Assembly: GCF_041146795.1 (NCBI RefSeq)
Contig: NC_135176.1
Location: 23,127,786-23,191,785, forward strand
DNA from: Maylandia zebra
Lineage: Eukaryota > Chordata > Actinopteri > Cichliformes > Cichlidae
Direction of reading: 5' to 3'
Length of the DNA: 64,000 bases
Every line of letters begins with the position of its first letter. The first letter of the stretch is position 1. The notes beneath the pieces were generated by a model, which worked only from the letters and a program-made list of their open reading frames with translations, did not search any database and was not told where the DNA came from. This document shows, piece after piece, positions 1-64,000 of the stretch. The translations under genes and the position numbers were made by a program.

Positions 1-9
1 TTCACTTAC

Positions 10-877
10 CTTCATTAACAGTTGTCGGTCTTGCTTTCTTACAAAAATGTTCTATAACCAGAATCAGAACCACAAACAGCATGATGACATTGGTTACCAA
101 AGGTACTGTCAAGGTTGTAACAGAACCTAGAATGCAAAAGCAAATGTCAAACAATATTGAATATCATGACAAATTCCAAAATACTAAAATGCTTCCAAAT
201 AGTTCCATTTGCCATCCATTTCTTCAACATACAGTAACATCTGAAGTCACAGGAGATGTGTACTAATTTTTCCCACAAGAATTCACAGGCGACAACCAAA
301 ACCATATGGTAAATTATTTATTTTACTCCATATAAATTCAAATCCAATTTCCCTTTGAAAGAAAATATGTAGTGTTGTCCCAGAAAATCTTACGTTTAAA
401 TACTCTACCACTGCAGGCTGCCAGGGGAATAACGGTTTCATCTCTGCTGACATTATTCCAAACTTCGCACATAAAGTTTCCAGTCAGCTTTCCATCTAAG
501 ATGATGGTAACATTTGGAAACTCGGCTGTCCAAATGGTTAGGGACTGGTTGTGGTCATTGCTTTGTATAAGTATCTGACCATCCAAACTCAAAATTAATT
601 GTACTCCATCTCCCTCAGAGAAGCAGCTGATCTTCATCTGTTCTGGTGACAAACATGTCTGAGACAATGTTGGCTTTGACACTGGAGCTGGAAGACATGT
701 AATCATATTTTGTAAGCAGTGTACAACACAAACATAACGCATATCGTATAAGTTAATGTGCACTGTATTTTTTAAGTCACAAAAAAGGTTTATAGGAAAA
801 TATCAAGTATTAAGAAAAATATACATTTAATTTATCTCACATTTGGGGAAATCTTTTTTTAAAACAGCAATGTAAGT

Positions 878-936
<59 letters not shown>

Positions 937-2348
937 TAAGCAAATATGAATAACATTCTAGGGTTGAAAATTTGAATTTCCAGATTTAATTTAGTTATAT
1001 GTATACAGCATCAAATCACAATAGCAGTTGCCTCAAGGTGCTTTATATTGTAAGGTAAAGACAATAATATAATAATGCAAAGATATGTTACAATTAGTGC
1101 CATAAGGGTTTTGTCTTGACTTCATTTTTGCAGAATATCGAGATTCTGATGTTCAGTTGAGAGGGACTCTGTATTTTGTTACTTAAGTTCTAGTTTTTAG
1201 TTCTTGTTTAATTTAGTTCTCTTAGGCTTTCCTGGGAACTCACGTTGTGTCCTCCCTGTGAGTTCCCAGTGTGTTGTCTATCATGTCTGTTTATGAATGT
1301 CACGTTCGGTGTGGCTATGACAGTCTCTTGTCCGGTGTGTGTTATGTTTAATTTTGCTTCCTCTGTCTTGTTATTTCTTGTTATGTCTAGTTTGCTCCAA
1401 TTGTGTTCCCATGTGTCTTCACTTCTCTGTATCACCCTTCTCTGTATTATAATGGCTCAGTCTCCCTTGTGTCTTGTCGGATCATTAAGTCACTTTCTCC
1501 CTGTCTTCTAGCATCTGTCTTCCTGTTTTCTAGCAGCTCTAGTTATAGTTTTCCAGTTTATTTTTCTTAGTGGTTTTCTAGCTCCCTTTGCTTTTGTTTG
1601 ATTGCCTAAGTTTCGTTCTGGACATCAGCCTTAATAAATTTGGTTTGTGAGTCTGCATTTTGGGTCGTTTATTTCACTACTCACAATCTGTGTTTCCGCA
1701 GATCATGACAAGTTTAAAGTCTTAAAACCTTTAAAAAGTTTCAAGGGTTTCTTGTTCACCAATTCACAAAATAAAATGCATTATTTGCTATTGTTTGTTT
1801 CGGTTGGAAGCATGCATAGATTTTTTACCTAAACTTCATTAATCTTTAAAGTTCAAGTTTATTGAATTTGTTGACAGTAAAAAGACAAAGGATTTCGACA
1901 GTTTGATTTAATCACATAAAATACCCCCTTTTTTATTCCTTGACAGGGATCAAATGCCAAAAGAATACCAGTAGTATTCTCTCTTGCCTCTGGCATTGAC
2001 ACTTTTTTGCATCAAGAATTAATTAAGATTTACATTTCTTGTCAATAACATGAACTAATACTCTCTAAAAGACAGAACTCAAATATGAACCTGCAGCCTT
2101 TGCTCCCCCCATATTCAGTATAACAGACCATTCTCAAATTTTGATTTAGTATTCAGGTTTTCTCTCAAATATTGTTTTACTGTATCCTGCATATATATTT
2201 AGGTTACTTTTTAAATCTGTGCAGTGAAGTGTAAAGCAGTAAAGTATTTTTGCTTTTGCAGATTTGAAGATTAAAGCAATAACGAATTTTAATCGAATTA
2301 AGATTTAATCTAGTCATATATATATATATTCACACACACACACACACG

Positions 2349-2409
<61 letters not shown>

Positions 2410-3074
2410 AAAAAATTAAAAATGACTATACAATTAATGTACTAGGTTTACAATATCTGCTTTTTTATCTTTTAATAAAACAAAGCCATTCATGTAAATT
2501 AATAATAATGATTAACTTGAGTTTGAAGCAAACAAAGGAATAAAATAAAAACCTACCATGTATTTTTAGACATAGATTCGCTTTTTTCAGTAACTTTCCA
2601 TTAGAGTCATGTTCTTCCAACTGGTAATATCCAGAGTGTTTCTTCATGGCTTTGACCAGTTTCAGTGTTCCATTATTGATCCCATTTGGTTGATTTACAT
2701 ATTCATGATCTAAAAACACAGTCTCATGATTGTCAGTTTTTAAAACCCTGTGTTTGTTATCCTTCACGATTACAATTGAAGTATCAGTTTTATATGACAC
2801 ATGAAAAATTAGCGACTGTCCTACGGCTCCAAAACAACAATGGGTTCCAGGAGATTCCGAGAAAATGCATTCAACTGATCCTAAAAGAAACAAAAACACA
2901 AAAAATTTTCTATGTAAGGATTGTATGGATTAAAATGAAACTGATTCTATAAAAAAAAACCTGGTACAAATTTACAAATTCAATCAGTATTTCTGTATTG
3001 AAAACAGAGTACAATATACCTTTTGCCAGGGCTGTTGTTGCCAGAATTGCGATGTTGATGTAAATGAAAATCAT
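10..3074 (-). CDS. CD2/SLAM-family-like immunoglobulin-superfamily receptor, 3' part missing
   Basis: Four coding exons read leftwards: 3074-3020 (start and signal peptide, MIFIYINIAILATTALA), 2880-2557 (first Ig domain), 687-409 (second Ig domain) and 125-10 (transmembrane segment). Every junction is AG..GT with phase 1, as usual for Ig genes. Domain 1 (about 108 residues) is V-like but lacks the canonical Cys pair: the F-strand reads SGYYQLEE where YxC is expected, as in domain 1 of CD2, CD48 and CD58. Domain 2 is C2-like with four Cys, consistent with the two disulfides of CD2-type domain 2, and has several N-glycosylation sequons. The last visible exon gives a hydrophobic helix (VIMLFVVLILVI) followed by basic residues, so this is a type I membrane protein. 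The donor at 9-8 shows that a cytoplasmic tail follows outside the window. The likely role is a leukocyte adhesion or co-signalling receptor. The exact family member cannot be named from this part. Confidence 0.85.
879..933. repeat. (AAT)n microsatellite
   Basis: About 18 uninterrupted AAT units, inside the 688-2556 intron of the minus-strand Ig-superfamily gene (between its two Ig exons). Confidence 0.95.
985..1070 (-). repeat. Abundant teleost interspersed-repeat 3' tail
   Basis: Contains the CAAATCACAAT..CAGTTGCCTCAAGG module followed by GCTTTATATTGTAAGG. It is the reverse complement of the tail at 6415-6518, and a related copy lies at 60640-60730. I recognise it as a very common fish repeat tail but cannot assign the parent element. 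Confidence 0.6.
1112..1708. repeat. T-rich interspersed repeat with short inverted ends
   Basis: A strongly T-rich plus-strand segment bounded by TTGTCTTGA on the left and TCATGACAAG on the right, which are near-inverted repeats. It has the same style (TTTTAGTT/CTCCCTGT-rich body, a late TAATAAA, then a GCAG..TGACA end) as 12046-12557 and 20161-20540. It is probably a non-autonomous element family. The ORFs of 88 and 75 aa inside it are not genes. Confidence 0.45.
2315..2402. repeat. Compound (AT)n-(CA)n-(AT)n microsatellite
   Basis: About 12 AT units, about 10 CA units, then about 25 AT units. It lies in the intron between Ig exons 2 and 3 of the minus-strand gene. Confidence 0.95.
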
Positions 3075-3173
3075 TGTTTCTGTAACACAGAGGTAAACTT
3101 TTAGAATCATGTCACATTTTTTTGGAAGGTATGCCTGCCCTAGTTTATTCTACAGATTCTACTTCAACTTATT

Positions 3174-3722
3174 CTATTGATCACTTTGAGAATAAAGTGA
3201 AAATTTCTAGATTAAAGTCAAAATTCTATTTTGAGAAAAAAGATAAAATGTGGAGACTAAGACAAACTGCTACGCCTGCTATACCCTCTATAAAATGCCT
3301 TGTGTAGATGAGTTAGTAAAATCCTACTTCATAATCTGTTTTTGGTCATAAAATTATTTCTCTTTTAGCACATAACCAAAGTGTGGTGATAAGTATGACA
3401 GAAAGAGGAAAAAACACACAAACGTGGAAGAGTTGAATGAATTTATAACAAATTAAATGCCTCCCAATGGACAGATGCAGGAATATCGATGACTGCAACC
3501 TCATGCAACGAAGAGGATGTACGTTGTATCACAATACACTATAAGACGGCTGATCAATTTGTTTCACTAATTCATCTGCACAAGGCATTTTGTAGAATGT
3601 ATATAGCAGTCATGGCATTTTGTCCTGAAACACCTGTAATCACCAAATTTGACTTTTTTTCTCAAAATAGAATTTCAACTTTGATCTTGAAATTCAACTT
3701 TATTCTCAAAATGATCAATAAT
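3174..3722. mobile_element. Non-autonomous element with about 150-bp terminal inverted repeats
   Basis: The left arm (about 3174-3325) and right arm (about 3562-3722) are inverted copies of each other at roughly 85 percent identity by eye. Matching blocks include TTCTATTTTGAGAAAAAA (3223-3240) with its complement near 3655-3672, TATAAAATGCCTTGTG (3289-3304) with its complement near 3582-3597, and ATTGATCA at the outer ends. No transposase is present. The 93-aa ORF here only reads through the right arm. The class is unknown; a MITE or foldback element is most likely. Confidence 0.7.
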
Positions 3723-6414
3723 ATTAGTTTATTCTTAACAAATGCCCTAATTGTTCTTTGTATTATTTAAACATTTGCCACACTGCATAAAAGGTTGATT
3801 TCACAAATTAAAAGTTATACAGTCTCTATGAAATAGTATACATGGATTATTATTTATAATTTAATTAAATAAATTTTTACAGATTTTTAGTTAGTTTTAA
3901 TCAAGATCAGACTGCATGGATTAAAATTATAAGCTTTCACTTACCGCATTCAAAAGGGGATGTTTTCTATATGGCAGTGTAAGACTGCACTGTGAATGTT
4001 TTACAAGCAGAAGGCTGATCATTACAGATGGGCGGATCAATCTAAATATCAATAGTATTGATACCAATGCTGGTATTGGTATTGGATTGATAGTAGCATG
4101 ATAGAATCAATACTTTGTTTCTATCCTCTAAGTTCAGTATGTTGCCAACCTAACTGCGTAAATTATTTATGGGGAAATACAAAGAAATATTGTATGTGTA
4201 AACCTCGTTGTACTGAATGTGATCTCAATTTGATTTATAGAAGAGTTGTTTAGAAATAGGCACATTTATATTTTAGGTTTCCACAAAACCCAGTTTCAAA
4301 AGTATAACCAATTATTGTGAATAGTAAAAGTCACTGTGATTTAGTGATCATTAAAATGTGTTCAGAATTTGCTAATCGATCATGAATCAACTCATAGGTC
4401 ATAACACACTGCTCTCCTCTACATTAACTTTTTTTCTAAGTTAAAAGTGTTGTTTTTGGCATTGTGTGGGGAATACTGGCCCCACATTTAGTTGGTATCT
4501 GATCGATACCAAAATTTAAAGTTATCCTCTTTTCTTCTTCTCTGATAAGAATTAAGGAAGGAGCTTTTGCACTGGTTCCCACAACTGTACAGTACAAATT
4601 GGTCATACATGCTTTAGTTTTTAGCCCCTTTTGTCAGACCACAAAAGGTGGCTATATTTGCTATGTGTCTATTTAGGAAAGCTGCAAAGCCGAACCTCAC
4701 TCAATCATGTTTGTGGTGCTGGTGTTTTCTGCCATTATCAGACCAAAAGTATGGCTTCACATTTGGTTAATTATACTAACAGGGTTTTCAAAAGTTTTAT
4801 GCTCCTTTTGTTTTGTTTATTTGTTCTGTTCTTGTTGTTGGAGGTTTTTTTTATCTATTCTTTTTTTTTGTCTGCGGTCAGGGGGACCGATATTGTTCTA
4901 AGCCAGGTAGCTTTAACTAGTAGTTCAACAATTCAGGTCCTTAGGAGAAACAAGATATAGACGGTTATTGTGACAATCTTGATCTAAGAACAACACAAAC
5001 ATATAAATTATTTGACTTTTTGTGAATGCTGTATTTTTATGCATGAAATTATTTTTAGCTTTCACACAATCTAAAAGGATCCAGAAAGCTACAGTTTTAT
5101 TTTATTTTATAGATATTTCTTTCATTTATTTATTTATTTTCACAAATTGTGATACTAGATTAGTGAAGTTATACAATGTTATGTATTTTCTTTGGTGACA
5201 CTGGTGTATTTTTGTTTTACCTTTTAATTTTCATAAGGGCTGGCATTTCTGATGACCATATTTGTTTCTAAAGAACAGCTTGCTTATTGATGCTATTATT
5301 GTGACCTTTATTATATTAAAATCCCCTCTGGATTCAAAATGTTTGATAAAAATTGTGGAGTGTGGGCATTACAGTTTTCCTCTTCTTCTCCAAAAGGCAG
5401 TGTGAGTGTTCGGGGCTTGCCAGCAAAAGACAAAAAAACATCACTCATATAATTGTTCAAGTTTCTCACCGACAACAAAGGCAATAACAAATTAAGCCAA
5501 GTGTGAGACTGACAGTTAAAAACCACAGCTCTTTTTCTGTTTCCATCACTGTCTCATCTGTAGCTTTTAATGTGAAACTCTCAGGGGAAACTTCTGAGTG
5601 GGGAAACCATACGGCATAGGGCAGGCTGTGTGTGTCTCTGTCTATCTGTTATTCTGCTGTGACGGATACGTGTATGCTGCCTCTTTCCCAAAGTCAGATA
5701 TAGGTTACACCTCCTGCAACACTTCATTGGATAAGCAGCTGAAAAAATGGACGTCCTCCAGAACTCTTTATCAAAGAAAAAAAACAAGTTGTTAATGCAA
5801 TCCCACAACTGTCAATAATTTCCGCCATTTATTCTCAATCTTTTGTCTCAATCTAATGTTGACATTCCTTACACCTCACTGCATATAACGTACTGATTAC
5901 CACATATAGCAATCAGAGTCCTTTCTATTTCAGCTTGATTAAACAAAAGCTAACTTGTTTTACATGTGTCAAACAGGTGAAAATGCTCTGGTTGCTTAAA
6001 TTTGTGTTTTTGTTTATGGGCCACTTTGCAACCAACTTATCCACATTATTCAGAGATTGACATGTTGCTTATTATTTAGTTTCTATCATTTTCCTCATTA
6101 CATTCTAAGTCAGAACACTCAAAATTGCTCAGTACTCTTTGTTTTGTACAGCTTTCATCAGTCTCTGGGTTCTTGCAGTTCTGCTTCAGTTTCTCGTCTC
6201 TCAGGGTTTTCCATAATTCTCTCCAGCGATGTAACTGGACTATCATTTCTTTTTAAAATGCAGCCTAGAAGCAAAAATAAGAACAGAAAACAATGTTCAC
6301 ATAAACAATGAAGGACTGGCTGAAACTGGGAGTAATAGAGTTAAGATGATAGTAAGATGATAGTAGTTGCAGATATCCATTGCCTGCACCACAAAGTCAT
6401 TCCAGTGTTATTAT

Positions 6415-6518
6415 TGTCGGGTCTACCTTACAATATAGAGCCTTGAGGCAACTGTTGTTGTGATTTGGCAATGTATAAATTACACTGAATTGAATTGAAA
6501 TTAAATTGAATTGAATTG
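6415..6518 (+). repeat. Teleost repeat tail ending in GAATTGAATTG units
   Basis: Carries CTTACAATATAGAGCCTTGA then GGCAACTGTTGTTGTGATTT and a terminal tract of ATTGA-type pentamers. It is in the opposite orientation to the copy at 985-1070. Confidence 0.6.
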
Positions 6519-7126
6519 GTGATGAGGTCATCCAGTCATGTTTGGTATTCTAACTGGCAAACTGTCAGGTCTGCGTAACCAAAAACTGTTAAATTTTGCA
6601 ACGAATATAATCATTGTAATGACTGGTTCCCCAATCCCTGTAATCGCCTTCCAGTTAGCAATAGAGAGAGCAAACAAGAGGGAGTGCAGTAGCAGAAAGC
6701 AGAAGAGGAGGTACAAGACAGCAAACCAGCGATACCTGAGTAGGAGCGTGTTATTTGTTTTTGTCTTAGTGACTGTATGGAATACCACAGCAGGATACCA
6801 GTGAGGTTAAACAAAAACAAATATATGCGTAACAATAAGAGAGACCACTGAGAGAATGTGCACAAGGAGACAAATTAGAGCATTGCTAACAAATATTAGC
6901 AAACAAGTAAAACCTGTGCAACTGAAACAACATAAGGTATTTTCTCAGGGAAATGTAACACGAGCAGTTTTCTTTCAGACATGTCTTCACACAACCTGCC
7001 TGAGGGTTTACACTTAATTCTTTACATTTTTCAAATGTAAGGATCAGACATTTAAATTTAACTGTCAGACTGAACTATAATTAGTATTTTTCTATAGTCT
7101 GTGTTACAGAGTATAGCATGGTGGAT

Positions 7127-7523
7127 GTTGGAGGGAGGACTCATTCTTATTGGGATGTGAGTGGATGTGCTGGAAGGCAGGAAAACAAACACTGGACTGG
7201 AGACTCTCTGTGCCCCTGATAAGGAAACTGGACCAGTGTTGGGGAAGTTCCAGCTCCCAGGATGTGATGTGGAGACCCAGCCTCGAATGAAGTCAGGCCT
7301 GAAAAGGTGGGTGGCAAGCCTTTTTGAGGAAGATGCAGGATTGATACGTTTTGGCTGCTTGTTCTTCCAAGTGACCACCTTTCCCCTGTTTGTAACCAGG
7401 CTAACAACCCTGACCGCGGTGGCTTTGGGCCTTGGATTCCTGGCCAGAGTTGTGTCTTCAGCCAGTAGTTTTACCCGGAGAAAGAACAAATAAATCTTGT
7501 GTAACCCATTACAGTGTGCGTGT
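7127..7523 (+). mobile_element. 397-bp insertion flanked by a 7-bp direct repeat
   Basis: GGTGGAT occurs at 7120-7126 and again at 7524-7530, as expected for a target-site duplication. The interior has no RNA-polymerase-III box I can recognise and no poly-A tail. It contains an AATAAA (7489-7494) near its right end, which is reminiscent of an LTR, but TG..CA termini are not clear. The 110-aa ORF inside (7161-7493) has no recognisable domain. Confidence 0.4.
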
Positions 7524-9342
7524 GGTGGATCGTTACTGGTCAATATTAGAGCTACTACTTTCTTGTACGGAGGCCATTTTGGGCCTTACGTAACATTGCA
7601 CAATTTTAAAATATAAAGGGCCTTAGTCCTTATACTGAGTAACTAAGATTAAACAGGCAGGACAGGTTCAGTATTATGATTGATATTGTAGCTGCACCTT
7701 CATGACTGACATGACACCAGTGCTTCACCAGACTCTTGCTTCTCACACTTAGCATATTATAAAGTTATAACTGACATTGTTAAATCATTTCATAACGTTA
7801 AATTTGTTTAATAATGTTAATGATTATTATCAATCTTATTTTCTTAGTTTAAGCTAGGGCATTATGTCCCTACTATATTTCAGAGTATTTGCGTCACTTA
7901 ATTATGAACATACAGTGTAATGCACACTGTGAAAAGCTAGAGGGGGCAGTTTTCAAATTGACTTCACTACGTTAGAGCAAATTCTGTTTTGTTTTCTTTT
8001 ATTTTTGGTCTTTTTCTCAGTCTCATTGGCATGACAGCTTTTTCATTCTTTCCAACCTGCTGTGGAATAATAATGCAGCATTAGTTTATATTAACTGTAA
8101 TGGAGCTACAACATTATGATTTACAAATAGCAGAGAGAACATTTATATTTTACACCTCAGTGAATTTTAGATTAGTAAAAGAAAAGATTTGGACATATTT
8201 AGGATCTCTCAGGGATGCCTGCCTGAATTATATTTAAGTCAGTGGCTCAGTCACAATTTTAAGACATTCCAGGGCTTCTTCAGCACTGCTGAGCTGTAGT
8301 GTGTCAACCACAGCGCTTGAGGCTGACTGATTAGCCTTATCTCACCAATCCAATTGCAGCTTTGAGTGAGAGAAGTGTCAAGACAGACAACAGGTTAAAA
8401 AAGTCATGAACTATAGCTCTATCAAATGCTCGAGAAAACCATTGTAGCATTTATGACATTATATTTTAGATAAACATGCATATAAACATATGGCACATAG
8501 GATATAACTGTACCTTTCAAAGTGTTTTCACTACCCAGCCTACATTCGAGCAACAATGCTATTAGTCACTGGTGTTCCAATATTAGAGCCCATAATGATA
8601 GGAATGGCTGATTGCACATCTAGATCTAGATTAACTTTTAGTAACAGCCATCTTGTTTTGCTTCCTAAATTTAGCCTCCCTTATATTGCTCTGCATACTG
8701 GAAACTCAACCCTGCTTGATGTGCCTGGCTCCAGGGTGCACTCTCGCAGCAACAGCTCGGGTTTCTTGCCCAGAGCTGTGCAGCTGACACGGCCACGCCT
8801 ATATGTGTGTGTTTGTCCTATGAAACGCACACAAGGTTCTCCTTATTATCCTATAGAATAAAGACCGGTTTGTTAGGCAATCCACAGCCTGTGTGGCAAT
8901 AACTCCACTAGGCGCTGATTTCTGCACTGCACCCACTCCTCCTACTGCAGCTAAGGCAAAACTATACCCTAGCCACAATGATACAGTTACTTATGTATAC
9001 TCCTTGTCCAAATCTCAGTTATATTATATACAAGTATGTTATTAAATGTGTATGTTCACGTATACAGTGAAAAGTTAACTGGAAAAAAAAAAAACGTGTC
9101 ATTATGATAACATTAGTCACTCCTGGAAACACAGCAGCTTGTGAAAGTCACAGTTTAAAAATATATAAATAAAAGTTTAGAAGGTTATTTTGAACAGTAC
9201 AAAAGAGGTAATAGGAGCCAGGATCTGTGTGTGTTTGGGTGGAGTACATGTAAGCACAGCCAACAGGTGTGGCTGGACACAATGCTGTTTCAGGAAGACA
9301 GAAGAGTCAGCAGCTTAGAAAAAGGGTTATAATTATTTGACT

Positions 9343-12300
9343 ATGAGAGATTATGCTGAAACCATTGGTTTTCTGGGGCAGTGGGGACGTTTCCAGCAAA
9401 TTGTCTTCTTCTCGCTCGTTGCCACCATTATGCCAAATGGATTTGGTGCTTTCACTCTCGTTTTTCTGACTGATACACCGAGTCATCACTGCCTGGTATC
9501 TGGTATCAACCTCACTGAAGACTGGCGTAAAAGTGTCATCCCAATCAAAGTAAGTGACTGCGAGAGCCCCAACTCTGTGATACAGCACATCAAAGAAAAC
9601 ATTTAAACTACTGATGCAGTTTTTCAGTGATAATTGAGTTTGCTTCAAATATTTTTCCAATAATGTAACTCAAAACATTTGTATTTATTCGAACACATTT
9701 ATGCTTATTTCAAAACAAAAAAAACATGCTTGGGAGAAGTAGAAAACTACTTTTGGGAACTAAATGAGTTTTTATGTTGCTGGTAGTTGAAAGTTTAAAA
9801 AAAAGCAGTGTAAACAATACATTTAAACTAAAAACCATTAAATCTTTATGAAATGCAATAAAATATTGCAAAACAGAAATAGGAAAAAGCACAAAGTTCA
9901 AGTTCCCTGGTCGTCAGAAGATCCACATTTCCAAGAAATAGAAACCGGTAATTGTGTATTTTGTGAAACAGAAGAGGAGGATTTGGACCATCTATTCTTT
10001 TTGTGCAATTTCATACAAATATTTTGGTTGGAAAAAGCACAAGGGAAGTGTTTCTGGGGAGACAATAACCCGATGTACCAGTTGCAGGAACCCAAAAAAT
10101 AATAGGTGTGTTTTGTCATGATTCATATAATAGTGATGATGGATTTTTAGGCTAATAGTTAGGCTAACACACTTTCCTCTCATCTTTTCTTTCCTTACAA
10201 AACCATAGATCCTCCACTTCTTGGGCTATTTTGGTTCCTGCAACTGGTCCGTCAGGTTATTGTCTCCCCAGAAACACTTCCCTTGTGCTTTTGGAAATCT
10301 GTTTTTTCCTATTCCTGTTTTAGTTATTCCTATTTCTGTTTTCGTTTGTACTATTTCCGTTGTATTTATGTGTTTTTGCAGCATTTTTGTTATTGCTGGT
10401 GTTTTTTTAAGTTGCAGTCCATTTGGCCTCTCAGGGCCACCGTATAGGCCCATTGTTGCCTAAATATTACATATTTTTGTAAACACTATGACATCCTACT
10501 GAGTTTTTCTTAAATGTCTCAATACTAATAACCCTAAAACTGTTTGTATCCTTGTGACTATGAGGAGGTGGATGGGAAACAGGAGCTGAGCAGATGCAGC
10601 AGATACAGGTTGGATGTGGTCAGAAATCTCTCTGCTCAGGGATACATTCCTGGCAGGGATGTCAACCTTACAGACCTGGAGGAGGAGGGCTGTGTAGATG
10701 GGTGGAGCTATAGCAAAGACATCTATGAATCCACTATAGTTTCTGAGGTATGGTCAATCCTTCTTCTACATCTACTTATTTTTCATGTAGTATTTTTTAG
10801 CAGCATCAGCTGTTTTTTCTTGATGTTGCAGATATATCATTAAGTCCTTAGTCTATGTGGCTCCTTTCCTCCTACCCTATCCAAGACAGGGGATTTCAGC
10901 CCATCCATTTATTCAACAGTTAGGACAGAACACACCTGTGAACATACAGTAGGTGCAGTCAGTCAACATAGGAACATGATATAAATTCCTCTAGAAAACT
11001 CTTTCTCTACTGTTATCAACATGGCTTATTTCTCATTATCTTGTTGTAATCTTGTTGACCTTTGAGTCTTCAGCTTGTCATTATTTTGTCAGTGCTTAAA
11101 GTTCAAGGTGCTCTTTGGGGATTAGTTTCTGCACACCAGGAAAGACGCACCCTTTTTCTTTCTACTTAGAGTGAAAAGACATTTGAATACAGCCAGCAAC
11201 AGTCAGCACAAATCACACTGACTTTAACATTGTTATTTCCTGCATGCACATATTCAGTCATTCAACTGTTAATATCTCATTTTCCAGTTTGACTTGGTGT
11301 GCAGTAACCAATGGAAGCAGCCGTTCACATCTACTGTTTTCTTCGTGGGAGGACTCCTTGGATCGTTCTTGTCAGGCCAGCTGTCAGACAGGTACTGACA
11401 TGAGATTCATGTGAAAGAGACCAAACACCACACCATTCTTTAAAGGTTCAGGAAAGGCTTCCGTGTTTCGATATTAAGATTGTCTTTATTGTAAAAAGAA
11501 ATAAAAATGAAAATCATTTAAAAAGATCATGTTACAGTATACACTTATAATAGTCAGTAATATAAAAGACATGTATTATGCCGCTGAAAATGCTACATCC
11601 AGACGAACTTTTCTGTGATTTTAATTGATGATGGAGTTGTATTTTTACCAGTATAATAAGAAATAGAGTGGTAGAACACAGTTATTATTTTGAGATATGT
11701 ACTTATTTATTTTCAATTTGTGCTCCTTCCATCCAGATTTTTAGATGCAATTCACACAACTGTATAGGAAGTACAACACTTTTTATGCATGTATATGTTT
11801 ACTAATATATTTATCTTCTCTGTCTAGATATGGCAGAAAACCCGTTCTTTTTGCAGCTTTGGCACTACAGACAGTTTTCACCTTTGCTCAAGTCTTTTCT
11901 GGTTCATGGATTATGTTCCTCATCATCCTCTTCATCAACGGTTTGGGACAGATGTCCAACTTTGTGGCTGCTCTTGTGTTGGGTAGGATGGAACATTTAT
12001 TTAGCTATGATGCAAAACTAAGGGCCAGATTTATAAGAGGGTGTCATGGTCCTGTGTCAGTGACCCAGTGTTTTTGAGTTTTGTGCTTTTAGTTTTTGAT
12101 TTCTTGCTCACTTTAGCTCCTCAGCCCTTTAGTATTTCTTGAGTTCTCATTTCAGGTTTTGTTATGTGGCTTCCCTGTGTTCTGCGTTTCCTGTTTTACT
12201 TTTAAGGTCTGTGTCTCTTGTCTCGTCATGTTAATTAGGATCAGCTGTGCCTCCCTCCTGTTTGCTGTCCCTTTTTCCTTTTGTGTGTGTATTTATAGTG

Positions 12301-15300
12301 TGGGGTTGTCTTTGCTCACTGTCGGACCGTCTGTGTTACTCGGTGTATCTCTGTGGCTCTCTGCTCTACATTCTCTGTGTCATCCCTGCTCATCATCCCG
12401 TGTAGTTATGGTTTCAGGTTAGTTTTGGTAGCTCCCCATTCTGCATTTCCTGTTTTTTGCCACTACTGTAAATAAAGCTCACTCGCATCTCAGCCTGTAC
12501 CTGCATCTTGGGTCCTTACTCTCACACACCACATGACTGCTGCCGCAGCCGTGACAGTGGGACAAATTGTAATGACACCACAATCCTAAAAAGTGCCAAT
12601 GGGAGCGTTAGGTTCTACTGCTGATCTACTAACATCATGCCAATTAATAAATGATGCAGTTTGAAAGATGCATTTTGATGCAATCTAACACAAGGAGCAT
12701 AAACTAGGGAGCCAAGAATAGAAAACACCAGAGGAATGTCTAAGTGCAGGTTTTACACGTGTGCTTTGTACAGCAAAAAGAGCAGCAGATGTTTTGATAT
12801 AAGTGCAAAATTAGTCAGAAACTGAAGTCAGGTGACAGCTCAAATGGAGTGAAGGAGTCATTCAGAAGACAGCTGCTTTATTGCAGATCATTCTGCTGTA
12901 ACTCTCACAGCTAACCTGTCAGGTGTCACATCACTCACATATTTCTGAGTAGTTTCTGCAGCCTCTATGCTTTTATTCAGTTTCTTAATGCACACTGTGT
13001 GCGTTTAGTCTGTGTGCCATATATACCCAATGGCAAGGTGCATTTAATCCTCACAAAAATCACTCTGAAACACATTTTGACAAGTCTTTACTGGCAAGCC
13101 CCCGCTGCCTCCAGCACTTTCAGTCTTTCCAGGGGTCTCAGCACACTTTTACATAAAATAACAGGCAGTGATTGGCAAATTTGCTGCAGATGCGTGAACC
13201 CTCTCAGTGGACAGTGCTTCTAGAAGCACTCTGTCTCACGTGTCCCTTTGCAGCTGAGCCACAAACCACACCTCACTGCCATAAACAAATTCAGATGTTA
13301 AAAAAATATACATGAAAGCTTATTTATTGTGGGGTGGCACTCTGCATGGTGATGATAACATACAAACAGAGTTTTTTGTGCAATCTTCAGTTTGTTTCCT
13401 TTTTTTGTTTTGTTTTTTGTAACACATAAGTTTTTATTCATCATTACCCCCTCTTTTTTTGCAGGTTCTGAGGTCTTAACTGGCAAAGTGCGTGTCCTTT
13501 ACTCATCTTTGGGCACATGTCTAGGCTTTGCTATTGGATACATGATACTTCCACTCTTAGCATACTTTTTAAGGGACTGGAAATCACTGTCATTGGCTTT
13601 ATCTTTGCCTTGTGTGGCCTACGTCCCCTTTTGGTGGTAGGTGGCACTAGCTCTAGCATATCTATCTCTCTACATATCTTTATATAGCATTCCCTGTAGG
13701 AACTGAATCAAATGTATTGACTTGCTTGAAACTGTGGTGGACATTAGTCAGGGGGGAGTTTCCATAGACTGTGACATACACAGATGATATTGTTATCTAA
13801 AGAAAGAGTACGGTGTAGGTGCAAGAGAGCCAAGCCAGGTGGAAATATGGACTGCAGGAATGATAGCCAGTAGAAGAATATGTATGTGAACGAGAGGGAT
13901 GCAGTTGGAATGGTGAAGATGCAAAGAGAGGGTAGTGAGGCCTGCTGTAATGTAAGGTTTTGACACAGTAGTGTTTACAGAAAGACATGAGGCCAAAATG
14001 AAGATGGCAGATTTTTCAGTTACTAGAAGCAGACAAGATTAGATATAAATATTTTCTAGGGACAGCTCAATATTTGGAGAGAAAAAGAGGCAAGGTTCAG
14101 GTTGATATGGTTTGAAGATGGACAGAGGAGAGATAGCTGATACACTGGGAAAAGGATGTTAAACATGGAGATGGCAGACAGGAGAAGAAGAAAATCACAG
14201 ATAAGGTTTATGGATGTAGTGAACGAGGAAATGCATGGGTCAGTGTGATAGAAGAGGATCTTAAGGATAAGGTGTGACAGATGAAGATGATCCTCTGTCA
14301 CAACCCCTAAAGGGAGCAGCTGAAACAAAAAGAACAAACTGTTCCCACTAACAAGTTTATTGACCTTATTTCACTGTCTTTTTTGCTTTGTCTCCAAAAT
14401 CCCTCTGATTAAGTCTGCATCCTTCTGTTTGTGTTAAATATTAAGCCAGGTTTATGCCAGAGTCTCCCCGGTGGTTGCTTTCTCGAGGCAGAGTTGAGGA
14501 AGCCGAGGCCATTATAAGAACTGCTGCTAAGTGGAACAAAGTTCAAGCTCCGAGGATCATCTGTGAAGACTGTGGTGTAAGTGAACTTTCACTTAAACAT
14601 TACTGGATTAACCCAAGATGCAGAACACAGTTGTTATCATTTGAAAACAAGTTCAAGTTTTACAAATAAATAAATATATTAATATATATATATATATATT
14701 TTAATATATTTGACATTTGACTGATATTATTAGTATAAAAATGCATGAAAAAAAGAAATCTTAAACATTTTTGTGTTTTAATATTTTTTGAAAAAGCCCT
14801 GCTCACACAGTCAAACTAATTTTATGTGTCTTCCAGACAGAAAAGATGCAGACACACTCCAAGGAGCATTACAATGTCTTTGACCTGCTGAGGCAGAGCA
14901 CCATGAGAGCCACAACACTCATCCTCTGCTTTGTGTTGTGAGTAAACAGTGAAGACAGTGTGGTACATAGCGACTTAATGAGACATCCTCAGATTGAGAA
15001 AATAATGAAACAACGAGAAAATTAACAAACAAGGAATTTGCTGGATTCCTCATGGAAATCAAAAGGAGAATTAGCAGATAAACAGCTAAAATGACCTGTC
15101 TCTTAACTAAAAATGATTTTTTACTAAAAGAAAATTCATTTTTCTTTTGGTTTTTCATGTATTTCTGTTTCCATAATATAAGATCTGCGATAGACAAAAT
15201 GATTACGATTTGCATTTGAAAAAAATGCATGCATGCAGAAAAATCTTTGGAAAGTTCACTTAGATGAAAAAAACGCTTTCATTTCCCTTTGATTTTCCCA

Positions 15301-18300
15301 GGTTCACTATGATTGTTGGCTACTATAGCCTGTCTTTCAATACAGCACAACTCCATGAAAACCCCTACATCAGTTGCTTCATCTCAGCAGTTGTAGAGAT
15401 TCCAGCATACATTTCCAGCTGGATGGCTCTGCTATACCTTCCACGACGCCTGTCTGTGATCCTTACGTTGGTCTTCGGAGCCGTGCCACTCTACCTGATT
15501 CAACTTGTTCCAGATGGTAAAATTTCTTAAAAGCAAGCTGCAAGAATTCACATTAGAACAATTGATGAGTCATATATAAGTTACTTATTGCTTAAAGTGC
15601 CCATACTATAATTATTCCTTTTCCTTTGATGAGTGATACACACTACTGTGATTTTTTTTTAAATTTATTTATTATGTGCTTTCAAGGACCCAGACTTTCT
15701 TGTTGGTTTTTTTGTATTTTGTCTTGGTCTTCTAAATTTCAGTCATTGTAATTGTCCATTTTAGGGAAAAAATGTTGTTAAGCCACTGTTAAGCATTGAT
15801 TTATGAATCATTCAAGCATAACAGGGCACCTAGCTCAAAGCATGAAACACTGTCGTGTCTACCTACAACTCATAACAAAGAACCTAAAGTATTGCTTTAG
15901 GCATTCGTTACTAGCAGCCTGCCATTGAAACGTGTAATTTGTTCTCATTTCTTCAGTGGAATCTATAAAATTTCAAAGATAACAGTTTGACAAGGATGAA
16001 ATTATATTTTTACAACAACAAGATGCAAAGAGTGATGTTTGCTGAAAATGCAGCATAAACTGGGATGGTGTGCAATGTATGGCTGTCAAAAAAAAACATT
16101 CCTAAGGAGGGTAAACAAAAAGGCTGAGATATACCAAAATCCTCAAGAACTGGAACAAAAATCATTTTTAAAACTTTTGGTTTAAAAGTACCTATTATCT
16201 GAAGGACAACAGCTTCAACTTTTAGCATGCCAATATAGTAAAAACATACCTATATAGAAAAACACGCATTGGCTTCCTTACAGCCTGGACCCCAACATTA
16301 TTGAAACGGTCTGGGATCGTCTTGACAGAGAACTGAACAAAAGGCAGGAAACAGACAAAGATGTGCTATCTGGAATCAAATATTGACTTTAACCTCCTTT
16401 GTACTATACAAAGGAACCTATATTCCCATATGGGTTTGCACATGTTCTAATAAATCACTGCACCTGCTTCCCATCTTCCAGGTAACATCTAAAGAAAAAG
16501 GGGACCAAAAGTCCCAAAAAATTATTTTTGGAAAGCACTGTAGCTATTTTGCACATAAAAGTTCTTCCAGTTACAAATTATAAAGCCTCTGGCAAAGATA
16601 GTTATTCTTTCATACATATAAAACATTGAACCTTTCTTTGCCTGACGTAACTGATCTATCATCAGTTATCTGCATGCAGTGACGTGTCTGCAGAGCAGCT
16701 GTTTGGCAACATTTTCTTCAAAGAACAAGAAATTGACTCAATCCAAATGCAACAGCTGCCTTAGAGCCTGCTAAAATTTTCGCATTAGAGCCCCTTCTGC
16801 TAACTCTAAAATGTCTCAAAGCATTACAAAAGTTTAGGATTACTTTTTTTTTTGTAATGTAATGTATCCTGGAAAAAGGTAGCTTCCTGTATCTTTAGTT
16901 CTAGCCTTGTCCATGGCTATTGTTGTTTACATTAGCATTAGTACTGACTGGGGGATGATTATTACAGTATCTTTCGGCCCAGAGAATGCATGAATGCATT
17001 TCTTTCTGACTTTCTGCTGGAATCCACAGTCTCTTCTGGTTCATTGTGTATCAGGAAACTACAGGTGTATGTTAAGGGCAGATAGCTTTCAGGAGACTAT
17101 GCCAAAGTTGCCTTTGATGAGCTGACAAATCACAAATCAGGCTTTTCTGGAGGTGGGGCCCTTAAAGGGACAGAGGTTGAAAAGAGGATGGAAAAAAACC
17201 CAAAGCATCAGTGTGCATTGTGCGAAATGTGATACGTTATTTAACATTGTAGGATGTGAACCAACAAAAATATGAACATGTAAATAATCATAATAGAAGA
17301 ATAGAATTTGTTTTTGTGATCTTTTCGTGTTACTAGGCAGGAAGTGACTATATGATAGGTATATGCAGAATTACCATCTTATATAAAACAAGTTTCACAG
17401 ACTTGATTAGAGTTTTGTCTCTTACTGTTTACTTATATCTACAAACTAAACAAATGTATTATTCTTTAGATCTATCAAATCTGGCTCTTGCACTGGAAAT
17501 GCTGGGTAAGTATTCAATCACGACCGGTTCCTCCCTGATGTTCGCCTACACCGCAGAGCTTTACCCAACAGTGCTCAGAAACACAGCAACGGGGATAAGC
17601 AATACTGTTTCCAGAATTGGAAGTTGCATTGCCCCTTTATTGTTAAGTCTGGGTGAGTGCATTGATTAATATTCATTTAGCATTAGTACTAACTGTTTCT
17701 GACTGTCTGTTTTACCTCATTTGATTAATGCACACTCATAAAGGAGTTTTCTCTCATCCTAACTTCCCCCTCTGTGTCTTCAGGTATGTATTATAAGTAT
17801 CTACCTTATATTATATTGGGGAGTCTGGCTGTTGTGGCTGCCTTTGCAGCTCTTTTCCTTCCAGAGAGTTTTAAGAAACCTCTTCCTGAAACTATTGAAC
17901 AAATGCAAAGACGAGAAAGGTAAGCTACTTTCATTCACAGTTTATTTTACTTTCTATGAAGTAATAAAGGCAATTGTAATTTTACATTCTTATACAGCAA
18001 GTTCTTTAAACATGGTACACAGTATGCAGAAAAGTATGTTGTCAGGCGAGTATCTGTCATTTAGGGAGTTAGTGAAAGTGACTGAGTAGAAGTGAAGTAG
18101 AAGTTTCAGGGTGACTCTAAATGTATCATCATGTTCAATTTAACTTTAAATGTTGGGTATGTAAATTTAAAAAATCATTGACTATCACTGACTATCATTG
18201 ACCTGAACACGACAGGAAGGTTAAGAAGTGAGATTGCTATTTATTTCCAAGTGAACTTTACTGCCACCAAGTGGCCAAATGTTTTGTTTTGGGGGTTTTT

Positions 18301-18497
18301 TTGCAGATTGAATGAAAGCCCTTAGCCAATAGTACAAAAAATAAGTGTTCACATCTTATAAGTAATAATGATAATGAAGTTTATCGCTGAAAATAAAACT
18401 CGTGTTTGTCTTTCCTCTTTAAAACAGGGTGAAGTGCCCATGTCTTACAAGAAATATGACGCCTGTACCTGTGGTACCAATGGACAGTTCACTATGA
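9343..18497 (+). CDS. slc22a4/5-like: OCTN-like organic cation/carnitine transporter, gene 1 of the cluster
   Basis: Predicted plasma-membrane SLC22 transporter of the major facilitator superfamily, 550 residues. Exons: 9343-9549, 10565-10747, 11288-11391, 11828-11982, 13465-13636, 14450-14576, 14837-14937, 15302-15516, 17470-17652, 17784-17919, 18428-18497. All introns are GT..AG and the chain has no frame break. Visible hallmarks are the N-terminal FLGQWGRFQQ, a PNGF turn, a Cys-rich extracellular loop with sequons N56, N90 and N103, the MFS signature [11 protein letters not shown] at 159-169, PESPRW at 277-282 and AELYPTVLRN at 450-459. Twelve membrane helices are expected from the family. 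Substrate is inferred (carnitine, organic cations or ergothioneine-like zwitterions). Exon 1 is split by an extra phase-0 intron after residue 69, shared only with gene 2. The invariant Trp at the start of exon 2 is Phe (FDLVC). The C-terminus is DSSL, a class I PDZ-type tail. The start is the first ATG, at the same position as in genes 2, 3 and 4. Confidence 0.95.
9848..10300 (+). mobile_element. L1-type LINE 3' fragment with an inverted duplicate
   Basis: Lies inside the extra intron of gene 1. An 84-codon open stretch (9848-10102) ends in a CCHC knuckle, CVFCETEEEDLDHLFFLC, followed by FW, as found at the C-terminus of L1-like reverse transcriptases. A 60-bp part (10033-10092) recurs in inverted orientation at 10233-10292, so the transcript could form a long hairpin with a loop of about 140 nt. 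Confidence 0.65.
12046..12557 (+). repeat. Interspersed repeat with TGTCATGG..CCGTGACA ends
   Basis: Sits in intron 3 of gene 1. The ends are near-perfect inverted 8-mers, the body is T-rich, and AATAAAGCTC precedes the right end. It has the same architecture as 1112-1708. It is probably a non-autonomous transposon; no coding capacity. Confidence 0.5.
16283..16385 (+). pseudogene. Tc1-like transposase fragment
   Basis: In intron 7 of gene 1. Conceptual translation gives LDPNIIETVWDRLDRELNKR followed by a decayed tail, matching the region of Tc1-family transposases around the last catalytic residue (the family pattern is SPDLNxIExxWxxL). No other part of the transposase is present. It is a dead fragment. 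Confidence 0.6.
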
Positions 18498-18664
18498 CTA
18501 TTTGTTTGTCCTGGTCTAGACAGATGTTGTTGTTGTTTACAGTCTTTTATATTTACATTTTGTTTGGCTTTGTTGTCTGTTAAATGACTGAAAGCTGTAT
18601 TATATATAAATAGTCTCATAACAAAGATAAACCTATAATTTTCTTTTTTTTGTCTTATTTAACC

Positions 18665-18670
18665 AATAAA
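18665..18670 (+). promoter_or_regulatory. Polyadenylation signal of gene 1
   Basis: AATAAA 168 bp after the stop codon of gene 1 and upstream of the gene 2 promoter. A second AATAAA follows at about 18690. Confidence 0.6.
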
Positions 18671-18870
18671 TCCTCAATAGATGGTTAATAATAAATGCTG
18701 TCTTGCACAAGTTGGAAGTTTTCCCATATTTCTTGGAAACCTATTATGCAAGTGATGGTCAAAGATTATCTTTCAACATCTGAGCATTTTGTTATTGCCT
18801 TTGTAATCTATAACCCAGTGGTGACTATAAAAAGTCAAATTTGGAGTTGATACCTTTAAGAATGCACACT

Positions 18871-18880
18871 ACATAAAAGC
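18871..18880 (+). promoter_or_regulatory. TATA-like box of gene 2
   Basis: ACATAAAAGC lies about 130 bp before the gene 2 ATG and about 200 bp after the gene 1 poly-A signal. It is the best core-promoter candidate in the 511-bp spacer. This is a motif-only call. Confidence 0.35.
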
Positions 18881-19008
18881 TCTGCAGAGTTTCTGGAGTC
18901 CTCACTTTCAGAGTAGCACTTGTTTATTTATGCAACTTTTTCTTTAAAGAGTATTTTTTACTTTCACAATAGATGAAGAAGTGATTTAAAAGACAGAATT
19001 CCAAGAGT

Positions 19009-22000
19009 ATGCAGGATTATGATGAAGTCACAGCATTTCTTGGTCACTGGGGACATTTCCAGCAAAGTGTTTTCTTCCTACTTTGTGCCAGCGTGTTGCC
19101 AAATGGATTTGGTTCTTTTTCCCTCATCTTCCTGACTGACATTCCCAGACACCACTGCCTGGTTCCTGATATTAACTTGACAGAAGACTGGCATCAAGCT
19201 ATCATTCCAATGGAGGTAAAGAAGTATATTAATTAAAAGAAACAAGAAGAGCTGCATGTAATCTTTACAACACCAGTACAGATAAGTTGTGTCAGTGTTG
19301 CAATCAAATCGTCTAAATCTAATATTTTCTTCAAAGGTATTTAATGTATTTAGTCTGAAATGTCAGTATGAAATTTGAGTCGTGAATTACATAACCACAA
19401 GACCAAGAAAAACTTCACATAAAGCAAAAATTTAGGTGAAAAAGAAATAGTATTTTCACTCTGCAGCTTTGATACACAAACTGGAACATCATTATAAAAG
19501 TCTGGCTTGTGCAAGATAACTTCTCGACAATGCGTTCTGTAACTAAGTCGTTATGACAGATGAGTCATGATAACAAAATTTGAATCATTTAAGGTGGGGC
19601 GAAATCTGCTTTGGATTTGTATGACAGTCAGTGGCAAAGGAAATGCTGCATGGCTGGAAGGAATGATAGTTCCCACTAAAAGTCTGTGAATATCACTCAG
19701 TCATTCAGCCAGCACAGCATAAACGAAAGCTACATTTGAAATAGCTTCCTTCTTTAGAAACAGAGTTAGTCAAATGCAATACCAGCCCAATACCAACACT
19801 TTAAAAGGCATATACAGTAACACACAATTATATATTATTTATAATCACACTCAGACCCATTTAATGGGCAGGACAGTTAAAGCGAATTCACAATTACTTG
19901 TAATTACCTACTTTTTTTATAAGACAACATGTTGTATGTTTGAATTAAATGTTAATGTTGGAGGATGTGCAAATTTTTTAAATGTGTGTGTCTGATATTT
20001 ACTTTAATGATCATATTTGCAGCTTTGTAGATGTATTTTCTTTGCATTCTGCAAAGCCAGCTTTAGCTTTAAGCTCAATAAAGTAGAATGCCCATATTTT
20101 ATGATAGGGTATATATTTATATGTGTGAAGGGTTATTATGAGCACTAAGTGGTCAAAATACTGTCATGGTTTGGGGTTTTATGATTTTGGACTTTGCATT
20201 CTTGTTTATTTTTAACCATTCTTTATTTTAGCTTTAGTTTTGAGTTGTGTTTTTTAGAGTTCTTACAGGTTTTAAGATTATCTTTACAAGAGTAATGCCT
20301 CTGTGTCTAATCTTTAGTTGTTGAAACTTTGTGATCTTGTTTCTGTTGGTTTTTTGAATTGTATTGTGATCGCTTGTGTTTTACTTTGATCTGGCCCTTC
20401 CAGTGTACCCCTGTCTCTTTTAGGTAATTCCCCCCTAGGTTACTTCCTGTTTTATTTTGAAAGTATTTTGTTTCTTGTTTAGTTTCGTTTTTTTTTCCTC
20501 TTTTGTCAATAACCTAATTCTCCTGTTATCCAGTTCTACATTTCAGTATTTGTTTGTTTGTTTCTGTTTGCTTGCTTTTTTGTTTGTTTTGTTGTTGTTG
20601 CAGTTACTTTAGATTTGTTTTTCTTTATCTTTCTAGAGCATGCTATTTCCTTTATAGTATGGTATTCAACACAATTTCACAGAAAAGTAAATAAATTAAT
20701 GCATTTATTTACCTGCAAGATGGTGAATGGGAAGCTGGAGCTGAGCAGATGTCGGAGATACAGGCTGGATGTGGTCAAAAATCTTTCAGCTCAGGGATAT
20801 ATTCCAGGCCAGGATGTTAATCTTACTAACCTGGAGCAAGAGGGGTGTGTTGATGGGTGGAGCTATAGCAAAGACATCTATAAATCCACTATAGTCTCTG
20901 AGGTAAGTGTGTAATACAGACAATGATTGACAATTGAAAATTAAGATCTGACGAGGCATAAACAGCACCTGAAGTCTTTGTATTGTTTTATTCAATTTTT
21001 TATGCCTGGACGTTTCAGTTTGACCTGGTGTGCAGTGAAGAGTGGAAGCAGCCGTTTACTTCCACAGTTTACTTCATGGGAGTTTTAGTTGGATCCTTTT
21101 TTTCAGGACAGCTGTCAGACAGGTAAAGTTAAAAAATAATACTTGTTTCCCCCTTTTAAGCAGCACAAACTGTATATTGATCTTTTAAATTCTTTCTAGC
21201 TATCATTACATATTAATACTTTATAATATGGCTTCCTGTAATTAGACTTAATTTCAATTTATTTTATTTGAAATTAAAATGTACTTATATTTACCTACAA
21301 ATACTTAAAGTTAGGTACACTAGAATACGTACAATTCTTACAAACAGTAATAAGTACTGTAATTTTACAAAATACAATTTAATTTTGTGGAAAAACAAAC
21401 AATATTTATTCATTGTTTATTTCTTTTTCTTTTTTTCCCTGCAAAACCACAACTTGTTATCGCCTTATTCTAGTGTACATACATTTAAGACTGTAAGTCA
21501 ATGTAATTCTTAAAAATATATTTTTTTTTTAAATATTTTAATTATTATAATTTCAAATAAAATGTGTTTAAATTCAATTTAATTACAGGCGAATTAGACT
21601 CTTATATAGTTAATAGTTTCAGGCCGTATTATAAAGTGTTTTTAATTTCTACAATTGCTCTGTTTAGCATGTAATAAAAGTCCTCATTACATTTTTACTT
21701 TATTGCAGAGTATTATATTGCTATTACCAATAAACACACAAGTATACTTTTTAATAAATACTTTATAATAAATACTTTATGATACGCAGTATGTCTTATT
21801 TGTTTTTTTACACTTATTTCATCTTTTGACTTTTCGTTGTAGATTTGGAAGAAAGCCAGTTCTGTTTCTGACCATGGCACTTCAGACTCTTTTCACTTTT
21901 GTTCAAATCTTCTCATCATCTTGGACAGTGTTCTGCATCCTCCTGTTCATCAGTGGTTTGGGACAAATCTCTAACTATGTTTCTGCTTTTGTGCTCGGTA

Positions 22001-25000
22001 AAGGCATATTTTTAGTTCTTTGGTTACTGCAACAATGTGTCCAATAACCTCCATTACCTCAAAGCTTCTGTTGGCTTTCTCTGTGTGTGCAGGCACTGAA
22101 ATCTTCACTGGCAATGTGCGGGTCCTTTTCTCATCCATGGGTGTATGTCTTGCCTTTGCCTTTGGCTTTATGATGCTTCCTCTCTTTGCCTACTTTTTAA
22201 GGGACTGGACATATCTCCTGTTAGGTATATCTCTCCCTGGCCTTCTCTACTTTCCTCTTTGGTGGTAGGTTGTTCTTGAAAAAAATAAAGCTGCGTTTGT
22301 GTTAAGTTTATCTTCTCATGAATTCATTAGACAGGGTGGGCCATTTATGGATACACCACAATAACATGGGAATGGTTGGTGATATTAAAGTCCTGTTTGT
22401 GGCACATTAGTATATGTGAGGGGGCAAACTCCTCAAGATGGGTGGTGACCATGGTGGCCATTTAGAAGTCGGCCATCTTGGATACAACTTTTGTTTTTTC
22501 AATAGAAAGAGGGTCATGAGACACATCAGACTTATTGGTAATGTCACAAGAAAAACAATGGTGTGCTTGGTTTCAACGTAAGGCAAGGCAAGGCAAATTT
22601 ATTTGTATAGCACAATTCAACAACAAGGTGATTCAAAGTGCTTTACAGAGACATTAGAAACAAAAACAAATAAAAAGCATGATTTAAAATTGATTAAAAC
22701 AAGCAAACAAACTAACTAACTAAACACACACATTTCACACCTGTTCGCGCGATCTGAACCCTTATCGTAAGGGGAGCTACCAGTCCTTCTGTGGACGAGC
22801 TACTTTCTATTTTAAATTCCCTGAATTTAAAATACTCTCTAGACCCAGTCTAGACCCAGTTGGGGAGCTACCCAGAGCTCTAATCCCACACCTGTTCGCG
22901 CGATCTGAACCCTTATCGTAATGGGGAGCTACCAGTCCTTCTGTGGACGAGCTACTTTCTATTTTAAATTCCCTGAATTTAAAATACTCTCTAGACCCAG
23001 TCTAGACCCAGCTGGGGAGCTACCCAGAGCTCTAAACCCACTTAACAAACAAACAAACAAACAAACAAACAAACAAACAAAACAGTATATAAAATCAAAA
23101 CAGATAAAATCAGAACAGTAGATAAAATCAGTTTTGAAATTTAAGCTTAACAAACAAACAAAACAGTATATAAAATCAAAACAGATAAAATCAGAAATAG
23201 ATAAGATCAGTAGTTAGTGTAAGTTTTGAAATTTGAGCTTAAAAGTGTGGATTTGGTGCTTTATTCAAATGCAGCTGAGAATAGGTAAGTCTTCAACCTG
23301 GATTTAAATAAACTGAGTGTTTCAGCTGATCTGAGGCTTTCTGGGAGTTTGTTCCAGATATAAGGAGCATAAAAGCTGAATGCAGCTTCTCCGTGTCTGG
23401 TTCTGACTCTGGGAACTGATAAAAGACCGGATCCAGATGACCTGAGGGATCTGGAAGGTTCATACTGGGTCAGGAGGTCACTGATGTATTTTGGTCCTAA
23501 ACCATTCAGAGCTTTATAGGCCAGCATCAGAACTTTAAAGTCTATCCTCTGACGGACAGGCAGCCAGTGTAAAGACCTCAGAGCTGGACTGATGTGGTCC
23601 ACTTTTTTGGTCTTAGTGAGGACTCGAGCAGCAGAGTTCTGAATGAGCTGTAGTTGTCTGACTGATTTTTTAGGTAGACCTGTAAAGATGCTGTTACAGT
23701 AATCAAGCCTACTAAAGATGAATGCATGGACTAGTTTTTCCAGGTCCTGTTGAGACATCAGATCTTTTATCCTTGAAATATTCTTGAGGTGATAGTAAGC
23801 TGATTTTGTTATTGTCTTAATGTGTTTTTCTAAGTTTAGGTCTGCATCCATCACTACACCCAAATTTCTCGCCTGGTTTGTGGTTTTTAGATGTATAGAT
23901 TGAAGTTCTCTGGTGACCTGTAATCGTTTTTCTTTGGCGCCAAAGACTATTACTTCAGTTTTGTTTTTGTTTAGTTGGAGAAAATTGTGGCACAACCAGT
24001 CATTGATTTCCTCAATGCATTTACCAAGAGCCTGTACAGGGCCTCGGTCTCCTGGTGACATTGTGATATATATTTGTGTGTCATCTGCATAGCTGTGATA
24101 GTTTATTTTGTTGTTGTTTATAATCTGTGCCAGTGGGAGCATGTAAATGTTAAACAGAGGGGGTCCCAAGATGGAACCTTGGGGAACTCCACATGTGATA
24201 CTTGTCTGCTCGGATGTGAAGTTACCTATTGATACAAAGTATTTCCTGTTTTCTAAGTATGTTTTGAACCAGTTTAGTACAGTTCCTGAAAGACCTGCCC
24301 AGTTCTCCAGTCGTTTGAGTAATATGTTGTGGTCAACTGTATCAAATGCTGCACTGAGATCCAGTAAAACTAGGACTGACATTTTTCCACTGTCTGTGTT
24401 CAGACATATGTCATTAAACACTTTTGTCAGAGCGGTTTCAGTGCTGTGGTTCTGTCTAAAACCTGACTGGAAGGCATCGTAGCAGTTATTCTGTTTTAAG
24501 AAGTAATTGAGCTGTTGAGAAACTGCTTTTTCAATGATCTTACTTTAAAATGGGAGATTTGAGATCGGCCTGTAGTTTTTCATTTGTGTCTTGTCAAGAT
24601 TGTCCTTTTTCAGTATAGGTTTGATTACAGCAGTTTTTAGTGGTTCTGGAAACACACCTGACATTAAGGAAAAGTTGACGATCTGTAACAGGTCTGACTC
24701 TAAAGTCTTTGAGACCTTTTTGAAAAAACGTAACTTTATTCTTTCATGAGTTATTTACAAGTTTCTCTTTGTTCACAGCCATTGACGTGCTGTGGGTCCA
24801 TTCTTCATCAATGGAAACCTCAAGGCCACTGGATATTTGAAATTGCTACATGATGATGTGTTTCCCTCTTTATGCACTGAAGCTGGCACGTTCCCTGAGT
24901 TTTTGCAGCAGGATGGTGCACCACCACATTATGGGTGCCAGGTCCGAGCAGTCCTAGATGAACAGTTTCCTGGAAAGTGGATTGGTCGTCGTGGGCCAGT

Positions 25001-27830
25001 TGAATGGCACCCAAGGTCTCCTGATCTGACCTCCTTAGACTTTTGTCTTTGGGGTCATCTGAAGGCAATTGTCTATGGTGTGAAGATACGAGATGTGCAG
25101 CACCTGAAACTACAGATACTGGATGTCTGTGCTGGCATTTCTCCTGCGGTGTTGCTATCAGTGTGTGAAGAGTGGGAGAAGAGGGTTGCATTGACAATCC
25201 AACACAATGGGCAGCACATTGAACAAATTTTATAAGTGGTCAGAAACTTGTAAATAACTCATGAAAGAATAAAGTTACGTTGAAACCAAGCACACCATTG
25301 TTTTTCTTGTGACATTACCAATAAGGTTGATGTGTCACATGGCCCTCTTCCTATTGAAAAAACAAAATTTGTATCCAAGATGGCCGACTTCTAAATGGCC
25401 ACCGTGGTCACCACCCATCTTGAGGAGTTTGCCCCCTCACATATACTAATGTGCCACACACAGGACTTTAATATCACCAACCATTCCCGTGTTATTGTGG
25501 TGTATCCATATAAATGGCCCACCCTGTACAGTATATAACTTCTGGCCAAGCATCAAAGAGAGTAATAAGCAATACTATAACTTCTGTTCCACCGGATCCA
25601 GGCTAAATCTTTTTGTTTCTTTGTGTTGAATACTGATGCAGGTTAATCCCAGAGTCTCCTCGGTGGCTGCTTTCACAGGGAAGAGTGGAGGAAGCAGAGA
25701 ACATAGTGAAATATGCTGCCAAGAAGAACAAAGTAGAGGCTCCACAGGTCATCTTTGATGATTACGATTCACCAGTAAGTTGGCTTTGAATTAAATCATT
25801 CAGGCACGTAAAGAGAATCTGAGGAAGACACATAAATATCTCTCGCACTACGCACGACAATACCCAAATGATCAGAAATATTACTGTTACCAAAAAAGGG
25901 ATAGAACCCTGGAGCAACAGATATTGCCATATGTACAGATGCTGAGACTGGGATTTTGTGTCTTTTAGGCAGATAAGACTCAGGCTAATGAACGTCACAG
26001 TATCTTCAGCCTGCTAAGGACTGCAAACATCAGAAACACATCGATCATTCTCTGCCTTGTGTGGTGAGTAGTAATTCAAAGCACTTATATTTTGGGGATG
26101 AATAGAATATCCTATGTGTATCGCTGAATTCCCATAAATGATGAGAGAACAGAAAAAAAAAGACAGTTTTGTTTAGAAGAGCAGTGTTTTGCTCTAAGCC
26201 ATATTTATTCACATTATATTTTTACAAGCACTTGCAGCACCATCACCCACTGCAGGCCCATAATCACCAGAGAGCTGGCTGCACTGGCCTTGCAGACACA
26301 TAATTCCTGCTGGTTTGGCACTCATTGAACACAACTAGCAGTATTCACTGGTGACAAGCGTTTGAAGGTCTTTTTCAATGCAATCCCAATAGTCTCCCAG
26401 AAAAGCTCCTTACTGGTAAGTCACTGGGAAGAGTTGGAGTGTAATGCATTGTAACGTAACACATTACAGAGATGTGATTATTGATTTTGGTAGTGAGAAG
26501 TGCAGTAGTAATATGATTAATAACAAAAACCTCATCGTTCAATTGCATGAATAGATAATATAAACCCACTACTGCTAATTCCAAGCAGATTCCTTTTCAG
26601 ATTGCTACCATGTTTTATTTGACATATGTTTACAGGTTCACTCTAAGTACTGGCTACTTTGGCTTATCCCTAAATACATCTCGACTCCATGCCGATCCAT
26701 TTATCAGCTGTTTCATCTCAGCAGCCGTGGAGGTTCCAGCATACATTACCAGCTGGCTGGCTTTGCAATACCTTCCACGACGACTCGCTGTCGTAAGCAT
26801 CTTGCTCCTTGGAGGAGTATCACTGTATTTCATTCAACTTGTGCCTCATGGTAAGCAGAAAAAATGCTCCATATTGTGTCCATAGGAGTGTCAGAGGTTT
26901 TATTTATTTATTTATATGTCTGAGGTTTTTTTCAGGCAAATCTTATCTCAAATACCGACATTAGAAGTAGGTACTGAAGCAAATTAGTATATAGCCTTAT
27001 ACAAATCTTTAATTTTTTTTTCCCTTCAGGTCTATCATATCTGTCTATTACTCTAGAGATGGTGGGAAAATTTGGTATTACCACCGGTACTGCCCTGATG
27101 TTTGTATATACAGCAGAACTGTTCCCAACAGTACTCAGGAATACTGCAACAGGAATGTGTACTACTGTATCCAGAGTGGGAAGCTGTATTGCACCATTTT
27201 TGTTAAAGCTGAGTGAGTGAAGGAATGTTTCTCAAATCTTCATAAATAAGCATTTTATCAAGTATATCTAGTGGTCTGTGTAGACTACAAATTCCCACAC
27301 TACATTACGTTGCATAAACACAAGGCCAAGGCCTTTCTCCAATCCTAATTGCTCCCTGTCTTTGTGCAGGTCAGTACTTTAAATATCTGCCTTATATTAC
27401 ACTGGGGACTCTTGCTGTTGTGTCTGCCTTCGCTACTGTGTTCCTACCAGAGAGTTTCGGACGGCCTTTGCCTCAAACTATTGAACAGATGCATAAAAGA
27501 GAAAGGTGAGATCAGTTGGAAGAACATATGTAATATTTATTGAATGTGAAACTTGTCATAAAAACTTGACCTCAGACGTAGATCTCAGACTTGTGATAAC
27601 GTAGTAACTCTGCAACTACAAAAATTGACTCTTAGTGTGTCTTAAAAGCACCAAAATAGCAATAACTAATTTGGCAGTAAACACAAAGATGGTGACACTT
27701 TTACAGACGTCCTTTCTGCAAAAACAAAACTGTGTTTTCTTTGTCTTTTGTCCCGCACAGAATGAAATGTCCCTTCATTACTAGAAAAGGACACTCAAAA
27801 CACGTGAAGATTTTTGAAAGTCGACTATGA
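19009..27830 (+). CDS. slc22a4/5-like: OCTN-like organic cation/carnitine transporter, gene 2 of the cluster
   Basis: SLC22/MFS transporter of 550 residues, the closest relative of gene 1. Exons: 19009-19215, 20720-20902, 21019-21122, 21843-21997, 22093-22264, 25642-25774, 25969-26063, 26636-26850, 27030-27212, 27370-27505, 27761-27830. Hallmarks: [10 protein letters not shown] at the N-terminus, PNGF, sequons N56, N90 and N103, SGQLSDRFGRK at 159-169, PESPRW at 277-282, [10 protein letters not shown] at 450-459. It shares with gene 1 the split exon 1 (break after residue 69) and FDLVC at the start of the next exon. Exon 5 is 6 nt longer and exon 6 is 6 nt shorter than in gene 1, so the total length is unchanged. 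Intron 4 (about 3.4 kb) is swollen by a nested transposon. The C-terminus ESRL is a class I PDZ-type tail. The AATAAA at 27933-27938 is a likely poly-A signal. Transport activity is inferred from family membership. Confidence 0.95.
20161..20540 (+). repeat. T-rich repeat related to 12046-12557
   Basis: Begins with CTGTCATGGTTTGGGG and continues with the same TTTTAG/TTTGAGTTGTG-rich text in the extra intron of gene 2. A clear right end is missing. Confidence 0.4.
22740..23041. repeat. Two tandem 151-bp units in the LINE 3' untranslated region
   Basis: CCTGTTCGCGCGATCTGAAC starts at 22740 and again at 22891. The two units are nearly identical. A (CAAA)n tract follows at about 23045-23080, then a second partial duplication of an AACAGTATATAAAATC module. 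Confidence 0.8.
23261..24421 (-). pseudogene. L2-clade LINE reverse transcriptase, C-terminal 386 residues
   Basis: Open reading frame with the reverse-transcriptase core: [13 protein letters not shown] (motif A), [10 protein letters not shown] (motif B), YADDTQIY (motif C catalytic YADD) and the following thumb region, plus the [12 protein letters not shown] and [12 protein letters not shown] segments usual in L2/Maui-type fish LINEs. The endonuclease and the first part of the RT domain are missing because of 5' truncation; the upstream frame continues to about 24540 before a stop. The intact frame suggests a fairly recent insertion. It cannot move on its own. Confidence 0.85.
24792..25235 (+). 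pseudogene. Tc1/mariner transposase, C-terminal fragment
   Basis: 147 codons of DDE-type transposase. [11 protein letters not shown] holds the second catalytic Asp and [19 protein letters not shown] the third, with about 36 residues between the two Asp. The DNA-binding domain and the first catalytic Asp are absent: the sequence upstream is already inverted repeat. A CACAG at 24773-24777 precedes the fragment and could be a splice acceptor. It is non-functional by itself. Confidence 0.8.
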
Positions 27831-28457
27831 TTGTTTCCAACACCGATGACTCACGAATATATTGTTTTTACTTCCTGTGTCTCACTGCTATGTTTTTGCT
27901 GTTCTTTGCATTGGAGTCAGTAATAACATGGTAATAAAGTTGAAGAAAACGAAGTAATTACACAATTTGAATCCAGACGATGTTGTTTTAACAGTGTGTA
28001 TGACTGAAGGTAAACTTAATGTAACCAATATATTTGGAGCAGCAGCTTGAATGTCCTTGTTGGTTAGCAGAACAGGCTGTCAGCAATTTTGCTATGTAAT
28101 TTGGTTAATCTTGAAACATAAAGCATTATTTTATTACATGTTTGCATTTGTTTAATATGCAATATTTTCAATAGGGCACGTTTGACAAACTCATAATTAC
28201 TTTATTACTTTATGAACAATTTTCTGTAACTGAAGTCATAATCTGTGAAGAATTAGTGAATTTGTTGTTGTGTGTAAAGAGTGAGTACTGAAATAATGAT
28301 TTAGTAATGACAGAAAATCTATCTCTTCTACCTACCTTTTCTTCATTTATTATGCTACAGCCACAGAAAGCACAACTGTGATTGGAAACTGCAGCATGAA
28401 CAAAGTTACTGCAACCATGTGCAATAAACTTCATTTCACTTCATTTAAATGGTTGAT

Positions 28458-28722
28458 TTAACCCTTTCATGCATGAATTATAACAACCTCAATCAGGTTT
28501 TTTTCTTAAATATTTATATTCATCATCATGAATGAATGAATAATGAAACACGTCATACATCTATAGTAACATTAAACGTTCAGTGGGTGCCAGGGTATGG
28601 AGTGACACATCAGTGTCCAATGTAGTGGTTTATGTGCAAGTATACCATCAACACTGACACAAATACAAGAAAACAGCCTTTTCATAGCTGGCCACTGTAG
28701 TGACTATGCATGAAAGGGTTAA
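28458..28722. mobile_element. piggyBac-type MITE flanked by TTAA
   Basis: TTAA at 28458-28461 and 28719-28722 flank a 257-bp element with ends CCCTTTCATGCAT and the exact complement ATGCATGAAAGGG. A TTAA target and CCC-type ends are diagnostic of the piggyBac superfamily. No coding capacity. Confidence 0.85.
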
Positions 28723-28884
28723 AGACCAGGAACCATTCACATTCAATTGCCTTCAAAGCGACCTTGGTGGATCAGGATGGTGAAATAACAAAAATAAAAC
28801 AGAGCCAGTCTATTACTTTGTTATTATTTGGTGAATGAATGGGGTTCCTAAATTAGACAGCAATTATTTTCAAACCTTCACCAG

Positions 28885-29043
28885 TTCGCCTCTGTCAGTG
28901 CGCCCCGGGGCAGCTGTGGCTACAGTGTAGCTTGCCATCGCCAGTGTGTGAATGTGTGTGTGAATGGGTGAATGACTGAATGTAGTGTGAAGCGCTTTGG
29001 GGTCCTTAGGGACTAGAAAAGCGCTATACAAATGCAGACCATT
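28885..29043 (+). repeat. SINE-like or LINE-tail repeat, copy 1
   Basis: Contains GTAGCTTGCCATCGCCAGTG, GTGTGTGAATGGGTGAATGA and AAGCGCTTTGGGGTCCTTAG, ending in GCGCTATACAAATGCAGACC. Two more copies are in this window (34398-34543, minus; 50819-50990, plus). I recognise it as a common fish repeat; its class is uncertain. Confidence 0.7.
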
Positions 29044-29295
29044 TAGTTCACCTGAGAAGGACTGCAGTCAGTCTGAGTCAGATGGTGATTGTTCATGACA
29101 GGTTGGCTTGTAGGCCAGCTGTGCATTCACCTTACTCTTGAAAGTGGCCCCCAAAGGCTAAAGGCTGGCTGACACAGTTACTTGTAGTCAGTTCCCAAAT
29201 ATAAAAAAAAAAAGAAAAGAAATCAGTGCAATCACCAGAAAACCAAACATGTTTCCTAGTCACAATCAAATTGCTGCCCTATTTTTACTCTAGTG

Positions 29296-29521
29296 CACAG
29301 GTGTCAAACTCCAGGCCTCAAGGGCCGGTGTCCTGCAGGTTTTAGATGTGTCCTTGATCCAACACAGCTGATTTAAATGGCTAAATTAACTCCTCAACAT
29401 GTCTTGCAATTCTCCAGAGGCCTGGTAATGAACTAATCTTTTGATTCAGGTTCGTTGACCCAGGGTGATATCTAAAACCCGCAGGACACCAGCCCTTGAG
29501 GCCTGAAGTTCGACACCCCAG
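29296..29521. mobile_element. hAT-type MITE, copy A
   Basis: 226 bp with inverted ends (ACTCCAGGCCTCAAGGGCCG and its complement) and an exact 8-bp target duplication CTCTAGTG at 29288-29295 and 29522-29529. An 8-bp duplication is the hAT signature. Confidence 0.85.
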
Positions 29522-29557
29522 CTCTAGTGTGACTGAGTAATTAGTTAGCCTATAGAA

Positions 29558-29783
29558 CACAGATGTCGAACTCCAGGCCTCGAGGGCCGGTGTCCTGCAG
29601 GTTTTAGATGTGTCCTTGATCCAAGACAGCTGATTTAAATGGCTAAATTACCTCCTCAACATGTCTTGAAGTTCTCCAGAAGCCTGTTAATGAACTAATC
29701 ATTTGATTCAGGTGTGTTGACCCTGGGTGAGATCTAAAACCTCCAGGACACCGGCCCTCGAGGCCTGGAGTTTGACACCCCTG
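29558..29783. mobile_element. hAT-type MITE, copy B
   Basis: Same family and same length as copy A, with its own 8-bp duplication CTATAGAA at 29550-29557 and 29784-29791. It lies only 36 bp from copy A, in the spacer between the tails of genes 2 and 3. Confidence 0.85.
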
Positions 29784-30501
29784 CTATAGAACTTCTTCTG
29801 ACCTGCAGCACCATGTAATTGGTTGCATCTGATTAACAGCTGAATCCAAAGAAAACATTATTTTTATTACATTAGATTATAATGGTTACTTGTTTGTGTG
29901 TTTGTTTTTACAAGTCCCCCTTAAGTTGTGGCCTTGAGCTGATCTACTATTTTCTACTATCAATCTACTACTAGCCGGTCTACTTCCTGGTGTCTTATCA
30001 TCACAATCAGAATTACTTTGTGGTATCTGGGTATTTTATGGCATACTCATGTATGATGTCATTCAGAGTGGCAGATCATGGTCAGATCATGGTTCATGGT
30101 AAGCAATTAATGAATAAACCTTCCATTAAAAATGCATTAAATGCATTATGTATTCCCACTATATTCTAAGCAAATTACTGAATTTCTACAAACTTTCTGC
30201 AAGTTACTCTTTCAAGTTTCCTACTGTACATCCTAATGTTGTCAAATTGGTGGTGAGTATAAGCTTCCTTTTATAATATTTTTTTTGCTATAATGTAAAA
30301 AAATATTTTCCAGTTTTGTAAGGAAATTACCTCTCTGGTCCCCTTGAACTGATATAATTTTATACATCCAGTGACAACACAGCAATAATTTTACCTACGT
30401 CCTTAAAGAGGTCACTTAGTGGAAACGAGTACACAATCTCTGCTCATCCAGTGATTCGAATCAAGTCAGATTTTCACTTTTCTCCTTGTTTATGTAGTCT
30501 T

Positions 30502-33500
30502 TCATTCAGGAGCATTTTCCTCTTCTCTCATGTGTGTGAGAGTATAAGGCTTTCTCTGACAGCATCTACAGAGAAGGAAGAAAAAATAAAGTCATAATCA
30601 AGCATTTTCTGTTGATTTTCTGTCCTGGACTAAAGAGGAAGTGGAAACACTTGTCAAACAATTATCTGATTCCCACTAAATGTTTTAATATCTGTTATAT
30701 GGGATTGGCTGACCAGACTGGGCGAATCTGGGTAAATTTGCGAGTTACTAAATGATAGTGACACCAATAAAATATTGTAAACTATGGTGCAATTGTTTTG
30801 GTTATCATTTCAGTATATTGCATACACTCACTGTCCACTTCAATAGGTTCAACTGCTCATGAACACATATATCTAAGCAACTCAATGCATTTAGACATAT
30901 AGACATGGTCAAGATGACAGCAAAGCACAGTCAGTCTTTTATGCAGTGAGCTTTTTATCATAGTTTTTTTTTTACCTTTTCTGATTAAACACAATTGTAG
31001 CTATGACAAATATATTGAGAAATATATATTACATGACGATAATCCCTGATACTAACTGCATGTAGGCAAGATGCAGGGCAGATGAGGGTGTTTTCAATAT
31101 ATGCAAATAGACATTACTTATTAAACAAGCAAGAATCTAATCTTTGCGCATTCAGTTTAGCTGTTGTGAAAAATAATCAAAGGGCAAATGTATTTGAGCT
31201 TGTGAACTAAATAACACACCAAAAATTAACAGAGTTGGGTAAAAGAGTAATCTTTCAAATTTAAGCAAACACATTTTTTGAAAAAAAAAATATAATGGCA
31301 TAAAATTGTGATACAAGAAAAAAGAAATTTAAACTTTATGTTTAAAACTATTAAAAATCGAAAGATTGGCCCCTCTTTATAACACCGGAAAGTAAAACTA
31401 CCAAACTACAACAATTGTGAATTTAAACTACACTGAAAAAAATAGCAAAATAATATTTTTACCTAATCTCACTCTATAATGAAACTCTTTCTTTACCCGG
31501 GAAAGTGCTGCATGTGATCAATGGTCTCAGGCAAAGGCATTCCAAAGCTCTCAGGCAGCAGGAGACTCAGCAACCCTGCTAAGGCTGTAAGGCTTCCCAT
31601 AAGGATGTAAGGCAGTGAAACGGAATAGCTTCCTGTGGCAACATATCAAAGGAAGTTAAGAAAGTCAAAAGCAACCTTGCCTACAATGGTTACAAAAAAA
31701 AAAATCCCTTAAATGCTAAGAAACTTGTAAATTTTAACTGAAGGCTGTTGTTTCCTTTCTGATTGCTAATCAAGTCTTCTATTATACTTCAGCTGGTGGT
31801 ATTTCTTGTTGTTTAGTTCTAGTTGGGACATTTCTAAGTTGCTATGTTCTCCTTGGACGTGTGTGGTCTGGTTTCCTTGAGGAGTTAGTTTAACTCCAAA
31901 CTTCAAAATGCCAAGTTATCTGACTCTGAACGTCTAAATGATCAAGCCCTGTGACAGAGTATTTACTAAAATAGATGAAAAGAAATGCATAAACACATCT
32001 TCATTTAACGAGAAACTAAGAATAAGCTAGATGTAATGGCAGGATGCTTAGCATATGTTCTCCTCACTTTAAATGTGTTTCTTTTTCATCCTTATGACCA
32101 GTGATTAACACAACTTTAAAGAGAGGACAGAAGATCCTTACTTAAGTAAATGAAGAACGGAGCAGTAATGCTTCCTATTCTGGAGGCCATAGAACAGGCA
32201 CCGAGAGCTGTATTTCTCAGCACAGTTGGGTAGATCTCAGCTGTGAAGGCGTAGACCAAAGAATACGCTGTCGTCACTGCAAACTTCCCTATCATCTCCA
32301 GTGCTATCGCCAAAGAGAACAGATCTACAGGGAAAAACACATTAAATTGTTCGAGGTTTGATGTAAGTTATTTGTTCAAACAGCGGTATAGTTTTGCAAA
32401 AGATTGAAAATGACTGTACTTAATCAATAAATATGAGAACAACACTCAAAATAGAACATGTGAACATAATATATAATGATATAAAAAAAACTAGTTAAAG
32501 ATTGCCAGAAATTACAGCTATAATAAATCAGTTTTGAACAAAACATTTAAGTGCCATACGTGTTGGAATAAGCTGAATGAGTAGCAGAAACAACCCTCCC
32601 ATGGACAATGATGAGGACAAAGTCAGCCGTCTGGAACACCAGCGAAACATAGTCCATGACAAAATGTAGGCTGGTATCTCCACCAGAGCTGACAGGAAAC
32701 AGTTGAAGTGCACATTCCCATGAAGGTTTGCCGTGTTCAGGGAAACAGCAAAGTAGGCAATGGTCAAGGTGTTCCTGTGAGGATATAAAGTGTCCTTTTT
32801 GTATCCTTATTCTGTACATCTCAATAGTATGGCACTACAAAGTAGTCAGAAACATAACGAAACATTGTATCAACAACAGACTTTAGTTTTTTGGTGGTTT
32901 GACACTGTAGATCAGGGCTGCCCAATCCCAGTCCTCGAGAGCTACTATCCTGCAGCTTTTAGATGCATCCCTACTCCAACACAGCTGAATCAAATGGTTT
33001 GATTACCTCTTCAGCATGCCATCGTGTTTGGCAAAGGCCTGATAACAAGCCATTCATTTGATTCGGGTGTGTGGGAACAAGGATGCATCTAAAAGCTGCA
33101 GGACGGTAGCTCTCGAGGACCGGGATTGGGCACCCCTGCTGTAGATGTTGTGATGGCAACATCTACAAAACCTCCACTAAAAGTGAGAAGTGGTATAGAT
33201 GAAAGGCTAAATCTAGTATTTTAGGTGGTGTAACATAAGTTTGTCATAGCTTTGTAGAGCTTCATAATGTTTTAAGAACATCCATTTTAGAATTTTGTTT
33301 GACTTTTAAAAGTGCAGATAAACACAGTTAGTGAGTGTCCAAGTGGTTCCTTCAAGTGCTGAAAAACAAAGCCAAGATGAAATTTTCTAGGGTCAGTTGA
33401 TAATGGCATCAAAAGCCCTGAAGTACTTTACTACTGAAGCATAGAGCTGCCAGCCAGGCAAAAAATAAAATAAAATAAATAGAGCTATATCACGTTATAA

Positions 33501-35408
33501 CGTGAAAAGTTTATTTTTCTAACTATATACTTTTCATGTTTGTACAATATCCTATAAAGTATTACAATATACATAATTATCACGTTATAACAAAAACCTT
33601 TCACGTTCGTACAATATAAATATTATATTGTACAAACATGATAATTATGTATGTTGTAATAACGTGATATTATGTTGTTCAAACGTGAAAAGTATTTTGT
33701 ACTAACGTGATAGTATATTGTACAAACATGAAAAGTATATTGTTAGAACAATAAACTTCTCACGTTATAACATGATATAGCTCTGTTTTTCTTTTGCCTG
33801 GGTGGCTGCTCTACGCTTCCGTACTTTACAGTTTTTATGCCTAGAAAGAAACAAAATAAACCTAGAGCTATTTTTTTCCTTTTATATTGATAGGGGACTT
33901 AGTTTTATTTTTGTCTTTTTTCAAAAGTTGCCTTAAGCCTCAAAGTTATGGCAGATAAGGAACATGGTTACACTGAGACAGTTTTAAGATGGCTGCAGCT
34001 ACTGCAACTTCATCCATTGATTTCTGAAGAATGTAGGCTTCAGTCACTTTTGTATTGGCAACATTTTTTCAAGCTACATCTATGTTTTAAACTCGGTTCC
34101 CAGCTCTAGGTTCCCAGTTCTGTGCCACATTTCATTTAAGCTAATTAAAGTCACTGAACTGAAATTCTTTTTTTTTTAGTATGTTAACACTAACTAACAG
34201 GTATCTTTGTGTGTGCAATGCATCTATAATGTGTATGGATATGCCTTGCTAACCAAGCTAGCTAGCATTGCTAGCTTGTTTAGCACATCAACGTCCAAAA
34301 ATTGACAATTTTGGCTAAAATAATAAGACTGCAACACATAAAACCACAACTTCAAAGCAGATAGAAACCATTGCAGTCTTTGTCCATTTTTTAGTTTATG
34401 GTAAATTGTAAATGGCCTGTATTTGTATAGCGCTTCACCAGTCCCTAAGGACCCCAAAGCGCTTTACACATTCAGTCATCCACCCATTCACACACACATT
34501 CACACACTGGTGATGGCAAGCTACACTGTAGCCACAGCCGCCCGTTTATATACAAGGTGACTAGCTAAATATTATAACAGCAAGCCAAACAAGAACCACA
34601 ACTCAACCTTATCTTGGGTTTCCCCTACAGGAACCCTAAAGCACTCAAAACAAGTTTTTAATAGAAAGAGAAATGAAAAATTTGAGTTTTATAAGTCAGT
34701 TATTTGTAATATGCAATGTGTGAATACATATTTATTCCAATTGATATTTTCAGGATATGCATCCTAAAAATATTTTCATATTAATATTTTTAACTTCAGA
34801 GGTTAAGAAAAATATAATCTTATCCACTAGCAAAGACTTAACTGTGTAAAGCTAGATTGAATTGTTTCCTGATCAAACAGAAATGCAGCTGCATCTGTTT
34901 TCGGACTCAGCAAGGAAGCGTGCACAGGGCGAATACAGGCATACTGTGCAGTTACGCAAAACCTGATTTTGATCTTAGTTGCAGGCTTCACAGCACCCGA
35001 CAGGTCATTATTTGTTGTTAGTGAAACAGGCTGACATGTGGTTAAAGTGATGCATGAACAGGTTAAAACTTTGTATGTGAATGTGAGCAGTTGTGTGTGT
35101 TTATGCCTACATGTGAGTGCTTGAATGTGTGTAGCTGTGTGTGTAGGGTCACGGTACCAAATGTGAGGGTCAGGTGGGACAGCAGGGACTCACCAGATCA
35201 GCCACAGCGTGACAGAGATCCAGCGGATGTTTCGAGAACGAAGCAGGTCACAGATGTTGTGGGCCCTTTTCTTCTCAGGCTTAAGTTGTTCCTGCAGGGC
35301 ATCGATGCATGTGGAATAACAAACACTTAACAAGCAGAGCCATCAGTCTGGAAGTAATGTAACGAGAGAGAAGCTTGTGGGTTCAGGGTCAGATTTTCCA
35401 TATATATG

Positions 35409-35471
<63 letters not shown>

Positions 35472-38400
35472 AGTATATTCAACTGTGAGGATTTTAATTT
35501 AAATGAGCCAATATTTATGTGTATAATAATAAAGTTGGGGGAGGGAATGCATTTATATCCCCTAAACCGCATATTATACTGCCATTTGCAGTAATACCAC
35601 ATTTGTAAGCTAATCATATCCCCATGGATTGCTTGAGACAGATGTTTATAATTTGAAACAGACAGCAGTCAAGTATTCAGCTTTTTATTCCCCCCAAAAA
35701 AACAATCCCTCAAAAACCACCATAATCCACTCCCAGTTTCCAGAAATGACACCAAATAAATGCTAACTCTACACATTTTTTAGCAGATCTGTTCACAAAA
35801 ATTAAAAAAAATGTGCATCCATAAAGACATTGGACGTCTATATTGTTCTAGACCTAGTTACAATAAACAGATAGAGAAAAAAAAGCAACATTTTGTAACC
35901 CATGCAAAGGGTACATTATCTCTAAGGGGGAGAGATTGCTGCGCAGGATAAAGTTCATGAATGTGGCAATTTGGTTTCTTGAATAGAGTTCAAGAAACCA
36001 AAGTTGAAAAAAATAACACAGAGGTCATCTGAATGGAGGAATGCATTGTGGAAAAAAACAGACCCACTTTTTAAAGTTCTTTTGTAGAGTTCAACTGGTA
36101 ATTTTCCATTATTAAGCATGTGATCTTTTTTTGTTTTTTTTAACAATGAACACTATTACTGCAATTAACAGTTTGATTTATTTCATGTTTCAATCTCGGA
36201 AATCTACCATTTTTTTGGATTTAAGGGTTCTTTTCAGTTTCTTGGTAATGGTGTCTTTCATTTTTAATAGACAGTTGTCTATGAAGTGAATTCAGGTAGA
36301 CAAAAACCAAGGTAATATTAAGAAACATGTTGTCTTCACAGCTTCTTTCATAAACTTACCTTTATTTGCAGTTACAGGTTTAATCAGTTCTTACACAATA
36401 GACACTTTTGTTCAACTGCTGTTAAAGTTTAGGCCTTACAGGTTTAACCATATACTCAACCATTTACCAGCTAACCTATCTAACCTATGCACATTTAGGC
36501 TCATAACACATGTATAGCTGTACTCAAGCACAATATAACAGTGCTTGGTGTTCTTTTCAGCACGTTGAAAACTCCTTGTCGATTAAAGTCGACTTCCTTC
36601 AATAGTTAAAAGGCACATTATCCAGTGCAAGAGTGCAAGAAGGAAAGGTGTTAATTGAACCTTGACAACATGTCTGTCTGTTAGCCGCCAGATTAACGTT
36701 CATTCATGCAGAAAACAGGAAAACAGTAAATGATTACCTCTCAATGCACACTGAGCAGTGAACCTGAAAAGGTTCATGCTTCTTGCCCTTTCACCTAGAA
36801 ATACTGAAAATTCAGTTGGAACATTAAAAAACATAGTGACATGGTTTAATTGTAGGTGTATGCATTGTAATTTTCCTGGAAAAGAAGAAATATTTACCGT
36901 CTTACTATCTTGTTCAGTCATTAATATTATAGTGTCTAAGTGATTTCTGAAAACAAATGAAAAACAGCAATCCTGTCTCCAGTAAAACAGCCTTCTTTCT
37001 AAATTATTTGTGTAGTGACAGTAACAGATTTTCAGTTACAGAGAAAACACTGACAGATAAGGCATTTTTGTCTTCCCTAAATATTTTAAAAGAACTGCCG
37101 CTTCTCTAGCACTGCACCCAAAAAAAGGTCTCACCTGCAAGAGACTAAAGATGACTGATGGAGGCTCCACCTTGTTCTTCTTAGCAGCGTCTCTGATTAT
37201 GGCCTCAGCTTCTTCTATCCTTCCCTGAGAGAGTAGCCACCGAGGAGACTCTGGGATAAACCTTTTTCATTAAACAAAAGAGGGGGCAGAAACAGAGGCT
37301 CAGTCTTTTCAAACCAAAGAAAGCGCAGTCAGGACATCATGTAAATGTTTTGTCAATATTTTGTACTGGCTTCATTAAAAAGGATCCAAGGGAAAATAAT
37401 TTGATTACCCTAAAAAAAAATCCTAACACTCCCCAGATGTACAGCTGTGCATTATCAGTTACCGTAACATGTACAGTCACACACACACCTACCTACCACC
37501 AGAGAGGCACAAAGAAGAAGCCAGGCAGTGAAATGCCTAAGAGGAGCATCCTCCAGTCCCTGATGAAGAAACCAAAGAACGGCAAAAGCATGTAGCCCCC
37601 AGCAAAGAACAGATTCACACCCGCCGTGGTATAAACAGTCCGCACATATGGGCTTAATATCTCCGCTCCTTGGAAAATTATAAATAAATAAAAAACATTC
37701 AAATTACAAGTTACATTACATAAAAGTTTTGTATTATAAAAAACATATCTGAAAACTTTTGAATAGAGTACCTAACACAAACGCAGCCACATAGTTGGAA
37801 ATGTGGCCCACACCAACGACAAAGAACAGGGCGCAGAACGCCGTCCAAGATGGAGAGAAGACCTGGATCAATGTGAATACTGTCTGAATTGCCTGAGTAG
37901 CAAACAGAACTATTTTTCTCCCATACCTGAAATTGAAATACAGCAAGACTGAACAAATCAGCATGTTTTATAAAGTGGGAGAGTCAGTCAAATTCACAAC
38001 AACAATAAGGTCTCATATATTCTTTTTTTCTACGTGTACTTCAATGAGATGACATGTGCACTTAATGACTACCAATACCATATAGACTGACCAATCCCCT
38101 GACACTGCATCTCTTTGCTTCTTTTTAATTACAATTTTGTTTTACAGCAACTTTACTGGATAGTTCATCCTCGCCCCAGCCATTAGCTTCCGTCCAGTAC
38201 AAATGAAATAGTCTGAAATTGTGTGGTTTTCTGAGACATAAGCAAACAATTAATTATTTAAGTTTGCCCCCCCCAAAAAAAAAAAATCTTACTCTAATGA
38301 GTAACAATGGATTTCCCCTTTAACCCAACTTGGCTTCTGAGTTGTGCTGGAAATGTGTTTAGACTTTGTGAGGGATTATGCAAGAGCTGCTTTCAATAAA

Positions 38401-39294
38401 AACAAAATGCAATGAGTTATGAATCATCTAAATTTGTTCTAAGGCCTGTTTTTCTTTTTTCTTTTTTTTTGCAATACTTGCAATAGTTTGAAAAGAGAGA
38501 TATCTTGCCTTGCATAGGGTCCTTTCTTGTTTTATTTTTTTTGTTTCATAGTACAGCAGAGCTATAGATAGCTGGTCTCGACTGGAAGCTGACCAGTTTA
38601 GTATCAGGACACGTGGTAAAACATTTGTAGCATGTGGTTTGACACTGTTTTGCTAATAAATATAAATTTATGTGTTTTTAAAAAACTAATCTGGATGATT
38701 AACATGCGGCTCAAAATTTTATCATTTTGTGATTCACTGATGCTGTGACACGGAGTTGTGGAATGAAAAGTGTATAATTAACTTGAGCATCCTGATTAGC
38801 CTACTGTATGCAGTGACTTTTGTTCAACAGCTTAGTTCTGTAGCAATAGATATGAGCTTAAGGGCATTTATTTCTATATCATATCTAACACATATTGTGG
38901 TAGGATTAGCTATATTAATATACAGCTGGGCATAAAAGTTTTTTTAAAAAACTATTCCTCAGTAAATACTAGATTAGATGTGCTAGGTCACATTACTCCA
39001 CATGTGTTCATTCAGTAGATCAATAGTACTCTAGCTCAACTTTGAAGCATAGGACTAGAATTTAAAAATTGATAATAATAAGTAGAATTTAACTGAATTA
39101 AGCTATCTTGTCCATAACCTGTCAGAGAGCTGTCCTGAAATGAAAGAACCGGTGAGAACTCCACAGAAGAAGAAAGAAGAAGTCAGTGGTTTCTTCCAGC
39201 TTTCATCACAAACCAGGTCCCACTGAAAAAACACATAGAAGATATATACAGTGCAGATCACACTCTATATACAGTGCAGACAACAACAACACAC

Positions 39295-39332
<38 letters not shown>

Positions 39333-40055
39333 TCTCTTCAAGAAAAAACAAACAGCCCAGTGTGTTTCAGATGTTAAACAACAATCTAAAAGCATAAAAC
39401 AGCATTGTTCCTGTAAACCACACAACCTAGGGCCAGTTTTCCACGAATTAGAGATTTTGTGTTATTTGAGAAAATGTTGCCACATCTTGTTTGACTTTGT
39501 GATGAATTCCCATAATAACACGAGTTTAGCTAACACACTTCCTGTATATCACAACATTTAACCTATACGGCTATACACAGTCGCCTAGCTCTACCTCAGC
39601 ATAAAAGCAGAAGCAGCCTTTTCCGCATTTAGAAAAAAGGTGTGTATATATACCTCCGATATGATTGTAGAAATGTAGATGCTCTGGTCATACTCCCATC
39701 CGTCCAAGCAACTTTCTTTCGGCACAGTAGACAGATTCACATCAACGTCGGGCAGCAAGCCTTTTTCAGAGAAACTGAGGATATCAACAAGTTTGTATCT
39801 GGAACACCTGCTGCGCACCAACGCGCCACCTTGGCTGCTCTCTTGCTCCAGCGGGATGCTGCTGTTCCTCCACGCGGGGGTGAGGTTGAGTTGCGCGGGT
39901 ATGAGGCAGTGGTGGGACGGCGTGTCGGCTAGGAACACCGTGGAAAGGCCAGTCAAACCGTTAGGGATGACGGTCAAAGAAAGGAGAAAAAACACCTGCT
40001 GCTGGAAACATCCCCACTCTCCGAGGAAAGCCGTTGAAGTTTCATAGTCCGTCAT
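30502..40055 (-). CDS. slc22a4/5-like: OCTN-like organic cation/carnitine transporter, gene 3 (inverted member)
   Basis: SLC22/MFS transporter of 551 residues. Exons in order of transcription: 40055-39654, 39222-39119, 37926-37772, 37668-37497, 37261-37135, 35291-35194, 32774-32560, 32324-32142, 31632-31497, 30565-30502. Exon 1 is undivided. Hallmarks: [11 protein letters not shown], sequons N57 and N64 matching known OCTN2 glycosylation positions, [17 protein letters not shown] at 281-286 and [10 protein letters not shown] at 453-462. The last exon is called from a strong polypyrimidine tract and phase match, encoding a short tail ending NAPE with no PDZ motif. An in-frame upstream ATG at 40133 would add 26 residues (MPTPVTISFF...). 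I chose 40055 because it aligns with the starts of genes 1, 2 and 4. Exon 1 is more GC- and CpG-rich than exon 1 of its neighbours. It is tail-to-tail with gene 2 and head-to-head with gene 4. Of the five, its text looks closest to mammalian OCTNs by eye. Confidence 0.93.
30824..30920 (+). mobile_element. Fragment of an abundant Tc1-like teleost repeat
   Basis: Carries ACTCACTGTCCACTT, AGGTTCAACTGCTCATGAAC and CTCAATGCATTTAGACATAT, a text I recognise as the end of a widespread fish DNA transposon. It lies just downstream of gene 3 exon 10 in the genomic sense (in intron 9). Confidence 0.5.
32913..33138. mobile_element. hAT-type MITE, second subfamily
   Basis: 226 bp in intron 6 of gene 3 with inverted ends (CAGGGCTGCCCAATCCCAG-type) and an exact 8-bp duplication CTGTAGAT at 32905-32912 and 33139-33146. 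It is related to copies A and B (both carry CCTGCAG[CG]TTTTAGAT near the ends) but clearly diverged. Confidence 0.85.
33432..33820. mobile_element. Foldback MITE with nested palindromes
   Basis: 389 bp in intron 6 of gene 3, flanked by the direct repeat GTACTTTAC (33423-33431 and 33821-33829). The ends pair as GAAGC[AG]TAGAGC / GCTCTACGCTTC, then AGAGCTATATCA[CT]GTTATAAC near both ends. The core repeats ACGTGA/TCACGTT and GTACAATAT many times in both orientations, with a perfect core palindrome around 33615-33645. Confidence 0.7.
34398..34543 (-). repeat. SINE-like or LINE-tail repeat, copy 2 (inverted)
   Basis: Reverse complement of 28885-29043 with the same AAGCGCTTTGGGGTCCTTAG module. In intron 6 of gene 3. 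Confidence 0.7.
35401..35470. repeat. (TA)n-(TG)n microsatellite
   Basis: About 11 TA units then about 24 TG units, in intron 5 of gene 3, less than 120 bp from exon 6. The 96-aa and 62-aa ORFs here are repeat artefacts. Confidence 0.95.
39281..39331. repeat. (CAA)n facing (TTG)n
   Basis: A short CAACAACAAC run followed after 4 bases by about 12 TTG units. The two can pair as a hairpin. In intron 1 of gene 3. Confidence 0.9.
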
Positions 40056-41231
40056 CTTACTGGTTTCTGTCGGCTCAGGGTTCACACAGTGGGCCAGAGT
40101 TAAGAAAAATGAAATGGTGACTGGAGTGGGCATTTCTTAAGCAGAGCTTTTGTTTCAACTACTAAACCATCCCTCCCACCTCGCGCCGTTTTAATTATTG
40201 TCCAAGTTCCCCAAATTAACTTGTCTTTAAAGGGGCAATCCGTGATTTAAACTGCATGACGCAATAATACATTGTTAAGACCCCCAAAGGTCTGCTTTTA
40301 TCTGTACTGAACTAAAAGAGGCATACGTTGTTATTCCTAATATATGTATAGAAACTGTAGCCATATCGATTTTTATTGCATTTTAGTCCACGTGCATTAT
40401 GACAGCTACAGCATCTCTCATTTCTATTTCCTAATACTCAAAAGCACAAATAAAACATTACTGATTTTAAAATAATTTCAAAGTAATAATGACAGCAAAA
40501 TACTTGATTCGATTTACACAAGTGTCCTTTTGTATATGCTTTAATTAGCTGCCATGATCTATGCTGATTTACATCAGCCAAAGCTTTTTTCCTGAGGTAC
40601 AACAATAAAATGTGCATTGGATTTATCTGCTAAGACAGCTGTTTCAAAGAGCAAGCAAATCACTGTGACGCAAAAGTCCATCATTAGGGACAGTCCAGAA
40701 AGGACAACGTCTTACCCCTGCACTGGAAGTTGTGTTTCCAAATTCCTTACTTTAGTCTTGCCATACAGAATGCACTCTGGACTCTTTAATTATCGTAATG
40801 ACACGTATGAGAAATTATCTTTAGTCCAAGGCCAGATAACGATGCGCGGTATTCTCTTTGGTTATAGTTCCCTAAAGTCTTCCCTCCCCAAAGACCAGAC
40901 ACCTTTTTTGTTGTACTGTGTCTTTCTCCTGAATCGGACTGCCACAAAAAGACCATGAAGTCGAACACTCATAATTTCCTAAACATGATTGATTACGTAA
41001 GCATTATGACCCTTGTTCAACATTTTAGGTAACAGACTTATAGAAGGTGGATACCACTAGATCAGCAAATACGGTTCCAGCCACCACTCACTTACATTCC
41101 AGCTTAAATTGTACACATTGTTCTACATTAGTACCAAAAACCAATGAAGAATGAACACCGTGTATCAGAATGTCTGTCAATTATTAAAATTAAATGAAAA
41201 AAAATTACAGCTAGATAGAGGGTAAATGAGA

Positions 41232-41249
41232 GGGGGGGGGGGGGGGGGG
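41232..41249 (+). repeat. Uninterrupted run of 18 G
   Basis: Eighteen G in a row in otherwise AT-rich DNA, about 1.2 kb upstream of the gene 3 start. Confidence 0.9.
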
Positions 41250-41466
41250 AGCGCATTGCTCTTGTAATTTTCCCTCTGCTCGAAGAGTAGGATAGTCTTA
41301 CCGCCATATCTAATCTTTATACAAACCATTATCATGAAAGAACTGTCACATGCATGTAATCCCAGCCTCTGCATTTACTGATTGTGTAAAACATGATCTC
41401 CTCAATGAAAACCTGCTTGCCGGTAAAGCTTGGGTTAATGATTGTGTACACTGCTTTACGCATTTG

Positions 41467-41504
<38 letters not shown>

Positions 41505-42010
41505 CAAGGAATATGCTGTTTTTCACCCAAGCATTAACAAGGAAATCATGCAGGCTGACACTGGAGACACATGCATTAATTGTTTATGAATTAGATTAGA
41601 AAAAGCCAGCAGTATATTTACTATTATACATGATACATGTTTTAAAAGCCTTATTTGATGTTGCATAAGTGTTTGTGTTTTCCAGGCTTTATTAAGTAGA
41701 AACATAACTGTTCATTGCAATGTTTCAAATGCATGTTGCTGTTTAATCTATGTGGTCTTTTCAACATGTGTGACCTGAGGAGCTGTAAGTCCCTTTGTTA
41801 GAGCTGTTAAGCAAGACTCTTTATTCCACCTGCTGCTGGACTCTCACGTGATTGTTACAACTTGATATGTTTTTAAATGTTGTTATGCACTTAGAAGGAA
41901 ACTTGTCTGTAGACAGTAAATAATTTCAGCTTTAAATTTTCATCTATAGATGAGTATTTTCACTTTGGGAAACGATTTATCTGTATACTTTTGATCTTTT
42001 TTTATGTATC

Positions 42011-42357
42011 CAGTGGAACCCCGACTTACGAATACCCCATGTCACGAAAAATTCAAGTTAGGAAGGCGCTGAACGGCAATATTTCTGCCCGTGTAATAAA
42101 ATCTGCTGGCTCTGATTGGCTAAGCCTACAATCCCCACAATGCCTTCCGAATCATGTGACAACCCCTTGCCTTTCGTAATTGCGCTTCGCTGTTCCACTT
42201 GAACGACGTATTGTTGTTCTAGTTAGCAATTAGCCTATAGCCTATCGTTCAGCATCGCCTTACTGAAAAGGCGCGATGGGTGCTTCGACTTACGAAAATT
42301 TTCGACTTACGAAAGACCCTCGGGAACGAATTAATTTTTTAAGTCGGGGTTCCACTG
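42011..42357. mobile_element. TcMar-like MITE with CAGTGGAACCCCGACTTA ends
   Basis: 347 bp. The left end CAGTGGAACCCCGACTTACG and right end AAGTCGGGGTTCCACTG are inverted repeats. The right flank is TA; the left flank is TC, probably a decayed TA duplication. A second inverted pair (CGACTTACGAAA) lies inside. No coding capacity. Confidence 0.75.
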
Positions 42358-42789
42358 TATAATGAATAAAGACCAAACAACCTTTCTTATGTGGCCTGAA
42401 TTGAGTAAGTGGTTAAGAAATTGAAGACTGGCCCAGCTGGAATATTCATTATTATTTTCTTGTACTTTATTTACTGTCTTCACAATATATTGTTTCACAT
42501 CTTAGTTTGGTTTCTATGCATGTCAAATATACAGCATTTGGTTCAGAGACAGCCAATCAAAAGATCCAGTTCAACCCACTGGGGGACTAAACAAAGTGTT
42601 TTTCAAAGAACTTCACTGTCAGTAATGATTTGTCCAATAGGATCGTGCAGTCCTATTAAGACTGGCAAGCTGTCTGATGGATGCACATATTATATTGGCT
42701 ATATTTTCATCCAAACTCAAAGTCTATATCATTGTTAATATTCAGACTCGCTGCTGAAAAATAATAAGGATGTTGGTTCTGTGCCACGG

Positions 42790-42876
42790 CAAGGATATTG
42801 CCGTTCAGCGCCTTCGTAACTTGAATTTTTCGTGACATAGGGTATTCGCAAGTTTGAGACGAGGTGCCGACTTGTA
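42790..42876 (-). mobile_element. Partial inverted copy of the 42011-42357 MITE
   Basis: ATATTGCCGTTCAGCGCCTT followed by GTAACTTGAATTTTTCGTGA is the complement of the left part of the element 430-780 bp away. Its outer end is degraded. Confidence 0.7.
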
Positions 42877-43084
42877 TTCATACAGCAGTTTTAACAGTCT
42901 GACCCGTTAAGGATCAAACTGGGTTGTGTGTGGCCTATGAACAAAGATAGGTTTACTGACCTAATTTCTGAATGCATTGACTCAACAACATGCTGAAAAC
43001 ATTTCTCAGAGTTTTTGTTGCATATTAAAATGCTGTCATGCCTTGGCTGCAGAATCGTTGGCTGCACAACCATAATACACGTCC

Positions 43085-43440
43085 TATTCAACAACATCTC
43101 AAAGGTGCTCTATTGGATTGTGATCTGGTGACACTGGAGGCCACTTGAGTACGGTGAAGCCAGTTTGAAATGATTTGAGCTTTGAGCGTGTTATCCTGCT
43201 GGAAGCAGCCACCAGATGATGGATACATTATCGTCATAAAGACAGCAATTCTCTGTAAACCCTGGAGATGTTTGCATGGGAAAATCCCAATAGATCAACG
43301 GTTTCTGAAATACTCAGATCAGCCTCTTTGGCACCACCAACCATGCCATGTTCACAGTAAAAGAAAACACTTAGAGTTTGATCATCAGCGGTTTGTCAGT
43401 AGTGAGTGTACATTAGATGGATATCAGCAGCTTTAGCTCT
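43085..43440 (-). mobile_element. Tc1-related transposon remnant
   Basis: Contains GATCTGGTGACACTGGAGGC, TTATCCTGCTGGAAGCAGCC and TCTGAAATACTCAGATCAGC, segments I recognise from a widespread fish Tc1-like element (probably the family of 30824-30920). No intact frame. Confidence 0.5.
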
Positions 43441-43641
43441 AAAATTAATTACGATAATGCAGGTGGTGCAATTCTTAGATGAGCTAAAAACATACAAAAT
43501 TAATCACTAAAAATTGTTTAAAAAGAAAAAGCACTCTCTGCACGATCTGGGTTTTTGTTCTTAGAGTATAAAGATTTTGCCTGTAGGTTTTGTAATTTTT
43601 TTACTTTAATCATTCCTCTTTATTTATTTATAAAGAGGAAT

Positions 43642-43672
<31 letters not shown>

Positions 43673-44394
43673 TATATTTTATGTCTTATTAAAAATGCAA
43701 TTGAACTTAAGCTGCAATACAGGACCCCAATCAGTCTCCAAACCATGTACATGATGTAAAAGTGGCTAAATATAAAAATCTGTAGTAAATTTACAAAAGC
43801 ATGATCAATAGGTGCACACAAAAAATCTTTAATCTACATGAAGTCATGTCTGCCTTAACAGAGTTTCTTAAAATAGTCCAGTGAGAGACCTAATTCTTCT
43901 TAGCAACATTTAGAGTACAGGCACGTGGACTTCTTGGGAGTATTTAATAGAGTGGAATGTTGTTTAGAGGAAATTTCCACAGTAGTGAGGGGGCTGGGTG
44001 AGGGGGCTGGGTAACTATGAAGCTTCTGGTTATTCTTACTTACAGTAAATCAAATCCAATCAAATTACCGCATGAGCTGTCTGTCATTCTTTAATATTCG
44101 ATTCATTTTCTGCCTTGACTGCTTATAAGAATAGAGGATCAACAAGAAGTTTCACATTGCGATGAAAATTTATCCTTTAGAAAGGAGGTTTAAAACTCAG
44201 CACTTAAATTTAAAGTTTAACTCCGTCCCACCAAGAGACCGGCTCACTCTGCCTGACAAAGAGCTCAGCTCTAACACTCTGACACTAAGCTGAAGAGTTT
44301 AAGAAGAAAGCCAGCTCTGAAGAATTTTACAAGACTTTGCCTTTTTCCCTTCAGAGCAGGGAGGTATTTTTTGTAATATACTTATATATAAAGA

Positions 44395-47300
44395 ATGGGA
44401 GATTATGATGACGATACAGCATTTCTTGGACAGAGCGGTCCTTACTTCTGGACCACATTCTTTCTCCTAAATGTTGTTTTTGTGTCAACCGGATTCAACG
44501 GGCTTTACATTGTCTTTGTTGGAGCAGCTCCGAAACACCACTGTTTGATTCCAGATGTCAACCTGACCGAGGAGTGGAGAGATGCCATCATTCCCTTTAC
44601 GATAGTGGATGGTGAGGAAGTTCAGAGCCAGTGCAGCAGATATAAGATAGACGTGGTTAGAAATCTTTCTGCACAAGGATATATTCCTGGAAGAGAAGTT
44701 AACCTGACAACCCTGGAGCAGGAGGGATGTTTAGATGGATGGAATTACAGCAAAGAAATCTACCAATCCACTATAGTCACTGAGGTCAGTATTATATTAT
44801 TATGATTACTAACATGAAATTCCAGTTTTGAAAGCTTTAAGCTGTCTTTTTATTATGTAATTCGCATCTTTTACAGTGGGACCTTGTTTGTGACAACCAA
44901 TGGAAAGTTCCATTTGCATCCTCGAGTCTATTTGTGGGATATCTCATTGGGTCCCTAGTCTCAGGACAGCTTTCAGACAGGTACTTTACTCCTAATTATC
45001 CTTTTTCTACTTACCCTGAATCCACCCTGTATAATTATACCTACATTGACTTAATTATAAGACATTTTCTGTCATTTACTATATACTACAAGTCTGTTAG
45101 TTTCTCTAAATCAAGTCTGTTCATACAGTGCTGATTACAGTAGTGTCTGAAAAATAAATAGCTGGCAAATGACACTGATTTCGGAATAGTTAAAAAAAAA
45201 ACCTATAGCCACACTATATAGTGGAATTAATGACAGCAGCCCCATCTGCTGTTATAAGAGGGATGGTGCTAACACACGGGCTAATATAGTTTTGTATTTA
45301 ACATAAATTTTTATTTCCTTATTCAGTTTCTAATGTTTCCAATTTCGGTTCATTTCCAAAGAGGGTTTGTTCATTTAGCTGTGATGTTTGTTTGTTTTTT
45401 TAAACCTTAACTGTAGCTATTTGATTGCATTTCCTCACCAAAAGAAAACAAACCACATGCATTTATAAATGCTCTGTATCTGTGAATAAATATCTGCGAT
45501 ATATACGATTCCTTTCTAATCAGGTTTGGAAGGAAGAAGGTTGTTTTTATGTCTCTTGGGGTCCAGTGTCTCTCCGTCCTGCTTCAGTCCTTTTCTCATT
45601 CGTGGAGGATGTTCTGCATCATGTACCTCTGGGTTGGAGCCTCTCAGATATCCCTCTACATTTCTGCATTTGTTCTAGGTTTGAAATATAATTTAAACAT
45701 GTGTTTGGTATGATTCCTCTGTCTGCCTTCAGTAACAAGCTTGTCACTAACGATTTATGATTTCATCTTGGATAGGAACTGAGGTTTTGAGTAAAACTAT
45801 GCGTGTGCTGTTCACAACTCTCGGAGCCTTCCTTTTCTACTGCATTGGGTACATGACACTTCCTTGGATTGCATACGGCATCAGAGAATGGAGGACTCTG
45901 GTTGCAGTTCTGTCAACAACCTCTCTGATAAACTTTCCTCTGTGGTGGTATGTTTTTTATGATATCCAGTGATTTTTATTCCAATATTCATGCATAAATG
46001 CAAAGTCAATTACACTGTCAATAACTGTGAAGAAAATAGACTCTAAAACTATGTTGGTTGGGCAGGTTTATCCCAGAGTCTCCTCGATGGCTGATGACTC
46101 AGGGGAGAGTCAAAGAGGCCGAGGCCATTGTCAGAGAAGCTGCAAGTAAAAATAAAGTTCAGGCACCACCTGTAATCTTTAAAGAATCTGAGGTGAGGTT
46201 CATTCATTGTTATTAATATTAGTATTAATATATGCATTTGTCTAACATTCAGGTCCATATCTAGTATTTTCTAAAAATGGAAAAACAAATTTAGGGTTAC
46301 ATTTCTGGAAATTTGACACACAGAATGAGCCACAACATTAAAACCACTGACAGATGAAACAAATAGCATTTGTCTTCTCATTCCAATGCATTATTTTGCC
46401 GGAAAAACCTTGGGTCTTGGCATTCTTGTGCATGTTACTTTAACATGTATCACCCACCTAAATGCTGTTGCAGACCCACTCCCCACATCGTAGCAACACT
46501 CTCTGACGGCACCGGCCTCCCTCTGCAGGACAGTGCACCATGCCACACTGCCAAACCTGCTTAGGGGGGTACCACAAAGAGCCCAAAGTGTTGACCCAGA
46601 TCTGAGTCCGATCAGATATGTGGGATGCAGCGGAACAAGCCAGATCTACAGATGTCCAACCCTGGAACCCAAAGGATCCACCGCTAATGTCCCAGTGCCA
46701 GACATCACATTCAGGCCTTCAAGGGTCAGAGCTGTTTTATTGGCATGAGGGGCACCTGCACAATGCTACATAGGTGGTTTCAATGTTGTGGCTGACAGGT
46801 GTACGCTGGTAGTTTTAATATTCACAGACTAAATGTAAAAATGTGACTCTAGAGGCCACATTGAATATTTTAGTCATTTACATTTTTTTGCCCCATAATG
46901 TTTTATTATAAGTTGCTTTCTTGAATAGAAATCTAGTGCTAGTGTTTGGAATTAAGAATCATTCCTCAGATTACTATAAGATTAAAATACGGTACAATCT
47001 CACCCATTCATATCCACATAATGCTTTTTCCTTGGACAAAGCCCACATATAATCTGCTTATGATATACTGACAATAGTCTATGTACAAAAGTAGAAGTTC
47101 AAATCACATAAATTATATTCTGTCTCCATTTAACACCCAGGAATTGCCTCTTTTCAAGACATATACCATGCTTGATATTCTGAAATCCAAGAATCTGAGA
47201 TGTATCACACTGATGTGTCTCCTTTTATGGTACGTTTTATGGTTGCTTTCACCTTTTTCTGACATTTTAGGTTTTTGTAATTCAGCAAAAATAGTCAGTG

Positions 47301-48586
47301 TGAACAGATGGCTGACTTGACCTTTATATAATAACACAAATATTGGTAAATAATGACACTGTACTTTTCTTTTTGTATTTTCAGGATGGCAATAAACATT
47401 GGGTATTTTGGTTTATCACTGAACACCTCCAACCTCAGTGGCAACCCATTTGTGAACTGTTTTTTGTCTGCTACAACCGAAGTCCCCGCTTACATAGTCT
47501 CTACGTGGCTGCTAAAAACATGTCCCAGAAGAGTGCTCCTTTCATTGTTCCTTATCATTGGAGGAGGAGTTCTTCTGCTCATCCAGTTCATCCCTGACAG
47601 TAAGGTTTCCCTTCTTACAAAGTAAAGCTCTAATATCATGAAACCAAAAAACAATTAAGTCTCTCTCTATTTCTTCTCTCCTCAGCCCTTCACAATGTTG
47701 CTCTGGCATTAGAAATGACTGGAAAGTTTGGCTTCACTATGGCCTTCAGCATCGTGTACATCTACACTGCTGAGATTTACCCCACAGTACTCAGGAATAT
47801 TGGCATGGGGATGTGCTCCTCAGCTGCACGTGTTGGCAGTATCACAGCACCTTATGTCATTTTTTTAGGTACACAGATGTTAGATATCTCACACAGACAC
47901 TGCATTGGCTTAGTCATACAATGATATAGCGTAGGTACCTAAAAAACCAGCACAGAAAAACAGCAGTGGTATGTAAAAATATTAAATAGTCAGGTAAAAG
48001 TATGTCTTGCAGCATCTCATGTAAACTTGAAGTAAACATAGATTTGTAGATGCTTAACATTTCATGAGGTTATACATTTAGGTATCTAAAAGTATGCCAT
48101 TTTCTAAAGTTGACTTTTGTTCCTTTATTATTTCTAGGTACGTATAATAAAGTTCTGCCTTATATTTTAATGGGAAGTCTCACAATTGCTTCCTCTGTGG
48201 TTAACCTCTTCCTTCCGGAGACCCTTCATAAAGATCTTCCGGAAACCGTGGAGCAGATGCAAAAATGTCAGGGGTGAGGGCAGTTCACGCATCACATGTA
48301 GATATGATCAAAGTGCTAAATGTCTCACATGTGGGCTGTAGAACACATCAGAACTTGATTTTAGTATTTGTCAATGCATAATTTCTGAGAACACTTAGAT
48401 TGATTGACTTCCTGATAAGGTGATGTGCATGTTGTAAAAGGGCAATATATTTTTTTATGCTACATACCTTCAAATGTGAAGAAATAGAAAATAACATTTT
48501 TCTCTTTTTTTCACTTTTTTTGTAATTTCAGGCTTTGCAGTGGACCAAAAGAAGAAGAAATGCATAACAAATGCAGCAATAGTTAA
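44395..48586 (+). CDS. slc22a4/5-like: OCTN-like organic cation/carnitine transporter, gene 4 (compact, divergent)
   Basis: SLC22/MFS transporter of 541 residues in only 4.2 kb. Exons: 44395-44784, 44877-44980, 45524-45678, 45776-45947, 46066-46192, 47141-47229, 47385-47599, 47686-47868, 48138-48273, 48532-48586. Exon 1 is undivided and exon 2 starts with the usual WDLVC. Hallmarks: sequon N56, SGQLSDRFGRK at 159-169, PESPRW at 277-282, [10 protein letters not shown] at 446-455. Divergent points: the FLGxWG motif reads FLGQSG (Trp14 to Ser), PNGF reads STGF, and exon 6 is 12 nt shorter than in gene 1. The third exon lacks the GxGQxSNY pattern of its relatives (GASQISLY). The C-terminus CSNS carries no PDZ motif. 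AATAAA at 48691-48696 is a likely poly-A signal. All frames and splice sites are intact, so it is probably functional, perhaps with altered substrate range (inference). Confidence 0.94.
46318..46803 (+). mobile_element. Degenerate Tc1/mariner transposon with terminal inverted repeats
   Basis: In intron 5 of gene 4. The ends GCCACAACATTAAAACCACT and GTGGTTTCAATGTTGTGGCT are inverted. The interior retains pieces of a Tc1-type transposase in broken frames: [11 protein letters not shown] (second catalytic Asp region), then [12 protein letters not shown] where SPDLNPIExLWD is expected. It is non-functional. Confidence 0.75.
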
Positions 48587-48599
48587 CCCACCCATACCA

Positions 48600-50590
48600 T
48601 GTGAGGCCCATTCTGATGGGCAAGCTCTTTCTCTTTAGTTTATTTGATGTTAAGCGTCTTTTGCGTGAAAGTGACCATCTGAAATCCCAAAATAAAATCC
48701 CACAAGCATGCTAAGATTGTGAATTCAAGAATTCCTATAAGTATTTAGACATATTGAAAATAAAAACATTATTCATTTTTTACGGAATTGAATGGTCACA
48801 AAATTCAAGTAAAAAATTAACATTTGAACCCTATTAGCGCACAGTTCTGGTTTTGTGTTTTAACAGCTAATACCACATTTAACATCATTGTCTATTTTAT
48901 TGTTTTTACTGCCAGTGAAAAGTTTGATTTACTGTAATAAAAAGCATCATGCTACCATACTAATAAAGAAAAGGGTACAGTCAGCAGGTCTTAAGCTTAG
49001 TTAACATAAAATCTGGAAATGGCTAGCAGTTTGCTTGATTATGTCCAAAGGTAGCAAACTTCACCTGCCAGCATATCTGAAGCTTACTAATTAACTTGTA
49101 ATATCTTGTTTGTTTAAGAGAAGACAGAGCAAGGAGTTCTGGGATACCCCAACCCCCAATATTGAAATGGGGAGACTTGAAACCATTTAAGTGCTACAAA
49201 TCTTTGACTGAATCAATGCACAAGATGTTAATAGATTACATGTTTGTTTTACTGTTTTTTCAAATAAATTGTCATTGAATATTTGTTGTTAAATGTTGTT
49301 TGTTTATTTTTATGTCTTTTTTAAATATATGCTCTCTATTAATTTGTTGGGCCACTTCAAGCTGTTTTGAAATGAGAAATATAAACCACATATTGATACA
49401 TACCACTTGTTCTACAATACTGTGATTATGAATTGCTATAAAATGCAGCGAAGAAATCAGAGGTTAACGGGAGATGGAACCAAGCAGTGCTGTTAACAAT
49501 GGTGTCTCTCTAAGCTGTCATATGCTCCAAGCCTATTTAGTGAATTCTGTCATAACTGTATCAAGATAAATTCCTCTTGAGTTGCTGTCCCACATTAAGC
49601 TTTTGAAGCTCTAGCTTTAGCTTTAGCTTTAGCTTTGGAAATGTCTCAGCTGTCATTATGTAAAATGTATTAAAAACCTGTATGAAACACAAATAGAAGA
49701 GACCTAAAAAATGACACTTTACATAACTATCTGACCTCCTAGATTAAATGAGCTATATATAAATTCTGAGCTCTAAGTACTAAGAAAACGTTTTGCTTTA
49801 AATGTTAAGAAATTTAGTCACAAAATGGACAGCATAAAAATCATAACACCTTCGCAACTGGCCATCAGTATCCTCCTGAACAGATTTTTTTGGCACCTTT
49901 TATTTTATGTAATTGAATGATTGCACAAAGTACATTACTGATCTAATAACTAGAAATTCTAACTTAACCCTTTAAGACCTACCATAGAACCAAGTCCGCC
50001 AGAGCTTATAGTATATTTTTACATGCTGTGGAGCCATTTTTTGGAGCACTTCAAGTTGCTATACATCAATACAACCATTATAGCCCACATTTTAATAATA
50101 TGTCTGCATTAAGTGCATAGTAATTACGTAAATTGCAAAAAAAGTTTTGCAAAAAAAAGTTTTAAATCGTTTTTGATTTTTTAACATATATTTCTAGTTA
50201 GAGAAATGTAAGAGGCTTATCCCTCAAAACTGTAAATACAAAAAAGTTGCACAAACTAGTTTCCCACCAAAGGAAATTTATTTTAAGTGTCTTCATAGTT
50301 TTATTTTTGAGATACACCAATTTTCATATACTGCAGGAAAAACAAAAAAATATATTATAGTGCAAATTTGCAAAATAACAGCATATGCATCAAAATAAAA
50401 TATTTCCAGCAGTGCACTATGAGTCCTAAGCATCCCAGAAACGACACAGAAAGTCATAAAGTCAAACATAACTTTTAAAAACACAAGTATAGGCTCATAA
50501 GGCCACGATGGTAAAAAACTACATTTCCGCAAAATAACGTCACTTCCGGTTTCGGGCAGGTCATGCCGGACATGTGATAGGAAAACCTCC
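48600..50590. other. Spacer after gene 4, no gene seen
   Basis: Holds the 3' untranslated region and poly-A signal of gene 4, a short AGCTTT hexamer run at about 49611-49635, and a TTAACCCTTTAAGACC sequence at 49974-49989. The latter resembles one end of a piggyBac-type repeat whose other end I cannot find. Confidence 0.5.
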
Positions 50591-50599
50591 TGTGTTGTA

Positions 50600-51899
50600 C
50601 CAGTGCCAAAGACTTCACGCGTCAAGGACCTCAACAGCTATGGGCCGGTGGCTCTGACATCCCACCTGATGAAGACCGTGGAGCGGCTGGTCCTGGCTCA
50701 GCTTCAGCACCTGGTGAGCTCATCACTGGACCCACTTCAGTTTGCCTACCAGCCTGGCATTGGAGCGGATGATGCCGTCATTCACCTCCTACAGAGGGCC
50801 CGGTGGCTCCAGTGTCCGGCAGCCTCGCCTCTGTCAATGCGCCCCAGGGTGGCTGTGGCTACAGTGTAGCTTGCCATCACCAGTGTGTGAATGTGTGTGT
50901 GAATGGGTGGATGACTGGATGTGTAAAGCGCTTTGGGGTCCTTAGGGACTAGTAAAGCGCTGTACAAATACAGGCCATTTACCATTTTACATCGTTCCCT
51001 CGCTCACCTGGAGACCGCTGGAAGCACTGTGAGAATCAGGTTCTTTGATTTCTCCAGTGCCTTCAATACTATTCTTCCCTCGGTCCTGAAGGACAAGCTG
51101 GAGAACTCAGGAGTGGACCATCACCTCACTACCTGAATTCTGGACTACCTCACCGACAGACCACAGTATGGGAGAACTCAGGGCTGTGTGTCGGACAGGG
51201 TCGTCTGCAGTACGGGGGCCCCACAGGGAACGGTTCTGGCTCTGTTCCGCTTCACCATCTACACTGCAGACTTCTCCCACAACTCCACCCAGTGCTTCCT
51301 GCAGAAGTTCTCTGATGACTCTGCAATAGTCGGCCTCATCACTGATGGGGACGACAAGGAGTACAGAGGACTGACCCAAGACTTTGTGGACTGGTGCCAG
51401 CTGAACTACCTCCAGATCAACGCCAGTAAAACCAAGAAGCTGGTGGTAGACCTCCGCAGGCACAAACATCCTCCACTGCAACCACTGAACATCCAAGGTA
51501 TGGACATTGAGGCTGTGGACAGCTACAGGTACCTTGGTGTTCATCCGAACAACAAACTGGACTGGACTCATAACTCAGACGCCCAGGAAAGGGCAGAGCA
51601 GGCTGTACCTGCTGCGGAGACTCAGGTCGTTTGGAGTAGAGGGCCCACTCCTTTACTCAGTTGTATACAGCATTTGTATTCTATTTTATCCTATTGTATA
51701 TTTTATTCTATTTATTCTACTGTATATAGTATTTTATTCTATTCTGTACAGTTGTGTACAGTTGTGTACAGTATTTTATTCTTATTGTATTCTAATTTTG
51801 CTATATAACTTTTGCACTGTCCACTTCCTGCTGTGACAAAACAAATTTCCCACGTGTGGGACTAATAAAGGTTATCTTATCTTATCTTATCTTATCTTT
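50600..51899 (+). pseudogene. Rex1-like LINE, decayed, with a nested repeat
   Basis: Reverse-transcriptase segments in several frames: SYGPVALTSHLMKTVERLVL and DPLQFAYQPGIGADDAVIHL (50603-50810), FFDFSSAFNTI (51040-51070, motif A), TGAPQGTVLALF (51205-51240, motif B), FSDDSAIVG (51310-51335, motif C) and SYRYLGVHPNNKLDW. A stop at 51134-51136 and a frame change break it. The 3' end is an AATAAAGG signal followed by ATCTT pentamers, as in Rex1/Babar elements. The usual YADD is FSDD, which is normal for this group. A SINE-like repeat (50819-50990) sits in the RT frame. Confidence 0.8.
50819..50990 (+). repeat. SINE-like or LINE-tail repeat, copy 3, inside the Rex1-like LINE
   Basis: Same AGCTTGCCATCACCAGTGTG and AGCGCTTTGGGGTCCTTAGG modules as copies 1 and 2. 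It interrupts the reverse-transcriptase frame. Confidence 0.7.
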
Positions 51900-52518
51900 A
51901 GAGAAACTATAATTGTCAAGGCAGCATCAAGATATTTTCCAGGGAAACTGGTTGTGACTTGATGCTTAAGAAGGTTAGATGATGCAACAAATCAGTTACA
52001 CTGAAGTCAATCAGCAACAAGATGGTTGAATAATATTTAAAAAATCAACGTGTATGGTCGTGGCTGTAACTCAGGAGGTTGAACTGGTCATCCGGTAACT
52101 GGAAGGCTGGTAGTTTGAGCACAAAGTTTTGATGTCAAAGCATCTTTGGGAAAGTTAATGAACCCCAAGTTGGCATCTGAAATGTTAATGTTCAATAGAA
52201 AGCATTTGGTTGTAAAAAATAAAAAGTGCTTGTTTGAATGGGTGTCAACGCATGAATGAGACATGTTGTATAAAACACGTTGATGCTCCAGTAGAACAGA
52301 AATACTGTATAAGATCCAGTCCCTTTTCCATTTACTAAATAAAGGTAACACCATCATATGAAATTAATAAGCGATGGTGATGGCTTAATTTGTGACTGTT
52401 TTAAAGTGATTTTAAAGTAAACTTTAACATCCAATTTAAGTTTTTCTTTGATGTGTCCAGGTCATCGTTTGGTTACATTGATATTGTCAGATATTGTAGT
52501 TATATTGTTAGTATTGTT

Positions 52519-52821
52519 GTCTTCCCATTGGCTGCTCTCTCAGGGAAGCGTAAAGGCCATTCTGGAAGAAGCTGTTAAGAAGAATAAAGTAAGAGGCCCC
52601 TCAGAGGCTATTTCGACCCAAGCTGAAATAAGAGTCTTGGAAATATGTTGTTTGTTTGAATATGTGATCTTCACAATCTGCAAAGGTGCTAAAAAGGTCA
52701 AAGGTTCTAAAAACTAGATGAAAGATAATTTAATTATGATGTCGTTTCATTGGCTTGGCCTTTTTATCATCTGGAAGTAATATAGCAGAAGAGGCTAGAA
52801 AAGGCTGTAGGAGGGCTTTGT

Positions 52822-52853
<32 letters not shown>

Positions 52854-53709
52854 GGTTAAACAAATATTTCTATAAACAAATATTAAATATAAATATTTTT
52901 GTTCCCGGTGAATATGAAAAGTATTTGGTTAAGACTTGCTTACACCAAGAGACTCGAATTCCTGTTGTCTGTTGGCTCAGGTTTGCATTTCAGGTTAGCC
53001 TGTTTGTGTTAGGTCACTCATTATATCACTTTGTACCATGTGTGCAGAAGTCGTGTTTCATTTACAGATCTAGGATCCAAAGTTTAACTACAGTTTCATC
53101 TTGTTGTTTTCCTCCCCACACCTTGAAGATTTGTTGTCTATGAAGAAAAAAACATTACATTTCTGTGGTATGTGTACAGTTTCCACATATAATGTGAAAA
53201 GTATTAAAACCAAGAGATGAAAATGTAAACTTTAGTCATATGCATAAGCTAGATACAGTACAAACGTTTGGTTATTTAAGTCTCGAAACTGCACCTAATT
53301 CGTTTGATATTTGGTTGTGTATTTTGCATTTCCAGTCTTACAATTTTACTCTGAAGTCTCTACACTGTAAAATCTAATTATTTCCAAGAACTTCAAAAAA
53401 TAATGTAAAACTCATTGCCTCAAAAAAAAAAACTAAGCTTTGTAATTGAAATAACTAAATTAGGGTAACTCATTCGTTATGAGTATCTGTCTTAGCAGGA
53501 TCGCTGTCATCATCATTAACTACTACACTTCAACCCCTAACACATCAAACCAGCATGTCAACCATTACTTAAGCTGCTTCTCATCTGCTGAGGGAGGTTC
53601 CAGCTTACAGAAGTGTCTTGGTACTGCTTCAGTAATGCTCCAGAACCTTCTCCGAGTCTTCAGCTCTCCTCCTCCATCCTGATCCTCTGTGTCCACGCCA
53701 TCCCAAGAG
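52519..53709 (+). pseudogene. Partial OCTN-like pseudogene (exons 5-7), closest to gene 5
   Basis: Exon 5 remnant at about 52519-52627 reads SHWLLSQGSVKAILEEAVKK against [15 protein letters not shown] in gene 5. It has a 9-nt deletion, and its donor is ATAAGA where gene 5 has GTAAGT. Exon 6 remnant (about 53060-53160) has lost most of its middle. Exon 7 remnant at 53499-53709 is 211 nt where every intact gene has 215, so it is frameshifted; both splice sites still look normal. Intron text between exons 5 and 6 (GGTTTGCATTTCA, CAGAAGTC, GGATCCAAAGTTTAAC) matches gene 5 intron 5. This is therefore a DNA-level duplicate and not a retrocopy. Exons 1-4 and 8-10 were not found; the upstream side is occupied by the Rex1-like LINE. 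Confidence 0.85.
52825..52853. repeat. Run of 29 T
   Basis: Homopolymer inside the pseudogene intron 5. Confidence 0.9.
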
Positions 53710-54279
53710 GTAATGCTTCAGAAAAATGCATTGCTAGATCATCGTGTTCCAAAGACCCTATTTTCTTATCTTAATAAACAGCATACTCACTCTTGGCTTG
53801 CATTGTGATTTTACTTACTGTTCCCGACCCATGTATCTACGCCTTCCTTCGTTCGCATGCAAGTGATGCCTTGGGTGCACATTATCAGATTTGCTTGGTG
53901 CCCCGGTTAAAGTGGCACCATCTCTTAGCTAACCTTTGGTAGCCCACTCTACAGAGAGAGTATGTGCAACGTGTTCAATTTGCTTCAAAAGCAAGGCTCG
54001 TTCCTGCCTTCAGCTCTTTTGCAACCACTCCTGTCAGCCACCTCTGTATTCCAACTGCATTCCCTCACACATTTTCTCAGACAGACAGACATTCCCAATT
54101 TATATATTGTTTTTGCGTGAAGTACTAGGCACAAAAGTTAGCTTGTTCTCAGGATTCTAGTTCAACAATCAAAAAGAAAGGGCTAATCGGGAGCTTAAAG
54201 CTGCCCTGCGCTGTATCACTACCTCAATCCCTCCTTCTGAAGGCCCCATGGTCCTTAGGTTAAGTATGCTCACTAACCG

Positions 54280-54510
54280 CCTCACCATTTGAAGCTTCAT
54301 TGGGATGTCAACCGTCTTTGCTTCCAGTCCAGGAGGGGGAGACTGTGGTGCTCTCTTTACAACATCCCCAGCATCATTAACACATCAGCTGTCTATCTCA
54401 AGCTTCCAACATCTTTTAAGATCCAGCCTACTTTTTATGTTTCCCAAATGAAACCTTTTCTTCCAGCCCTTTTTGCATGCTGGCCCATCAGCATGTACCC
54501 GCCCAGGTAG
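54280..54510 (+). pseudogene. Ty3/gypsy-type retrotransposon integrase C-terminal remnant
   Basis: Translation contains KLPTSFKIQPTFYVSQMKP, matching the conserved (L/R)LPxxxxIHPTFHVSxLKP segment near the end of gypsy-type integrases, before the chromodomain. Flanks are degenerate and no LTR was identified. The T-rich and P-rich text at 53880-54160 may belong to the same decayed element. Confidence 0.6.
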
Positions 54511-54955
54511 TGGACAATAAACCTGGTTACATGGTTCACAGGTTTTTGGGCATTCAAAGATAAGGTCCCACCTCAATCCTTTGCAATATTCTCTTTGTAA
54601 TGAAAATAAATAATTCTGAAATATTCTGAAATAATCCAATTTATTAAGTCATGGTATCTGTTCTATTTCAAAAGTTCTATTTTACTTGTTTTTGTTTTGA
54701 AATTTTATTCTGTGCACAGTATTTGGTATGTCTAATTTACCTAACCTACTGTGAAGAAAACATCAAAGTCATTGAAAATATTAAAATCTAAATAAAATAC
54801 TTTTCAAAATCTTGTGTAACTGTGGTCATAATGCGCTAGTCTCCTCAGCTACAGGATATTCACTTGTTTAGCACAACAAAACATGTGCTAAAGCTCAAAT
54901 AGTGTTGTAAAAAAAACTTTATGTAACTGTGTAACCTCCCATATCAGGTGAGGCA

Positions 54956-54961
54956 TATAAA
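54956..54961 (+). promoter_or_regulatory. TATA box of gene 5
   Basis: TATAAA in the context GGCATATAAAACC, 97 bp upstream of the assigned ATG, with a CAGTTC..-type start region about 25-30 bp downstream. Confidence 0.5.
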
Positions 54962-55057
54962 ACCTGAGCTCAGCTTTACAGTTCACAACCTCTGAAATCT
55001 CTTAGACCAATAGTGCTCATCCGATCTTCTGGCTATTCAGCACTGACTCTTTTAAGT

Positions 55058-58000
55058 ATGAAGGATTTTGGTGAAGTAACGAATACGGTAAAAATCAGAG
55101 ACTATGACACCATCACAGCTTTTCTTGGATCTTGGGGACCCTTTCAGCTCAGGATTTTTTTAGCACTGGCCATAAGCATTCTCCCAAATGGATTTATTGG
55201 CGGCTATATAGTATTCATAGGTGCTATTCCATCTCACGAATGCTATATTCCTGAAAACTACAACATCAGCGAGATGTGGAAAAACGTGACAATCCCATTG
55301 GAAACTGTTAGTGGCAATGCAAAGCGGAGTTCCTGTTCAAGGCTTAACTTGGATGTGGTCAGGAACTACTCTCAGAACAATATTATCCCAAATGTCGATG
55401 TGAACGTTAGTGAAATACCTTGGGAGAGTTGTATAGATGGGTGGTTACACAGCAAAAGCATCTACCAGTCAACTATTGTTACCGAGGTGAGAAATTTGTC
55501 ATGATTTTATTTAGCATCATAGATTTATCTAGAACATGCATGCACAAGGTATAGCATTGATCTGCCAATCTAGTAACTAGAAAGTCTTATCAGTGTTACC
55601 AGATGTGCTTTTAAGTGAAGTGCCTGGCATGGAGCTGGATGTGAAGAATTTCAGACAAGATAGTTTTACATAGACTTTTCCATGACATGATTAAGCTATT
55701 ATGCAAAGTAAAACTAATTCATGTAAACTGCTAAACTATGGCAGCCCACCAGGTACAACAACAACAGGTCAAAATGCCAAACTTTAATTTTCTACTCTTA
55801 TACACAGGGTTCATGGTGTGTGATATTATTATTAATGGGAAATTAAGCAGCAACTAGAAGTCGAGCAAGTAATTATTTGTACATTAGTGCCGTAAAAAAA
55901 CAAACACAAATGCTTGTTAAGATATAATCTTGCTTAAAGATGACTGTTTCAAGAATTATGCAGACTGAAAGAAGTCACACAAACACTTGAATTTACTCAG
56001 CAACCAGCAGCATCCTGCATCATGTTTTTAATGTTACTGTCAATTAAAGTTGCATTACAGTTACAATGGATTTAAGATTAATGCTCTTTAGTTTATTAGT
56101 CCTTTTCATCTTATTCAAACATCTCTCTCATGCCACAGGTGAGGATTTTGACTTACATTTTTTATAAAGTTTGACAGTTCCTTGTTTTCCCCAGTGATTG
56201 CAAAGCATTCAAGCATCAAAACAACATCAAACCACAATGTTTCCTCTACATCATGCAAATAAAAAGACTAAAACAATAACTATCCTAACATAAACTGATT
56301 TTTTCTCACTTTCTATCAGTATATGTGTATATGAGTTAAAAGTAGGTGTTTTACAAATTGTACGTGTGATTAAATTCTCCCCGTACTGGGGAGACTAACT
56401 GATAGTTATTATGAAAAATTAATGAAGTTATTGGTGTTGTTGCACAAACAATTACCTGGAACTATTAAAAAATAAAAGTTGTTCTACCTGTGGGAGAGTT
56501 ACTCTTACTTTACATATTCAGAAGTCATAGATACTGTGAGTTCTTATTCTATTCTTGTCTTCAACTAGTTACTGAGAATTCCAGTCAGTAAAATATCAGC
56601 ATATCATGAAAACATCCTCCAAGATGTAGCCCATGCAGGACCCCGTTGCCTACAGTGGGATTTCAGAACTTATCACCATATTACCTTAGATTTATAACCT
56701 ACCACTAATTTAAATTGTGATCTGAGTCACCTGTCATTTCTTTATTGGTTGACAGATTTGCAGATGTATACCACAAATTGTAAGTGAGTGAAAACGATGT
56801 ACTGATTTTGCAGTGGGACTTGGTTTGTGAGAATGCATACAAACTTCCACTCACCAGCTCCATTTATTATGTTGGTGTGCTACTGGGAGCGTTGATCTCA
56901 GGTCTGGTGTCCGACAGGTCTGTACTCCACACAACAATGTTTGAACAGTATTTGTGTTGATCTAGTCTACTAGACTGTGTTTCCTTACAGATACGGAAGG
57001 AGACCAATACTCTTTATCATGATGCTGCTTCAAACTGTATCAATCACAGCACAGATATTCTCCCCGAGCTGGGAGATTTTCACCTTCATTTTCTTTTTGG
57101 TGGGTGCTGGGGGATTCTCCAACTACATCATTGCATTTGTGCTAGGTATGTTTTCCTAATAAGGAATGAGATTTTTTATGCTGCACAGACATTAAGTAAT
57201 TTTGTCTGTGCATGAAGTACAAGTCAATTGCTTGGATGTACAATAAAATTTAGGAAGCCCTAAATGAAAGAATAAAGAAATCAAGAAATAAGCAAACATA
57301 ATTCCTAACTGTTATATAGACATACTATGTATCACTTATGCACAACTCTTGTTACAACCTCAAAAACTACATATGAATTGTGCTTCATGCCAGACCGTAA
57401 TGGTTTATCTGATTTGATAAGTAAGACAGTAAGACAGACTGCACTAATGCTCAGTTTCAGAACTTTCCTTGTAACAATATTACAAATTTTCCAAAATGTT
57501 GTTTTTGACATTTACAGGTTCAGAAATTCTAAGCCCAAAAACCAGAGTGGCGTTTTGTTCTCTTGGAGTTTTTATGGGCTCAGCACTGGGGTACATGGCA
57601 ATGCCTGGAGCAGCCTACTTCCTCCGGGAATGGCAGTTGCTGCTGATTCCAATGGCTGCCTGTGGATTGATCTACGTCCCTCTGTGGTGGTGAGACTTTT
57701 TCATTTGTTGCATTATGGCTTGTGTCCTGAAAGTTGTTTTCAACTCAAGAAAAAGATATAATTTCTTATTGAAGGGTAATACATTAATTTATAGTTCAAG
57801 ATAGCAAAACACCAGCTTTTACTTCATAGTTTGTTTGTTTAAGGTTAAATACAGTAGGGGGTAACACTGTCATTTTCACTGTTATAAACCATATGTTTGG
57901 AACAGTGTATATTTTCATTGCCAGTATTAAAACTGTCTAATTTATAGAAAAAATGTTGCATACTCTTTGTTTCATTTTTCCACTTAACTTGTCAAAAACA

Positions 58001-61000
58001 TTAATCCCCTAAGAGAAAAGGTTCATTTTACCAGATTTAGCTAATAGCTAATTTTCATCTTGAAAGGCCAATAAGTAAAATATCAACTCAACTGAAAACA
58101 TCCTCCAAGCTGTAGCCCAGGCCAGCTGGATGTTTCTCCGGTTAGTTTGTTAAACTCTGACTCCAAAATATGTCAGCATATTAGAAATTTACAGCCTTAT
58201 ATGGTAAACAGACCCAAAATTTGCAACGTGATCTGAATTCCTTGTCAGTCATGTTGATCACTTGTTTTGTTTTTTATGAATGGTGTGCTGCCTTGAACTG
58301 TGGGACATGATCATCTGCTTTCTTTTTGTGAAGGATAGTCCAGCATATTCTACACTAGATGGGCAAATAGTGAAATCACTGAAGCACTTTTCCTGAACAT
58401 TTATACAGATCAATCAGCTCTTGTCATGGCTGCCATTCAGATACTGGGTCATTTCACTACTTTAGGATCGTTCCTAAACAAAAACGACTATTCAACCTCA
58501 ACCAACAAACAGCTAACTCAACAAGATGTTTTGGCAGGGATGTCGTCAATGTCTTGCTTTACTATCAGATTAATGATCAAGTTTGTGTTTCTCTGAAAAT
58601 ATTATGTTGCCACTGTGTTTGTCTGCTCAGGATAGTCCCAGAGTCTCCTCGCTGGCTGATCTCTCAAGGAAGAGTAAACGAGGCTGAAGCAATCCTGAAG
58701 CACGCTGCAAAGCTGAACAAAGTAGAGCCGCCACAGGCAATTTTTACACAAGCTGAGGTAAGTGCATCAGCAAGTTGGTGATTTTAAATCAGAGTGTGTT
58801 TTGAGAAATGTGCATTAGGTTAGAATAAAACTAAAACCTTTGACATTTGCACCATGATTATGCTTGTCTCTTGGCTTAGGTTTGCATTTCAAGTTAGCCT
58901 ATTTTTCTTTATAAAAATTCATTATATGGCTTTATAGCACATATGCAGAAGTCTGCAGGTCCAGGATCCAAAGTTTAACCACTTTGTCTGTTTTTTGCCA
59001 CAGATTGAAGATGCGCTCACAATGAAGGAGGAGAAGCAAAACATTTTGGTCATTGTGAAAAGCTGCAATATATTCTCTATTACACTGATATGTTCACTTC
59101 TGTGGTACATCTAGAATTTGCTCATATGATTTAGGAGATTAAAAGATTTAAACCAAAATAATTGCTTGTTATGTCAAATTAAGTTTTGCTTTGAATTTCT
59201 GTGCAGGATCATCATCACCATCAGCTACTATGCTTTAGTCCTCAACACTTCCAACCTGAACGGTGACCCTTACATAAACAGCTTCTTGTCTGCTGTCGTA
59301 GAAGTTCCAGCTTACATAATTGCCTTGGTACTGCTTAAGTACTGCTCCAGGCGCTTCTGCCAGTCTTCCACGCTCTTTCTCGGGGGTGTCATGATCCTCT
59401 GTGTCCACCTCATTCCAATAGGTAATGATTAAAGTGTTACAAGCAAGTCACTTGTTAATGAGTTCACACTGTGGATGAACAAATGTTTGCACTTCGTCCT
59501 CAGAAAATATAACAGGAACAAAACCCCATTTACTTACCTTGATAAAATAAAAATGTATTCAGAATGCATGTGACGTGTTATTTGACCAAGTTGAATACTT
59601 TTAGCTTCCGCTGTGACCAAATCGGACATGGGTCTAAAGGGCATTACAGACTGAGCGCGTGCAAAAAGAAACACAAAGTTCTAAATTTTCCAAATGCATT
59701 TTCACCAGAAAATGCACTGAGACAAAATAGGGCAGTTGAGCAGTTTTAGCACTTGTTGACAGAGTTGGAACCACATCTGAGGAGGCAGAGAAATAATTTC
59801 AGAGGGCCATTGACCCGGAGCAGTGTCTACTGTAGCTGTTCGTCTGATGTAAAATGGTATTTTTTAGTATTTGTATACTCGGTAACAGTGTCCGTTTTAA
59901 GTTACAATTGCACCTGTTGCCAGATGCAGTGGCCTGACTGGTCAGAGCTATTTATTTGGAACTGACAAAAAGTTTTTTGTTCATTAAACTAAATCCTGGC
60001 AAATCGTCAAGTGAAGTTCTGCAGTCGGTGAGAATTAGAACAGATATTTTAACGTGCAAAATATTTGGACCGATCTAATGCATTGTGTGTAAAGGCCTTA
60101 AGTGCAGTCTCTTTAGCATGGCTGCATTGTTTAAAAGTGCATATTAATCGACTGCTCATGAATATTTAGCACTAGCACAGCTCGAATGATTAAGTAAGGT
60201 ATATTTAGCTACATGAGGAAGTTAGAAACAACACTTAGTTATGTGCATCTCTTTTGACTTTTTAGGTTGTGCTGTAATGTTAAATGTTTTTTACTTCCAT
60301 AGGTTTACCAGGTGTGGCTGTTTTTCTTGAGATGTTGGGAAAGTTTGGCATCACATCAGCATTCTGTGTGGTGTATGCTGTCACATCAGAGCTGTTCCCC
60401 ACAGTTATCAGAAACACAGCAATGGGGATTTGCTCCATGGCTGCACGGATTGGGACCATCATCTCCCCATTTATTATTTACTTAGGTAGGATTTTTTGTT
60501 TGTTTTACTTCTTCAGGCATTTGGCTTTTACCAGGATTATTTTTAACAAAGTATTTAAAGTTAGCTGGCTTATTATTATTATGGCTTAGTACCTTTTATT
60601 ACATAGTAATGCTACTGTCAATACTATTCTGTCTTTCCAATTCCATTCAATTCATTTCACAACAACAGTTGTCTCAATTGTAAGGCAAAGACTCCACAAT
60701 AATACAGAGAAAAAGTCTTAACAACTTATAGTACAAAATCCCAAAGTTTTGCCCTTATTCTCTCCAATTTGTCTGCTTAACAATGCTACCAGTTCAGCTG
60801 GAACTCTGGAAAATTAAGCACATTTTTCAGTTCATAATTTTGTTTACATTCTATTTATTTATGTATTTATTGATGTTTTTGTTTTTCAGACTTGAAGTTG
60901 TATTAAAAGGTCAAGGTTTATGTTCTTTAACAAGAAAAAAATTAACTTTTGCTTATTTCTTCTTCTTTTTATTTTACTAGCAACAGATAGTCTGTTTTTG

Positions 61001-61368
61001 TTTTGATGTCCTTATCATTTTATTTTGCATTTTCTATTTGCAGGACAAGAATTCGAGGCACTCCCCTACATACTAATGGGAGTTCTAGCAATATGTGGTG
61101 CTGTCTTATGTTTGTTGTTGCCTGAAACAAATGGAAAAATCTTGCCAGAGACTATATCACAAATGCCACAGATATGCAGGTACGTTTAGGCATTAATATA
61201 TCTACAATCTTTATGTTTAATACCTATTTTGTCACAGTTAAAAAGTTTATGTCCCACTGTTGCTAAATGACACCTTGTTGTTCTAGCAGGAGAAAAGGAG
61301 AAAAGGAAAAGGAGGCTGAAAATGAAGCGACTCCATCTGTTTGCCAGCTCAAAGAATCTAAATTATAG
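55058..61368 (+). CDS. slc22a4/5-like: OCTN-like organic cation/carnitine transporter, gene 5 (extended N-terminus)
   Basis: SLC22/MFS transporter of 566 residues (567 with the alternative acceptor). Exons: 55058-55486, 56814-56917, 56991-57145, 57518-57689, 58631-58757, 59004-59104, 59207-59421, 60303-60485, 61044-61179, 61290-61368. Exon 1 is undivided. The protein has a 12-residue N-terminal extension ending in Ile13, which sits where the Met of the other paralogs lies ([15 protein letters not shown] against MRDYAETIGFLGQWG). Other marks: four sequons in the extracellular loop, SGLVSDRYGRR where the others have SGQLSDRxGRK, PESPRW at 290-295, [10 protein letters not shown] at 463-472 and a C-terminal ESKL (PDZ-type; also resembles a peroxisomal tail). 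The final exon has two in-frame acceptors 3 nt apart (TAGCAG). The poly-A signal is likely AATAAA at 61805-61810. It is the most divergent intact member, and the pseudogene upstream derives from it or its close sister. Confidence 0.94.
60640..60730 (-). repeat. Teleost repeat tail, third copy
   Basis: CATTCAATTCATTTCACAAC followed by AACAGTTGTCTCAATTGTAA and AATACAGAG: same family as 985-1070. In intron 8 of gene 5. Confidence 0.55.
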
Positions 61369-62555
61369 TTTGGCTTCTCTATGTTTTTATTTTTTGGTTT
61401 GTTTGTTGTTTTTTGTTTTTCAGATATTCAGTTGCTGCAGAACATCATGAAGCAGCATGACGTTCTGCAGTTAAACAGCATGTTATACATTTTAAACCTT
61501 CTTTTCAGTATTTTTGTGTTTTATGTCTTTTATTTTGAACTATTTTGTAACGGTACTGTATTTGTTTGTTTAGCTTACTTGTGTTATTGTGATGTTTCTT
61601 GTCATCAGCAGATGTAGCCACCTCTAGAAATTTAGGAAATTTGCTGGTGTGGAGCATTCAGATATGTCTCCATCCTGAGTCCCAATGGACTTCAAATACA
61701 TCTCTCACCACCTGCAACAGGCAGCGTGCAGAATATGCAGCACAATGCACACTTCTCCAAAATCCTCTGTCTATGTGGCAAATAATGGTAACGTGTTATT
61801 ACAAAATAAATAGTTTAGAATTAAAATACATTTCCTGGCGGTGTGGTTTCTACAGTTACACACATTTTTGACATAAAAGAACTCCCCACCTTCTTCAGAT
61901 ATCAGTGGGGTTGCGTGTTAGGAGTGTCAGTATGGGGACAGCCAAGCCTGAGCCAAAGGTTCAATCTCTTTATTTGTCCTGGAAACAAGTCAACTGATAC
62001 AGAAAAAATGATTTAGTATACATATATAAAGCCCTTAGAATCATCACTGCATTACTCCCTCATGTGGAGGCCCAGGAGAAAGCTTCTTCTATTTAGTAAC
62101 ACATCAAAAGAATGAAGGTGTTGCAATTACCGGGTCAATGTCCAGACCTCGACCTGATTAAAATGGTGTTTCTGGATCTCATGGACAGCTCTGCATAAAT
62201 GAATGTGCACAAACCTTATTTAAAGCAATGCTTAAATGCAATGTAGTATTGCTGACAGGTAACACTATTCACCTACTGAAATTCTTCCAGCTGCTTCTAT
62301 CCTTTGAGTTGCCTGATTTTAATCACTCTAAAATGTCTTTTGCCATGGCTTAAATCCTCCTACTGTACAACTGACTGCTCTGGTGGGCAAAACATTACTT
62401 AAGGTGCTGTTGTGGTGCCAAAAGCTGTATTTAGACATCTGAACCTGAGCTAGGCAGAGAGGAGAGGTGACTTGGAGGACTTCTGCTGGGTAGACCTGGT
62501 AATGCAGGAGGAGATGAAATGAACACAAAGCATCACTGGTGTATCCTTTTTTTAA

Positions 62556-62574
62556 AATAATAATAATAATAATA

Positions 62575-62640
<66 letters not shown>
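62556..62640. repeat. Inverted (AAT)n/(ATT)n microsatellite
   Basis: About 6 AAT units pass directly into about 22 ATT units, so the tract is partly self-complementary. Confidence 0.95.
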
Positions 62641-62642
<2 letters not shown>

Positions 62643-62824
62643 CTGCGTTTTACATCTGCACAAAAAAGCTGAGCTTTCTGTGATGTAATAAATAGTTTCC
62701 CCAACTTCTGTATGACCTTTCTTTCAATTCCGTTTTTGTGATGACAGAAAAATAGTGCTAATATTCTGTCTCTCTGGACCCTGTACGAACTATTTAATTG
62801 TGGTAAATGGGTGGGATAACTGAT

Positions 62825-62827
<3 letters not shown>

Positions 62828-62862
<35 letters not shown>
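62828..62862. repeat. Run of 35 T
   Basis: Uninterrupted homopolymer; possibly the poly-A tail of a minus-strand retroelement, but no body was recognised. Confidence 0.9.
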
Positions 62863-62865
<3 letters not shown>

Positions 62866-63485
62866 ACTTAAAGACAAAGCCACCTAGACTAAGATGAGTC
62901 TATTTTACTATTTTTAATAATTTAGGTTCCACGGGTAAGAGCAGTGTGAACAGGGACATGGATATTTAATAAAGTATCATTTTAATTCACCCTCACTATA
63001 ATCAGATAATACATAGGTATCTCTGAATAAGACATAAAAAATGTGCGTGCTTTCACCAGCGCTTGGAGGCAACGAACAAAAACAAAAGATCCAGGAAACC
63101 TTGGTGTCGCAGCAGTAGGCTGTTATTACTGCGACAATGAGACGCCTAGGCTACGTGGGGCTGTGTGAGGACACAGTGTGTGATGTAAGATGCTTGTACA
63201 TATTTTTGTTGACACATTTCATCGTTGACATTAGTTAACTGCTAATTAATTATTTTGTGCGCGTCTTTTAAAAGGCCGCGGTGTTGGCTAGAGTTTTATG
63301 CGTTTTTTAAATAAGCGTTTTGTTTTTTGTTTTTTTAAAATGAAGCGTCATCAGTTTCCGGGGAAAGTCCGCCAGCATTTCGCTTTCAATTCAGATGCGA
63401 CGGCACGATTTAAATGTAAACCAGTGTAATTGTTTTACATTTTATTACAAAACGTAAAAATAATTAATATCGACTGGACTGTTTG

Positions 63486-63559
63486 TATATAAGAAGCTGG
63501 ATTCGGGAAGCTGCAAGAACAAAACTGACCACAGCGATGAACGCAAATCGGAGTTACTG
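63486..63559 (+). other. Possible promoter and first exon of a gene running off the right edge
   Basis: TATATAAG at 63486-63493 is followed by an ATG at 63537 in a short open stretch (MNANRSY plus TG) that ends at a good donor, CTG/GTAAGT, at 63559/63560. The preceding 250 bp are richer in CpG than the rest of the window (GTGCGCG, GGCCGCGG). A second ATG..donor unit (MEAHVE, then GTGAGT) lies at about 63714-63731. No protein family is recognisable from so few codons. Confidence 0.3.
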
Positions 63560-64000
63560 GTAAGTCTTGCGTAGGAATTGTGCCTGAAGGGCCGAGCAAA
63601 GTAAAAGTGAAACCGAACACACAAGCTAACTGCTTCATTCTTTGCTCAAATCCACTCGAGCTTTAATTCATATATGGATGGATTTTTTTTTCATCTTTTA
63701 TGCGGAATATATTGATGGAGGCACATGTTGAGGTGAGTTTTTTCTTTTAATCTGCATACTCGCATCATTTCGCCCCAGATGGCGGCAGTTCTGTTTTTTC
63801 ATTACAGCCTTGATGTAACTGGAATAGCTGGAGCTTACATCACTTAACAGATATGAAATCGGAAATCAATGCAACTTTCTCTGTCAATTCTTGGCGTGCT
63901 ATTCATTAGAAAATTATAAAGAAACGCGATATGCACGATATGCACAGAAAACAAAACATGAATAAAGGAACACCAAAAGGTAGGGATCGTCATGCTTCAC

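Follow-up and report, generated by a model that had tools for sequence, protein, structure and literature searches.

Several fish genes are described as having gained introns. The systems closest to the one analysed here are slc26a1 and slc26a2, with gains in Eurypterygii and notothenioids (Torii 2025, PMC12357937), the fish serpin genes with their novel introns (Ragg 2009, PMC2746811), and the linked MC2R and MC5R genes of fishes, which also carry novel introns (Kumar 2011, PMC3151243). A further class, the introners, consists of introns derived from transposons (PMC9860276).

Here we analysed five OCTN-like (SLC22A4/5-type) genes in one 64 kb window, the whole stretch of DNA under analysis, using gene models from spliced alignment. 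The design of this locus is useful in that, of five tandem paralogues, two (genes 1 and 2) have an extra intron in the first coding exon while three (genes 3, 4 and 5) have none. As with slc26a1 and slc26a2, these are solute-carrier genes of a ray-finned fish with probably gained introns, although the slc26 gains were dated across 81 vertebrates (PMC12357937) and ours come from one locus. The case resembles MC2R and MC5R in that two neighbouring paralogues have an additional intron whose position and phase coincide; the melanocortin receptor introns, however, could be traced in four fish genomes and are missing from the zebrafish and tetrapod orthologues, against one locus here. The serpin introns are likewise lineage-specific GT-AG gains, five of seven lying between codons and near MAG|N sites, but they measure 68-178 bp and occur in genome-compacted fishes, whereas the introns of genes 1 and 2 span 1015 and 1504 nt. 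The extra intron in the OCTN pair is real, but its kind is already known from fishes (slc26a1/a2, serpins, MC receptors), and it would add an OCTN example to the gains recorded there. The rarity in vertebrates that the original prediction had ascribed to such a gain is tempered by these repeated gains in ray-finned fishes (PMC12357937, PMC2746811, PMC3151243).

The OCTN-type gene set and the split first exon

Judged by their sequences, genes 1 and 2 are transporter paralogues of OCTN type (SLC22A4/5-like) arranged in tandem. The best phmmer match, the solved structure 9pdq of OCTN2 (E 7e-59, with 164 aa of gene 2), places them in the OCTN subfamily of SLC22, and genes 1-5 show 49-56% identity to human OCTN2. 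Taken alone, the exon 1 halves of gene 1 gave no Pfam match. Apart from the exon 1 intron, the introns of all five genes match in order and phase. We modelled nine exons and a donor after the ninth in genes 3-5, which fits the 10 exons of canonical human OCTN1 and OCTN2 (PMC11354717), while 11 exons are inferred for genes 1-2. The gene 4 model was edited by hand before the alignments, dropping a spurious 25-nt exon (46565-46589) and re-setting the end of exon 5; its 71-nt exon 6 has the lowest acceptor score of the 42 acceptors in the five genes; this boundary is doubtful and may be misplaced.

In gene 1, coding exon 1a (9343..9549, + strand; 69 codons from the ATG start) is followed by the extra intron (9550..10564, +; 1015 nt, phase 0, AAA|gtaagt...ctatgag|GAG, GT..AG) and by exon 1b (10565..10747, +; 61 codons, 183 nt, phase 0 at both ends). 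The same arrangement is found in gene 2, where the 69 codons of exon 1a (19009..19215, +) and the 61 codons of exon 1b (20720..20902, +) flank an intron of 1504 nt (19216..20719, +; phase 0, GAG|gtaaag...cctgcaag|ATG, GT..AG). The exon ends were set by spliced alignment, as were those of the uninterrupted first coding exons of gene 3 (39654..40055, -; 134 codons), gene 4 (44395..44784, +; 130 codons, the second half being mosaic with exon 1b in genes 1 and 2) and gene 5 (55094..55486, +; 131 codons from the homologous position). In gene 5 the codon at the homologous start is ATC; counted from an ATG that lies 12 codons further upstream, the exon would have 143 codons.

The split after codon 69 in phase 0 that had been predicted for genes 1 and 2 is exact in its coordinates, joining the halves restores the frame and the predicted 130 codons (69 + 61) in both genes, and the predicted continuity of exon 1 in genes 3, 4 and 5 agrees with our models (134, 130 and 131 codons, or 143 for gene 5 via the upstream ATG). 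The extra-intron junction falls at the identical alignment column and phase in both genes, and in the alignment no residue is gained or lost at this site relative to gene 4, gene 5 or human OCTN2.

Splice signals and coding status of the split exon

Neither intron is a coding insert, because read-through meets in-frame stops, at the 19th codon in gene 1 and the 7th in gene 2, and because neither length is a multiple of 3 (each is 1 mod 3). Between genes 1 and 2, dN/dS is 0.25 in exon 1a, 0.14 in exon 1b and 0.25 overall. Both exon halves are under purifying selection, and this, together with their in-frame join, led us to reject the readings in which one half is an alternative first exon or a dead exon. 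The extra intron would be removed as an ordinary GT-AG intron that leaves the protein unchanged. The gene 1 acceptor (ATGAG|GAG) is weak, with the second lowest score of the 42 acceptors; use of the in-frame alternative to it would move the exon start to 10568. Upstream of it, a branch-point-like TACTAAT lies at 10523-10529, from which no AG occurs up to the acceptor, but this 7-mer is no rarity, with 16 matches in the window vs 13.0 expected. In both genes exon 1b would be a new 61-codon exon with phase 0 at both ends, which could allow in-frame skipping.

Phylogeny, the exon 1b tract and the origin of the intron

With 100/100 support in both protein and DNA trees, genes 1 and 2 group as sisters, whether the whole coding sequence or exons 2-9 are used, and they are separated by a dS of about 0.82. 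Because of this sister relationship, because genes 3-5 have the remaining introns in common with them but not this one, and because human OCTN1 and OCTN2 have 10 exons, we favour one old gain on the stem leading to genes 1 and 2, before the pair duplicated, as the best and a fairly probable reading. A scan of a prokaryotic contig collection gave 58 pattern matches and no relative of the locus, as is to be expected of such a collection. A single ancestor of genes 1 and 2 would have had its long first coding exon interrupted by one new spliceosomal intron, inserted at the codon boundary that corresponds to residues 70 and 71 of human OCTN2, a site which we take to be in the large extracellular loop. 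The gain would postdate the divergence of this ancestor from the lineages leading to genes 3, 4 and 5 and predate the duplication that produced genes 1 and 2, and as a side effect would have set 61 codons apart as exon 1b, in phase 0 at both ends. The single origin and its timing, like the splicing itself, are inferred. The intron itself would most likely stem from a transposon insertion or an end-joining insertion.

We consider it very improbable that the intron was instead already there in the common ancestor of these OCTN genes and was lost exactly from genes 3, 4 and 5 as well as from their mammalian counterparts. Fishes do lose introns (PMC2939575), and weak support for the deeper branches in the protein trees means that the number of losses is not fixed; an ancestral intron nevertheless requires two or, on other trees, three separate losses, each of them precise and sparing the neighbouring introns.

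Independent introns may also have entered genes 1 and 2 at one favoured insertion site, which we regard as unlikely. The junction codon of genes 2 and 3 is GAG, near the MAG|R proto-splice consensus, and convergent intron positions are known for the slc26 genes (PMC12357937), but descent is the simpler explanation when codon and phase are identical in two sister genes. Backed by the sister clade and the three intronless paralogues, the gain that had been predicted for the shared ancestor of the pair is partly supported as the best reading, with one gain more probable than two.

In addition, a new observation here is a mosaic tract in exon 1b that involves genes 1, 2 and 4 (0/2000 permutations), which we read as a probable trace of old gene conversion. 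Within this tract gene 4 joins genes 1 and 2 (62/76 for protein and 78/82 for DNA, unstarred), and the DNA tree of exon 1b alone pairs gene 1 weakly with gene 4 rather than gene 2 (56/47), an exception to the sister grouping that counts against the favoured reading. As gene 4 is itself intronless, the conversion tract supplies a close intronless relative at the intron site.

Genes 1 and 2 are also unusually alike in exon 1b, at 86% nucleotide identity vs about 73% in most exons, and a fragment of similarity between them (columns 70-139; 19/2000 permutations) starts at the intron border. These features would suit an intron that arose in gene 1 or gene 2 after their split and was then copied across by gene conversion. 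We find this scarcely credible, since the introns carry no trace of copying, exon 1a is no more alike than most exons (73%), and much of the similarity may be due to exon 1b evolving more slowly at the protein level in this group.

Repeats and homology in the intron sequences

The original prediction had proposed aligning the two introns, looking for a duplicated AGGT proto-splice site and searching for a source repeat. The alignment gave nothing beyond chance: the local score was 34 vs 30.6 +/- 3.2 in block shuffles, 38/200 of which scored as high. With lenient BLAST the T-rich 3' parts of the introns match (65% over 133 nt, E 5e-05; 62%, E 0.003), but standard scoring gave no match at E<0.05, and we therefore ascribe these matches to composition rather than homology. 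A lack of common sequence is what separate gains in the two genes would leave. However, among the eight other same-rank intron pairs of genes 1 and 2, seven likewise do not align and only one (intron 8) matches at E<0.05, so that the failure of the extra introns to align is uninformative. The old slc26 introns similarly show little homology between species, as ours do between paralogues.

As for the proto-splice site, flank scores were within the range of all 42 introns: tandem duplication of an AGGT segment scored 6/7 in gene 1 and 6/4 in gene 2 (ranges 4-7 and 4-8), a signature that decay could hide. By eye, the ends of the gene 1 intron share a 9/11 direct match, which we rejected as its direct score is 7 and another intron reaches 10.

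The search for a source repeat produced a sole hint, an imperfect inverted repeat at the ends of the gene 2 intron. Its left arm (19211..19233, +) spans the donor and its right arm (20695..20717, -) ends 2 nt inside the acceptor; the arms match at 18/23 positions, the highest of the 42 introns, and 2/6000 random placements were as good. No inverted repeat above background was found at the gene 1 intron ends, and a repeat across the splice sites of gene 2 only is a further point for separate gains. It is also awkward for one old shared origin at a dS of about 0.82. We take the repeat as a weak hint of a transposon origin.

The gene 2 intron may resemble introners through the imperfect inverted repeats at its splice sites, but differs from them in that neither a second copy in the window nor a target-site duplication was seen. 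By eye there were no matching flanks, and the scores of flanks against intron ends were within the 42-intron range; no further copy of the gene 2 repeat with under 3 mismatches was found in the 64 kb window. Two young notothenioid slc26 introns, by comparison, were traced to transposon-like sequences, whereas no source was recovered here. We give only a slim chance to the idea that a short DNA transposon with inverted terminal repeats, which supplied the splice sites, gave rise to the gene 2 intron or to the intron ancestral to the pair, in an exon that was also converting with gene 4. If true, this would be a vertebrate introner-like birth tied to an exon prone to recombination, and it may have happened twice at the one site.

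The gene 1 intron contains a putative decayed LINE reverse-transcriptase remnant (9944..10027, +; Pfam zf-RVT, E 4.2e-06), which corresponds to residues 20-47 of the translated segment 9887-10069 and has no counterpart seen in the gene 2 intron. It also contains a fold-back element (10033..10292, no strand assigned), the arms of which (10033-10096 and 10229-10292) are 94% complementary. The self match of this palindrome was the only other BLAST match of either intron in the window at E 1e-3.

Gene models and the split first exon

The five gene models were built by protein-to-DNA spliced alignment with human OCTN2 as the scaffold, together with sequence reading and open-frame listing. The scaffold sequence was taken from a PDB match and completed, for residues 323–353 and the part after residue 484, with what we take to be the OCTN2 sequence. 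The five tandem genes are OCTN-type: the best solved match to the first 164 residues of gene 2 is OCTN2 (9pdq, E 7e-59), and the five proteins are 49–56% identical to this human OCTN2 sequence. The spliced models contain ten coding exons in genes 1 and 2 and nine in genes 3, 4 and 5, and in every gene the modelled exons are followed by another donor, which would lead to a final exon beyond the models. Once a spurious exon had been removed from the gene 4 model by hand, the introns other than the extra one matched in order and phase across the five genes. Intron 5 sits where the sequence is variable; the length of exon 5 is 133 nt in gene 2 and 127 nt in the other genes. In gene 2 (25642–26063, + strand), exons 5 and 6 measure 133 and 95 nt compared with 127 and 101 nt in gene 1, giving an equal sum; the intron between them may have shifted by two codons, or its boundaries may be set wrongly. 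The intron 5/exon 6 boundary of gene 4 (46193–47158) is uncertain, given a short exon 6 and the lowest-scoring of the 42 acceptors.

As the original prediction had stated, an additional intron splits coding exon 1 of two of the five genes in the spliced models. It lies at 9550–10564 in gene 1 and 19216–20719 in gene 2, in both after codon 69, in phase 0 and at the same alignment column, while exon 1 is unbroken in genes 3, 4 and 5 (402, 390 and 393 nt, respectively). In the alignment, no residue is gained or lost at the junction relative to gene 4, gene 5 or human OCTN2, and gene 3 has three additional residues a few columns downstream. Neither intron length is divisible by three, and retention would bring an in-frame stop at the 19th codon in gene 1 and the 7th in gene 2. 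The modelled coding sequences of both genes are stop-free, with a dN/dS between them of 0.25 in exon 1a, 0.14 in exon 1b (the parts before and after the intron) and 0.25 overall, at a dS of 0.82. The extra intron is real as a sequence feature.

In a leave-one-out scoring of the acceptors of the five genes (n = 42), that of the extra intron ranked second lowest in gene 1 and 11th lowest in gene 2; the donors ranked 15th and 31st from the bottom, respectively. Weak splice sites have been reported for novel Drosophila introns (PMC2809761). Use of the gene 1 acceptor is favoured by a TACTAAT motif at 10523–10529 with no AG between it and the acceptor, although this motif is not enriched across the window (16 found, 13.0 expected).

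Polarity of the intron

Genes 1 and 2 are sisters with 100/100 support in both protein and DNA trees, for the whole coding sequence as well as for exons 2–9. In the exons 2–9 DNA tree, gene 3 falls with this pair, gene 4 falls with gene 5 (99/99), and a gene 1+2+4 clade is rejected by the AU test (p 0.0095); the corresponding protein data do not reject it (p 0.221), and their deeper branches have weak support. The canonical forms of human OCTN1 and OCTN2 have 10 exons each, and an 11-exon OCTN2 variant adds 72 bp from intron 1 and leaves exon 1 unsplit (PMC11354717). A single gain on the stem of genes 1 and 2 would explain this pattern across the five paralogues and the two human genes, whereas an ancestral intron lost elsewhere would need two or three precise deletions, the number being set by the tree. 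A single, fairly old gain common to the two tandem paralogues is thus the most likely reading from the sister relationship and the absence of this intron from genes 3–5, in agreement with the predicted gain in their common ancestor; an inverted repeat in gene 2, described below, leaves a younger gene 2 intron among the readings.

The gain is of an already known kind, and OCTN is a further case. Intron gains are described in slc26a1/a2 of Eurypterygii (PMC12357937), in serpins (PMC2746811) and in MC2R/MC5R (PMC3151243), and the OCTN intron represents the same kind of event; for slc26a1/a2, transposon-derived introns in notothenioids and convergent positions are also reported (PMC12357937). A limited search of the open-licence literature found no prior report of this OCTN intron. 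A zebrafish slc22 survey, whose main text contains neither 'exon' nor 'intron', places octn1, octn2 and slc22a21 on chromosome 21 (PMC4982206). The main added value of the present case lies in its five-paralogue setting and the adjoining conversion tract.

A mosaic tract in exon 1b

Gene 4 is far closer to genes 1 and 2 in exon 1b than over the rest of the genes. It matches gene 1 at 77% of nucleotides and 74% of amino acids in exon 1b; the corresponding values fall to 53% and 41% for exon 1a, and nucleotide identity lies at 44–69% in the remaining exons. A codon-permutation test located a mosaic tract at 10565–10747 in gene 1, 20720–20902 in gene 2 and about 44632–44778 in gene 4, with fragments at columns 83–131 (genes 1 and 4) and 90–131 (genes 2 and 4), each matched in 0/2000 permutations, and at columns 70–139 for genes 1 and 2 (19/2000); the seven remaining gene pairs gave no fragment (at least 380/2000). 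The summed likelihood preference of exon 1b for a gene 1+2+4 clade was matched by 6/3000 DNA and 0/3000 protein permutations; for the highest-scoring segment at any position, the counts were 110/3000 and 107/3000, respectively. On exon 1b alone, gene 1 joins gene 4 in the DNA tree (56/47) and gene 2 in the protein tree (78/89).

We read this tract as the trace of an old conversion event involving gene 4 and the precursor of the gene 1/2 pair. Several results, however, speak against a mosaic: the AU test on exon 1b alone leaves gene 1+2+3 unrejected in DNA (p 0.292) and rejects it barely in protein (p 0.040), synonymous divergence in exon 1b is just slightly lower (pS 0.60 and 0.65), and the exon 1a DNA tree likewise places gene 4 with genes 1 and 2 (80/84), the exon 1a protein tree placing gene 3 there instead (52/53). 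It is uncertain whether the conversion tract reaches across the intron site. A one-codon deletion ~16 columns upstream of the site is common to genes 1, 2 and 4, and the best combined segment for gene 1+2+4 spans columns 45–124; columns 45–69 alone are not significant (221/3000 and 165/3000, in permutations without exon 1b). If the tract does cross the site, the conversion would be older than the intron, or the copied sequence was intronless.

Intron sequences and neighbouring elements

Aligning the two extra introns revealed no similarity beyond chance (38/200 block shuffles scored as high), and lenient BLAST gave one T-rich match (65% over 133 nt, E 5e-05). This says little, because 7/8 of the remaining homologous intron pairs between genes 1 and 2 gave no match either. 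The gene 1 intron contains a LINE remnant (Pfam zf-RVT, E 4.2e-06) adjoining a fold-back element at 10033–10292, whose 64-nt arms are 94% complementary. BLAST showed no counterpart of either in the gene 2 intron, and we take both for later insertions.

The gene 2 intron is bounded by an imperfect inverted repeat (18/23 matches, 19211–19233 and 20695–20717), one arm of which covers the donor while the other stops 2 nt inside the acceptor. It was equalled by 2/6000 random placements and 0/4000 shuffles, and the corrected significance is about 0.003 for eight end comparisons in two introns and about 0.03 over all 84 direct and inverted comparisons in 42 introns, among which its inverted end score is the highest (13; next 9). 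Inspection by eye revealed no target-site duplication, and no further match to the repeat with <3 mismatches was found within the 64 kb window. At a dS of 0.82, a neutral repeat dating from the gain should be more decayed; the repeat is therefore a later feature, partly selected, due to chance, or a sign of a younger gene 2 intron.

Other elements were observed in the window. Upstream of the array, open frames lie at 338–802 (− strand), with a sub-threshold immunoglobulin-domain match (E 0.0004), and at 2465–2929 (− strand), without a domain match. An open frame of 149 codons at 24786–25235 (+ strand), which we presume to resemble a Tc/mariner-type transposase, had no Pfam match at E ≤1. Intron 4 of gene 2 holds a long open frame of LINE-type reverse transcriptase (23261–24544, − strand; RVT_1, E 1.4e-31), and fragments of a decayed reverse transcriptase lie at 50501–51808 (+ strand; RVT_1, E 0.013 and 1.7e-07).
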